Below the pieces are notes generated by a model that did not search any database, had not been told where the DNA came from, and worked only from the letters and a program-made list of their open reading frames with translations. This document shows positions 1-42,710 of a DNA stretch of 42,710 bases, in pieces (position 1 is the first letter of the stretch; each line of letters starts with the position of its first letter). The position numbers and the translations under genes were made by a program. The stretch comes from a virus. The stretch is from positions 1-42,710 of the IMG/VR virus record IMGVR_UViG_3300047316_000349, one strand, 5' to 3'.

Positions 1-28
1 TGACAGCATATTGGAATTCGAATACTAT
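1..28 (+). promoter_or_regulatory. Candidate sigma70 promoter for the left-arm early operon
   Basis: The window opens with TGACA (one base short of a full TTGACA -35 box) followed, after 17 bases, by TACTAT at 23-28 as a -10 box. The first gene starts at 42, so the leader would be very short. The -35 assignment depends on the base just outside the window being T. Confidence 0.45.
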
Positions 29-41
29 AGAGATACACCTT

Positions 42-275
42 ATGTCTATGACACCTTCTATCACCCGTAAACAGTGGGACCTGTTCAACGAGGCCACTTC
101 GATTGCCCTCACGCTTGTGAACTCGAAGCTGGTCGAGTATAAATCCCAAGGCTATGAATCTGCCGTATACGAGGGATGGCTTGAGGAGGTCCGCGAAGCC
201 AAGCTGGCACTGCAAGCCATCAGCGCGGCCATGCCCTTCGAGGTCTGGTACGCCAAGGAGGAGGTGGCGGCATGA
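42..275 (+). CDS. Small early protein of unknown function, 77 aa
   Basis: No family is recognised. The protein is acidic and predicted mostly helical, with a Trp/Tyr-rich C-terminal part and no Cys, membrane segment or signal peptide. The start is the first ATG after the candidate promoter; a second ATG two codons on is equally possible and no strong Shine-Dalgarno is visible. Its stop overlaps the next start as ATGA, so the two genes are translationally coupled. It is the first gene of a run of small early phage genes; function cannot be assigned. Confidence 0.6.
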   Translation: MSMTPSITRKQWDLFNEATSIALTLVNSKLVEYKSQGYESAVYEGWLEEVREAKLALQAISAAMPFEVWYAKEEVAA

Positions 276-481
276 GAAAGCTACCTCACACCCAGCCCGA
301 TCCGGAACGCTATGTCTCGCTCGACCCCGCCGAGTTTCACAGGATGCAGATGGCGGGTTACACCGTATGCCGGGAAGTTTTCCCGAATAATCACCTCAAG
401 CGCACCCGTTACTCGGCCAAGGCCAAAGACGTGGTGTCGTTTTATAGAGCGCAATTACACCCTTGGGAGAGGAGCAACTAG
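272..481 (+). CDS. Small early protein of unknown function, 69 aa
   Basis: No family is recognised. The protein is basic and soluble-looking, with a single Cys. It starts on an ATGA overlap with the upstream gene and ends directly against the ATG of the zinc-finger gene (TAGATG). The tight packing on both sides, rather than any motif, supports it being a real gene. Confidence 0.6.
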   Translation: MRKLPHTQPDPERYVSLDPAEFHRMQMAGYTVCREVFPNNHLKRTRYSAKAKDVVSFYRAQLHPWERSN

Positions 482-856
482 ATGACGTGCGAATGCGATT
501 TTGATTGTGTAGGCGATCCCGCCCATTACGTCCGGTCGAACCACTCGACCTTATGCCCCGAGCATGATATGTGCTCGATCTGCGATGACGCCAAAGCGGT
601 GCTCATCGTAAACGGCGACAAGTGCTGCAAGGATTGCGCGCTCGAAGACATCACGACCTGCCCGAACTGCGGATGGGAAACGAACTTTACCGAGCACTCT
701 TCCGTCAGCCGGGAGTATCACGGCGAAACGCAGGACGAAGAATGGCTGACCTGCAACCACTGCGGTAAAGAGACGGACGAGGCCGAACTACAACGCCACC
801 GTCTCGCACGCATGGCCGGGATTCAGAAGCAATTAGCGGAACTGGGGCTGGCATGA
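482..856 (+). CDS. Cys-rich zinc-finger protein, 124 aa (left-arm copy)
   Basis: Contains a Cys-rich N-terminus (three Cys in the first nine residues), then CxxC motifs MCSIC, CCKDC, CPNC and CNHC, enough for two or three zinc-ribbon-like knuckles. The last 30 residues form a charged helix. The encoded protein is a clear homologue of the product of 40616-41014: by eye 54 of 65 residues match over the first half, while the C-terminal halves diverge. A nucleic-acid-binding or protein-binding adaptor role in early phage development is plausible from the zinc knuckles, but no function is established here. It overlaps the next gene by ATGA. Confidence 0.75.
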   Translation: MTCECDFDCVGDPAHYVRSNHSTLCPEHDMCSICDDAKAVLIVNGDKCCKDCALEDITTCPNCGWETNFTEHSSVSREYHGETQDEEWLTCNHCGKETDEAELQRHRLARMAGIQKQLAELGLA

Positions 857-999
857 CCGTACTGCTGCTTTGGTGGATCTCAATAGAAGGCTGTCTCCTT
901 GGATTGCTTTTATGGGGGATAAGCTCACGGCTAGATCGAATCGATATTAAACTAAACGCCCTAACAGACGTTCTGCTCGACAAGGTGGGAAAGCCATGA
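853..999 (+). CDS. Tiny membrane protein, 48 aa
   Basis: Begins on an ATGA overlap with the zinc-finger gene and ends on an ATGA overlap with the next gene. Residues 3-24 form a single strongly hydrophobic segment (Leu/Trp/Gly-rich) followed by a short charged helix with regularly spaced hydrophobic residues, so it is probably a single-pass membrane protein with a cytoplasmic tail. No family is recognised. Confidence 0.5.
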   Translation: MTVLLLWWISIEGCLLGLLLWGISSRLDRIDIKLNALTDVLLDKVGKP

Positions 1000-1088
1000 G
1001 CGATAGTTTTCATACCTTGCTGGCGATCCTGGCGTGGCTGTTTTTGCTCTATCGCTTGCACTCTCTGGTGTTTCCCGCATGTTCCTAG
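996..1088 (+). CDS. Tiny membrane peptide, 30 aa
   Basis: A 30-residue frame starting on an ATGA overlap. Nearly the whole chain from residue 7 to 27 is hydrophobic (Leu/Ala/Trp/Phe), as for a single transmembrane helix. Coupling to the preceding membrane gene supports translation, but a frame this short cannot be proven real by inspection. Confidence 0.4.
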   Translation: MSDSFHTLLAILAWLFLLYRLHSLVFPACS

Positions 1089-1269
1089 GACGGACTAAGG
1101 GCTTTGCCCTCGCGCGCACAAGGCCCTTTGCCCTACCGGGTTTTGGCTCCCCCTACGGGCTGCCCCCAAAAAGCTTCGCTCAAAGACCTTGCTGCTTTGC
1201 TACCCCACTCTCGCCGCCGAGGTCTCAGGGGTGATTTTCATCACCCCAATTCCATTTAAGGACAGCGAT
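1089..1269 (+). other. Intergenic region with two hairpins ahead of the GIY-YIG gene
   Basis: No gene is seen. At 1098-1110 AGGGC-TTT-GCCCT forms a compact hairpin, and the GGGC/GCCC words recur just after it. At 1228-1247 a perfect 7-bp stem (GGGGTGA/TCACCCC, loop TTTTCA) lies 22 bases before the nuclease start. Neither has a proper U-tract, so they could be weak terminators or translational control hairpins, which is common upstream of free-standing homing endonucleases. Confidence 0.5.
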
Positions 1270-1635
1270 ATGAGCAACTACGTGACTTACGCGATACAAG
1301 ACCCAAGAACTGATGGGTACGTTTATGTTGGACAATCCAAAGATTTTGAGAATCGCTGTAAAAAGCATTTAAGGAAGGGCAAAAGACGTCCAAAGATCAG
1401 TACGACCAATATAAAAACGTGGATCTATGATTGCCTTACTGCAGGTCTAGATCCGAAATTCATCACTCTTGAGATCGTATCCACTGAGCAAGAATCTCTT
1501 GCCTCAGAAACATACTGGGTAAAGAAGTTGTCTGCAGAGGGTCACCAGCTTCTTAATCGCTGGGATGAACACAGGAAAGTTATTAAATCAGTACAGCGGA
1601 AACCAGAGAAGGATCATGTCAACATCGCTCTGTAG
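1270..1635 (+). CDS. GIY-YIG homing-type endonuclease, 121 aa
   Basis: The N-terminus shows the GIY-YIG pattern as VTY at residues 5-7 and YVG at 19-21, followed by the conserved Arg (R29) in a basic helix, a downstream Glu in SETYW, and an Asn near the C-terminus (LLNRW). These are the catalytic elements of the GIY-YIG nuclease domain, here with almost nothing beyond the core, as in small free-standing phage mobile nucleases. The start follows a GGACAG ribosome site; an upstream in-frame extension is not conserved-looking. Base composition is clearly more AT-rich than its neighbours, supporting recent transfer. It overlaps the next gene by 20 bases. Confidence 0.82.
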   Translation: MSNYVTYAIQDPRTDGYVYVGQSKDFENRCKKHLRKGKRRPKISTTNIKTWIYDCLTAGLDPKFITLEIVSTEQESLASETYWVKKLSAEGHQLLNRWDEHRKVIKSVQRKPEKDHVNIAL

Positions 1636-1900
1636 TCCTTGCCGTTTGCACACTGCAACCGAATGGCAGAAAGAGCGATGCGCGGAACTGGCCGCGCTGA
1701 TTCACCTGGAAGAGCGTGTGCTCGATTCCTACCGTCAGGAGCTAGCGCACTTGCGGACTCTCAAAGGTGACCGATTAGAGGCACGCTTCGGATGGGAATC
1801 TCCCGCTGAAATGGAACGCTTCGAAGAACAGAAGAAGAACTGGATCGAATCGCTTGGAGAAATGTGGATAACTACGAAAGCAAAGGAAGGGAAACGATGA
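1616..1900 (+). CDS. Unknown early protein with charged helix, 94 aa
   Basis: ATG at 1616 is preceded by an AGAAGG ribosome site. A CxxC motif sits at residues 7-10, then the chain becomes a long Glu/Lys/Arg-rich helix with coiled-coil character. No family is recognised. The start lies inside the 3' end of the GIY-YIG gene, suggesting the nuclease was inserted immediately upstream. The stop overlaps the next start (ATGA). Confidence 0.55.
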   Translation: MSTSLCSPCRLHTATEWQKERCAELAALIHLEERVLDSYRQELAHLRTLKGDRLEARFGWESPAEMERFEEQKKNWIESLGEMWITTKAKEGKR

Positions 1901-2055
1901 ATGAATTACCAAAGCTGTTAGGCATCTGCCGGGAGGCCGACAAGCTGACGGAAGAGATGCGGCAGCGCCAGGCCGAAGAGGTCCAGCGCCAGGAACAGGA
2001 GTACTGGAGTGAACAGGTGCTCTACCGCCAGGAACGCAAGGAGGAACGGCAATGA
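1897..2055 (+). CDS. Small coiled-coil protein, 52 aa
   Basis: The start is on an ATGA overlap. After about ten residues the protein is a continuous Gln/Glu/Arg-rich helix, consistent with a short coiled coil. There are no membrane segments and no recognised family. It is coupled to the next gene through another ATGA overlap. Confidence 0.5.
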   Translation: MNELPKLLGICREADKLTEEMRQRQAEEVQRQEQEYWSEQVLYRQERKEERQ

Positions 2056-2429
2056 GCGTGACAAGCATACGCCGCACGGCCCAGCCGGTTGCGGACGATA
2101 CAGAACAGGAACCCGTCAACTGGAAAGAGTTGTCCGACGTGTATGGCGAAATCATCGATCATCTGTGCGATAGCTTGTGGGGCTTGCTCTACGGCCGCCA
2201 GGACTGGAACTCGCCGGATGAGGTAGTCGAGCACGTCCGAACGCGCATCAATCAACTGGAGAACGAAAACTCCGAGATGAATAGTATTGTGCAGGAGCAG
2301 GATCAAGTGCTGAAGCACACCGCAGAGCTTCTCGGAACAACGCTACGGGTTTCTGCAGAGAATGAGCCGAGGAAAACCGTATTAGGATTCTACGATCAAC
2401 ACGGCAACTTTATTACGCAGCAGGGGTAA
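2052..2429 (+). CDS. Unknown early protein with C-terminal coiled coil, 125 aa
   Basis: An acidic protein: a Trp-containing helical middle (residues 24-55) leads into a heptad-like stretch around 65-90 (QLENEN...). The C-terminus is less charged and ends near a Gly-rich tail. No family is recognised. Start on ATGA overlap; the next gene begins two bases after its stop. Confidence 0.6.
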   Translation: MSVTSIRRTAQPVADDTEQEPVNWKELSDVYGEIIDHLCDSLWGLLYGRQDWNSPDEVVEHVRTRINQLENENSEMNSIVQEQDQVLKHTAELLGTTLRVSAENEPRKTVLGFYDQHGNFITQQG

Positions 2430-2431
2430 CT

Positions 2432-2617
2432 ATGACACTCTTCTGGATCATTGTGCTGGCCCTGATCGCGGCTCCCATCCTGGCGTTCCTAGCGTGGGGA
2501 ATTCTCTATTGCTCCTGGTACGCATTCCTGTGGCTATTCTGGCTGGTAGGCACGGGCTTTATGGCGGTCTTGAATTTCCTCATTCCCACGAAAAAGGAGG
2601 ACTATGATGCTTTCTGA
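2432..2617 (+). CDS. Membrane protein, 61 aa, two likely TM helices
   Basis: Residues 3-26 and 30-52 are strongly hydrophobic with many aromatic residues (Trp, Phe, Tyr), ending in a short charged tail. A small phage inner-membrane protein is likely; holin-like or exclusion functions are conceivable but not shown. It overlaps the following membrane gene by 14 bases. Confidence 0.55.
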   Translation: MTLFWIIVLALIAAPILAFLAWGILYCSWYAFLWLFWLVGTGFMAVLNFLIPTKKEDYDAF

Positions 2618-2918
2618 AACGCGGAAGGAAAAACTCTTTGAATGGTCAGCGACTGCTGTGGTCTTGACCGCCATAGCTTGTGTCTTATTCTTTTTTGTCA
2701 TCGCAGGAACGCAAATGGTGCAAGAGCATGTTTCGTATCCGGTCGTTCTCGAAAAATACGATGACATCGATGGCTTCCACTTGCAGACAGAAGTGGGGAA
2801 AATAGACGTACCCTATCCTGTGTTTCAGCGCACACACAAGGGTGACCGCGTCAGGTTGAAAAGCCGCCCCCATGTTCTGTGGCTTCCCGCGACCTTGGAA
2901 TACCACCCGGACGAGTAA
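2604..2918 (+). CDS. Single-pass membrane protein, 104 aa
   Basis: A short basic N-terminus is followed by one transmembrane segment (about residues 17-37) and a 65-residue soluble domain rich in beta-prone residues, probably periplasmic. Two consecutive ATG codons are possible starts; an AAGGAGG ribosome site lies upstream. No family is recognised. Confidence 0.55.
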   Translation: MMLSETRKEKLFEWSATAVVLTAIACVLFFFVIAGTQMVQEHVSYPVVLEKYDDIDGFHLQTEVGKIDVPYPVFQRTHKGDRVRLKSRPHVLWLPATLEYHPDE

Positions 2919-2932
2919 GGAGGACCCCCGAC

Positions 2933-3298
2933 ATGGCTAGAAACGTAGCGTTTATCCGGCATGGCCGCGAGGTCACCAAATCCGGTTGGTGCGAAGTGTC
3001 GGGAAAGTTCTATCAGGTAACGGTGCCAGAATCGGAATACTTGGACTGGAGAGACGGAACGCTCATCCAACGCGCCATGCCGTCTCTCAGCAACGAAGAG
3101 CGGGAATTTATGATGTCTTCCACCACCCCGCAGGAATGGAAATTGATGATCTGGGAAATGCTGTACGCGGATCAGGTCGGCACTGGCTATGCGATGTCCC
3201 ATTGGCCGAAAGAGTCGGTTGAGCAAAACAAAGGAACCGAAATCGATCCAACGAAGAGGAATCAACACGGAACCGCACGTCATACGAAACCAGATTGA
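2933..3298 (+). CDS. Unknown early protein, 121 aa
   Basis: ATG at 2933 has an excellent AAGGAGG ribosome site 9 bases upstream, which fixes the start against an upstream in-frame ATG at 2879. Residues 1-45 look beta-rich; residues 60-95 are helical with several Met and Trp; the last 25 are hydrophilic. No membrane segment and no recognised family. Confidence 0.62.
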   Translation: MARNVAFIRHGREVTKSGWCEVSGKFYQVTVPESEYLDWRDGTLIQRAMPSLSNEEREFMMSSTTPQEWKLMIWEMLYADQVGTGYAMSHWPKESVEQNKGTEIDPTKRNQHGTARHTKPD

Positions 3299-3473
3299 CC
3301 GGGTGATCGAAGAACTCTCCGAAGCCACCCGGACTCTGGAGGTGATTCAGCATCACTACCGCGAAGTGAAGGACTGGGGCCGCTTCGGCCTGTACCTTCA
3401 GTTCGAGCACAAGTTTGGTGAGGTGCTGATGGGCCTGGATAAACAACGAAAGGAATTGAGAAATGCCCCCTGA
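3189..3473 (+). CDS. Unknown early protein, up to 94 aa, start uncertain
   Basis: The certain part is the 56 residues after 3303: a helical, charged protein ending in RNAP. The ATG at 3189 would overlap the upstream gene by 110 bases and has no ribosome site; a GTG at 3303, five bases after the upstream stop, is an alternative giving 56 aa. The last 11 bases are shared with the start of the next gene in the junction motif GAGAAATGCCCCCTGA. No family is recognised. Confidence 0.5.
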   Translation: MRCPIGRKSRLSKTKEPKSIQRRGINTEPHVIRNQIDRVIEELSEATRTLEVIQHHYREVKDWGRFGLYLQFEHKFGEVLMGLDKQRKELRNAP

Positions 3474-3693
3474 CCCGGAAAGCAAGCCGGTCCATACCAC
3501 CTCGTATAGCGAATGGTATTACAACGTTCACCTTACCCCCAGAGAACTCGTACTCGACATTCTCTCGCAGGTCCTAGGAAAGCTCGATGATCCGCATACG
3601 GACGATCAGGAGCGCATCAGCTTTACCCGCCTGAAACTCAGTTTCCTACTGGACTGGCTCAGACAGCTTGACAAGGAGAGAAATGCCCCCTGA
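3463..3693 (+). CDS. Unknown early protein, 76 aa, bounded by junction repeats
   Basis: Starts MPPD and ends RNAP within successive copies of the junction motif. The first 25 residues contain several Tyr/Trp; the remainder is a helical, Leu-rich, charged segment. No family is recognised. Overlap of 11 bases on each side makes translational reinitiation likely. Confidence 0.6.
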   Translation: MPPDPESKPVHTTSYSEWYYNVHLTPRELVLDILSQVLGKLDDPHTDDQERISFTRLKLSFLLDWLRQLDKERNAP

Positions 3694-3898
3694 TGTGAAA
3701 ACCTACCCTTGTGGCTGCAAGCACGATGGGTTCGCCATGGCACCGGGTAGTTTTATCTGCCGTGAGCACTTCACTACAGACAAGCGCCACTTTTGCGATG
3801 CGTGGGATTTCCTGCTGATCGACAAAAACAGCCGCGAATTTGTCTCGTGTCAATGTTTCGACAAGTCACAAAAGGGAACGGAGAGAAATGCCCCCTGA
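3683..3898 (+). CDS. Cys-rich early protein, 71 aa, bounded by junction repeats
   Basis: Starts MPPD at 3683, directly after an AAGGAG ribosome site, and ends ERNAP. Cys residues at CGC (10-12), FICREH, FC and CQC suggest a small zinc-binding fold; the CREHF motif resembles phage zinc-ribbon proteins. No specific family is recognised. The gene sits in the same cassette arrangement as its neighbours. Confidence 0.6.
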   Translation: MPPDVKTYPCGCKHDGFAMAPGSFICREHFTTDKRHFCDAWDFLLIDKNSREFVSCQCFDKSQKGTERNAP

Positions 3899-4008
3899 CT
3901 TGGAGAACAACTTACGACGGCAACTGCAAGGGCATCTGCCCTTGAATGAGCATGTCCCGCGTGTACTCTCCAGCGAATGGCAGACGCTTCAGCCTTTCGG
4001 AGACGGCA
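3883..4008 (+). repeat. 126-bp segment repeated exactly at the window end (first copy)
   Basis: Every base from 3883 to 4008 matches 42585-42710; the base immediately upstream differs (a versus c). The match starts at the first base of the junction motif and runs to the last base of the window, inside the 3888-4295 gene. An exact end overlap of this size is what an assembler leaves where a circular path rejoins itself. Confidence 0.9.
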
Positions 4009-4295
4009 ATGCCTATCGGCATCGCAACGGGCTGCGCGTCATCGTTACGACGGCAGACTTTCCTGACGGACGCGACTGGATGCATATCTCTGTGTCCCGC
4101 GCTGACCGCTTGCCGAATTGGGATGATCTCAAGCTCGTGAAGTCCACCTTTGCCGGGAATGACCGCTACGCCTATCAGGTGTTCCCGCCAGCTGATCAGC
4201 ACGTTAACATTCACGACTTCTGTCTCCATCTGTGGGTCCCGCTCACGGGCGAGCCGCCGCTGCCCGACTTCACACGTGGCGGCAATACAATCTGA
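3888..4295 (+). CDS. Phage protein, DUF7694-like, 135 aa
   Basis: Central residues contain RDWMHISVSR..DRLPNWDDL and a later AYQVFPPADQHVNIH segment ending in FCLHLWVPL; I recall this pattern from a phage-borne uncharacterised family (DUF7694), so the family name is from memory. Function is unknown. In the loop reading of this contig, the gene lies directly downstream of the Gp157-like gene at 42017 and so belongs to the RecT early operon; in the stem it follows the 71-aa Cys-rich gene. Confidence 0.7.
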   Translation: MPPDLENNLRRQLQGHLPLNEHVPRVLSSEWQTLQPFGDGNAYRHRNGLRVIVTTADFPDGRDWMHISVSRADRLPNWDDLKLVKSTFAGNDRYAYQVFPPADQHVNIHDFCLHLWVPLTGEPPLPDFTRGGNTI

Positions 4296-4298
4296 GAA

Positions 4299-4547
4299 AT
4301 GCCCCTGCTTCCTGAAAAGATCAGCGTTGCGTTATACCGTCACGAATGGCACTTAGTGCTCGCTGGGCTGTTAGCCCTAGAAAAGCAGGTGACATTCAAG
4401 CAACCGGATTTCCCGCAGATCATCGTGGACATCCATCTGACGCAACGCGCCATCGAGAAAGTCGTCAAGACCGCAGAAGCACCAGTGTCCATGCCACAGA
4501 TAAAGGTCCCCGCGCAAACGCCTGAACCGAAAGCGGAGTTCCGATAA
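4299..4547 (+). CDS. Unknown early protein, 82 aa
   Basis: Begins at the variant junction (GAGAAATGCCCCTG), three bases after the upstream stop. Residues 8-55 are helical with hydrophobic spacing; the last 25 are Pro/Lys-rich and probably disordered. No family is recognised. It is the last plus-strand gene before the convergent minus-strand pair; the 25-base gap shows no clear terminator. Confidence 0.55.
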   Translation: MPLLPEKISVALYRHEWHLVLAGLLALEKQVTFKQPDFPQIIVDIHLTQRAIEKVVKTAEAPVSMPQIKVPAQTPEPKAEFR

Positions 4548-4572
4548 CTCTGAATACTGTAAAAAGAGTGCC

Positions 4573-4968
4573 CTAGCGGCGTGGATTTCCCGGAAATAGA
4601 TAGCGCGCCACGATGGCGATCAGGCCCAGGATTCCGGTGGCGGTCCCGGCGATCAAAGAGATCACCACCGGGTCGCCGAGATGAAAACCCTGGAACTGAA
4701 ATCCGTCGATCAGAATGACAACCACGATAAAGGCGAGCCAGGCCACCAGCACGAAAAAAATGCGCTGAGCATACAGCTTGCGTTCGGAAATATCTTGCCG
4801 GAGGCCACGGATCTGCTCGAGAACCTGCGCCGTTTCAAAGGCCTCTCGTTCCTCTTCTGATTTCTGATCCGGCTTTTCGCTGACATGCGCAGGACGGGCC
4901 TTCAGGATTTCATCCCGTATGTGATCGCCATTGGTCTCCGGGGGTTCAGTCGGTTCGGGCACTGACAA
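4573..4968 (-). CDS. Two-TM membrane protein, probable Panacea-linked toxin (PanT-like), 131 aa
   Basis: The first 45 residues are hydrophilic and acidic, followed by a short coiled-coil-like helix (46-68) and two transmembrane segments at about 70-87 and 100-124; the second has a Thr/Gly-rich core and ends YLFP. The gene overlaps the 3' end of the Panacea-domain gene by 23 bases and is read with it. Small two-TM proteins encoded next to Panacea (DUF4065) proteins are known toxin partners that disrupt the membrane; assigning this one as toxin is inference from that arrangement and architecture. Confidence 0.6.
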   Translation of the reverse strand: MSVPEPTEPPETNGDHIRDEILKARPAHVSEKPDQKSEEEREAFETAQVLEQIRGLRQDISERKLYAQRIFFVLVAWLAFIVVVILIDGFQFQGFHLGDPVVISLIAGTATGILGLIAIVARYLFPGNPRR

Positions 4969-5458
4969 AATGCTCTTTGATGACCTGGTCCGGAATGGTC
5001 AGACCTTTCCGTCCGGGATTCCTGTTATAAACCAAAAACCACGGGGAGTCCGGGGCATGCGTAAGATTGGAAAGCTGAATGGCGGAAAAGTCGCCATAGG
5101 CTTCCCAGATTGCATCTAGTAGAGCTTTTGTTTGCTGATTGATCAGTGGGTAGAGATAGTCATCGATCGACGGCGTGATGAAGCGATAGGGATCTAATTC
5201 GGTCGGTGCAAACTCCGTCGCTTTGGCGGTGATGGGACTACTGCCATATCGCTTGAACTCGTCATAGAGCGAGGGGATAACCGGCCCGTAGGGCCACGCC
5301 TGTACGAGTTCATCGATCAATGGCCGATCGTAGAAGACCAGATTCCAGGCGTGCGCGTAGTACACCAGCTTCTGGATCTTCATGGGATTCAGAGTTTGCC
5401 CGTGGATACGGGCCAGGTCGAGGAAATAGTTGGCGATCGCTTTGGCCGAGTAAGGCAT
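4946..5458 (-). CDS. Panacea-domain (DUF4065/SocA-like) protein, probable antitoxin, 170 aa
   Basis: The motif series is characteristic: an N-terminal SAKAIANYFLDLA helix, then LNPMKIQKLVYYAHAW, AWPYGPVIPSLYDEFKRYG, and a late SAIQLSNLTH followed by PW. This is the DUF4065/GepA/SocA fold, renamed Panacea, a chaperone-like antitoxin domain that neutralises many unrelated toxins. ATG at 5458 matches the usual family N-terminus; a TTG at 5494 would add 12 residues. As the first gene of the pair it would be made before the membrane partner, the usual antitoxin-first order. Confidence 0.82.
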   Translation of the reverse strand: MPYSAKAIANYFLDLARIHGQTLNPMKIQKLVYYAHAWNLVFYDRPLIDELVQAWPYGPVIPSLYDEFKRYGSSPITAKATEFAPTELDPYRFITPSIDDYLYPLINQQTKALLDAIWEAYGDFSAIQLSNLTHAPDSPWFLVYNRNPGRKGLTIPDQVIKEHFVSARTD

Positions 5459-5494
5459 CCGTCCGTGACGTGAGCAGCGATTAGACTGTCCCAA

Positions 5495-5677
5495 GAAGAA
5501 CAGGGGTGTATAAAATTTGGCAGTTGAGAGCGCCGCTGATCACCCGCGCTTTTTAGGATAAAGCAGGCGGTTTGAGGCGGTTTCCCGCTACACTATTTGC
5601 ACTAGATAGACACCACGGGCGGCTCGTAGTCTGCGCTGACAAAAGAGTGAACGGTGCAGTCACGGGCCGCTCCGGGT
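5495..5677 (-). promoter_or_regulatory. Intergenic region upstream of the Panacea pair with tandem operator-like repeat
   Basis: On the plus strand AGGCGGTTT occurs at 5565-5573 and again at 5575-5583, a 9-base direct repeat with a 10-base period, i.e. one helical turn. A minus-strand TTTATAC lies near 5510-5520 as a possible -10 element without a convincing -35. The region would hold the promoter and operator of the toxin-antitoxin pair. Confidence 0.4.
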
Positions 5678-6025
5678 TTACTCTTCGTACTCGCTGAGAA
5701 TCAGATCCAACACCTTCAGATAGCCGGATTCGGCTTCTTTATCGCGAAGAAAGCGCATCAGTCGCTCACAGTAGCGGGTCTCTTTCGGGTTCCTGGGAAG
5801 CATGGCATTGTTCGTCTTGGGATCCTTCAGGTAGCGGTCGACCGCCATGTCCAGCACTTCTTCAATCGGTTCGACCAGGTCCAGGGCGCGCTGCCTGATT
5901 CTATGCCCACGTGCCAACGACGTGCGATAGGTGAACCGATCCTCCTTGCCCAATTTGTTGTTGCGAGATTTGGACATTTTCAGCGTATGCAGACTAGCAT
6001 TTACGGGTTTACGCTTAGATTTCAT
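5678..6025 (-). CDS. Unknown basic helical protein, 115 aa
   Basis: The first 45 residues are strongly basic (Lys/Arg/Asn), followed by helical segments with regular hydrophobic spacing and an acidic tail. No helix-turn-helix could be picked out confidently. It faces away from the ParB-like/integrase genes, the position where a lysogeny regulator would be expected, but nothing in the sequence proves this. A GTTATGCGTAAC inverted repeat lies at 6029-6040, just upstream of its start. Confidence 0.5.
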   Translation of the reverse strand: MKSKRKPVNASLHTLKMSKSRNNKLGKEDRFTYRTSLARGHRIRQRALDLVEPIEEVLDMAVDRYLKDPKTNNAMLPRNPKETRYCERLMRFLRDKEAESGYLKVLDLILSEYEE

Positions 6026-6265
6026 ATGGTTATGCGTAACACTTTCGCGGCAGTACCGACCTGCCGCCAGCGTTTTATGGGATACGGGCTAGCTTTTTTG
6101 TTTAGCTAGTAAATTTTCAATAAAAATTCGTTGACAGTAAGGCCGCATGGAGGGACACTCGAATTCGTTCGGCTTTTGAGGTTTTAGTCGTACCCGTACT
6201 CGAAACCGTTTCGCTGGTGATTCCCCCGCCGCCAGCCGCGTGAATTTCCATGTCAGAGGTGATAT
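6026..6265. other. Divergent intergenic region
   Basis: No gene is seen. It contains GTTATGCGTAAC at 6029-6040 next to the minus-strand start, a CTAGC/GCTAG inverted repeat at 6089-6109 whose loop is T-rich, an AT-rich run around 6110-6130, and TTGACA at 6131-6136. These are compatible with divergent promoters for 5678-6025 and 6266-6601. Confidence 0.35.
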
Positions 6266-6601
6266 ATGCCCGACGTGTGCCCGCAGTCCGTTGCTCCCGC
6301 GGAAACGCCGTATCGGCGCTGCGAGATGGATCCAAAAAGTTTCCTGGCCCTGCTCGATGACGTACGCCTGATACAGGCGATGCATGAGACCGCCTGCAGC
6401 GCGCTACGGCTCACCGTGGACGGACTCGATGATCTGCCGCGCGCGAAACTTCCCCGGATGGCGCCGCATCTCGATGCGCTCAGTAACTCGCTCTCACGCC
6501 TGGGAACGACGTTGCAGTCATTGACGGCGCGGATCCAGGCGGCCGGCAGAGCGGATTTGGGAGAGAAAGCGACGAGCGAGCCACGAGACCAAACCATTTG
6601 A
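6266..6601 (+). CDS. Unknown helical protein, 111 aa
   Basis: ATG at 6266 follows an AGAGGTGAT ribosome site, which favours this strand over the overlapping minus-strand frame. The protein is largely helical (residues 24-95), with a Leu/Ala-rich central region. No family, membrane segment or DNA-binding motif is recognised. It stands alone between two non-coding regions near the lysogeny genes. Confidence 0.5.
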   Translation: MPDVCPQSVAPAETPYRRCEMDPKSFLALLDDVRLIQAMHETACSALRLTVDGLDDLPRAKLPRMAPHLDALSNSLSRLGTTLQSLTARIQAAGRADLGEKATSEPRDQTI

Positions 6602-7146
6602 AAACTCAGCCTCCCCAACCATAAGTCAACATGCGAATCGCGCGAACCATATGAACTGCACAAATTACATATTTATATATAACTGGCCGGCCAGACGCTT
6701 TCGCTGTTCTAGTTAGTCTGAGTAAGTCTGCATTGGTCACAAATTGCCTACTTTGGACAGGATTGGACGCATATGTACAGCATATGTATACCGCTGGACG
6801 GAAATGACTCCGAAAGGCCTGTACACAGCATGCTTGTACGGTTTAGCGACAAGCTGACCGTTTGCCTAGGGAGCAAATAGTCTTTGCATAGTCAACGGCT
6901 ATTCGTCTGCTATTCATCGGCGCAGATGATGGCGGTTACATATAATTCGCACTATTCCACATGACAGACAGTCAACTATTGACCAGAGTTACTTAGCGTG
7001 ATTAGAGCGTTTGCCCGATATTTTTTACTAGGGCCTTGAAATCACGGTTCTATTCGGCTAAACTCAGTTCGTCTCGCGAACGTTTGATCCAAATAGCGTT
7101 AAAAGCGTGACACGAAGCAAATGGTTTTGTAGGGAGGAGCCGTCCT
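6602..7146 (+). promoter_or_regulatory. 545-bp AT-rich control region with palindromic sites
   Basis: No gene is seen. Elements visible: CTGGCCGGCCAG, a perfect 12-bp palindrome (6683-6694); tandem 11-mers GCATATGTACA and GCATATGTATA (6769-6790); a near-palindrome with GTACA/TGTAC arms around GCATGC (6821-6839); a TTTGC/GCAAA inverted repeat near 6860-6880; and a perfect TATAAT at 6941-6946 with no matching -35 box. A GGGAGGAG ribosome site precedes the ParB-like gene. The composition and repeats suggest an operator or partition-like control region. Confidence 0.6.
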
Positions 7147-8022
7147 GTGAGGATTGAGGACGTTCCGGTTGAAAAGATCTCTTTCGGTGATCGCTACCGG
7201 AAGGACTTCGGTGACGTAGAATCACTGGCCGCCAATATCCGAGAGATGGGTCTGCTGCAGCCGATTGGAGTCGATGCGTATTACCAGCTCATTTTCGGTG
7301 CACGGCGACTGGAAGCCTGCGCGGACATTCTCGGCTGGAAGCAAATCCCGTGCATCGTGCTTGCGCTCGAGTCCGTTCTTGCGGGCGAGTACGCAGAAAA
7401 CGAATTCCGTAAGCAGTTCACAGCCAGCGAGCGCGCCGCGATAGGGAAAGCGGTCGAAGCGGAGCTACTCGCGAATGAACGTCGCGGCGGTGACCATAAA
7501 TCAAAGTCCGCAATTGCGCACATTGATTCGCCGAATAATCGTTCCGTTGATCTCGCTGCCAAACGTGCCGGCTTCGAAAGCGCAGAAAGTTTCGAACGGG
7601 CGAAGACGGTCGTCCAAAAGGGTTCGCCGGAACTGATTACGGCAATGGATAAGGGTGAGGTGTCGATCGCGGCGGCGGCTGCCATTGCGCGACAGCCCAA
7701 AGAAGACCAGGCGCAGATTCTCGCTATGCCGAAGGAGGAGCGCCGGGAAGTCGTTCGGCAGATCCGCAAAACCAAAGCCGATAAAGAAGCAGACGAGCAG
7801 AATGCCCGCGACCTGCGGCTGTTTGGCGGCCTAAACGAAGCGGTTCATTTCATCGCTGGATTTCATGAAGGCCCGCATGAGACGTGGGATGGGCTTTCGC
7901 GGGTATTCGCGTACCAGTTTGTCGATGATCTCGAGCGGGCGATTCAATGCCTGATTCGTTTACAGAAGGAGCATCCCAATGCCAAAAGATACCCTGCAAT
8001 CGTTGCTCGCAAGGCTCCATAA
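7147..8022 (+). CDS. ParB/Spo0J-like DNA-binding protein, 291 aa
   Basis: The N-terminal 90 residues carry the ParB N-terminal pattern: VEKISFGDRYRK, a SLAANIREMGLLQPI helix, GARRLEA in place of the usual GERRxRA box, and ENEFRKQFTASER matching the ENxxRxxLxxxE segment. Residues about 135-185 form a helix-turn-helix-like region, followed by a charged helical part. GTG start with a strong ribosome site. No ParA partner is adjacent, so it may act as a transcription regulator or nuclease-like ParB homologue rather than in plasmid partition. The palindromes just upstream are candidate binding sites. Confidence 0.8.
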   Translation: MRIEDVPVEKISFGDRYRKDFGDVESLAANIREMGLLQPIGVDAYYQLIFGARRLEACADILGWKQIPCIVLALESVLAGEYAENEFRKQFTASERAAIGKAVEAELLANERRGGDHKSKSAIAHIDSPNNRSVDLAAKRAGFESAESFERAKTVVQKGSPELITAMDKGEVSIAAAAAIARQPKEDQAQILAMPKEERREVVRQIRKTKADKEADEQNARDLRLFGGLNEAVHFIAGFHEGPHETWDGLSRVFAYQFVDDLERAIQCLIRLQKEHPNAKRYPAIVARKAP

Positions 8023-8539
8023 ACTCGTCAAACAAGCCATCCGTGACTGTGTCTCCAAGGGCCAGCCCACGGATGTCGAGGCGGTGGTGGAGTATTTCCG
8101 GACCAATGTCATCGTCAACTCGAAGTTTCTGTTATTCCGGGTGATGATTGCGCTCACCTGGGAGCAGATTCGCGACATGATCCAGCGGGACCTAAAGCAT
8201 ACCGCCGTTCCGGTGGAGGAAATTCTGGAAAAGGAGCGCCAGATCAAGCTGGCCGAATGGCCAGAATTCCGTGGCATTCCGGAAACCATCAGCTATCATG
8301 ACCGCCCGGGACACGTATCGTATATCCGCTTCATCGATACGGAAAAATTTCACCGCGCGGCGGCGCTGGCTTTGCTCGATGAGAATCTCGCCGCAGTCCA
8401 CCAGACGCGGGAAGCCTTAGCCAGGGGAGACCGTTTCTCGGATTTGCTGATCGCGCGGTACGGCGAAAATCCACTGTGGAAACTGCTGCAGTTCTGGATG
8501 GAGGAAGGCCGGCCTGGACTGGGAGAGATCGGCGCATGA
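7979..8539 (+). CDS. Unknown protein, 186 aa
   Basis: Starts inside the 3' end of the ParB-like gene (44-base overlap). The protein is helical, with a basic first 40 residues, a hydrophobic but not membrane-like patch at 45-65, and an aromatic C-terminal helix (PLWKLLQFWMEEG). No family is recognised. It is coupled to the next gene by an ATGA overlap, giving a unit with the ParB-like gene and possibly the integrase. Confidence 0.6.
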   Translation: MPKDTLQSLLARLHKLVKQAIRDCVSKGQPTDVEAVVEYFRTNVIVNSKFLLFRVMIALTWEQIRDMIQRDLKHTAVPVEEILEKERQIKLAEWPEFRGIPETISYHDRPGHVSYIRFIDTEKFHRAAALALLDENLAAVHQTREALARGDRFSDLLIARYGENPLWKLLQFWMEEGRPGLGEIGA

Positions 8540-8814
8540 ATACCGCTGAGATTTTCGAGCCCGGCGACGGCGCGCAATACCTGGCGCTTATGAAAAAAGC
8601 CCGCAAGACAAATGCGCAGCGCGATCGTATCGATGATGGCGCGGGTTTCCTCAGGCCCAATGAAGGGGCCGTTGATCTGCAGCTGCGGAATGCCATTGCC
8701 GCCATCGGCTGCGGCTTACAGATAAGCGACTGGGATTGTGTGGCCGAGGGCCTGGATATTTTGCAGCGCACAGAGCTACAAATTCGGCTCATCGACCGCA
8801 AGGTAAGCGCCTGA
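8536..8814 (+). CDS. Unknown small protein, 92 aa
   Basis: ATG at 8536 on an ATGA overlap is preferred to the upstream in-frame ATG at 8476. The protein is helical with mixed charge; residues 45-90 alternate hydrophobic and acidic residues. No family is recognised. It ends four bases before the integrase gene, so it is co-transcribed with it. Confidence 0.55.
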   Translation: MNTAEIFEPGDGAQYLALMKKARKTNAQRDRIDDGAGFLRPNEGAVDLQLRNAIAAIGCGLQISDWDCVAEGLDILQRTELQIRLIDRKVSA

Positions 8815-8818
8815 TTGT

Positions 8819-10111
8819 ATGGCGTCTCGCCGTCACATTCCGGAAATGCCTTTAGCGTCTAAGCTATCATTGACTCCAGAGGAGGTGGAGCAATTGGCGA
8901 GACGCAGAGCGCAACACCCGAAGGTTTTTAAAGAAAATGGCATGTGGGTTCTTCGCCCGGTTATGGATGCGATCAACGAAGAGGGCAAACTCGTACCCAC
9001 GCGCCCGCGGCATTATATTGGGCCGGCGGCCGGCACCGATAAGATCAGCCGGGAGGCTGCCCAGGACATTGCCGATAACGGTGTTCTCAAACAACTGAAC
9101 CGCTTCGTGCAACAGCCGCAGAGCATCGTGCGGATCGCGGGCTTTGTCGAGCAGAAGTTTATTCCCGAATGGGTCGAAAAGAAGAAGTGCGCCGGCAAAG
9201 AGCATTATCAGTATTGCCTCAAGAAGGCCATGTCGGTGATTGGTGACGTTCGGTTGCGGGATTTCAAGGTCGGCGATGTGCGCCGGCTGTGTGCGGTGTT
9301 AGAGGAGCAGGGATGTTCGCCGAAGACCATCAAGAATGTGAAAACGGCAGTGGTCACGGTGATCAACTTTGCGAAACAGGAAGGCTACTTTTGCGGTGAC
9401 AACCCGGCGCAACTGGTGCGGCTTGAAGCCAGTCGACCCAAGGAACGCTACAGTTATTCCTTCGAGGATGCACAATTGGTGCTGGCTGAACTTGGTACGC
9501 CCGTGGCTGAAATGGTGTTTACGTCCATGACGACCAGCTTGAACGTGGCTGAGCTCTGCGGTCTGCGTAACAAACGCTTAAATCTGACAGGCGCGACGCG
9601 CTTCTCGGCCGGCGAGGCAATCCCGCCCTTCTCTGCCCTGGTGCGCGAAAACTATTACCGCAACACTTGGGGCACGGTGAAAACCGGCAAGCGTTACCGC
9701 ACGGTCGGTCTGCCGGACTATGTCGTCGAGCGGCTGCTGCGGCTGGCGGAATCCTCGCCGTTCAAAGGGCCGAATGATCCGGTGTTTGCCAGTCGTGCCG
9801 GCACGCCGATGGATGCGCATAACGTAAACAACCGAGCGTTCAAAAAAGTCAGTAACAAGCTGAATCTCCCTGTGACGTGGCATATCTTCCGGCACTCAGC
9901 CGCCAGCTTTGTCGAAGCGATGGACATGCCGCTGAGCGATCGCGAGAAAATTATGGGGCATGCCAACGCGCAGCAGACGATGCACTATACGCACTCCGAT
10001 GTAGCACGCCGGCGAAAGAATCAGAATCAACTGGCCGAACGCATCATACCGGAACGTGATAAGCGCATGCGCGATCTGATGCGCACGGAGGTAGCAGGAC
10101 CAAAGCAATGA
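8819..10111 (+). CDS. int: Tyrosine-type phage integrase, 430 aa
   Basis: Catalyses site-specific recombination between attP and the host tRNA-Pro gene. A core-binding domain covers about residues 105-200 and the catalytic domain about 210-400. Visible active-site residues: Lys288 in TVKTGKRYR, the HxxR box His355-Arg358 (HIFRH), His381 in IMGHA and the nucleophile Tyr390 in MHYTH. The first catalytic Arg, normally in the TGLRxSEL motif, is aligned with Asn242 (SLNVAELCGL), a notable change unless the Arg six residues on substitutes. The attP sequence lies about 250 bases downstream. Confidence 0.93.
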   Translation: MASRRHIPEMPLASKLSLTPEEVEQLARRRAQHPKVFKENGMWVLRPVMDAINEEGKLVPTRPRHYIGPAAGTDKISREAAQDIADNGVLKQLNRFVQQPQSIVRIAGFVEQKFIPEWVEKKKCAGKEHYQYCLKKAMSVIGDVRLRDFKVGDVRRLCAVLEEQGCSPKTIKNVKTAVVTVINFAKQEGYFCGDNPAQLVRLEASRPKERYSYSFEDAQLVLAELGTPVAEMVFTSMTTSLNVAELCGLRNKRLNLTGATRFSAGEAIPPFSALVRENYYRNTWGTVKTGKRYRTVGLPDYVVERLLRLAESSPFKGPNDPVFASRAGTPMDAHNVNNRAFKKVSNKLNLPVTWHIFRHSAASFVEAMDMPLSDREKIMGHANAQQTMHYTHSDVARRRKNQNQLAERIIPERDKRMRDLMRTEVAGPKQ

Positions 10112-10326
10112 GCAAAGAGATCCTTTGGACGCCGTCCCTGATGGGCCTGAAAGGCGGCGCAGCGCGCGTGGAGAAAGGTCTGTCAATGGTGAGTAAAAAG
10201 CGGCGACGCGAAATTTCGAAGCTGGGCGCTGCGGCGCGCTGGGGGAAACGCAAACCGGCCGGAAAAGAGACTTCGCCCAAAAAAGCCCCGAATTCTGCCC
10301 AGTTAACTGTCCAGCGACGTGGCTAA
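10108..10326 (+). CDS. Small basic protein next to integrase, 72 aa
   Basis: ATGA overlap with the integrase stop. The protein is strongly basic, with a KKRRREISKLGAAARW segment of the kind seen in many small DNA-associated phage proteins. An excisionase or integrase-accessory role fits the position, but no excisionase signature is visible. Its 3' end contains one copy of the 16-base repeat that flanks attP. Confidence 0.55.
   Translation: MSKEILWTPSLMGLKGGAARVEKGLSMVSKKRRREISKLGAAARWGKRKPAGKETSPKKAPNSAQLTVQRRG
10287..10302 (+). repeat. Left copy of 16-bp direct repeat flanking attP
   Basis: CCCGAATTCTGCCCAG here and again at 10521-10536. The copies lie about 54 bases before and 109 bases after the tRNA-derived core, the arrangement expected for integrase arm-type binding sites. 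Function is inferred from position only. Confidence 0.6.
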
Positions 10327-10355
10327 ACCATTGAAACATAAGGTACTTATTGCGA

Positions 10356-10412
10356 TAGAGCGCCTGGTTCGGGACCAGGAGGTCGGTGGTTCGAATCCAC
10401 TCGCCCCGACCA
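10356..10412 (+). other. attP core: 3' part of a tRNA-Pro(CGG) gene
   Basis: The 57 bases match a bacterial tRNA-Pro from the end of the D arm to CCA: anticodon stem CCTGG/CCAGG with loop TTCGGGA (anticodon CGG), variable loop AGGTC, T arm GGTGG-TTCGAAT-CCACT, acceptor strand CGCCCCG, then ACCA. The 5' acceptor strand (CGGGGCG) and most of the D arm are absent upstream, so this is not a working tRNA but the segment that rebuilds the host gene on integration. It lies just downstream of the integrase, as in many phages that use tRNA genes. Confidence 0.9.
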
Positions 10413-10575
10413 AACTCCCTCCCGCTAACTTCCTATTAAATCAGCAACTTATCGGACCCACCCCGGCTCCAACGCGAGTCGTTCGATTTCGCCCTGAGCG
10501 CCTGTTTTGGGGTCATTTTGCCCGAATTCTGCCCAGCTTCCTGCCCGTGGAACCAGGAGGTCATTCGGCATTCTG
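10413..10575 (+). other. Right arm of the attP region, non-coding
   Basis: Holds no convincing gene. It contains the second 16-bp repeat at 10521-10536 and an AGGAGG at 10556-10561 that is rather far (14 bases) from the next ATG. A T-rich GTTTTGGGGTCATTTTG stretch precedes the repeat. No clear promoter is seen for the genes that follow. Confidence 0.5.
10521..10536 (+). repeat. Right copy of 16-bp direct repeat flanking attP
   Basis: Identical to 10287-10302. Both copies are in the same orientation, and both sit in short non-conserved sequence, which argues for a site rather than a coding repeat. Confidence 0.6.
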
Positions 10576-10788
10576 ATGAAGTTCGACGAAGAACTGCGTG
10601 AGGCCGAGTTCCGGGAAGCGATCGCGCCGGTCGGGATCATGCGTATCCTGCTCGGTGTTCGTCCGCAGTTGCGGGCCGCGGTGCTCGAGTGTGTCAAGCA
10701 TCTGGTCGAAGCGGACGCCTTGCGCCCCGGTATCGTCGAGCGCATCGCGCAGAGTCACCCGGCGATCAAGAACGGAGAGGACGCATGA
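10576..10788 (+). CDS. Unknown small protein, 70 aa
   Basis: A helical soluble protein with an acidic first 18 residues and a Leu/Arg-rich middle (IMRILLGVRPQLRAAVLE). The start at 10576 is chosen because it follows the attP-arm repeat and an AGGAGG, whereas the longer frame would read through the repeat. No family is recognised. It begins the replication operon and overlaps the next gene by ATGA. Confidence 0.5.
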   Translation: MKFDEELREAEFREAIAPVGIMRILLGVRPQLRAAVLECVKHLVEADALRPGIVERIAQSHPAIKNGEDA

Positions 10789-11030
10789 GCGGAACCGCTG
10801 CCGCTATGAGTAAAGCGGTGTGCTGCGCATCCTGCGGCGCGCAAGCGCCGGCGGGTTCTGATTGGTATACGGTCCACCTCTCGTCCCGCAACCCTGAGCT
10901 GTTGTGTACCGCAACCGACGGCAGCATTCGTTATCTGGGCGAGAAGAGCGCCTGCTCGCGGGACTGCCTCATGAAGCTTGTGAACGACTGGGCCGAAGTG
11001 TGGAAGGCGCGGAAAGCGAAGCGGGCATGA
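10785..11030 (+). CDS. Small zinc-ribbon-like protein, 81 aa
   Basis: ATGA overlap start. CCASC near residues 13-17 and a later SACSRDC give two Cys pairs separated by about 35 residues, consistent with a zinc ribbon that might bind DNA or protein. The C-terminus is a basic helix. No specific family is recognised. It overlaps the methyltransferase gene by ATGA. Confidence 0.6.
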   Translation: MSGTAAAMSKAVCCASCGAQAPAGSDWYTVHLSSRNPELLCTATDGSIRYLGEKSACSRDCLMKLVNDWAEVWKARKAKRA

Positions 11031-11968
11031 GCTTTGACCTGCTCACGGGCGATGCCTTTGCCCTGCTGCCGACCCTGCCGGCAGAGAGCGTTCATTGTTG
11101 CGTGACATCGCCGCCTTACTGGGGTCTACGCGATTACGGCAACCCCGACCAGATCGGTTTAGAGACTACGCCGGCCGAATATGTCGAAAAGTTAGTAGCG
11201 ATCTTTCGCGAGGTCCGCAGAGTGTTACGCGCCGATGGTACGCTCTGGCTCAATTTGGGTGATAGCTACGGGACTGGGGGCAGTGGGCAAAATTTCTATG
11301 ATCCACAAGGACGGCGGCCCGGGGGCGGAAGAGTAGTTACAGAAGGTGGATTCGGGCACAGGAAACAGCATGGCGTAAAGGGTTTTTTTAAGCAATTGAT
11401 CGGCATTCCCTGGCGCGTCGCATTCGCACTGCAGGCGGATGGCTGGTATCTGCGCTCAGACATCATTTGGTCGAAACCCAACCCGATGCCCGAATCGGTG
11501 ACCGATCGGCCGACCAAAGCCCATGAGTATGTCTTCCTGCTGGCGAAGTCGGAACGGTATTACTACGATGCGAGGGCGATTACAGAACCAATCATCACGC
11601 GGGTTCGATTGCGTGAGAAAGGGAATGGCGAATCAGCAGTAGACACTAAATTGCGAGGATTCGGCAGCCATTGCGGAACGTATGCCGCAGGTCGCAATAA
11701 GCGTTCTGTCTGGACCTTCTCAACCTGCCCAACCCCTGACGCTCACTTTGCCACGTATCCAATCGATCTGGTCGAAACCTGTATCCTGGCCGGCTGCCCG
11801 ACCGAGGGCACGGTATTAGATCCTTTCTCAGTGGCCGGCACGACCGGGTTAGCCTGCCTCAAAACCGGGCGTAATTATCTGGGTATCGAATTGAACCCCG
11901 ACTATGTCCGCATCACGCAGGAACGGGCACGACGGCATTATTCCCTACTCGCGCAGGTGACGGCGTGA
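11027..11968 (+). CDS. DNA methyltransferase, beta class (N4-cytosine or N6-adenine), 313 aa
   Basis: Motif IV TSPPYWG is at residues 27-33, ahead of the AdoMet motif I (DPFSVAGTTG) at 265-274 with the following GIELN, the permuted order of beta-class amino-methyltransferases. S/TSPPY is typical of N4-cytosine and some N6-adenine enzymes, so the base is undecided. Motif I normally reads DPFxGxGTT; here Val replaces the first Gly. A central region (about 85-130, 200-230) would be target recognition. It has no obvious cognate restriction gene apart from the overlapping VRR-NUC nuclease. A likely role is protecting phage DNA or regulating replication. Confidence 0.88.
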   Translation: MSFDLLTGDAFALLPTLPAESVHCCVTSPPYWGLRDYGNPDQIGLETTPAEYVEKLVAIFREVRRVLRADGTLWLNLGDSYGTGGSGQNFYDPQGRRPGGGRVVTEGGFGHRKQHGVKGFFKQLIGIPWRVAFALQADGWYLRSDIIWSKPNPMPESVTDRPTKAHEYVFLLAKSERYYYDARAITEPIITRVRLREKGNGESAVDTKLRGFGSHCGTYAAGRNKRSVWTFSTCPTPDAHFATYPIDLVETCILAGCPTEGTVLDPFSVAGTTGLACLKTGRNYLGIELNPDYVRITQERARRHYSLLAQVTA

Positions 11969-12360
11969 GCGCGCTGCCCTTCGATCTGAAAGAACGCGAC
12001 ATCACTAAGCAGGTGTGCGATTTCCTGCGCGCGCATCGCTGGCGGCTGATTCGCATGAACGTCAGCAAGGTGCAGTTCAACGACGCCGGCTGGATGCAGT
12101 TCGGGGAATCCGGAATGGCTGATTACCTGGCGCTCTACTACCTGCCCGATTCGCTGGCGGTTGCGATGTGGCTCGAGTTCAAACAAGCCAAGGGCAAGCT
12201 GGCCCGGCACCAGGAGCTCTGGCACGCGCGCGAGCGCAAAGATGGCGCCAGCGTGTATGTGGTGCGCGATTACGACAGTTTCCGGAAATTTTATGACGCT
12301 GCGTTCGACCGGCCCGGTTCGCCAGTCAAGGGACAGCGGGAATTGATAACGAGTCAGTAA
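11965..12360 (+). CDS. VRR-NUC domain nuclease, 131 aa
   Basis: GTG start in a GTGA overlap with the methyltransferase. Catalytic PD-(D/E)XK-type residues are visible as Asp53 in GMADYL and Glu71-x-Lys73 in WLEFKQAKGKLARHQ, the classical VRR-NUC pattern with a following Gln. Stand-alone phage VRR-NUC proteins are thought to act as Holliday-junction or flap nucleases in replication and recombination; the position just before the replication gene fits that. Confidence 0.82.
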   Translation: MSALPFDLKERDITKQVCDFLRAHRWRLIRMNVSKVQFNDAGWMQFGESGMADYLALYYLPDSLAVAMWLEFKQAKGKLARHQELWHARERKDGASVYVVRDYDSFRKFYDAAFDRPGSPVKGQRELITSQ

Positions 12361-12381
12361 AGGCAGTTTGAGGGTAGCGGT

Positions 12382-13455
12382 ATGGCATTACGCGCAGTTC
12401 CGGATCATCCCAAGTTTTATCGATTAAAGACCATCCTTCATCTGAACAGGGGCTGCGCGCTCGGCTACTTAGAGGGCGTCTGGCATTTCTGCGCCCGCTT
12501 TACGCCGCAGGGCAATATCGGCAAGTACTCGGATGAGGAGATCGAGGCGTGGCTCGAATGGGATGGAGAAGCAGGCGCGCTGGTGCGGGCCTTGCAGGAA
12601 GCGAAGTGGCTCGACGAAAATCCGGAGTGCCGCTTAATCGTCCATGATTGGACCGAATACGCGGACGAGAGCGTGCATACGGAATTGGCGCGAAGGTGCT
12701 TACCCTTCATCGATGGCAGGGCTCCCAAATCAGGGCGCCTCAACAAAGACGAGCGGGAGCGCTATAACGGATGGCTGTCGGAGCAAGGATCTGAGCCGCG
12801 AAGACCAGGACGTCCAGCCGAAACCCAGCCGAAACCCAGCGGTAAACCAGACGAAATCAGCCGAAACCCAGCGGTAAACCAGACGAAATCAGCCGAAAAG
12901 CCGAAGCCAGTACCCGTTCCCGTACCAGAGCCAGTTCCAGAACCAGAGCCTGCTGCTGCTGCTATCGTGACGATCGTAGAGCAGAGTGTTACGGAGCCGA
13001 CAGAAGCAGCAGCAGACCGCGAAGTGCTGGCAAGCTTCCCGGAAAGCCGGCGCTTGATCGAGCGGGAATTTCCGGGAACAGACAGCGCGATGGTCGCGCG
13101 CATCGTCCAGACCGCTTGCCGCGGCAAACCAGGGGCGACCGACCGCGATGTCTTCGCGCTGCTGATCCGAACCCACAAGGGCAAAGAGCAGCGCTCGGCC
13201 GCGCTCTGGCTAAAAACCATCCCGGCTTATCTCGCCGCGGAGCAGGATGTTTCCGACCGTCCGCCGCCGGTGTGTCCCGAGTGCGGCGGTTACGGCAAGA
13301 TCCTCGGCCCCGAGTTCAACGGCCTGCCGAACGACGCCTGGATCGATCTGCCCGAGACACGCACGCATGTTGCCTGCCCACGCTGCCGCGGTGATACGCT
13401 GCGTAAGCCTGCAGAGGCCGAGGTTGCAGAACTAGCGCGAGCGAGAGGAGCATGA
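12382..13455 (+). CDS. Phage replication initiator (lambda O-like organisation), 357 aa
   Basis: Residues 1-100 resemble N-terminal winged-helix domains of phage replication proteins (HPKFYRLKTIL, GKYSDEEIEAWLEW, then ALQEAKWLDE). Residues 145-190 are a Pro/Lys/Glu-rich linker encoded by the iteron DNA. Residues 205-290 are helical and may bind the host helicase or its loader. A zinc ribbon closes the protein (C298/C301 and C332/C335, both with CxxC and Gly-rich surroundings). Having the origin inside the initiator gene parallels lambda O. No separate helicase or loader gene is recognised here, so host DnaB recruitment is inferred. Confidence 0.7.
   Translation: MALRAVPDHPKFYRLKTILHLNRGCALGYLEGVWHFCARFTPQGNIGKYSDEEIEAWLEWDGEAGALVRALQEAKWLDENPECRLIVHDWTEYADESVHTELARRCLPFIDGRAPKSGRLNKDERERYNGWLSEQGSEPRRPGRPAETQPKPSGKPDEISRNPAVNQTKSAEKPKPVPVPVPEPVPEPEPAAAAIVTIVEQSVTEPTEAAADREVLASFPESRRLIEREFPGTDSAMVARIVQTACRGKPGATDRDVFALLIRTHKGKEQRSAALWLKTIPAYLAAEQDVSDRPPPVCPECGGYGKILGPEFNGLPNDAWIDLPETRTHVACPRCRGDTLRKPAEAEVAELARARGA
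12815..12900 (+). repeat. Phased iterons, putative replication origin inside the initiator gene
   Basis: A 32-bp unit is repeated exactly at 12826-12857 and 12858-12889. The shorter element CAGCCGAAACC / CAGCGGTAAACC starts at 12815, 12826, 12837, 12858, 12869 and, partly, 12890. The start-to-start distances are 11, 11, 21, 11 and 21 bases, one or two helical turns, so all copies face the same side of DNA. Because 32 is not a multiple of three, the two units are read in different frames, which shows the repeat is kept as DNA rather than as protein. Confidence 0.75.
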
Positions 13456-13459
13456 TGAC

Positions 13460-13555
13460 ATGCTGCTAACCCGCCTCGATGTGGTGCATCTGGTTCTGGC
13501 TCTGCTGATGACGCTGTTGCTCTGCGCCGTTCTGAAGCTGGTCGGGAAACTATGA
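13460..13555 (+). CDS. Tiny membrane peptide, 31 aa
   Basis: ATG at 13460 follows GAGAGGAG. After a short polar start the chain is a Leu/Val-rich transmembrane helix (residues 8-27) with a basic end. Short membrane peptides of this kind recur in the genome (996, 17068, 22080). No function can be assigned. Confidence 0.4.
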   Translation: MLLTRLDVVHLVLALLMTLLLCAVLKLVGKL

Positions 13556-13702
13556 CGCCTCAACTCCGCGCATTTCGCCCAAAGCATTTCTTTCGCGATT
13601 TGTTTTCGTGTATGCTGTTGATAATCCAGCGGCGACCGTGAGCCGCTCAACAAGATACGCACGGACCTCCGGAAACGCTTCCGGCATCCCACCGAGGGCT
13701 TC
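13556..13702 (+). promoter_or_regulatory. Gap before the late genes with two hairpins
   Basis: A frame of 29 codons at 13552-13641 exists but is not convincing. Stem-loops are AGCGGC/GCCGCT (13628-13647) and CCGGAA/TTCCGG with loop ACGC (13669-13684). GATAAT near 13619 might be a -10 box, but no matching -35 is seen. This is a reasonable place for the late-operon promoter or leader. Confidence 0.35.
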
Positions 13703-13996
13703 ATGCCCGAACTGTCTTTCGTCGCCGTACTCAACCCGCTCCACCCCCGTGCCTCGCAGCTCAGCTACGCGCACGCCCGCCGCTACGTGCGTCAGGGCCG
13801 TGCCGAATGGGTCAAGGGCGCCAGCGCAATTCGCTTCCTCGAAAGCAATCCCCTGCACCAAAGCGCCGCACGGCTGGCACGCCAGCAGACTGCGCTCGGC
13901 TACGATCAACGCGGCATGCTGCTGTTGCGCGAAGTGCGCCGGCTGCCCTGCCTCGAAGCGGAGCGGCTGTTTGCCGGGCGTAAGCGTGTCGCATGA
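13703..13996 (+). CDS. Small phage protein of unknown function, 97 aa
   Basis: The N-terminal half contains a YAHARRYVRQGRAEWV segment, a pattern I have seen in short uncharacterised phage proteins; the chain is Arg-rich and probably nucleic-acid associated. The start has no strong ribosome site. It lies between the replication module and the small terminase. Another frame across the same bases gives a Cys/Ser/Arg-rich product that looks like a shadow. Confidence 0.5.
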   Translation: MPELSFVAVLNPLHPRASQLSYAHARRYVRQGRAEWVKGASAIRFLESNPLHQSAARLARQQTALGYDQRGMLLLREVRRLPCLEAERLFAGRKRVA

Positions 13997-14030
13997 CCCC
14001 ATGAGTGTGTGCTGTCCATGAGGTTTTCCA

Positions 14031-14402
14031 GTGGCACAGTGTAAAGCGCACTCGAAGGCAAGCGGAAACCAGTGCCGACGCTCGCCTGTTCCCGGTTCGA
14101 CGGTGTGCCGCTATCACGGCGGGGCTGCTCCGCAGGTGCGCAATGCTGCCCAAGCACGCCTCGCGCTCGAGCAGGCGCTCGATCCCGCCATCCGCGAACT
14201 GTTCCGGCTGCTCAATGCCAAGAGCGTGCCCGATGCGGTGAAGCGCCAGGCCGTCGATAGCGTGCTTGATCGAAACGGTCTCTCGCCGGTGCATAAAATC
14301 GCTGACCTGACGGCTGCCGAGCAGATGGCACCCGATGAGCGGAAAGCCCGGCTGCGCGCGCTACATGCGCAACTGTTCGAAGCGTCGGAAACGGTGCAAT
14401 GA
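14031..14402 (+). CDS. terS: Terminase small subunit-like protein, 123 aa
   Basis: GTG start. The first 35 residues have the zinc-binding pattern C-x3-SKASGNQCRRSP..G...CRYHGG followed by APQV, typical of a group of small terminase subunits encoded directly before terL. The rest is helical, with a dimerisation-like segment around 45-85. Small terminase binds the packaging site and loads the large subunit. The stop overlaps the start of terL-N by ATGA. Confidence 0.72.
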   Translation: MAQCKAHSKASGNQCRRSPVPGSTVCRYHGGAAPQVRNAAQARLALEQALDPAIRELFRLLNAKSVPDAVKRQAVDSVLDRNGLSPVHKIADLTAAEQMAPDERKARLRALHAQLFEASETVQ

Positions 14403-15127
14403 ATGCACTGCTCGATGAGTACGAAACGCTACTGGCGGCGGAGCAGAAATACCGCCTGTACACCAAAATCGCCAGCTACTACCCGGACGCCGGGCCCTTA
14501 CGCCGCGAGCTCTACCCGAAGCACCTGCGCTTCTTTGCCTTCGGCAAGGAGTACCGCGAGCGCATGTTCATGGCCGGCAACCGCACCGGCAAGACCACGG
14601 TCGGCTGTTACGAAGCGACACTCCATGCAACGGGCCGCTACGCCGAATACGCACCGTGGTGGGAAGGCAAGCGCTTCGATCACCCGATCTCTTGCGTGGT
14701 CGCAGGCGACACGAACTTGACCACGCGCGACATCCTGCAATCGAAGCTGTTCGGTAAACTGACGCGCCAGCCGGGCGACACGCTCTCGGAAGCCGTCGGT
14801 CTCGGCACCGGCATGATGCCGCGGGATGCGATCATCCGGCCGACACCGCGGAGAGGTGCCGAGAATGCCTACGAAGAAGTGACCATCCGGCACATCTCGG
14901 GCGGCACCAGTGTGATCAAGCTGCGCTCGTTCGAGCAGGGCGCGGAGGCCTTCCAGGGCACCGAAGAAGATCTGATCTGGCTCGATGAGAATTTTCCAGC
15001 CAGCGTGTATTCCGAAAGCCTGACGCGCCTGATGACCACCAACGGCCATCTGCTGATGACCTTCACACCGATCTACGGCGTCACGCCAATTATTCGCGAG
15101 TTCATGGAAAAGGCGCATCGGGCATGA
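14399..15127 (+). CDS. terL-N: Terminase large subunit, ATPase half, 242 aa
   Basis: Carries the packaging ATPase: Walker A AGNRTGKT at residues 59-66 and Walker B LIWLDE at 192-197 with the catalytic Glu197, then the coupling motif region LLMTFTPIYG at 218-227. It stops right after the ATPase domain (REFMEKAHRA), where normal large terminases continue into an RNase H-like nuclease. The nuclease is encoded by 15432-16151 after an inserted 103-codon gene. The two halves total 481 residues, a normal full length, so this appears to be a true split and not a truncation. Confidence 0.88.
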   Translation: MNALLDEYETLLAAEQKYRLYTKIASYYPDAGPLRRELYPKHLRFFAFGKEYRERMFMAGNRTGKTTVGCYEATLHATGRYAEYAPWWEGKRFDHPISCVVAGDTNLTTRDILQSKLFGKLTRQPGDTLSEAVGLGTGMMPRDAIIRPTPRRGAENAYEEVTIRHISGGTSVIKLRSFEQGAEAFQGTEEDLIWLDENFPASVYSESLTRLMTTNGHLLMTFTPIYGVTPIIREFMEKAHRA

Positions 15128-15435
15128 GAAGGGCCGTGATCGTCGACGACGGAGTAGTTCTGGGCTTGCATGGCGCGCGCTATTTGCATGTCAATGTGCG
15201 CACAGACGCGCTACAGGCTGATCCCGACGAAACATCCGCCGGATATGGCTGGAAATATGTGCTTGTGCCGTTGAATGACGACCTGCAGGAATTAGCGCAA
15301 TTTATCAACGCGCTTACGTGCATCACTAGGGCCGAATTGAGCAGGCAATTTGAACGTATGCACGAGCCCGAGCAATTACGCGAGGAGCAAGAATGGCGGG
15401 CTAAGTTTTTGGCAGAGAAGTTAGCAAAGCCATGA
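15124..15435 (+). CDS. Unknown protein inserted between the two terminase halves, 103 aa
   Basis: Starts and ends on ATGA overlaps with the terminase halves. The first half looks beta-rich (MRRAVIVDDGVVLG, RYLHVNV), the second helical and charged, ending EKLAKP. No homing-endonuclease, intein or intron signature is present. Codon use is more AT-rich than in the flanking terminase genes, suggesting acquisition. No family is recognised; a role in packaging is only suggested by location. Confidence 0.65.
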   Translation: MRRAVIVDDGVVLGLHGARYLHVNVRTDALQADPDETSAGYGWKYVLVPLNDDLQELAQFINALTCITRAELSRQFERMHEPEQLREEQEWRAKFLAEKLAKP

Positions 15436-16151
15436 CCCGCGCGCTGGTCACCGCAACCTGGAATGAGACGCCGCATCTCTCGGAGCAGGCCAAAGCCGAT
15501 CTCTGCGCCAGCTACCTGCCGCATGAACTGGAAGCGCGCACCAAAGGCATTCCTTCGTTGGGTCCCGGCGCCGTGTATCCACTTGGCCAGGACAGCTATA
15601 CGTGTGATCCCTTCCCGATCCCGCCGCACTTCCCGCGCGCTTGGGCGCTGGACGTCGGCTGGAATTGGACAGCGGCGACCTGGTGGGCCTGGGACCGGGA
15701 GAACGATCAGGACTGGATCTATCGCGAATATCTGCGTGAGCAGGCGCCGCCCGACGTACATGTCGCGGCGATCAAGGCAGCGGGCGACTGGATACCGGGC
15801 TGCTGCGATCCGGCCGCCAAGCAGCGCTCGCAGGTCGATGGGCGCAATCTGCTCTCCGAATACCATGCGCTCGGCCTCAAGATGGCGCTGGCCGACAACG
15901 CCGTTGAAGCGGGCGTGCTGCGCGTCTATCAGCGCATGGCTGCGGGCAAGCTCAAGATCTTCCGCACCTGCACCAAGCTCTTGGAAGACCTGCGCTTCTA
16001 TCATCGCGACGAATCCGGCCGCGTGGTCAAAGAGAACGACCATTTGTGCGATGCGCTGCGCTACGTCTCGATGACGGGGCCTTCGATCGCGAAGGTGAAG
16101 CTGTTACCGAAGCTGAACGGAGCCGTGAAGCAGCCGTGGGCTTGGGGATGA
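15432..16151 (+). CDS. terL-C: Terminase large subunit, nuclease half, 239 aa
   Basis: Begins TRALVTATWNETPHLSE, the sequence that in one-piece terminases follows the ATPase. The RNase H-like nuclease residues are visible: Asp74 in WALDVGW, Asp126 in CCDPAAKQ and Asp207 in NDHLCDALRY. It cuts concatemeric DNA at the start and end of packaging. Its separate ATGA start means it must associate with the ATPase half as a second polypeptide. Confidence 0.87.
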   Translation: MTRALVTATWNETPHLSEQAKADLCASYLPHELEARTKGIPSLGPGAVYPLGQDSYTCDPFPIPPHFPRAWALDVGWNWTAATWWAWDRENDQDWIYREYLREQAPPDVHVAAIKAAGDWIPGCCDPAAKQRSQVDGRNLLSEYHALGLKMALADNAVEAGVLRVYQRMAAGKLKIFRTCTKLLEDLRFYHRDESGRVVKENDHLCDALRYVSMTGPSIAKVKLLPKLNGAVKQPWAWG

Positions 16152-16387
16152 ATGGTCCTTTGCATGGGCTTGGCGGTCATCTTGATTGGCTGGCACCAAA
16201 GAATCAGGGGTCGCCTCCCGAAATTAAAGTGGGCGAGCAAGCGTTACTGTACTGGAACAGACGGGAGTGGGTTCTTGTCGATGTAGTGGAGCGTCACGGC
16301 TATCGCTTCAAAGTCAAATTATCGGACGGCCGCATCGTTACTGGCATGCGGCTGAACATGCGCAAAGTCAAGAGACCAAGCAATTGA
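16148..16387 (+). CDS. Small basic beta-rich protein, 79 aa
   Basis: ATG at 16148 overlaps the terminase stop (ATGA) and is preferred over an upstream in-frame ATG that lies within terL-C. Residues 27-70 alternate hydrophobic and basic residues (VGEQALLYWNRREWVLVDVV), suggesting a small SH3- or Tudor-like barrel. No family is assigned. The base composition is more AT-rich than the terminase. Confidence 0.5.
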   Translation: MNGPLHGLGGHLDWLAPKNQGSPPEIKVGEQALLYWNRREWVLVDVVERHGYRFKVKLSDGRIVTGMRLNMRKVKRPSN

Positions 16388-16390
16388 GAA

Positions 16391-16648
16391 ATGCAGAAAG
16401 ACGAATCGTTCCGCTGGCATCCGGCGCGAGCCAATTTAAAACCTATGCCTGAAACTGGAAAAGTAGAGACACTTACCGAAGCCGAGATCGACGCCTTCGA
16501 TCAAAAAGCACGCGAGCAATTTGAGCAGACGCTGCGTATGAGTCAGGCGCTGCGGGAAGCCTGGAAGCCGGAACCGGAAGAACCGAAGCCCGGCTCGGAC
16601 GAAGCCAAAGAAGCGATCCGCGACGCCATTAAGCAGGGCGCGGAGTGA
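16391..16648 (+). CDS. Unknown acidic helical protein, 85 aa
   Basis: ATG follows TGAGAA, similar to the GAGAAATG junctions elsewhere. After a basic start the protein is rich in Glu, Ala and Gln with long helix propensity and a Pro/Glu segment near the C-terminus. No family is recognised. Confidence 0.5.
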   Translation: MQKDESFRWHPARANLKPMPETGKVETLTEAEIDAFDQKAREQFEQTLRMSQALREAWKPEPEEPKPGSDEAKEAIRDAIKQGAE

Positions 16649-16651
16649 CAT

Positions 16652-17071
16652 TTGCGCCTGCTGGTGCTGGCGGCCTTTCTGCTGCTGGATGGGCCAACGG
16701 TCGCAGCGCAGCAGACCACGACGCCTGCGGAGCAGACGCGCAATCACCGCACCCGCTGGTGGCTGTCGGCCATAGCGGTACTGGGGGCATCGAGCGTGTA
16801 TACCGGAGCCACCCGCACGATCGAACCCGTCCCATCGCCACCAGGGCAACCGCCGAATCTGGGGCGCGGCGTGGGAATCGTGGTCACTAAACAGCTCGGG
16901 ATCAACTTTGGCATTACCGGCACGATCCTGGCGACGGAATGGTTCTTATTGAAGTACAAAGGCAGGAAATATCCCAAGATCGAGCCCTTGTTCATGGGCC
17001 TGAACTATGCGGGCGCGACGGCCTTGAGCCTGGACGCCGCCGTCGAATTGTCGGGGAAGAAGCCGAAGTGA
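16652..17071 (+). CDS. Exported or membrane protein, 139 aa
   Basis: TTG start. Residues 1-20 resemble a signal peptide or anchor (RLLVLAAFLLL then AxA before AQQ). Further hydrophobic segments occur around 37-52, 80-98 and 110-125, so it may span the membrane several times. A recognised family is lacking. The next gene starts on a GTGA overlap. Confidence 0.5.
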   Translation: MRLLVLAAFLLLDGPTVAAQQTTTPAEQTRNHRTRWWLSAIAVLGASSVYTGATRTIEPVPSPPGQPPNLGRGVGIVVTKQLGINFGITGTILATEWFLLKYKGRKYPKIEPLFMGLNYAGATALSLDAAVELSGKKPK

Positions 17072-17160
17072 CCATTGACCGTTTCTTCGCGGTGATGTTG
17101 AGCGTGCTCGCGGGCATGCTCTTCGTGTTCGCAATCATGCTGCTGATCGGAAGGAGTTAG
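17068..17160 (+). CDS. Tiny membrane peptide, 30 aa
   Basis: GTGA overlap start. Residues 6-27 form one hydrophobic helix rich in Val, Leu, Met and Phe. Its gene lies between an exported protein gene and a virion-like protein gene. Reality rests on coupling and composition only. Confidence 0.4.
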   Translation: MTIDRFFAVMLSVLAGMLFVFAIMLLIGRS

Positions 17161-17167
17161 TTGAACA

Positions 17168-17743
17168 ATGGCTAAATTAACGAGCGATGCTCGCAATCAA
17201 TTGAAGTCCTCGCAGTTTGCGCTGCCGGGCTCGCGGCGGTTCCCGATCCCCGACCGGGCTCACGCTGCCAACGCCAAGGCACGTGCTACGCAAGGCGTGA
17301 AAGCCGGAACGCTCTCGCCCGCTAGCGCTGCGAAGATCCGGGCCAAAGCGAATGCGAAGTTGGGCAATCCCGGCGTCACGCAGGACTTGAATGCGCCTGG
17401 CAATCGCAGCCCGCTGACGCCGAATCAGGAAGACATAAATAATTACAAGAGTCGTCCCGTAACGACAAGGGGGAAATTCATGGCGAACAGTCAGGGGAAG
17501 GGCACGGCCGCGGACAGCGGCGCAGGCACCAACTTCAAATCACAGCCGAAGTTCGGCGGCACGCAGGTGCCCGTCGCATCGAAGAAGGGGCAGGCCAAGG
17601 TGTCCGGCGGCACAGAGCAGACCGGCAAGAACTTCAAGGGACAGGCGAAGTTCGGCGGCACCGCATCCGGCAATGGCGGTACGCGCTATGCGAACGGGTC
17701 GAGCAGCCACGACTCGATGAAGGGTATGATTCGGGACCACTAA
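17168..17743 (+). CDS. Gly/Lys-rich phage protein with two-part structure, 191 aa
   Basis: Residues 1-75 contain LTSDARNQLKSSQFALPGSRRFPI-like sequence (given here in part) and AHAANAKARA, a pattern common to phage proteins of the head region. Residues 100-190 are low-complexity, with repeats of FKxQxKFGGT that occur at least twice. It is basic and probably disordered in its C-terminal half, perhaps binding DNA or the head. Function is unknown. Confidence 0.6.
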   Translation: MAKLTSDARNQLKSSQFALPGSRRFPIPDRAHAANAKARATQGVKAGTLSPASAAKIRAKANAKLGNPGVTQDLNAPGNRSPLTPNQEDINNYKSRPVTTRGKFMANSQGKGTAADSGAGTNFKSQPKFGGTQVPVASKKGQAKVSGGTEQTGKNFKGQAKFGGTASGNGGTRYANGSSSHDSMKGMIRDH

Positions 17744-17746
17744 AGA

Positions 17747-17878
17747 ATGGACTCGCCCATCCTGCTGAACGCGCCCGGCGCACTTCGTACCTTCCTGCTT
17801 CGGGAAGAAGCCGCGGCGCATCGGCTCGCACGCGAAGCGTATCTGCGGAAGATGGTCGAAGAACTGGGAGAAGGATAG
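17747..17878 (+). CDS. Small helical protein, 43 aa
   Basis: ATG three bases after the upstream stop. The protein is a single Leu/Ala/Arg/Glu-rich helix. The TAG stop shares its G with the GTG start of the next gene (TAGTG). Too short to classify. Confidence 0.4.
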   Translation: MDSPILLNAPGALRTFLLREEAAAHRLAREAYLRKMVEELGEG

Positions 17879-18339
17879 TGCCCGCTACGAGTAAGCGCAG
17901 GCAGCCCTCTAAGCGTAGTCTGCTGCGGCAGATCAAAGCGCTGAAGTGGGAACTGGAGGCGCAAAAACGGCTGGTGGCGAAAGAAGAGAAGCACGGCCAC
18001 GATTTGGAGAAGGATTATTACCGCGAACAAACGGAGCGGTATCGGAGTGATCACAAACTGGCTACGCGCGCGTGGTACGTCGAGACACTCATGAAACACC
18101 TTGCCGACCCGGCGAATTACAAGCGCCTGTACGGCCAGGACTACTTCGTCTTAGGCGCTTACGCGCAACAAATGGCGCTGAATTATCTGCGCGACGTCAC
18201 CGACCAGCAGCAGGTTTTGGCGCGCATCCGCTCCGACGTGGCGCAAGGGATTGTGACCAGACTGGAAGCTTCGCCCACGGATATGCTGCGCGAGGAGATC
18301 GGCGAAATCCGGCGGCATTTTGTGAAGGAGGCCGCCTAG
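17878..18339 (+). CDS. Helical coiled-coil protein, 153 aa
   Basis: GTG start overlapping the upstream stop by one base. The N-terminal 15 residues are basic (PATSKRRQPSKRS), followed by a long charged coiled coil (20-60) and further helices. No family is recognised. Its TAG stop overlaps a second GTGCCCGC start, so the same stop-start junction is used twice in a row. Confidence 0.6.
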   Translation: MPATSKRRQPSKRSLLRQIKALKWELEAQKRLVAKEEKHGHDLEKDYYREQTERYRSDHKLATRAWYVETLMKHLADPANYKRLYGQDYFVLGAYAQQMALNYLRDVTDQQQVLARIRSDVAQGIVTRLEASPTDMLREEIGEIRRHFVKEAA

Positions 18340-18460
18340 TGCCCGCCACATCAAAGTCTCAGCGGAAATTGATGGCAGAAATTGATAAAATGGAAGCAGG
18401 ATCGCGAATGTTGACGCACTCGCGACCCCTCACCGACAAACGACTATTGGAGAGTCGCCT
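18339..18460 (+). pseudogene. Remnant of a PATSKSQRKLM-type gene interrupted by the endonuclease insertion
   Basis: GTG at 18339 opens PATSKSQRKLMAEIDKMEAG, the typical N-terminus of small phage/host proteins that begin PATSKxQxxLM. The frame remains open to 18611, but from 18461 it runs under the endonuclease gene in another frame and loses any family resemblance. The true C-terminus appears to have been displaced by the insertion. Confidence 0.5.
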
Positions 18461-19015
18461 GTGGCTAATCCCATTCAAACATCTCTCGAATTCCGCGAGA
18501 TCATTTCGCGGAAGGAAGCTATTCGCTCAGGACTCAAACGGTATTTTACCGGCAAGCCTTGCAAGCGAGGGCATATCGCCGAACGATTCGTTAGCGGCCA
18601 ACGCTGTCTAGGATGTGCGCAGGAATGGAGAAAAGCCAATGCTGAACGGCTTGCTGATATTCAAAGCGCATGGCGTGCACGAAATCCAGATAAAGTCAGA
18701 GAGCTGCAGCGTGCCTGGAAAGCAGCAAATGCCCAAAGAGTCGCAGAGCACGCAAAGCGCTGCTATGACAAACGCGCCAAGAGTCCTAAACGCCTCAAGA
18801 TTTATCGACAAAATTGGCTTGCATCGCATCGCAAGAAACTGGTCGCTAAAGCTGGCCGCCCCAAGCCTGATTGCTGCGAGGTCTGTGGTCGCACTGCCAA
18901 ACACATCTGCTATGACCATTGTCATGTATCACAAGAATTTCGCGGCTGGCTCTGCAATAAATGTAATCTTGCCTTGGGATATGTCGACGATTCGCCGAAA
19001 TATTGCTCAGTCTGA
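18461..19015 (+). CDS. Endonuclease VII-type HNH nuclease, 184 aa
   Basis: The C-terminal domain is a classic endonuclease VII (beta-beta-alpha metal) fold: CxxC at 139-142, DHCH with Asp152, His153 and His155, RG at 161-162, then LCNKCN with C165, C168 and Asn169. The N-terminus has a second Cys/His-containing region (KPCKRGH, RCLGC), as in mobile phage nucleases of this type, and a central basic helix. GTG start. The gene is more AT-rich than its neighbours and interrupts a smaller gene, so it is probably a free-standing homing nuclease. Confidence 0.85.
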   Translation: MANPIQTSLEFREIISRKEAIRSGLKRYFTGKPCKRGHIAERFVSGQRCLGCAQEWRKANAERLADIQSAWRARNPDKVRELQRAWKAANAQRVAEHAKRCYDKRAKSPKRLKIYRQNWLASHRKKLVAKAGRPKPDCCEVCGRTAKHICYDHCHVSQEFRGWLCNKCNLALGYVDDSPKYCSV

Positions 19016-19042
19016 TTGAGTATCTGAAGGGGAATCGGGAAA

Positions 19043-19234
19043 ATGCCACTGAAGCGGGGATCCAGTCAGGCGACGGTATCTGAAAACATTTCGGAGCTGT
19101 GCCACTCCGGCTATCCACAGAAACAAGCCGTGGCGATTTCGCTGAATCAAGCGCGGCGTTCACCCAAAGCCGCCAAGAAGAAGCCGCATCCGGCCGTCGC
19201 GGTGATTCGCAATCATGGCCGCGACAACGACTGA
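19043..19234 (+). CDS. DUF6496-like small protein, 63 aa
   Basis: [35 protein letters not shown] fits a small family (DUF6496 as I recall it) common in phages and bacteria: a Lys-rich start followed by a helix pair around the [10 protein letters not shown] core. Function is unknown. It ends HGRDND, and the bases for this ending also supply the start of the next gene. Confidence 0.7.
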
Positions 19235-19451
19235 GGATCTGCGGCACGCGCTGGTGCAGTTGGGCCTCTGCCTCATGAAGCGCCCGATTGTGAACTTATC
19301 CGGCTGGCTGTATTGGGAGACCGATGAGGGAGAGACGGGCTTCTATATCGCTACACCGGATAAGGCGCTGGTGGAAGGCATGAAGTATGCGCTTGATCAT
19401 CCAGGGTGGCTCTCACAGCAACTCTCACAGCATGGACGCGACAACGATTAA
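19214..19451 (+). repeat. Gene-end duplication: 21-bp repeats at 19214-19234 and 19431-19451
   Basis: The two 21-base copies match at 18 positions, and each encodes HGRDND and a stop. The first copy also contains the ATG of 19215-19451 in another frame; the second lies four bases before the portal start. The gene between them is thus bracketed by copies of its own upstream junction. Confidence 0.75.
19215..19451 (+). CDS. Unknown small protein bracketed by duplicated ends, 78 aa
   Basis: Starts inside the last codons of the upstream gene (20-base overlap). It contains a beta-rich [18 protein letters not shown] section flanked by helices, and ends HGRDND like its neighbour although the rest is unrelated. 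No family is recognised. Confidence 0.55.
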
Positions 19452-19454
19452 TCA

Positions 19455-21638
19455 ATGCCCGAACCGGTTGAAATAGAAACGCTCGACATCTGCGAGCAGG
19501 CCCGCAAATGCTGGCGGGAAGCGCTCGAGCGCGAATCCGAGATCCGCGAAGCCTTCGTGCGCCGCATGAAGTACCGCGCCGGTGACCAGTGGGACCCGGG
19601 CGACGTCAGTGCGCGCGGTAAGGACCGGCCTGCGATCGTCGTCAACCTGCTCGAGCAGCCCGTGCAGCAGGTCATCAACCAGAACCTGCTGAACCGTCCC
19701 GGCGGCCAGGTCTCCCCGGCCGACGATGCGGCGAATGCGGATGTCGCCGAATATCTCGAAGGGCGCATCCGGCACACCGAATACGCGAGCGATTGCCAGG
19801 TGGCGTATGCCACCGCTATCGGCTATGTGGCCGCGGGCGGCTATGGGCTGATCGGGCTCACGGTGGATTACGTTTCCGCCGATTCGCTCGAGCAGGAAGT
19901 GAGGATACGCACGATTGAAGACCCGGCCTGCTGGGCGCTCGATCGGACAAACAAAGAACCGGACGGGCGCGATCGCCGTTGGGCAGTGGGGCGGCAGAAG
20001 TTCTCCGTCGAAGAGTTCCGGCGCCGCTGGCCCGATGCTTCGGTCGTCGATGCCTCGTTCTATGGTCTCGATAAGACCTATGCGGACTGGGGCAACGGCA
20101 CCGATGTCTGGGTCGGAGAATACTGGCGGCTCGATTACCGCACGCGCAAGCTGCAGCGTTTCTCGGATGGCTCGAGTGGCTTCCTGGACGATAAACAGTT
20201 TCTAAAACGCCTGCCGCCGGGTGTGACGGCCCTTCCGGGGGAAGGTAACACGCGCGACGTAGAGTATCCCGAAGTCACGCAGTATTTGATCAGCGGCGCT
20301 GAGGTGCTGGATGAGACCCCGTGGACGGGCACGCGGATTCCGTTGTATGAAGTGATCGCCACCGAGTTCTATGCGGACGGCAAACGCATCGTCAAATCGC
20401 TGATCTCGGATGCCCTGCCTTCGCAACAGACTTACAACTGCTCGGAATCGCTCAAATTGGAAGCCGTGGTACTCGCGCCGAAACCAAAGTGGTTGGCATC
20501 GACGGAGCAGTTGGCCGGGCATGAGGACCGCTGGAAGGCTGCGAATACCTCGGAAGATGGCGTGCTCTTCTACAACGGCACGCAAGACAGCCGCGGCAAT
20601 CCGGTGCCGCCGCCGGACTGGAAAGTCTTCGTGCCGCCGGTGCAAGAGTTCACCCTCGTCTCCAATCAGGCGAAAGAAGACATCAAGGCCTGCACCGGGT
20701 TTTTCGATCCAGCGCTCGGCGCAATGGACCCGCAGCGGCAATCGGGCAAGGCCATCCTCGCGCTGCAGCAGCAGACCGGACAGGGCACCGCGCATTTTGC
20801 CGAGAACCTCGCGCGTGCGCTCAAGGCGCTCTATCAGGACGTGATCGATGTCGACCTGAAGCTGAACCGCAACAGCGGGCCGACGCAGAAGCGTGTGACC
20901 GGGCCGAACGGAGAGCATCAACTCGTAAAGATCAACGATCCGGGCGCCGTGAAACAGCTCTTACTCGACAAGGGCCGCTATGAAGTGGTGGTGAGTGTGG
21001 GGCCGAGCTGGCGGAACCAGCGCGAAGCGACCACCGCCTTCGTGTCGACGACGGCGCAGAATGACCCGCAAGGCTGGGCACTCATTCGCGATATCGGGGC
21101 ACGGCTGATGGAGCCGCAGTTGGGGCATTTCGCGGATGAGATTGCCACGCGCTGGACGCCTCCGCAGTTTGCGCAGCAGGACCCGAACGCGCCGCCACTG
21201 CCGCCGGGCGTGCAGCAGCAGATGGCGCTGGTGCCGCAATTGACGCAGCGCGTCAATGAACTGCAGCAGGTGATTCAGCAGAAACAGGTGGAAGAGCAAG
21301 GCCGCTATCAAAGAGAAATGGCCCAGGAGCAAATGAAGTTTCAAACGGAGCAATTGAAAAGTTCTACTCAATTGCAGGTGGCCGAATTGCAAGCTAAAAA
21401 TGATACTTATTTAGCCCAAATCAACGCGCGCGTTCAGGTGCTGGAAGCGATGGCGGATCGCGGCCATGAGCTACAGAAGCAGGCACACAAGCAAGCCCAT
21501 GAAACAGGATTAGCGGCCATGCAGCACGCACATGCGATGCATCAGGCCGATGCGCAGCATGAAAACGAAATCGACATGGCCCAAGCCCAGCCGGCGCCCA
21601 CCAACGGCAGCGAAGCCGGCGCCGAAGCCCAAGCCTGA
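19455..21638 (+). CDS. Portal protein, P22 type, 727 aa
   Basis: Forms the dodecameric ring through which DNA is packaged and ejected. The N-terminal 400 residues follow the P22-like portal family: an RRMKYRAGDQWDPGD start region, then RPAIVVNLLEQPVQQVINQ, and the AYATAIGYVAAGGYG wing region. Residues about 600-700 form a long Gln/Glu/His/Ala-rich helix like the coiled-coil barrel of P22 portal. Length is the same as P22 gp1 (about 725). Codon use within the barrel (about 21300-21425) is locally more AT-rich. Confidence 0.9.
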   Translation: MPEPVEIETLDICEQARKCWREALERESEIREAFVRRMKYRAGDQWDPGDVSARGKDRPAIVVNLLEQPVQQVINQNLLNRPGGQVSPADDAANADVAEYLEGRIRHTEYASDCQVAYATAIGYVAAGGYGLIGLTVDYVSADSLEQEVRIRTIEDPACWALDRTNKEPDGRDRRWAVGRQKFSVEEFRRRWPDASVVDASFYGLDKTYADWGNGTDVWVGEYWRLDYRTRKLQRFSDGSSGFLDDKQFLKRLPPGVTALPGEGNTRDVEYPEVTQYLISGAEVLDETPWTGTRIPLYEVIATEFYADGKRIVKSLISDALPSQQTYNCSESLKLEAVVLAPKPKWLASTEQLAGHEDRWKAANTSEDGVLFYNGTQDSRGNPVPPPDWKVFVPPVQEFTLVSNQAKEDIKACTGFFDPALGAMDPQRQSGKAILALQQQTGQGTAHFAENLARALKALYQDVIDVDLKLNRNSGPTQKRVTGPNGEHQLVKINDPGAVKQLLLDKGRYEVVVSVGPSWRNQREATTAFVSTTAQNDPQGWALIRDIGARLMEPQLGHFADEIATRWTPPQFAQQDPNAPPLPPGVQQQMALVPQLTQRVNELQQVIQQKQVEEQGRYQREMAQEQMKFQTEQLKSSTQLQVAELQAKNDTYLAQINARVQVLEAMADRGHELQKQAHKQAHETGLAAMQHAHAMHQADAQHENEIDMAQAQPAPTNGSEAGAEAQA

Positions 21639-21801
21639 GCCGCCGCAAGAGCGCACCGTACTCACGGCACGCATCGGGGAACTGCTGGACGAAAATCAGC
21701 GGTTGAAACAGGAGCTGTTAACGGCTCGCGCCGAAGCCAACGCGCTGGCGCGCGCACTGAACGCATTGGAACGAAGCGAATCGAAAAAGGAGATACGAAC
21801 T
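21559..21801 (+). other. Coiled-coil reading frame joined upstream of the next gene
   Basis: The frame of the 21802 gene stays open upstream into the portal gene. Between about 21640 and 21801 it encodes a well-formed coiled coil (LTARIGELLDENQRLKQELL, then ARAEANALARAL), which looks like real protein. Possible starts are ATG 21550 or 21559 inside the portal gene. It may give a longer 174-aa product, with the shorter form made from the strong internal start at 21802. Confidence 0.5.
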
Positions 21802-22083
21802 ATGGCAACCTTACCTGTGAACTTAGGCGACATCGTGCAGTACCAGCCGCCGGACCCGAACGCTGCGCCGGTTGCGGCGCTGGTGATGACGGTGCATGAA
21901 GATGGCAAAGCGGACCTGAAAACCTTCACCGGCTACTGTCTCGGCATGCAGGACGTGCAAAATGCCGAGTTTTCCGACGACGTCGAACTGGGCAAAGTCT
22001 CGAAACTCGGGGCGAAGCCCAAAGTGCCCAAGGACGCTCCGGCGCCGCGGCCCAAGATCGAACCGAAGAGCGAAGCGAAGTGA
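21802..22083 (+). CDS. Small virion-like protein, paralogue A, 93 aa
   Basis: An AAGGAGATACGAACT ribosome site fixes ATG 21802. The domain reads LGDIVQY...PVAALVMTVHEDGKADL...GYCLG..DVQNA.FSDD and is plainly paralogous to the product of 23191-23637 (LGDAVSF...AAFVM...DGSADL...GYVQG..DIQKA..SDD). The C-terminus is Lys/Pro/Ala-rich. Small beta proteins at this position between portal and coat may decorate the head, but no function is shown. Confidence 0.65.
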   Translation: MATLPVNLGDIVQYQPPDPNAAPVAALVMTVHEDGKADLKTFTGYCLGMQDVQNAEFSDDVELGKVSKLGAKPKVPKDAPAPRPKIEPKSEAK

Positions 22084-22217
22084 GCACGATTCATCTGATC
22101 CTGCTGGTCTTCGCCTTCGTGCTCTTCGTGCTGGCGGGGTTGCGCGTCTCTCATTTGCGCGTTGACCTCGGCTGGCTCGGCCTGGCGTTTCTCACGCTCG
22201 CGCTGTGGCTGCACTGA
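22080..22217 (+). CDS. Small membrane protein, 45 aa
   Basis: GTGA overlap start. Two hydrophobic segments (residues 3-18 and 27-44) are separated by a short basic turn. The C-terminal residues LTLALWLH are encoded again, followed by a stop, at 22974-23000, evidence of a duplicated gene end. Confidence 0.55.
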   Translation: MSTIHLILLVFAFVLFVLAGLRVSHLRVDLGWLGLAFLTLALWLH

Positions 22218-22417
22218 TGTGGCTGCCAGCACTTGCCAACCTGCCGGGGCCGAAGCCGCCTGCGGCAAGGGTACGCCGGGAACAAGGCAGCATGGACCGC
22301 ACAAAAGGCCTGACTCCTCTCGATCGACGCTGGGCACATGCTCACGGCATAAGCGATAACCAGATGCGCGAACTGCTGCGGCCTGGCGGCGGCTTAGAGC
22401 AAATTACTTCGAAGTGA
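22217..22417 (+). CDS. Unknown small protein, 66 aa
   Basis: ATG overlaps the upstream stop (TGATG). An apolar start (MWLPALANLPGPKPP) may be an anchor or signal; the rest is basic then acidic with no motif. A GTG at 22205 could add four residues. No family is recognised. Confidence 0.45.
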   Translation: MWLPALANLPGPKPPAARVRREQGSMDRTKGLTPLDRRWAHAHGISDNQMRELLRPGGGLEQITSK

Positions 22418-22450
22418 ATCCCGTAACCCGTTTTTGAAAAGGAGCTTTTG

Positions 22451-22966
22451 ATGAACAAGTTTCTCGCCTGGATCATTCCGCTCTCGCAGGAAGGACATCC
22501 GGAGCATCCGATCGTACTGCCGCCCGACCAGCCGCCGACCATCTGGCCGTCGCCGGGTCATCCGAGTCATCCGATTTATTACCCGCCGACGCCTACCCAT
22601 CCGATTTATTACCCAACGGTGCCCACGCATCCTATCGTGATCCCGCCGGAACCGCCCAGTGGTGGTACAGGGCCGGTCTATCCATCGCATCCGATTTACT
22701 GGCCGCCGGTTCCGACACATCCCATCTACTGGCCAACGGTTCCCACGCATCCCATCGTGCTTCCCCCGCAACCCCCTTCGGGTGGCGGCAGTGGTGGTGG
22801 CGAAGGCGGCACCGTCGAGAATCCAATCAATCGCCCGCCCAGTGATGATCCGCGCTGGTTACAGGTGTACGTTCCCGGCCTTGGTTGGGTCTGGGCGCTA
22901 GTCCCTCCAGAGGGCCATAAGCCGCAAGTTAATCCTCTCGCCGAGGAGAAACCGGCTGAGGAATGA
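22451..22966 (+). CDS. Proline-rich repeat protein, 171 aa
   Basis: A strong ribosome site (AAAAGGAG) precedes the start. After a short hydrophobic N-terminus, residues 17-105 are built of HPIYYP/HPIVxPP units (about eight), grouped in two larger repeats each ending PPSGG. A Gly-rich linker leads to a C-terminal WLQVYVPGLGWVWALVPPE segment. Similar His/Pro/Tyr repeat proteins occur near coat genes in uncultured phages; a role on the virion surface is likely but unproven. Confidence 0.7.
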   Translation: MNKFLAWIIPLSQEGHPEHPIVLPPDQPPTIWPSPGHPSHPIYYPPTPTHPIYYPTVPTHPIVIPPEPPSGGTGPVYPSHPIYWPPVPTHPIYWPTVPTHPIVLPPQPPSGGGSGGGEGGTVENPINRPPSDDPRWLQVYVPGLGWVWALVPPEGHKPQVNPLAEEKPAEE

Positions 22967-23000
22967 AGCGCTGCTGACGCTGGCGCTGTGGCTGCATTAG

Positions 23001-23198
23001 ATGCCTGACTGGAACGCGGTTGCTTGCGCCGCTTATGAGGCGTATGCCTATATCGCGCGGGCTGAGGCGCAACTGTTGCCGGTGCCCGAATGGGAAGACC
23101 TGCCGCCGCGCTTACAGGATGCCTATCGCGAAGCGGTAAAGGTGGCCTGCGAACTGTGCGGCAGCACTGTAACTCGAAAGGAAGAACAAAATGCCTAG
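23001..23198 (+). CDS. Unknown small protein, 65 aa
   Basis: Begins directly after the second duplicated gene end (TAGATG). The protein is helical and aromatic (YEAYAYIARAEAQLL), with CELC near the end. Its end overlaps the next start as ATGCCTAG: it closes with -NA and the next opens with MP, the same design as the GAGAAATGCC junctions. Confidence 0.55.
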   Translation: MPDWNAVACAAYEAYAYIARAEAQLLPVPEWEDLPPRLQDAYREAVKVACELCGSTVTRKEEQNA

Positions 23199-23637
23199 AC
23201 TCGTATTTCTTGGCGATGCGGTATCGTTCTTAGGACCCAACGGCGGCGGTCCCTTTGCGGCCTTCGTGATGGGCACGTACCCGGACGGCTCGGCGGACCT
23301 GCATGTGCTCAATGGCTACGTGCAGGGCACGACCGACATCCAGAAAGCACCGCAGTCGGATGACGGTACGCCGGGCACCTTCTGGTACACCAGAGGCGCG
23401 AAAGGTGCGGGACTCCTGGCGCAGCCGCTCAACGATTCGACGGACACCACGGTCGCGCTCGAGAATGGCTCGGACGTGGCAGCGGTGGGCGACAATCTGC
23501 TGATCGATCAGGAGTACATGACGGTCACGGCCATCATCAACGCCAATAACCTGACCGTCGCTCGCGCGCAGGGCGGCTCGGCGATCGCGGTACACAACCC
23601 GCCCGCGGTGGTCAAGATCGGCGTCTCGTTCCCGTAA
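23191..23637 (+). CDS. Small virion-like protein, paralogue B, 148 aa
   Basis: The N-terminal 60 residues are paralogous to the 21802 gene product; residues 85-148 form a second beta-rich part (NGSDVAAVGDNLLIDQEYMTV, shown in part) resembling bacteriophage virion beta domains. The ribosome site is AAAGGAAG. Position directly before the scaffold and coat genes suggests a head decoration or accessory protein; this is inference. Confidence 0.65.
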   Translation: MPRLVFLGDAVSFLGPNGGGPFAAFVMGTYPDGSADLHVLNGYVQGTTDIQKAPQSDDGTPGTFWYTRGAKGAGLLAQPLNDSTDTTVALENGSDVAAVGDNLLIDQEYMTVTAIINANNLTVARAQGGSAIAVHNPPAVVKIGVSFP

Positions 23638-23643
23638 GTTTTT

Positions 23644-24558
23644 ATGGCAGACGAAACAACCCCACAACCACCTGCCGAGATCACGAACTTCGCGCAGTTT
23701 GAAGCGGCGGGTGGCAAATACAATGCACCACCGGAACCGGCCAAACCCGCTGCGCCCGCCGAACCGGTAGAAGCGGTCGAAGCGAATCCGGAAGCGGACA
23801 CGGCCGAACAGCCGGAAGCAGACAAGACCGAAAAGAAGCCGCCCAAGCCCAAGCCGTCGCTCTCGGAAGAGCACGCCAAACTGCTCAAGGAAGTTACCGA
23901 ACTACGCCGGCAGCGCCGCGAACTACAAGCCCCGGCGGGACGGCCAACGAGCGACCAGCCGCTAGAGACGCAGCCCCCACAGGGTGCGGCCCAGCCGGAC
24001 GACAAGCCGGTGCGGCCGAAGCTCTCGACATTTCAAGGAACACTCGAGGAGTACGAAGCGGAGGTTGAAAAGTACGAGGAGAAGCAGCGCGCTTACATCG
24101 AGCGGCAATGGGAACGCAAGCAATCGGAGCAGCAGGCTAAGGCGACGCAGCAGAAGGTCACCGAAGCCTACGGGCAGAAGCTGTCGGAGCATCTGAAGGA
24201 ACACCCGGAGTACGACGCCGAGATTGCCCAGACGCCGATGTCGCCCTTGATGGTGGATATTGTGCTGCACGAAGGCCCGGCGCTCGGGCAGGCCCTGATC
24301 GAGGACAAGGACGAGGCGCGCAGGATTCAAGTGCTGCCGCGCGATATCCAGATCTTTGAAATGGGCAAGCTCGCCGCGCATCTTCGCTCGAATGGCGCCC
24401 TCCCGGAAGCTTCACTCCAAACGCCGCAACCCGTGAAAGTGCCCGTACGCCTGAATGCGACGGGCTCGAGCGTCTCGGCGGCCGCCAAGCCCGACCACGG
24501 TGCAAAAAGTTTCGCGCAGTGGGAAGAAGTAGAGCGCCGTTTGGCGAAGCGCAAGTAA
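23644..24558 (+). CDS. Putative scaffolding protein, 304 aa
   Basis: Highly charged and helical: residues 20-90 are Pro/Glu/Ala-rich and disordered-like, 70-100 and 135-195 are coiled coil, and the C-terminus is basic (VERRLAKRK). P22-type scaffolds are long, helical, and placed between portal and coat, with a basic C-terminal coat-binding end, matching these traits. There is no sequence motif to confirm it, so assignment rests on position and composition. Confidence 0.7.
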   Translation: MADETTPQPPAEITNFAQFEAAGGKYNAPPEPAKPAAPAEPVEAVEANPEADTAEQPEADKTEKKPPKPKPSLSEEHAKLLKEVTELRRQRRELQAPAGRPTSDQPLETQPPQGAAQPDDKPVRPKLSTFQGTLEEYEAEVEKYEEKQRAYIERQWERKQSEQQAKATQQKVTEAYGQKLSEHLKEHPEYDAEIAQTPMSPLMVDIVLHEGPALGQALIEDKDEARRIQVLPRDIQIFEMGKLAAHLRSNGALPEASLQTPQPVKVPVRLNATGSSVSAAAKPDHGAKSFAQWEEVERRLAKRK

Positions 24559-24692
24559 CGATTTTCGGCCCGTTCTGAGCCGTAATCAGAGCACCTCAGT
24601 TTTCCACAGGACACTGTAAAAATCCTTGGTTCCGAAACACGTGCAGACCCGGAGACTGCCCAGCATGACGACTTCAACCAAAGGATTAAGAA
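24559..24692 (+). other. 134-bp leader of the coat gene
   Basis: No gene is seen. An AAAGGA ribosome site lies 6 bases before ATG. TTGGTT at 24627 might be a -35 box, but no clear -10 follows. Short inverted GC-rich words are present without a U-tract. Confidence 0.4.
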
Positions 24693-25925
24693 ATGCCCAA
24701 TACCTTCGTAAACACGCAGGTGGTGCTCTGGAAGACACTTGCACGATGGAAGAATAATTTAAAATTCGCGCGCAACGTCGATCACTCCTACAGTGACGAG
24801 TTCGGCGCAATTGTCGGCTCCCACAACAAAGCCGGTCAAACCGTTCAGATTCCCAAACCGCAACGATTCACCGTCAGCGCCAGCCAGGCCGCGGTGTTTC
24901 AGGGGATTACCAATCTGGTCACACCCTTGACGATGTCGATTCAGGCGAACGTAGCGTATCAGCTTTCCTCCGCCGAGCGCTTCCTGAACGCGGATCACAT
25001 GTACGAGAAATACGGCAAACCGGCGGCCGACGCCTTAAGCAACTACGTCGATTACCAGGCGTTCTCCTTCGCGGTGAACACCTGCCCGAATTCGGTAGGC
25101 ACGCCCGGCACCGCCCCGACCGACAACGGCGTGTACATCGACGCAGGCGTGATGCTCGACAACTTCGACTGCCCGATGAACACGCAGGACCGCATGGTCA
25201 TCGTCTCACCGGCGATGATGGCGAACGCGGTCAAGAAAGACCAAGCGCTCTTTCATGCGGGCCAGGAAATCGAGATGCAATATCGAACCGGAAGCATCGG
25301 CGAGGCGCACGGTTTGCAGTGGTTTAAATCGCAGAATACGCCGACCACGACCGCTCCGACCTACGCCGGAGCACCAGTGGTATCGGGCGCGAGCCAGACC
25401 GGCTCAACCCTCGTCACCAGCGGCTGGACCTCTGGTTCCTTGCCTGCGGGCACACGTTTCACAATTGGCTCGGGAGCGACCGCGGTCAATACCGTCAACG
25501 CGCAGTCCCGCCAGTCGATCGGCGCTTTGCAGTCGTTCGTCGTGACCACGACCACGGCACTCACTTCCGGTAACATCTCGATCCCGGTCTACCCGGCCAT
25601 GACGAGCACCGGGCAATACCAGAACATCAGCCAGGCGCCGCCAGCCGGCGCAGTACTCAACGTCTGGGTGGCCTCCGGCGGAACGGCACCGATCACGACG
25701 GGGCTTGCGTTTCATGAGAAAGCGTACGCCGTGGTCTACGGAAAGCTCGACGTGCCCGACAAAGGCGTGATCGAGGCCTTCGGCGACACCGATCCGGAGA
25801 CGGGCGCGTACATGCGCTACATGCAGTATCTGGACGGCGACAACGATCAGTGGAAGGTCCGCTGGGACATTCTATTTGGGTACGGAGCCCTCTATCCAGA
25901 ATGGGCCTGCGTGGTGAGTTCTTAG
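24693..25925 (+). CDS. Major capsid protein, P22 coat family, 410 aa
   Basis: Builds the icosahedral shell. The N-terminus TFVNTQVVLWKTLARWKNNL is typical of the P22 gp5 family, followed by a GQTVQIPKPQRF segment and an A-domain-like helical part to residue 200. Residues about 205-320 are Thr/Ser/Gly-rich and beta-prone, corresponding to the insertion domain of P22-like coats, and the end returns to a beta-strand core (VVYGKLDVPDKGVI). Length matches gp5 (430). It is followed by a terminator-like hairpin, as expected for a strongly expressed gene. Confidence 0.9.
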   Translation: MPNTFVNTQVVLWKTLARWKNNLKFARNVDHSYSDEFGAIVGSHNKAGQTVQIPKPQRFTVSASQAAVFQGITNLVTPLTMSIQANVAYQLSSAERFLNADHMYEKYGKPAADALSNYVDYQAFSFAVNTCPNSVGTPGTAPTDNGVYIDAGVMLDNFDCPMNTQDRMVIVSPAMMANAVKKDQALFHAGQEIEMQYRTGSIGEAHGLQWFKSQNTPTTTAPTYAGAPVVSGASQTGSTLVTSGWTSGSLPAGTRFTIGSGATAVNTVNAQSRQSIGALQSFVVTTTTALTSGNISIPVYPAMTSTGQYQNISQAPPAGAVLNVWVASGGTAPITTGLAFHEKAYAVVYGKLDVPDKGVIEAFGDTDPETGAYMRYMQYLDGDNDQWKVRWDILFGYGALYPEWACVVSS

Positions 25926-25938
25926 TACAAGTTTCAAC

Positions 25939-26018
25939 GGCGGGAGAGGCGGTCCAGTTCCTTAACCTCCAGAACGAGCGATATGACCCTATCTCGTTTG
26001 CCCCTCCCGCCCTTTTTT
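25939..26018 (+). terminator. Terminator-like hairpin after the coat gene
   Basis: GGCGGGAG (25939-25946) can pair with CTCCCGCC (26004-26011), followed by TTTTTT at 26013-26018. The 57-base loop is long for an intrinsic terminator, so it may be weak or leaky, letting some transcription continue into the tail genes. The T-run merges into a TTTTTTGAAAAGGAG ribosome site for the next gene. Confidence 0.5.
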
Positions 26019-26035
26019 GAAAAGGAGACCTTTCT

Positions 26036-26419
26036 ATGCCGGACAACGTGCGAGCGCTGGGCTCGACCCGTGATGCGATCCGCGAATTCTTCGCAGCGGA
26101 GCGCCGCAACTCCGAGAAGATCGAAAAATATAACCGCGGCCTGACGGAAGACGAGGAACTGCCGCCCTACGTCCATCAGGAGTATCCGAAGGCCATGTAT
26201 CCGCTGGGATACCCGCAGGAAGAGCCCGTCGTCGCCAACGACCTGCGCGAAGAGCAGCAGCGGATGGCAGCAGGCTATTATCCGTCGCTCGGCGCACAGC
26301 AAGAGGCGCGCGAGGCATTCGAAGCGCAGTTGGCGCAACCGGACGAAATGGATGAGGAAGAGAGCATGAGTGTGCCCTCGAGGGGTGAGGGCGGACGGTT
26401 CCGCAAGAAGACGGCCTAA
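26036..26419 (+). CDS. Unknown acidic protein after coat, 127 aa
   Basis: A TTTTTTGAAAAGGAG leader like that of the proline-rich gene gives strong translation. The protein is helical, rich in Glu, Ala and Arg, with an YPLGYPQEEP segment and a basic C-terminus (GGRFRKKTA). No family is recognised. Its position between the coat and the gp4-like gene suggests a head-related function. Confidence 0.6.
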   Translation: MPDNVRALGSTRDAIREFFAAERRNSEKIEKYNRGLTEDEELPPYVHQEYPKAMYPLGYPQEEPVVANDLREEQQRMAAGYYPSLGAQQEAREAFEAQLAQPDEMDEEESMSVPSRGEGGRFRKKTA

Positions 26420-26432
26420 GAGAGCGGAGTAC

Positions 26433-27398
26433 ATGAGCGGATCTACTTATCTTGATCTGTTGACCCAAGCTGCCGGAGAACTGAACCTGAACGCGCTCGG
26501 CGACGACCTGAGCGCCAGTCCGGATCTGGCACAGCGGCTGCTCGACCGGCTGACCTGGATGGTCGATAGCTGGAATCTGAAGCCGACGGTGGTGCCGTGG
26601 TATCAGCAGCAGGTCTTTTCGCTGGTTCCGGGCCAGCAGTCCTACCTGATCGGCACGAACGCGCCCGACTGGAACGCGCCCCGGCCGATCCGGCTCGATC
26701 CGAATGCGACCAACCTGCTGTTGACGAACCCGTCAAACCTTGGCTGGCCGTCGGGCGCGCAGGCCGGATGGTATCCGGAACTGATCTCTGTGAATGCGCT
26801 CCCGCAAGGCGCGCCACCGTACACCGTGAACGTGAATGCAGTAACGGTGGGCGCGTATCCGGTCACGCTGTATGTGAACAACGGGCCGAATCCCGCGCTT
26901 TCGCCGGCCTCCGGCCTGAATCCGGTGCGCATTCCGCTCAAGGTCCTGACCGTCGAGCAGTGGGCCGACATCTCGCTGCCGACGCTGTACATCACATTTC
27001 CGCAGGCGGTTTACCTGGATCGATCCGTGGTCGCCGGAACGAATCCGGTCACGGGCTTGCCGTATTTTGCCTCGCGCATCGCGGTGTGGGGCGTGCCGGC
27101 GGTGGTCAACCAGATCGAACTGTTTTACTGGCAGGCGCTGACGGTCGGAAACCTCAACGATCCGGTGAACGCGCCGCCCGGTTACTTCCGGGCTTTGTTC
27201 CTGAACCTGGCGGTCGAGATCGCGGCGGGTTTCGGCATTACGCCGAACGGACTGACATTGAAGAACGCCGCCGATGCGCTGGGCGACATCAAGGAGCTGA
27301 ACGCGCCGGATATGCGAATGCGTCCTGATCCGGGCATGCCCTCCACGCCCAGCTCGAAGTTCATCACCAAAGCGCAGTTCCTGAGCGGAGTGTTCTAG
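26433..27398 (+). CDS. P22 gp4-like head-completion protein, 321 aa
   Basis: ATG 26433 is preferred to the in-frame ATG at 26370, which lies in the upstream gene. The N-terminal region (YLDLLTQAAGELN, then LDRLTWMVDSWNLKP) and the FSLVPGQQSYLIG segment are characteristic of the gp4-like tail accessory factor family, which binds the portal and closes the head. At 321 residues it is longer than P22 gp4, with a beta-rich insertion at about 85-200. The C-terminal helices (FRALFLNLAVEIAAGFGI) are typical. Confidence 0.82.
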   Translation: MSGSTYLDLLTQAAGELNLNALGDDLSASPDLAQRLLDRLTWMVDSWNLKPTVVPWYQQQVFSLVPGQQSYLIGTNAPDWNAPRPIRLDPNATNLLLTNPSNLGWPSGAQAGWYPELISVNALPQGAPPYTVNVNAVTVGAYPVTLYVNNGPNPALSPASGLNPVRIPLKVLTVEQWADISLPTLYITFPQAVYLDRSVVAGTNPVTGLPYFASRIAVWGVPAVVNQIELFYWQALTVGNLNDPVNAPPGYFRALFLNLAVEIAAGFGITPNGLTLKNAADALGDIKELNAPDMRMRPDPGMPSTPSSKFITKAQFLSGVF

Positions 27399-27400
27399 TG

Positions 27401-27460
27401 CGGGAGAAAAGGGGAGAAATCATTTCTCCCAAAACTCCCCAAAACTCCCCGGTTTCTCCC
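27401..27460 (+). terminator. Nested inverted repeats, possible terminator or processing site
   Basis: An inner hairpin GGGAGAAAT / ATTTCTCCC (27412-27430) lies within an outer pair GGGAGAAA (27402-27409) and TTTCTCCC (27453-27460), with AAAACTCCCC repeated at 27431 and 27441 as alternative partners. No U-tract follows. The sequence can fold in several equivalent ways in either strand. Confidence 0.4.
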
Positions 27461-27547
27461 TTGGCCATTGAGGCCGTCGGGGGCGGACGAGTGCCTTTTC
27501 GCGCGGGTCATGACTCCGCGCTAGAGGGCCACAGGAAAGCATAACCC

Positions 27548-29128
27548 ATGCCACTCGTTGATCTCCCCGGAGCCATCGGTGCCACGTACACGGGAATTTC
27601 TGCGGCGGTTGCCGGCGAACGCTGCGTGAACCTGATCCCCGAAAAGGTGGAAGCGAACGGGAAATCCGCCTACTACTACGTGAAAGCGCCGGGATTGAGC
27701 GCGCCGGTCGCCGTGCCGGGCGGCACGCCCGTTTCGATCGCGCAGAACACCATCGTCGTGGGCGTCGGCATCGCGGCAAATGGCACCGCGCTCGATGCGG
27801 GTTTCGGCGGCGTCGCAGACAACGGCGTACCGCTCACCTTGCCCTCGCCCGGCCCCGGCGTGATGGCGGGCACCTACATCAACGGACGGCGCTTCTTCAT
27901 CATCAATGATGAACTGTACGAACTGACCGGCTCCGCGCCGCCGTTCACGCCCGTGGCGCTCGGCCCGACCGGGCCGGTGACCGGGCAGTACATGCGCTAT
28001 TCGATCGCGGTGAATATCAGAGGCAATCAGCTCTGCATTGCCTCGAACAACGTCACCTCCGTTTTCGATCTCACCACGAACACCTTCCATGCGACGGTCT
28101 CGACACCCGAGCCGCTGCTCGAGGTGGACGAGCTCGACGGCTACTTTCTGGGCCTGGCGGCCAGCGGCAACTTTTATATCTCCGGCTTTCAGGACGGCAC
28201 CACTTGGAACCCGCTCGATTTCACGTTTGAAGAGACGCCCGACCTCACGATGGGCTTTCGCGTATGCAACCGGCGCATCATGATGTTCGGCTCGAATCAC
28301 ATGGAGTCGTATGTCGATTCGGGCGACTCCAATTTCCCGTTCACCCGCGATCAATCGGTCTACGTCGAATCAGGCGCGTATCGCAACTCGCTGCTCATTG
28401 CCGATAACATGATCTTCGGCATCGCGGTGAACGCGCGCGGCGCGGCCTGGGCGTTTCGTTTAGTGGGCATCACGCCGCAGCGCATTTCGACGCATGCGGT
28501 TGAAACGAGCTGGCAGTCGTACCCAACCGTGCGCGATGTGAATGCGCGCACGTATCAGGAGAACGGGCACGAGTTCGTGCTCTTCGATTTCCCGGCCGGC
28601 AACGCGACCTGGTGCTACGACATCTCGACCGGCCTCTGGACCGAGCGCGGCGTGTGGAACGGCACGGGCTGGGACCGTGACTGGGGCGAAACGCATATTT
28701 ACGATACGGCGCTCGAATTGCATCTGGTCGGCGATTACCGCAATTCGTATATCTACCTCCAGAGCCAGACGTACTACGATTTCAACGGCACGCCGGTCTA
28801 CTGGGCGCGGCGCTTTCCGCATGTCAATTCGGATCAATCGGGCGTGGTCTACGACCTGGTGCGGCTGATCTGCCAGACCGGCGTGAACGGCACGCTGCCC
28901 GCGGGAACGCCCGCGACCATCACGCTCTCGAAATCGGAAGACGGCGGCTATACCTGGACGCAGCCGCTGCGCCCGGTGTCGATCGGCGCGGCCGGCGCCT
29001 ACAGCCGGAAGATCGACTGGCGCGCGCTCGGCTATGCGACCGATCGCGTCTTTGAGATCGCGGGCCACGACCCGATTCCGCTCGCGCTCATTGCCTTGAA
29101 GGGCCAGGTGCGGCCCTGCTTCAACTAA
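27548..29128 (+). CDS. P22 gp10-like packaged-DNA stabilisation protein, 526 aa
   Basis: Forms the second ring of the short tail in P22-like phages. Family traits visible: an N-terminal CVNLIPEKVE segment with SAYYYVKAPGL, a long series of beta-propeller blades (GRRFFIINDELYEL, GNQLCIASNN), the MMFGSNHMESYVDSGDSNFPF region and a late WTERGVWNG. Length (526) is close to gp10 (472). The N-terminus VDLPG and start context CCATGCCACTCG recur at two other genes. Order after gp4-like is the same as in P22. Confidence 0.87.
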   Translation: MPLVDLPGAIGATYTGISAAVAGERCVNLIPEKVEANGKSAYYYVKAPGLSAPVAVPGGTPVSIAQNTIVVGVGIAANGTALDAGFGGVADNGVPLTLPSPGPGVMAGTYINGRRFFIINDELYELTGSAPPFTPVALGPTGPVTGQYMRYSIAVNIRGNQLCIASNNVTSVFDLTTNTFHATVSTPEPLLEVDELDGYFLGLAASGNFYISGFQDGTTWNPLDFTFEETPDLTMGFRVCNRRIMMFGSNHMESYVDSGDSNFPFTRDQSVYVESGAYRNSLLIADNMIFGIAVNARGAAWAFRLVGITPQRISTHAVETSWQSYPTVRDVNARTYQENGHEFVLFDFPAGNATWCYDISTGLWTERGVWNGTGWDRDWGETHIYDTALELHLVGDYRNSYIYLQSQTYYDFNGTPVYWARRFPHVNSDQSGVVYDLVRLICQTGVNGTLPAGTPATITLSKSEDGGYTWTQPLRPVSIGAAGAYSRKIDWRALGYATDRVFEIAGHDPIPLALIALKGQVRPCFN

Positions 29129-29141
29129 CGCTTTAGATTCC

Positions 29142-29657
29142 GTGGCGATCAAGAAATTCTGGAATTACCAGGCCGCCTATCCGTGGGCGCGCACCACGGA
29201 CGGCACGCTGACGGACCAGTCGCGCATCTGGCTGCAGACGCTCTACCGCACGGTCGTCAATATCGATACAGGCGGCGGGTTCACGGCGGGCGGCGATCTC
29301 TCCGGAACGAACACGAGCCAAACCGTGATCGGGCTCGAGGGGCGTCCGGTGAGCGCAACCGCGCCCACAAACGGGCAGGTGCTGACCTGGGTTTCCAGCG
29401 ATAGCAGCTGGGAGCCAAAAACCCCGGCAGCTCCGACAGTTCCCATTGTTGTTCGGGAAGCGCCTGCCGGCACGATGGACGGAACGAACAAAGCCTTTAC
29501 CTTGAGCTTCACGCCGAACCCGGCGGCCTCGCTCACGCTCTGGCTGAACGGCGTCGAGCAGGTTTCGTCGTTCGATTATACGATCGCAGGCTCGGCCATT
29601 AACTATGCGGTCGCGCCGAAAAGCTCGGACCTGATGGTCGCGCAGTACACGCACTGA
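29142..29657 (+). CDS. Tail fibre or needle-like protein, 171 aa
   Basis: GTG start. Residues 45-90 carry GGGFTAGGDLSGTNTSQTVIG and a SATAPTNGQVLTWVSSDSSWEP segment (shown in part), common in phage tail fibres. The C-terminal 70 residues form a beta domain with a LWLNGVEQ strand. Position after gp10-like suggests the tail-tip or adaptor for the large fibre. Exact role is unclear. Confidence 0.65.
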   Translation: MAIKKFWNYQAAYPWARTTDGTLTDQSRIWLQTLYRTVVNIDTGGGFTAGGDLSGTNTSQTVIGLEGRPVSATAPTNGQVLTWVSSDSSWEPKTPAAPTVPIVVREAPAGTMDGTNKAFTLSFTPNPAASLTLWLNGVEQVSSFDYTIAGSAINYAVAPKSSDLMVAQYTH

Positions 29658-29658
29658 T

Positions 29659-31566
29659 ATGCCAGCGCATAGCTACTGGCGATTGCTGATTTACGGGCCG
29701 AAAGGTCAGGATGTAGCGATCACCGAGTGGAAATTCTTCGATTCCGGTTCCACCCAGATCGCCACGACGGGCGGCACGCCTTTATCCTCAAGCAACAACG
29801 GCGGCGAGGGACCGGCCAACGCCTTCGACGGGAATACGTCCACAATTTGGACGCCGAACCCTGCACCCAACTTCGCGAATCCGCAGTGGTTACGCTATCA
29901 GTTTCCGTCCGCAGTAACGCCCGCGACGTATTCCATTCAAAATAGAAATGCCAGTTCGCCGCTCTGGGCACCGGATAGCTGGAGTCTACAGTCGTCTGAT
30001 GACGGCACGACCTGGACGACGGTTGGTAATTACAGTGCCGCGTGGACGACGCCGCTACAGACGCAGACCTTTACGGTCGGCGCGTATGGGTTGGGCGACT
30101 GGTACCGGCTGCTGATTACCTCTGTCGCTTCCGGCTCAAATCACTGCCGCATCGGACAGATTGTATTCAAAGATGCCTCGGGCACGGCGATCTCGCTGGT
30201 CAACGGCTTCTCCAATGCCTCGACCTGCATTGTGGGCGCGGACAACGGATCGGCGGATGCCTTCGACGGATTACCGGCATCGGGTCAGTGGGAATCGAAC
30301 AATAACCCCACTCCCGGCAGCCCGGAATGGATTGGCTATCGATTCTTTGCGTCTGCGGCAGTGGTCTCGTTCGATCTCTACGCGGGTAACGATTTTCTCT
30401 TCAACAATGCGCCGCTGAATTTCAGCTTGCAGAAGTCAACTGACGGCGGCACGACCTGGGTTGCTGTGGGCGCGTATACCGCGGCGACCTGGACGCAGGG
30501 AGCGAAGCAGACCTTTGGCGTTGCCTCCATCTCCGTTTCGCCTGCTACAGCGGCACAGGGCGCGGCGACCACGTTGACCATCACCGGCACCAGCACACAC
30601 TTCGTATCGGGCACAACGACGGTGAGTTTCAGCGGCACGGGCATTACGGTGGGCACGATCACGGTGGCCTCCGCGACCAGCCTGACGGCGGCGATTACGA
30701 TTTCACCCACTGCCGCCACGGGCGCCTATACCATCACCGTAACAACCGGCAGTGAAGCGCCCACGACTTCCTTTACGCTGACCGCGGGCGTGTTTCAGCG
30801 CGGCAATATCGATTATGATCAGGTCCGCACCGCAGCGCGGCAGGGCAGCGGCGCGAAGTTCCAGATGGCCGGCGGCGGCACGGTTACGGTGGGGCACGCC
30901 GCGGTCTATGATGTGAACGGGAATGTCGCGGACGGAGGCGCCGCCGCCGGCACCGTCACCAGCATCGCGCTGACCATGCCGCTAGAGTTCGCCGTCGCGG
31001 GCTCGCCCGTCACCAGCAACGGCACCTTCGCCATCACGAAAAACAACGAGGCGGCGAATTCCTTCTGGGCCGGCCCGACCTCCGGAGCTGCCGCAACGCC
31101 GGGTTTTCGATCTATTGCCGCAGCGGATCTGCCGAGTGGCACAGGCACAGTGACGAGCGTGAGTCTCTCCATGCCAGGCGAGTTCTCCATCGCCGGTTCG
31201 CCTGTGACAACCAGCGGCACGCTGGCGGTGACGAAGGCGAGCGAGACGGCGAATACCGTCTGGGCCGCGCCCAACGGAGCAGCGGGAGTTCCCGTGTTCC
31301 GTCCCCTCGTCATGGCGGACCTGCCGTCCGCAGTCGGAACGGGCACGGTCACCAGCGTCGGCTTGTCGATGCCGGTAGAGTTTTCCGTAAGCAATTCCCC
31401 GGTGACGACGGCTGGGACGCTAACTGCCGCCAAAGCGAATCAAGCGGCCAATCAGGTCTATGCGGGACCGTCTTCGGGTGCGGCCGCAGCGCCCACGTTC
31501 CGCGCGCTCGTTGCAGGGGATATTCCCCAGGTGATCAAGGTAAACGGTACGGCGGTCGGAGTATGA
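29659..31566 (+). CDS. Large tail fibre with discoidin-like, Ig-like and triple repeat domains, 635 aa
   Basis: Two tandem discoidin (F5/8 type C)-like domains cover about residues 5-140 and 140-290, each with the AFDGxxxS.W pattern and the carbohydrate-binding style WxLQSSDDG.TW. An IPT/TIG-like Ig fold follows (about 290-375), then three copies of a 65-70-residue repeat beginning GTVTSxxLxMPxEFxxxxSPVT and ending FRxLxxxDxP, typical of fibre shafts. The protein probably binds host surface sugars. The next gene starts on an ATGA overlap. Confidence 0.75.
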   Translation: MPAHSYWRLLIYGPKGQDVAITEWKFFDSGSTQIATTGGTPLSSSNNGGEGPANAFDGNTSTIWTPNPAPNFANPQWLRYQFPSAVTPATYSIQNRNASSPLWAPDSWSLQSSDDGTTWTTVGNYSAAWTTPLQTQTFTVGAYGLGDWYRLLITSVASGSNHCRIGQIVFKDASGTAISLVNGFSNASTCIVGADNGSADAFDGLPASGQWESNNNPTPGSPEWIGYRFFASAAVVSFDLYAGNDFLFNNAPLNFSLQKSTDGGTTWVAVGAYTAATWTQGAKQTFGVASISVSPATAAQGAATTLTITGTSTHFVSGTTTVSFSGTGITVGTITVASATSLTAAITISPTAATGAYTITVTTGSEAPTTSFTLTAGVFQRGNIDYDQVRTAARQGSGAKFQMAGGGTVTVGHAAVYDVNGNVADGGAAAGTVTSIALTMPLEFAVAGSPVTSNGTFAITKNNEAANSFWAGPTSGAAATPGFRSIAAADLPSGTGTVTSVSLSMPGEFSIAGSPVTTSGTLAVTKASETANTVWAAPNGAAGVPVFRPLVMADLPSAVGTGTVTSVGLSMPVEFSVSNSPVTTAGTLTAAKANQAANQVYAGPSSGAAAAPTFRALVAGDIPQVIKVNGTAVGV

Positions 31567-31988
31567 TCCGGGCCGCTACCGCGGCGGATGTTCCGCGGCT
31601 GGTCGAAATGGGGCGGCGCTTTCGAAGCGTAACCGGTTACGCAAAGATCCTGGCTGAGAACCCGGAGAAGATGGCCGAACTCGCCGGTCAACTTGTGTCG
31701 CAAGGTGGCCTGCTGGTCGCAGAGCGCGGCGGCACGCTCGTCGGCATGTTGGGCTTTGTGGTGTTTCAGCACTTCATTTCGGGCGAACAGACGGCCAGCG
31801 AGGCCTTCTGGTGGGTCGAGCCGGAGTATCGCGGCGAAGGAATCAAGCTGCTGCGCGAAGCGGAAAAGTGTGCCAGAAATGCCGGTGCCGAAAAGATGGC
31901 GATGATTGCGCCGAACGAGCGGGTGGCGAATCTCTACAAGCGCCTCGGTTACGAGTTCGTCGAGTCTGCGTACCAAAGGACGTTGTGA
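31563..31988 (+). CDS. GNAT-family acetyltransferase, 141 aa
   Basis: Residues 1-10 give the first GNAT strand (MIRAATAADV), and the acetyl-CoA loop is seen as VEPEYRGEGIKLL (about 87-99) followed by the helix CARNAGAEKM and NLYKRLGYEF near the end. It transfers an acetyl group from acetyl-CoA to an unknown amine. Location within the fibre genes suggests modification of virion or host surface components, which is inference. It is coupled by ATGA and GTGA overlaps on both sides. Confidence 0.88.
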   Translation: MIRAATAADVPRLVEMGRRFRSVTGYAKILAENPEKMAELAGQLVSQGGLLVAERGGTLVGMLGFVVFQHFISGEQTASEAFWWVEPEYRGEGIKLLREAEKCARNAGAEKMAMIAPNERVANLYKRLGYEFVESAYQRTL

Positions 31989-32578
31989 TTCCGCTGCGGA
32001 TTCAGGATGACTTCGCACCCGATGCGCTAGCGGTGCGGGAGGCGGCGATCGCAGGCAGCTTTAGCGAAGAGCAGGGGCCGGACGGCGCGATGTATTCGGG
32101 CATTTCGCACTATGCTGTGCCGGAACACTGGTACGGGCGCATCGAGAATATCGTCGGGTTTCCGATTGTGTCGCGCTTGGAATGTTTCCGCTTGAACCTC
32201 GCCGGTGAGATGCCGAAAAGCTGGGTGCATGCCGATGACATTTGCGCCGAGCATGCAAGCATCCTGTATCTCAATCGGGAAGAGGATTGCCGCGGCGGTA
32301 CGGCGTTCTGGCGGCACGCGGCGCTCGGCATGGACCGGCGCCTGACGGAAGAAGACATGCGGGCGCGCGGCATTCGGAGCGAGGTGTTTCACGCCTGGAT
32401 GACGAATGAATGGAAGAACCTGGCCTTTTGGGAGATGACCGCTCTGCTGCCGATGCGCTTCAACCGCTTTCTCACCTACCCGACCTGTTTTTTCCATAGC
32501 CGCTATCCGTTTGAGGCGTTCGGAAACGCACCGGAAAACGGGCGTCTCGTGTGGGTCTGTTTCTTCGATAAGGAGTAA
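31985..32578 (+). CDS. 2OG-Fe(II) oxygenase-like protein (DUF6445-like), 197 aa
   Basis: GTG start in the GTGA overlap. Candidate iron ligands are the HxD in WVHADD and a later His in FFHSRYPFEAFG, with an Arg further on (GRLVWVCFF) to hold 2-oxoglutarate. The pattern matches DUF6445, which I recall as a prolyl-hydroxylase-like family found in phage tail regions. It would hydroxylate an unidentified substrate. Pairing with an acetyltransferase is a recurring theme in such phages. Confidence 0.65.
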   Translation: MIPLRIQDDFAPDALAVREAAIAGSFSEEQGPDGAMYSGISHYAVPEHWYGRIENIVGFPIVSRLECFRLNLAGEMPKSWVHADDICAEHASILYLNREEDCRGGTAFWRHAALGMDRRLTEEDMRARGIRSEVFHAWMTNEWKNLAFWEMTALLPMRFNRFLTYPTCFFHSRYPFEAFGNAPENGRLVWVCFFDKE

Positions 32579-32580
32579 GT

Positions 32581-33612
32581 ATGAGCGCAATATCAACCGG
32601 TACGGCCATCGCCATTGCCGGCGGAATCGGCGCGGCGGGTTCGCTCGGCGGTGCCCTGATCGGCTCGCACGGAGCCACCTCCGCAGCCGACACGCAGGCG
32701 CAATCAGCCAAGTACGCTGCGGACCTGCAGAACCAACAGTTCCAGCAGCAGCAGGCGAATCTGCAGCCGTGGCTCAAAGCGGGCACAGGTGCGCTCTCGC
32801 AATTGAGCGCGGGCCTGCAGCCGGGCGGCGCCTACTCGGCCCAGAATTATCCGCAGTTCCAGCCCTACGGCGCGGCGCAGCAGGCGCTCAACCCGGCGGG
32901 GTTCACCCCCACCGGAGCGGCGCTGAATGCTTTGCAGCCGGGCACGTTCCAGGCTCCGACTGCAGAGCAGGCTGCGGCCATGCCCGGCTACCAGTTCGCT
33001 TACGATCAGGGGCTGCAGGCGCTGCAGCGCTCGCAGGCGGCGACCGGCATCACCGGAGGAGGAGCGGCGAAGGCCGCCGAGCAGTACGGGCAGGGTTTGG
33101 CATCGACGAACTACCAACAGGCATACAATCAGGCGCTGCAAGCCTATGGAACCAACCAGGGTGCCGCGCAGCAGGCGCTCGCCGGGCAATCGGGCGTGTA
33201 CGGCCAGAACCTCGGCGCGGCGCAGAACGCGCTCTCCGGCCAGGCGGGCGTCTACGGCACGCAGGTGAATGCGGCGAATACGGGCTTCAACCGTCTCGCC
33301 GATGTGGCAGGACTGGGCCAGACCGCGACCTCGCAATTGAATCAGGCCGGCCAGAACTACGCCGGCAATGTCGGGAATCTGCTGACCAGCTCCGGGGCAG
33401 CGCAGGCCGCCGGACAGATGGGCGCGGCGAACGCCTGGGCCGGAGGCTTGGGCGGCCTCAGTAATACCGCCATGAACGCGGCTACGTTGAATGCCCTGTT
33501 CCCGCAGCCGAACCTCAACCAGCAATTGTCGGGCTTCGGCGGTGCCTACACTGGGCAGACCGGCTCGATGCTCAATAACCTGCTGCAGCCCGGCTCTTCC
33601 TACGGGAGTTAA
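32581..33612 (+). CDS. Internal virion (ejection) protein, gp7-like position, 343 aa
   Basis: A Gly/Ala-rich hydrophobic N-terminus (GTAIAIAGGIGAAGSLGGAL) resembles ejection proteins that insert in the host membrane. The rest is Gln/Ala/Gly/Asn-rich low-complexity sequence with Tyr-Gly repeats and little charge. It is the first of three large genes placed as in P22 gp7-gp20-gp16; the homology is by order and composition, not by motif. Confidence 0.65.
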   Translation: MSAISTGTAIAIAGGIGAAGSLGGALIGSHGATSAADTQAQSAKYAADLQNQQFQQQQANLQPWLKAGTGALSQLSAGLQPGGAYSAQNYPQFQPYGAAQQALNPAGFTPTGAALNALQPGTFQAPTAEQAAAMPGYQFAYDQGLQALQRSQAATGITGGGAAKAAEQYGQGLASTNYQQAYNQALQAYGTNQGAAQQALAGQSGVYGQNLGAAQNALSGQAGVYGTQVNAANTGFNRLADVAGLGQTATSQLNQAGQNYAGNVGNLLTSSGAAQAAGQMGAANAWAGGLGGLSNTAMNAATLNALFPQPNLNQQLSGFGGAYTGQTGSMLNNLLQPGSSYGS

Positions 33613-33620
33613 GGAGCGCC

Positions 33621-35504
33621 ATGCCACTCGATCCGAATATTTCGCTGTCCTATCAGCCGCCGCAGATCCAGTCGCCGCTCGCCGCCATCGGCCAGGTGCA
33701 GGCGCTCAAGAACCAGCAACTGCAAAGCCAGAGTGCGCAGCTGGAATTGCAGCAGCAACAGCGCCAAATGGCAGCGCAGCAGGCAATGGGAACTGCGATG
33801 GCGAATGCCTTCAAGGCCAACCCGGACGGCAGCATGGAATTTGATACGCCGAAGATCGCAGAGCGCATGGCCGCGGCCGGTTTCGGCTATGCCATTCCGG
33901 GCCTGACCGAGAACCTGAACAAAGCCAATGCGTCCATTGCCGATCTGCAGAAGAAGCAGGCCGACTTGCTTGAAACGCAGAACGATCTGAAGGGATTCAC
34001 GGCGAACGCCATCAAGGAACACTTTACGCCGCAATCGTTAATCGGCGGAGTTACGGCGCTCTCGGCGCACAAGCTGATAGACGGAGATGCGGCGAACCAG
34101 GCCGTACAGGATATCCAGGCGCACCAGGATGACCTGAATTATCTGCACCAGAAGTACGATCCGCTGCTCGATCAGTTGATCGGCACGTCCAAGGGCGTGC
34201 AGACCATGCGCGGCACACAAATGCGCGGCGAAGCCCAGATGGGCGAACTGCGACTCAAGCAGCGCACCACGGCGTTGAATGCCTTGGCGGGTGCGCCGAA
34301 TGATGCCGCTTATCAGCAGACCCTCGCGAAACTGCAAGACAGCGGGATTTCGCCGGATGTGCTGAAAGAGTTCCAGGGCGCATGGACGCCGGAACGGCAG
34401 CAGCAGTTGGTCAGCCTGACGCAGACGCCGCAGGAGCGCATTCAGGCAGCAGGGCAAGCAGCGGATGCGTTGCAGAAGCAAGTCACTGCATTGGCCGTCC
34501 CGCTCGCGCAGGCGGCTGATAGGGGAAATTTCACGCAGGCTCTTGCCGCATTGCCGAAGGAAGTGCAGGCGCGGTTTCAAAACCTCGGGCCGAATCCCAA
34601 GGGAACCGACATTTTGCGGGCTGCGTTGACGCCGGAACAGCAGATCACGGCGGCGCACCAGCAGAGGATGGAGGAGCAGGAGGGCATTCGCACCGGACTG
34701 GAGCAGGGACGCTACGGGCTCGCATTGAAGGAATTCGAGCAAAAGTATGGCGAGCCGCTCGCCAACGCAAAACCGGAAGATATGCTGCGCTACCAGGCTA
34801 TTCTCCGCGGCGATATGCCCATGCCTTCGCCGCGCAGTGTAGGCGGACAGAAGACCGCCGATGCGGTGCTGGCGCTGGCGCAACAGCAGGGCGACACCTA
34901 CACCGAGAACCGCTATCTCACGCGGAAGGCCTTCAAGAACGGGACGGATGCACAACAGTTGCAGAATCTGACAACGGCACTGGGACACGCTGAACGCGGC
35001 CTGGACAATTCCACGAACCTAGGCTTTAATCCGACAGTTGGAACGCGGTTTCCAACAACGGGGGCCGCCGCATATGGGCAGGACGTCGAACTGGGCTCTG
35101 CCGAATTAGCCAAGCTCGCCGCCGCAGGGGCGATCACCGAGGGTGACCACCAGAGATTAGCGAAGGATCTGCGCGACACTCGCGAGGGCGTCCGCAATGC
35201 CGCCTGGAAGGAGATGATCGATCTCGTCGGCAGTCGGGTGCAGGGCATGGAGCAAAAATTCAAAACCGGAACTGGGCAAGACATCAATCCCGCTGAGTTC
35301 TATAGCCCTCAAACCCAGCAGCGCATGCGGCGCTTCGGCATCGGACGAGTCGCAGAAACACCGGCGACTGGAACAGGAGTGCCAACATCCACCAGTGCCG
35401 CTGCTCCGCAAACACACAAGGTCGGCGATACGGTCAATCTAAAAGGTGGCCGAACTGCCAAGGTGACCGCCGTTTATCCTGACGGCACGTTTGACGCACA
35501 ATAA
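33621..35504 (+). CDS. Internal virion (ejection) protein with coiled coils, 627 aa
   Basis: Helical and Gln/Ala/Leu-rich, with coiled coils at about 20-60 and 90-140 and many QQ pairs. The C-terminal 40 residues are a small beta domain (VGDTVNLKGGRTAKVTAVYP), resembling a KOW/SH3-like end. It is probably an ejected protein, as for P22 gp20 by position. There are no enzyme motifs. Confidence 0.65.
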   Translation: MPLDPNISLSYQPPQIQSPLAAIGQVQALKNQQLQSQSAQLELQQQQRQMAAQQAMGTAMANAFKANPDGSMEFDTPKIAERMAAAGFGYAIPGLTENLNKANASIADLQKKQADLLETQNDLKGFTANAIKEHFTPQSLIGGVTALSAHKLIDGDAANQAVQDIQAHQDDLNYLHQKYDPLLDQLIGTSKGVQTMRGTQMRGEAQMGELRLKQRTTALNALAGAPNDAAYQQTLAKLQDSGISPDVLKEFQGAWTPERQQQLVSLTQTPQERIQAAGQAADALQKQVTALAVPLAQAADRGNFTQALAALPKEVQARFQNLGPNPKGTDILRAALTPEQQITAAHQQRMEEQEGIRTGLEQGRYGLALKEFEQKYGEPLANAKPEDMLRYQAILRGDMPMPSPRSVGGQKTADAVLALAQQQGDTYTENRYLTRKAFKNGTDAQQLQNLTTALGHAERGLDNSTNLGFNPTVGTRFPTTGAAAYGQDVELGSAELAKLAAAGAITEGDHQRLAKDLRDTREGVRNAAWKEMIDLVGSRVQGMEQKFKTGTGQDINPAEFYSPQTQQRMRRFGIGRVAETPATGTGVPTSTSAAAPQTHKVGDTVNLKGGRTAKVTAVYPDGTFDAQ

Positions 35505-37457
35505 ATGCCTCAAGGAAAATATTCCGCCGCAGATCTCGCTGACGTACCGACTCAGCGTCCAACCGGCCAGTATTCCGCAGCGGACGTAGAAAGTGCTGGC
35601 GCGCCGCCAGATCGCGGCTTCTGGAGCAGTCTCTACGATGCTTCCATCGGAGCGGTCAAGGCCGGGATCAACGAATGGATAAATCGGCCAGACGAAATCC
35701 GCAAGGCAACGGACGCGCTCGGCGTGTATCAGAAAATTGAGGGTGATTCCGCAAGCCTTCCCGAGAACAAAGACAAGCCGCAATCCCAATGGAAACTGCG
35801 CTCGCCAACCGCTGACGAACAGAAGATCCTCGACGAAGGCATGAATGCGCGCCTGCCGGGCGCTGAAGAAAATCTCATGACCCAGCAGACGGCCCCAGCC
35901 GTGGCAGCCGGACAGCAGGTTGGGCAAGGGAACCTACGCGGCGCGGCTGGAACGCTGGTAGGCTCCTATGGACCGCTTGCGGCTGGCGAAACGATTTCCC
36001 GCTTTGCGCCGAATATTCGAATCACGCCGCGCTTGCCCGTCTCGCTTGATCCGGCAGAACTGGCAGCGGTGCAGTTCGCTGCCAAGACCGGCGTTCCAAT
36101 CGATGCCGCTTCGGCCACGGGTAATCCAGTAGTGCGCAATGTTCAAGGGTTCTTGCAGAATGCTCCCGGTTCGGCGCTGGTGATCAAGAGGGCGCGCGTA
36201 ACGCAGACGGAAGCATTAAAGAGCGCGGGGGCCGATATCGCTGCAGGCATCTCACCCGCAGAGGCAACCCCCGAGATCGGAGGCACTGGCGTTCGTCAAG
36301 CGCTGGAGTCCCGCATTGCATCTCAGGGATCGCAGGCATCAGCCGCTTACGACCGTCTCAGGCAAATCGAGAATGCGCCAGCCAATCGCCAGAGAGTCAC
36401 CGTTGGATCGAAGGCCTCTGGCGTCTTGGATGCCAACGGAAACCCGGTGATGACTCCGGTCACCCAAGACGTTGCTTTGCCGTATGACTTTCGCGGCGTA
36501 AAGCAAGCACTCAAACCAATCGCGGACGAGATGCAGCAGCAAATCACGCCCGGCCAGCAGCAGTACTCAAAGGCCTTACTGGCGATACGGAATATTCTTG
36601 ACGGCCCTGATGTCGTTTCAGCGAGCACGGCAGATCAAAACCTGAGTGCGCTTAAAGCGATTCAGCGCGAAGCGCCAAACGCCCAAACCGGATGGCTGGC
36701 AACGCAACTGATCAAACAATATGCGCCTGCGGTTGAGGCGGCAGTTGCCAAGGCCGGTCCGGAGGCGCTGGATGCGCTCCACGAAGGAAGGCAGTTGACA
36801 GCGGCGAAATATGCCACGAAGGATACGCTCGATCAATTGCCAACTGAGCCGGTCGGACTCTTCAATAAGCTAACCAGCGCGAAGGACGCAAACATCAACC
36901 TTGTGCGCGATGTCGCATCCAAGGCTCCCGAGGCCATGCCTGCCGTCGGGCGGGCCGTCGTGGTAGGACTCATGGATAAGGCCTTCGCTGAAGCAGGTCA
37001 AGGGAAGCCAGGCAGTGTTCTGACGGAGTGGCAGAAACTAGGACCAGAAACGAAGAGGATTCTGTTTAAAGATCCGCGAACCATCTCCAATTTGGATGAC
37101 TTCTTTACCTTTGCGAAAAAAGCCGCTGAGAACCCGAACCCGAGCGGCACTGCTTATATGGCGCAGTTAGGCCTGGACGGCAGTATGCTATGGAACGCCC
37201 CGCATCTGGGAGTGACATATTTAATCGGCAAGAATGCGCTCGCGCGGATACTTACTAATCCCGTGACGGCCCGCGCTCTGACAAACGGCCTAGCGCTACC
37301 ATCCAATCGAGCAGCCATCGGCGGAATTCTTACGAATCAGATTCTACAGGCGGCTGGCCCTGACGTGCGCCAGATCAATACTCCGAATAACGCAGCGCTC
37401 AACGCCAATGCACCGGACGTTTGGGGAGTGCCACTGGCCGCCGCAGGCTCCCGGTGA
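35505..37457 (+). CDS. Internal virion (ejection) protein, 650 aa
   Basis: Opens with two GxYSAADxxxx repeats (residues 4-30), then mixed helical sequence with a Gly/Ala-rich hydrophobic region at about 140-165 and another near 580-625. The usual P22 gp16 length is 609. Lytic transglycosylase motifs were looked for and not seen. It ends inside the convergent minus-strand gene by 59 bases. Confidence 0.62.
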   Translation: MPQGKYSAADLADVPTQRPTGQYSAADVESAGAPPDRGFWSSLYDASIGAVKAGINEWINRPDEIRKATDALGVYQKIEGDSASLPENKDKPQSQWKLRSPTADEQKILDEGMNARLPGAEENLMTQQTAPAVAAGQQVGQGNLRGAAGTLVGSYGPLAAGETISRFAPNIRITPRLPVSLDPAELAAVQFAAKTGVPIDAASATGNPVVRNVQGFLQNAPGSALVIKRARVTQTEALKSAGADIAAGISPAEATPEIGGTGVRQALESRIASQGSQASAAYDRLRQIENAPANRQRVTVGSKASGVLDANGNPVMTPVTQDVALPYDFRGVKQALKPIADEMQQQITPGQQQYSKALLAIRNILDGPDVVSASTADQNLSALKAIQREAPNAQTGWLATQLIKQYAPAVEAAVAKAGPEALDALHEGRQLTAAKYATKDTLDQLPTEPVGLFNKLTSAKDANINLVRDVASKAPEAMPAVGRAVVVGLMDKAFAEAGQGKPGSVLTEWQKLGPETKRILFKDPRTISNLDDFFTFAKKAAENPNPSGTAYMAQLGLDGSMLWNAPHLGVTYLIGKNALARILTNPVTARALTNGLALPSNRAAIGGILTNQILQAAGPDVRQINTPNNAALNANAPDVWGVPLAAAGSR

Positions 37458-37620
37458 TGACATAACGCGACACGATGCGCACCAACAAGCCAATTGCGAA
37501 CGGCCAGAGTATTCCAACCCAGAACCACGGGCTGCTATAGATATTGCGCTCTCCATACGTGTAACAAAGAAACAGGCCCACCCAAATCACGCTTACCGCA
37601 AACCACAATCTAGTGATCAT
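37399..37620 (-). CDS. Two-TM membrane protein, 73 aa
   Basis: Two hydrophobic helices, at about 4-22 and 32-53, with aromatic residues, followed by a basic tail. Start ATG 37620 overlaps the stop of the upstream coiled-coil gene. It may belong to a small lysis or exclusion cassette, as holins often have two TM helices; the function is not shown. Its 3' end overlaps the ejection gene on the other strand. Confidence 0.55.
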   Translation of the reverse strand: MITRLWFAVSVIWVGLFLCYTYGERNIYSSPWFWVGILWPFAIGLLVRIVSRYVITGSLRRPVALPKRPVHWR

Positions 37621-37877
37621 TGATTGCCGCCTTCCAACTTTTCGAGGCGCTGGCGGGTCTGTTTATTGACTTCGAATAGCGCCATGATATCGATGCGGTG
37701 CTCCTTTTGAAGGTTTATCAGCTCGCGAATTTCTTCCATGTACTGGATATGCTGTTCCCGCCACATGTCGCGCATGGTGCGAAGTTCTTCCATTACGGCC
37801 AGGTGGGCCGCTTCCATGCGATCCATGCGACGTTCCCAGTTATAGGTATAGCCGTCGCCGTTGGGTGTATCCGCCAT
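37617..37877 (-). CDS. Small coiled-coil protein, 86 aa
   Basis: Residues 12-85 form a nearly unbroken charged helix with heptads (MRDMWREQHIQYMEEIREL). There is no hydrophobic anchor or lipobox, so it is not an obvious spanin. It lies between two membrane-protein genes and is coupled to the downstream one through ATGA. Confidence 0.55.
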   Translation of the reverse strand: MADTPNGDGYTYNWERRMDRMEAAHLAVMEELRTMRDMWREQHIQYMEEIRELINLQKEHRIDIMALFEVNKQTRQRLEKLEGGNQ

Positions 37878-37889
37878 ATTTCCTTCTAA

Positions 37890-38051
37890 CTAAAGCGTCG
37901 CTATTTTGCCTTCGTGCAGGATCATGTAGTTGACCAGCAGGTCCACTTGCTCCTTGATGGGATTGGTCTTCGCATCGAGGTATAGCTTGAATGCCCCGGC
38001 AAAGGCCACCAGCACGCCTACCAGGCTAAAAAATAACTGATTATTCGTCAT
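37890..38051 (-). CDS. Single-TM membrane protein, 53 aa
   Basis: After MTNNQ comes one TM helix (residues 6-27: FFSLVGVLVAFAGAF) and a short amphipathic tail. ATG 38051 is preferred; GTG 38075 would add eight residues. It is the first gene of the three-gene minus unit and could be a holin or a holin regulator, but no family is recognised. Confidence 0.5.
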   Translation of the reverse strand: MTNNQLFFSLVGVLVAFAGAFKLYLDAKTNPIKEQVDLLVNYMILHEGKIATL

Positions 38052-38080
38052 ATCCGTATTCGAAAAAGGTAGCACTCTTC

Positions 38081-38560
38081 ATGCCACTCGTTAATTTCAA
38101 TGACACCACCCCGGCCGCCCCGACGGGCAGCGTCAACGTCAAGTTCCAGTCCGATGCTTCAAGCAACATGTCGGCCTATGTCCCGGCAACCAGCTGGCAG
38201 AGCTGGACGCCGACCTTGAGCGCGGATGCGGGCACCTTTACGCTTGGGAGCCTGTATCTGAACGTATACATCCAGAGGGGACCCAATGTGTACTTTCAGT
38301 TGCGCTTTGCGGCCACGACCTCGAGCGCCAGCGCCGTGTTCCTGTACTTCACCTTGCCGGTCGGCGACGTCACGCCGAACAATTTCGCGGCGCTTCCCCC
38401 GGCCATTGCCGAGACCGCGCCCGCCGGCATGAGCCAGATGGCGCTGTGCCCCACGCGCGTCCTGAACCCCGGCAAAGCCGTTATGCAGCGCGACAATAAC
38501 GCGCCCTGGCCGGTTGGCAGTTACACCTTCGCCGTCTCCGGCTTCTACCGTTCCGCCTGA
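38081..38560 (+). CDS. Virion-like protein, paralogue 1, 159 aa
   Basis: Shares an N-terminal NFNDTTPA...SVNVKFQSDASSNMSAY region (given in part) with the next gene; the remaining 120 residues are beta-rich with a WxSWTPTLS strand and end GFYRSA. The N-terminal motif is common in small phage virion genes of uncultivated phages. A fibre or receptor-binding tip with a conserved anchor and variable head is suggested. The start context CATGCCACTCG is shared with genes at 27548 and 33621. Confidence 0.6.
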   Translation: MPLVNFNDTTPAAPTGSVNVKFQSDASSNMSAYVPATSWQSWTPTLSADAGTFTLGSLYLNVYIQRGPNVYFQLRFAATTSSASAVFLYFTLPVGDVTPNNFAALPPAIAETAPAGMSQMALCPTRVLNPGKAVMQRDNNAPWPVGSYTFAVSGFYRSA

Positions 38561-38604
38561 TCCCACTCTTTTTCCCTTAAAAATCACTTGCAAGGACCCA
38601 GCCA

Positions 38605-39063
38605 ATGTCTACCGTAAACTTCAACGACACCACGCCGGCCACCAGTGCCGCCGGTACGGTCAACATCAAATTCCTGTCTGACGCCTCTGGAAACATCTCG
38701 GCCTATGACCCGGTGGGAACGTGGCAGACCTGGACGCCCACCCTGACCCCGCAGGGCGGCATGACCGTCACGAGTGCCACCCTCACTATCGGCGAATACC
38801 TCCGCGTCGGCCCGATTGTTTATTTTCGCTTCCAGGTCAATGCCACCGCCGGCGGCACCTTGTCCAATCTGATCTACGTCTCGCTGCCTCCAGTTGCTTA
38901 CAGCACCAGCGGCAGCATGATCGGAGCCCTCAACTGGCAGCAGGCGCAACCGACCGCCGGCATGCTCGCGATAACCACTACCGAGTTCCGCTGCTATGGC
39001 CCCAGCGCGTTCGTTGCCGGCACCTTTATCCTGAGCGGCTGCGGGTTCTACCGTTGCGCCTGA
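38605..39063 (+). CDS. Virion-like protein, paralogue 2, 152 aa
   Basis: Paralogous to the preceding gene product: VNFNDTTPA, VNIKFLSDASGNISAY, WQTWTPTL and an end in GFYRCA line up along its whole length, with diverged middle parts. The downstream bases after both stops (TCCCRCTYT) are alike too, consistent with tandem duplication. A strong ribosome site (AAGGA) precedes it. Confidence 0.6.
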   Translation: MSTVNFNDTTPATSAAGTVNIKFLSDASGNISAYDPVGTWQTWTPTLTPQGGMTVTSATLTIGEYLRVGPIVYFRFQVNATAGGTLSNLIYVSLPPVAYSTSGSMIGALNWQQAQPTAGMLAITTTEFRCYGPSAFVAGTFILSGCGFYRCA

Positions 39064-39070
39064 TCCCGCT

Positions 39071-39652
39071 TCACTCCGTCAGGATGCCGGACAGGATGGA
39101 AGAGGTCACATGCACCTCGCCAGCGCGGAGTTCAGGGACAGCCTGGCGGAACTCGTTTTCCGTGTGCCAGGCGGTGCGGCTGTGCGGGTCGAGAATCCAG
39201 CAGTAGGGCACACCCCAGGGAGCCCAGAAATGCTGGTATCGGGCAACTGCCTCGGGGAAGGTTTTCGGGAGAGAATGACTATACCCGACGACCCGGCCTG
39301 GGGTGAGCATTTCGACTACCAGGTATACGGGGAATTCCGGCCCGGAGCGCATCCCGAACACCTTGCTCGCCAGCTGGACCGCGAAGTCTGCCTTTCTCAC
39401 CTGCGAGGGTGACAGTTTAAAATTGAATTCTGGGACTGCGACCAGGTGCGGATAGTCCTTGCTGAACACCAGCAGGAGGCGCTCGAGGACGAGGGCCTGC
39501 AGCCAGTCCGGCGTAGCCAGCGCAACGATCTGGCCCTCATCATATTCGTAGCGTCCTTCATGGGAATCGGCATACTCTTCCCAAAAATCATCGATCTCGA
39601 TCGCACGCTGTATTTTCATGGCAGGGATGTTATTTGTGGTGCTCCAGCTCAT
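39071..39652 (-). CDS. Uma2-family (DUF820) PD-(D/E)XK nuclease, 193 aa
   Basis: Family features: RYEYDEGQIVAL at residues 34-45, KADFAV with Asp89, the VVEMLTP strand with Glu114, a Lys at 130, and GVPYCWILDP at 147-156. Uma2 proteins have a restriction-endonuclease-like fold; most are of unknown biological role. ATG 39652 has a nearby GGTG ribosome site and overlaps the upstream gene by 23 bases; ATG 39619 is an alternative. It is the last gene of a tight four-gene minus operon. In a phage, a toxin or anti-competitor nuclease is possible. Confidence 0.82.
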   Translation of the reverse strand: MSWSTTNNIPAMKIQRAIEIDDFWEEYADSHEGRYEYDEGQIVALATPDWLQALVLERLLLVFSKDYPHLVAVPEFNFKLSPSQVRKADFAVQLASKVFGMRSGPEFPVYLVVEMLTPGRVVGYSHSLPKTFPEAVARYQHFWAPWGVPYCWILDPHSRTAWHTENEFRQAVPELRAGEVHVTSSILSGILTE

Positions 39653-39902
39653 GCACCTTCACGGCGGTACGAACGTCCTCTACCACGTGCCGGACTTCTG
39701 CCAGCACGGCCTGGATTTCCGGCTTGAGCGACTGGATCTCTCGCAGCAGCTCGGATTTCATCGTTGCCATTTCAGCGCGCAGGGTTTCCTTGGCGTCATC
39801 GACCCGGCGGCCCACATCATTGATCCGGCTGTTGCTGTACAGCACCGCGCACGCCGGGAACACGATGGCGATCGCTATGGTCAGTATCTGTAAATCGGTC
39901 AC
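39630..39902 (-). CDS. TM-plus-coiled-coil protein, 90 aa
   Basis: One TM helix at residues 4-24 (LQILTIAIAIVFPACAVLY), then a long charged coiled coil to the end. Its architecture is the same as that of the next upstream gene product, so the two may form a hetero-oligomer in the membrane. It overlaps its neighbours on both sides. No family is recognised. Confidence 0.6.
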   Translation of the reverse strand: MTDLQILTIAIAIVFPACAVLYSNSRINDVGRRVDDAKETLRAEMATMKSELLREIQSLKPEIQAVLAEVRHVVEDVRTAVKVHELEHHK

Positions 39903-40135
39903 GGCTTCTTGTCCTGCTTGTTGTCTTCGACACGCGTGATCCGTTCGGTGTGCTCGATAATTTTGCCGGTGAGCATGTCGCGCATACTTGCCAGCTCGTT
40001 CCGTAAACCGTCGAACCCGCTTTTCATATCTGTCTCGATGCGCGTGAAACGGCTATTAATGTTGCTGTTCAACATAAAGCCCAGCACCAGCAGGATGATC
40101 CCGACGATGCCATTGCCGATGTACTGCTCAAACAT
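39899..40135 (-). CDS. TM-plus-coiled-coil protein, 78 aa
   Basis: A TM helix at about 8-23 (GNGIVGIILLVLGFML), then a coiled coil with RxETDMKSGFDGLRNELA heptads. It overlaps the RHH gene by 8 bases and the next gene by ATGA. Small proteins of this shape near phage lysis genes are often unnamed; a membrane sensor or effector scaffold is also possible here. Confidence 0.6.
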   Translation of the reverse strand: MFEQYIGNGIVGIILLVLGFMLNSNINSRFTRIETDMKSGFDGLRNELASMRDMLTGKIIEHTERITRVEDNKQDKKP

Positions 40136-40307
40136 GGGTCTTCAGCCTCTTCTTTTTGGAGGACGGAGGGCTGTTCTGTCGGGCAATGCGGAGCAAATGA
40201 TATCGCATCCAGGATGACAACGAACGGCCTTCCTCTTCCGCCAGCTCCTCAAACCGGGCCTTCTCCGCATCATCGACACGCAACCGTATGACGTTCTCTT
40301 TCGCCAC
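40128..40307 (-). CDS. Ribbon-helix-helix regulator, 59 aa
   Basis: The strand NVIRLRVDD is followed by helix EKARFEELAEEEGRS and SLSSWMRYHLLRIA, the compact ribbon-helix-helix fold of Arc/MetJ/CopG regulators. GTG 40307 gives the usual family length; a GTG at 40334 would add nine residues. As first gene of the minus operon it would autoregulate it. The TGTAGCTACA palindrome in the divergent promoter (40382-40391) is a candidate operator. Confidence 0.75.
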   Translation of the reverse strand: MAKENVIRLRVDDAEKARFEELAEEEGRSLSSWMRYHLLRIARQNSPPSSKKKRLKTHV

Positions 40308-40363
40308 GCCCCAATCGTACCACGTCCGGGCCACATCGTAGGCAAAATAGTTCGCCGCGGCGC

Positions 40364-40393
40364 TTGACTAACGGTCTACGTTGTAGCTACACT
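40364..40393 (+). promoter_or_regulatory. Promoter with overlapping palindrome for the right-arm early operon
   Basis: TTGACT (40364-40369) and TACACT (40388-40393) are spaced 18 bases apart as a sigma70-type promoter. TGTAGCTACA (40382-40391), a perfect 10-bp palindrome, overlaps the -10 box as an operator would. ATG 40409 follows 15 bases later with an AGGA ribosome site. The divergent RHH gene begins 57 bases away. Confidence 0.55.
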
Positions 40394-40408
40394 GTGGACA
40401 TAGGAAAT

Positions 40409-40615
40409 ATGCAACACCGATCCCCCTGTGAACCCGCCCTGGACTGCTGCGAGGGCCGTATTGAAGATTGCCCGGAATGTGGCGACCAGGTCTGCGAGCT
40501 GCACGCGGTGGACGGCTTGTGCCTGGCCTGCCAGTCGGAAGACGTCATCACCGGCCTGGACGCGCTGAACGCCAGGATGGACGGGTTGCTGGATGCGTTA
40601 CGGAGGATTGCATAA
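40409..40615 (+). CDS. Small zinc-finger protein, 68 aa
   Basis: Cys-rich: CEPALDCC, then CPECGDQVCELH and CLACQ give two zinc knuckles, followed by a helical C-terminus (DALNARMDGLLDALRR) suited to dimerisation. The start is chosen by promoter and ribosome site. No family is recognised. The next gene begins at its stop (TAAATG). Confidence 0.65.
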   Translation: MQHRSPCEPALDCCEGRIEDCPECGDQVCELHAVDGLCLACQSEDVITGLDALNARMDGLLDALRRIA

Positions 40616-41014
40616 ATGACTACTTGCGAATGTGATTTTGATTGTGTCGGCGATCCGCCGCACTATGTGCGCTCGAATCCTTCCACGCTGTGCCTGGAAC
40701 ATGACATGTGCCAGGTCTGCGACGAGGCGAAGGCCATCCTGATCGTCGATGGCGACAAGTGCTGCAAGGCCTGCGCACTGGAAGAAATCACGGTGTGCCC
40801 CAACTGCGGCTGGGAGGTCGCCTTCGAGCGGCACTACGCCATCACGCATGACCGGCAGTGCGGCTCATGGGAGGACGAGTGGCTGGTCTGCAACCACTGC
40901 CACAAGCGCACCGACGAAGAGGAAGTACAGCGCGTCAACGAGGCCCGGCGAAAAGAGATCGCGGAGCGCCTCGCGCGTTTCGACGAAGCGCATTGCGCTC
41001 TGGCAAGAAAGTAA
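40616..41014 (+). CDS. Cys-rich zinc-finger protein, 132 aa (right-arm copy)
   Basis: The right-arm homologue of the 482-856 product: the first 65 aligned residues differ at only 11 positions, with the same CxxC motifs (MCQVC, CCKAC, CPNC, CNHC). The C-terminal helix is different and longer. A second copy directly upstream of a recombinase suggests a shared early function. The DNA of the two copies has diverged at third positions. Confidence 0.75.
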   Translation: MTTCECDFDCVGDPPHYVRSNPSTLCLEHDMCQVCDEAKAILIVDGDKCCKACALEEITVCPNCGWEVAFERHYAITHDRQCGSWEDEWLVCNHCHKRTDEEEVQRVNEARRKEIAERLARFDEAHCALARK

Positions 41015-41036
41015 GTAAGAAGGAAAAAGAAGGAAA

Positions 41037-42017
41037 ATGAGTACAGCATTGACGATGCCTGAGCAGCGCGTGAGTTTTACCCGCGACCAGGTGCAACTCT
41101 TGAAGGACACCGTGGCGAAGGGTGCCAGTGACGACGAATTTAAATTGTTCCTGGAGGTCTGCCGCTCGAAGCGGCTGGACCCGTTCGCGCGCCAGATCCA
41201 TGCGGTGAAGCGCTGGGATTCCGGCCTGCGCCGTGAGGTGATGTCGTTTCAGGTCGGCATTGACGGCTTCCGGGCGCAGGCGGAACGCAGCGGGCGCTAT
41301 GCCGGCCAGGATGCGCCCCTCTGGTGCGGCTTGGATGGCGAGTGGAAAGACGTCTGGCTGGCGCAGCAGCCGCCGGTTGCAGCCAAGATGAGCGTCTACA
41401 AGCAGGGCTTTGCCAAGCCGGTCACACGCATCGCTCTGTTCAAGGAATACGTGCAGACGAACAAAGAGGGTTCGCCCAACAGCATGTGGACGAAGATGCC
41501 TGCCAACCAGCTCGCCAAATGCGCTGAGGCGCTCGCCTTACGAGCCGCTTTTCCGGAAGAGTTGAGTGGCTTGTATACGCCTGACGAAATGGGGCAATCG
41601 GAAAACGAGGTCCGGCGCGTCAAGCAGCCGCTGCCCATTCGGAGCAGGTCTCACTCTGATGCGCCGCCCGCTCCGGTCGCGGTGCCGGATGTGATCGACG
41701 TCACGCCGATCGCCGAGCCGCCGCAGCCGCCGGAAGAGGCGGGTGAGTTCCGCGTGCCGGCCGAGGGAGAACTGCGCAACGGCCTGCGCGAAGGCCTCGA
41801 GACGATCCCCAAGATCACGGACGCCTGGCGCCTCTTGCAAGTCGAGTACGATCGCGCCGGTTGCCGCGACGTGATCGAGCGGATTCAACAACGGTTTGAA
41901 CGGGATGCCCAGGGCAACCGCACGCCGCTGAGTCTGCGCACGGCGGTCGTGGTTGCGCGCCGCTGGCGGGATGACAACATGCATCTGTGGCTGCGCCAGC
42001 CGGGGGAGGAAGGGTGA
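41037..42017 (+). CDS. bet: Phage recombinase, Redbeta/RecT (Bet) family, 326 aa
   Basis: A single-strand annealing protein. Family residues: FLEVCRSKRLDPFARQIHAV near 38-57, SFQVGIDGFRAQAERSGRYAG (in part) at about 70-90, VTRIALFKEY and the ANQLAKCAEALALRAAFPEELSGLYT region at about 155-180 (given in parts). The last 130 residues are a Pro-rich linker and a helical domain, longer than in lambda Bet. No exonuclease partner is recognised; the VRR-NUC nuclease is elsewhere. The Gp157-like gene is next. Confidence 0.88.
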   Translation: MSTALTMPEQRVSFTRDQVQLLKDTVAKGASDDEFKLFLEVCRSKRLDPFARQIHAVKRWDSGLRREVMSFQVGIDGFRAQAERSGRYAGQDAPLWCGLDGEWKDVWLAQQPPVAAKMSVYKQGFAKPVTRIALFKEYVQTNKEGSPNSMWTKMPANQLAKCAEALALRAAFPEELSGLYTPDEMGQSENEVRRVKQPLPIRSRSHSDAPPAPVAVPDVIDVTPIAEPPQPPEEAGEFRVPAEGELRNGLREGLETIPKITDAWRLLQVEYDRAGCRDVIERIQQRFERDAQGNRTPLSLRTAVVVARRWRDDNMHLWLRQPGEEG

Positions 42018-42577
42018 TGGCGATCACCGAACAGCTGGCCATCGCCCCGGCGCCCGCGCCGCCAGCGGATGAACCGGGCGAGCTCGCAACCACGCTGCAC
42101 GAGATGCTCTCGCTGCTGGCGCAGTGCGAGGAGCCGGAAGATTCCGAAGAAGCCGCGGCGCTGGATGAAGACGTGAAACAAAACGTCGTGCAGGCGGTCA
42201 CGCAGAAGTTGCGCCGCTACCAGGCGTTCTTTTCGTTCTGTAAAGCGCAGACCGAGGAATGCAAGGCAGAGATTGAGCGCCTGCAGGCCCGGAAGAAAGC
42301 GATCGAGAGCGGCCGGGACCGGCTGCGTAAGTATTTGGCGCGCGCCATGAACGGCCACCGCATCAAGCGCCTGGACGCCGGAACCGTGGTCTTCACGTTA
42401 ATGCCCGGCGCGTGCTCGTTACTGATCACCGATGCCGAGCAGGTGCCGTACGCGTTCAAACAAGAAGAGATCGTGGTGAAGATCGATGACGCTGCTGTCA
42501 AGCGCGCGCTACAGGCCCAGGAAAAGGTGCCGGGCGCGACCTTGACGGTCGGCGAGCCGTTCGTGACGGTGCGATAG
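42017..42577 (+). CDS. Gp157-like siphovirus-type protein, 186 aa
   Basis: ATG overlaps the upstream stop (TGATG). The central helix pair (KQNVVQAVTQKLRRYQAFF then CKAEIERLQARKKAIESGRD) and the RLRKYLARAMN segment are typical of the Gp157 family, often found next to phage recombination genes. The C-terminal 70 residues are beta-rich (VPYAFKQEEIVVKID). Function is unknown. In the loop reading the next gene is 3888-4295. Confidence 0.75.
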   Translation: MAITEQLAIAPAPAPPADEPGELATTLHEMLSLLAQCEEPEDSEEAAALDEDVKQNVVQAVTQKLRRYQAFFSFCKAQTEECKAEIERLQARKKAIESGRDRLRKYLARAMNGHRIKRLDAGTVVFTLMPGACSLLITDAEQVPYAFKQEEIVVKIDDAAVKRALQAQEKVPGATLTVGEPFVTVR

Positions 42578-42584
42578 GCTAATC

Positions 42585-42710
42585 GAGAAATGCCCCCTGA
42601 CTTGGAGAACAACTTACGACGGCAACTGCAAGGGCATCTGCCCTTGAATGAGCATGTCCCGCGTGTACTCTCCAGCGAATGGCAGACGCTTCAGCCTTTC
42701 GGAGACGGCA
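42585..42710 (+). repeat. 126-bp segment repeated exactly from 3883-4008 (second copy)
   Basis: Identical to 3883-4008 at every base; the match starts exactly at the junction motif and is cut by the window end. The preceding sequence is the Gp157-like gene stop plus seven bases (GCTAATC), unlike the sequence before 3883. The natural reading is that the contig path returns here to position 3883. Confidence 0.9.
42590..42710 (+). CDS. DUF7694-like protein, 5' part (second copy, cut by window end)
   Basis: The first 40 codons of the gene at 3888-4295 are present unchanged, starting MPPDLENN. In a circular genome this is the same gene seen twice, not a second gene. The gene follows the Gp157-like gene by 12 bases, so it belongs to the RecT operon. 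Confidence 0.85.
   Translation, partial: MPPDLENNLRRQLQGHLPLNEHVPRVLSSEWQTLQPFGDG

Follow-up and report, generated by a model that had tools for sequence, protein, structure and literature searches.

The nin region of phage lambda is a set of interlinked genes. Whether phage mosaicism arises through random joins followed by selection or through homology at boundary sequences is a long-standing question, and it usually cannot be answered since most boundaries lack shared sequence. For lambdoid phages, short conserved boundary sequences have been proposed to serve module swapping by homologous recombination, as cited in PMC3029335; in other phages, boundary sequences were not findable at most boundaries (PMC3029335). 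In Cluster K mycobacteriophages, the short repeats termed SAS and ESAS mark where unrelated non-structural genes begin, with many copies per genome and near-absence elsewhere (PMC3203893). SAS is 13 bp long and lies upstream of the start codon, mostly after intergenic gaps of >50 bp, and half of the copies have inverted repeats (PMC3203893). T4-type phages carry PeSL cassettes, which are composites of a promoter and a stem-loop placed between genes according to the work cited in PMC4503421 (Arbiol 2010, Comeau 2014). Here we describe phage arrays of small genes separated by a repeated stop-start linker.

The window, meaning the whole 42,710-bp stretch analysed, is an entire IMG/VR record. The 16-mer GAGAAATGCCCCCTGA occurs exactly at 3458, 3678, 3883 and 42585, and the copy at 4294, GAGAAATGCCCCTGCT, is a four-C variant that a substitution-only scan overlooks because it has one C fewer. 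When up to 3 mismatches were allowed, dinucleotide-shuffled sequences gave a mean of 0.33 matches, with fewer than five in each of 100 shuffles. Alignment of the sites identified the 16-mer as the core of a linker, GAGAA-ATGCCCC, with an overall length of about 25–60 bp; the consensus GAGAAATGCCCC is followed by C or T, and GAAA at codon 6 and AGC at codon 8 are kept. At most sites the linker includes the start codon and overlaps or abuts the preceding stop. At 3458, 3678 and 3883 the upstream ORFs end in -RNAP and a stop, the downstream ORFs begin with MPPD, and the neighbouring genes share the 11-nt overlap ATGCCCCCTGA, whereas at 4294 the upstream gene stops at a TGA that runs into the first two bases of GAGAAATG. 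The initial annotation had located every one of these copies correctly, and the shared stop-start that it described (-NAP stop, MPPD start) is what we found at the three sites with the 11-nt overlap.

The conserved item is not a peptide. MPP and MPL starts are written in common nucleotides read in different frames (ATGCCCCCTGACAC-GGAAA versus ATGCCCC-TGACACCGGAAA), the difference amounting to one absent C offset by an additional one; in nearly all copies codon 2 is CCC, a triplet that makes up 26% of proline codons. Because the two starts are frame-shifted forms of one DNA and a single proline codon is fixed, conservation at the peptide level was ruled out and the shared item must be DNA or RNA. 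RNA folding over 35 junctions gave no excess of structure (mean z +0.4). The spacing of SD-like sequences near the linker varies, and the core itself is therefore not the ribosome-binding site.

Table 1. Features of the linker array and its surroundings in the window.
Feature	Position	Strand	Remarks
Alternative upstream version	1..3882	+	feeds linker at 3883; GIY-YIG gene, relative of 40616 gene; lacks recT and gp157
Linker copy 1, GAGAAATGCCCCCTGA	3458..3473	+	ends upstream ORF (-RNAP stop), starts MPPDPESK cassette
Cassette gene MPPDPESK..., 76 aa	3463..3693	+	matches no known family
Linker copy 2	3678..3693	+	
Cassette gene MPPDVKTYPCGCKH..., 71 aa (YPCGCKH cassette)	3683..3898	+	
Linker copy 3	3883..3898	+	upstream versions 1-3882 and 40409-42584 join one downstream sequence
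Cassette gene MPPDLENN..., 135 aa	3888..4295	+	DUF7694 (PF24746, 1e-24)
Linker copy 4	4294..4309	+	four-C variant, M-P-L start
Cassette gene MPLLPEKISVALYRHEW..., 82 aa (YRHEW cassette)	4299..4547	+	
Array 3' tail, TTCCGATAAC..GAATACTGTAAAAAG	4529..4573	+	
2-TM small protein	4573-4962	-	module adjoining array
Panacea antitoxin-domain protein	4946-5458	-	PF13274 3.4e-25; module adjoining array
Tyrosine integrase	8894-10111		
RecT-family single-strand annealing protein	41037..42017	+	PF03837 3.9e-35
Gp157-family gene	42017..42577	+	PF05565 2.1e-26
Linker copy behind Gp157	42585..42600	+	

The linker recurs in other viruses, all represented here by metagenomic contigs. Ten virus contigs hold about 45 copies between them; they represent four phage types with differing backbones, including 61-, 68- and 36-kb phages, and the largest arrays have 12 copies (G001, IMGVR 3300036401_000511, and G006, 3300036900_000443). 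An IMG/VR scan with the 16-mer returned 13 stretches, several with many near copies; matches in L003, L004, L009 and L010 were set aside as chance-like since they lack array context. Stricter DNA patterns in IMG/VR yielded no further contigs, and a looser one added a group of 36–37 kb phages (G021–G025). A linker profile made from 41 sites matched array contigs only; it had no match at E<1 in reversed sequence and one weak match (L105, E 0.36) in about 74 other RecT-phage loci. Scanning of 84,980 bacterial and archaeal genomes produced 61 isolated matches, none with a second linker and none in an array, which look like chance. Named phages gave no DNA match to the first 8 kb of the window or to the consensus linker, and their capsid protein relatives are <33% identical. 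With the linker confined to arrays, a general start signal of these phages was ruled out.

The genes between linkers differ from one another, are small and mostly unrelated, and each cassette is a single ORF running from linker to linker. Most match no family; one G006 cassette belongs to DUF3310 and the MPPDLENN gene to DUF7694. Alignments to DUF7694 relatives, which come from named phages and one IMG/VR contig, begin only near residue 17, and that contig (L264), the relative inspected, lacks the linker motif, which indicates that the leader was grafted on. C-terminal ends are also common to some cassettes, for example ...PQLPSRKTT. The gene 5' of linker 1 (3240–3310) is related to a linker-started G001 cassette (24050–24140, L045; 24074), and its own start region is free of the linker and looks decayed. 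In G001, the stretch 24284–24460 (L045), a relative of the G006 cassette at 57669, looks like a decaying cassette because the linker start is missing and a stop lies in frame.

The copy at 42585 had been counted by the initial annotation as a fifth repeat. The sequence is present, but it is ruled out as an independent repeat: the last 126 bp of the contig (42585–42710) are 100% identical to 3883–4008 and are an assembly-graph join, not a second gene copy. The assembly returns into its own interior, closing a 38,702-bp loop (3883–42584) and leaving 1–3882 as a second upstream version. Since the contig end rejoins base 3883, the two upstream versions meet at the linker; as previously noted, they become identical at the first base of the motif, which is preceded by A at 3882 and by C at 42584. 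The version without recT or gp157 encodes a GIY-YIG endonuclease domain gene (1270–1635). Each version also holds one of two cysteine-rich (CECDFDCVGDP) genes (482–856 and 40616–41014; 64% identical), relatives of which occur in G007, 5' of recT, and in the G024 early region.

The self-overlapping end, and the internal duplication of some junction stretches in G001, raise the question of whether the repeats reflect local duplication in one phage or chimeric contig joins. The ends of G001, G005, G016, G021 and G022 overlap by exactly 127 bp, from which we infer an assembler word of about 127. Linker repeats of 16–31 bp should not create false joins, since they are far shorter than such a word. 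The G003 and G005 contigs end about one word from a linker (121 bp past the linker start and 127 bp, respectively), which would fit assembly graphs branching at linkers. The same pattern recurs across independent metagenomes, and the unrelated genes between copies, of different families (DUF7694, DUF3310), rule out a recent local tandem duplication as the sole cause, the explanation that the initial annotation had set against its own. We regard duplication or artefact as extremely unlikely.

Comparison of relatives located the breakpoints. The closest relative found, G012 (3300047314_000370), matches the window at 99.8% identity along 597 bp whose last base, 42596, is base 12 of the 42585 linker; beyond that point it carries two other cassettes and then rejoins the window at 5581. 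Three joins display reassortment: gp157 to DUF7694 (42585), gp157 to MPLAQNK (G012) and YPCGCKH to DUF7694 (3883). The gp157 pair has at least 120 bp upstream and ATGCCCC in common, with 23% identity thereafter, and the DUF7694 pair has GAGAA alone in common upstream and at least 90 bp downstream. Both breakpoints therefore fall within GAGAAATGCCCC. The same gp157 gene precedes DUF7694 in the window, MPLAQNK in G012, MPPEDEIS in G001 and MPPETKYR in G007. The YPCGCKH cassette, taken from linker to linker (3673–3898), is matched at 79% in G001, where the next gene differs, and the YRHEW cassette (4294–4562) at 81.6% in the otherwise different 68-kb G006, beginning at the linker's first base. 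The 36-kb G024 has a different cassette pair followed by the window's Panacea two-gene module. Homology blocks with a minimum length of 100 bp have 27 internal ends, of which 7 fall no more than 12 bp from a linker ATG; shifting predicts 0.94 (P 0.0012, only indicative because the endpoints in this small sample are not all independent).

Gene exchange at the linker is well supported by these comparisons. The initial annotation had suggested that cassettes are exchanged at the junction and that related phage genomes be searched for it; homology blocks do begin and end there, the same genes have different neighbours, and both related and unrelated contigs carry the linker between different genes. 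Some exchanges are old, as the 18–21% divergence of shared cassettes shows. Unrelated junctions share exact in-register runs of 26–31 bp, and the shared patches around the linker reach variable distances on both sides; patches of 30 bp could have been homogenised later. A cassette known from G001 is shorter by about 20 codons in G024; at that point an internal CCGGAGTGGAAACAG is similar to CCCTGACTGGAAACAG, with which the linker begins, and we attribute the shortening to a join at this linker-like internal stretch, as expected under homology-driven joining.

It could be argued that the linker is mainly a start signal for expression, and that illegitimate joins survive only at gene boundaries, so that breakpoints would coincide with it but have another cause. 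Start codons do lie inside the copies, whose conservation runs on to codons 6 and 8, and SAS offers a published precedent for repeats at the starts of unrelated genes. However, other genes of the same phages do without the linker, its profile matching the arrays only, and linker-free relatives of cassettes exist (the gene before 3458 compared with G001 24074; DUF7694 in L264). The variable SD-like spacing speaks against the motif being the ribosome site itself, and a start signal would require less than the exact 26–31 bp shared by unrelated junctions. We consider this explanation unlikely.

We favour, with a probability of roughly 0.68, the reading that these are modular small-gene arrays in which the 16-mer forms the linker core, and that their cassettes are exchanged by homology-directed recombination that would leave the genes intact and coupled. 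The linker carries the preceding stop, the next start codon and the first ~8 codons of the next gene, so that any two cassettes joined through it remain in frame. The stop-start overlap would preserve expression, probably through translational coupling. Recombination between linkers may take place during co-infection or with prophages, and the enzyme could be host RecA, the RecT annealase encoded nearby, or both. The initial annotation had RecT encoded beside the 42585 junction; the gene is there, but Gp157 intervenes, placing recT one gene 5' of that first linker in the window, and we claim no such adjacency for the 61-, 68- and 36-kb arrays. Reported minimal pairing lengths are 23–27 bp for Red-beta and 31–34 bp for RecA (PMC3945230), and divergence between sequences does not prevent efficient recombination by lambda Red (PMC2327257). 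The 16-bp core by itself is below these minima, and the exact runs of 26–31 bp are within or above that of Red-beta (PMC3945230). Homology-directed exchange is favoured because of these runs, the ability of Red to recombine diverged sequences, the nearby RecT and the linker-like join in G024.

The layout of the arrays bears on a different mechanism. The Gp157 gene is the left anchor in the window, G001, G007 and G012, and the 3' tail is similar behind the last cassette in G012, G006 and G005, with variant forms in G001, G007 and G024. A tyrosine recombinase that inserted and excised cassettes at the linker in an integron-like manner might produce this fixed left anchor and conserved tail, as well as breakpoints confined to the 12-bp core, and integrase genes are close by (8894–10111 in the window; just 5' of the array in G006). 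Such a site-specific system is nonetheless highly unlikely: unlike attC, the junctions form no hairpin, the shared patches vary in extent on both sides, and the integrases appear to be ordinary phage integrases. The integrases of the window and G001 are 96% identical, far more so than most other genes common to both.

In a more speculative reading, which we consider possible but doubtful, the arrays would be a dedicated phage cassette platform in which the stop-start overlap is the exchange site and a phage protein acts on the linker, with a small accessory pool (perhaps anti-host or anti-defence) passing among unrelated phages in one host community.

Several other observations concern the surroundings of the arrays. 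First, the Panacea gene and its small 2-TM partner are likely a toxin-antitoxin pair. This module (4573 to about 5458–5494) is 83–87% identical in amino acids beside the array of the unrelated 36-kb G024, whose near-identical relatives also carry it, and is absent from G012, the closest relative. Second, a promoter-like sequence at 5581–5605, TTTCCCGCTACACT, recurs 3' of the G012 array and 5' of the G024 array, and GCTATACT/GCTACACT in G001 and G007 resemble it. Lastly, a 1-kb block of the window (38616–39671) is 95.6% identical in G012 but lies elsewhere in that genome, at 16559–17611, between segments matching window 27566–31271 and 31563–33477.

Some 45 boundaries across four phage types carry the same linker, whose 12-bp core holds the mapped breakpoints. 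This linker offers a concrete substrate for recombination tests, and the shared start is a handle for finding small accessory genes. Exact gene swapping at the linker, leaving genes unbroken, is a rarely documented route of phage mixing.

The linker pattern appears to correspond to the boundary-sequence hypothesis of mosaicism and to resemble SAS and PeSL. As with lambdoid boundary sequences, a short common sequence lies at the boundaries of unrelated modules and homology starts and stops there; the difference is that here one stop-start linker is used, up to 12 times per array and across different backbones. Like SAS, the linker marks the starts of some non-structural genes that are unrelated to one another, and in both systems a gene family may include members that have the repeat and members that lack it. 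The SAS consensus GGGATAGGAGCCC is nevertheless distinct from that of the linker, GAGAAATGCCCC, and so is the placement, since the linker contains the start and ~8 codons and overlaps or abuts the prior stop; it also shows no folding signal, and exchange breakpoints fall on it. PeSL cassettes, as far as the citing source describes them, likewise place a repeated functional element between small genes, with homology mediating shuffling, but the linker is a coding stop-start overlap with no excess of structure rather than a promoter and stem-loop. Integron arrays share the rows of single-ORF cassettes, the repeated separator and the fixed entry side; the linkers have no attC-like hairpin (mean folding z +0.4), and the integrases near the arrays appear to be ordinary PF00589 phage integrases rather than IntI. 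Consensus and placement set the linker apart from SAS, the lack of a stem-loop from PeSL and the lack of a hairpin from integron arrays. It resembles both lambdoid boundary sequences and mycobacteriophage SAS, yet is a new form among such systems.
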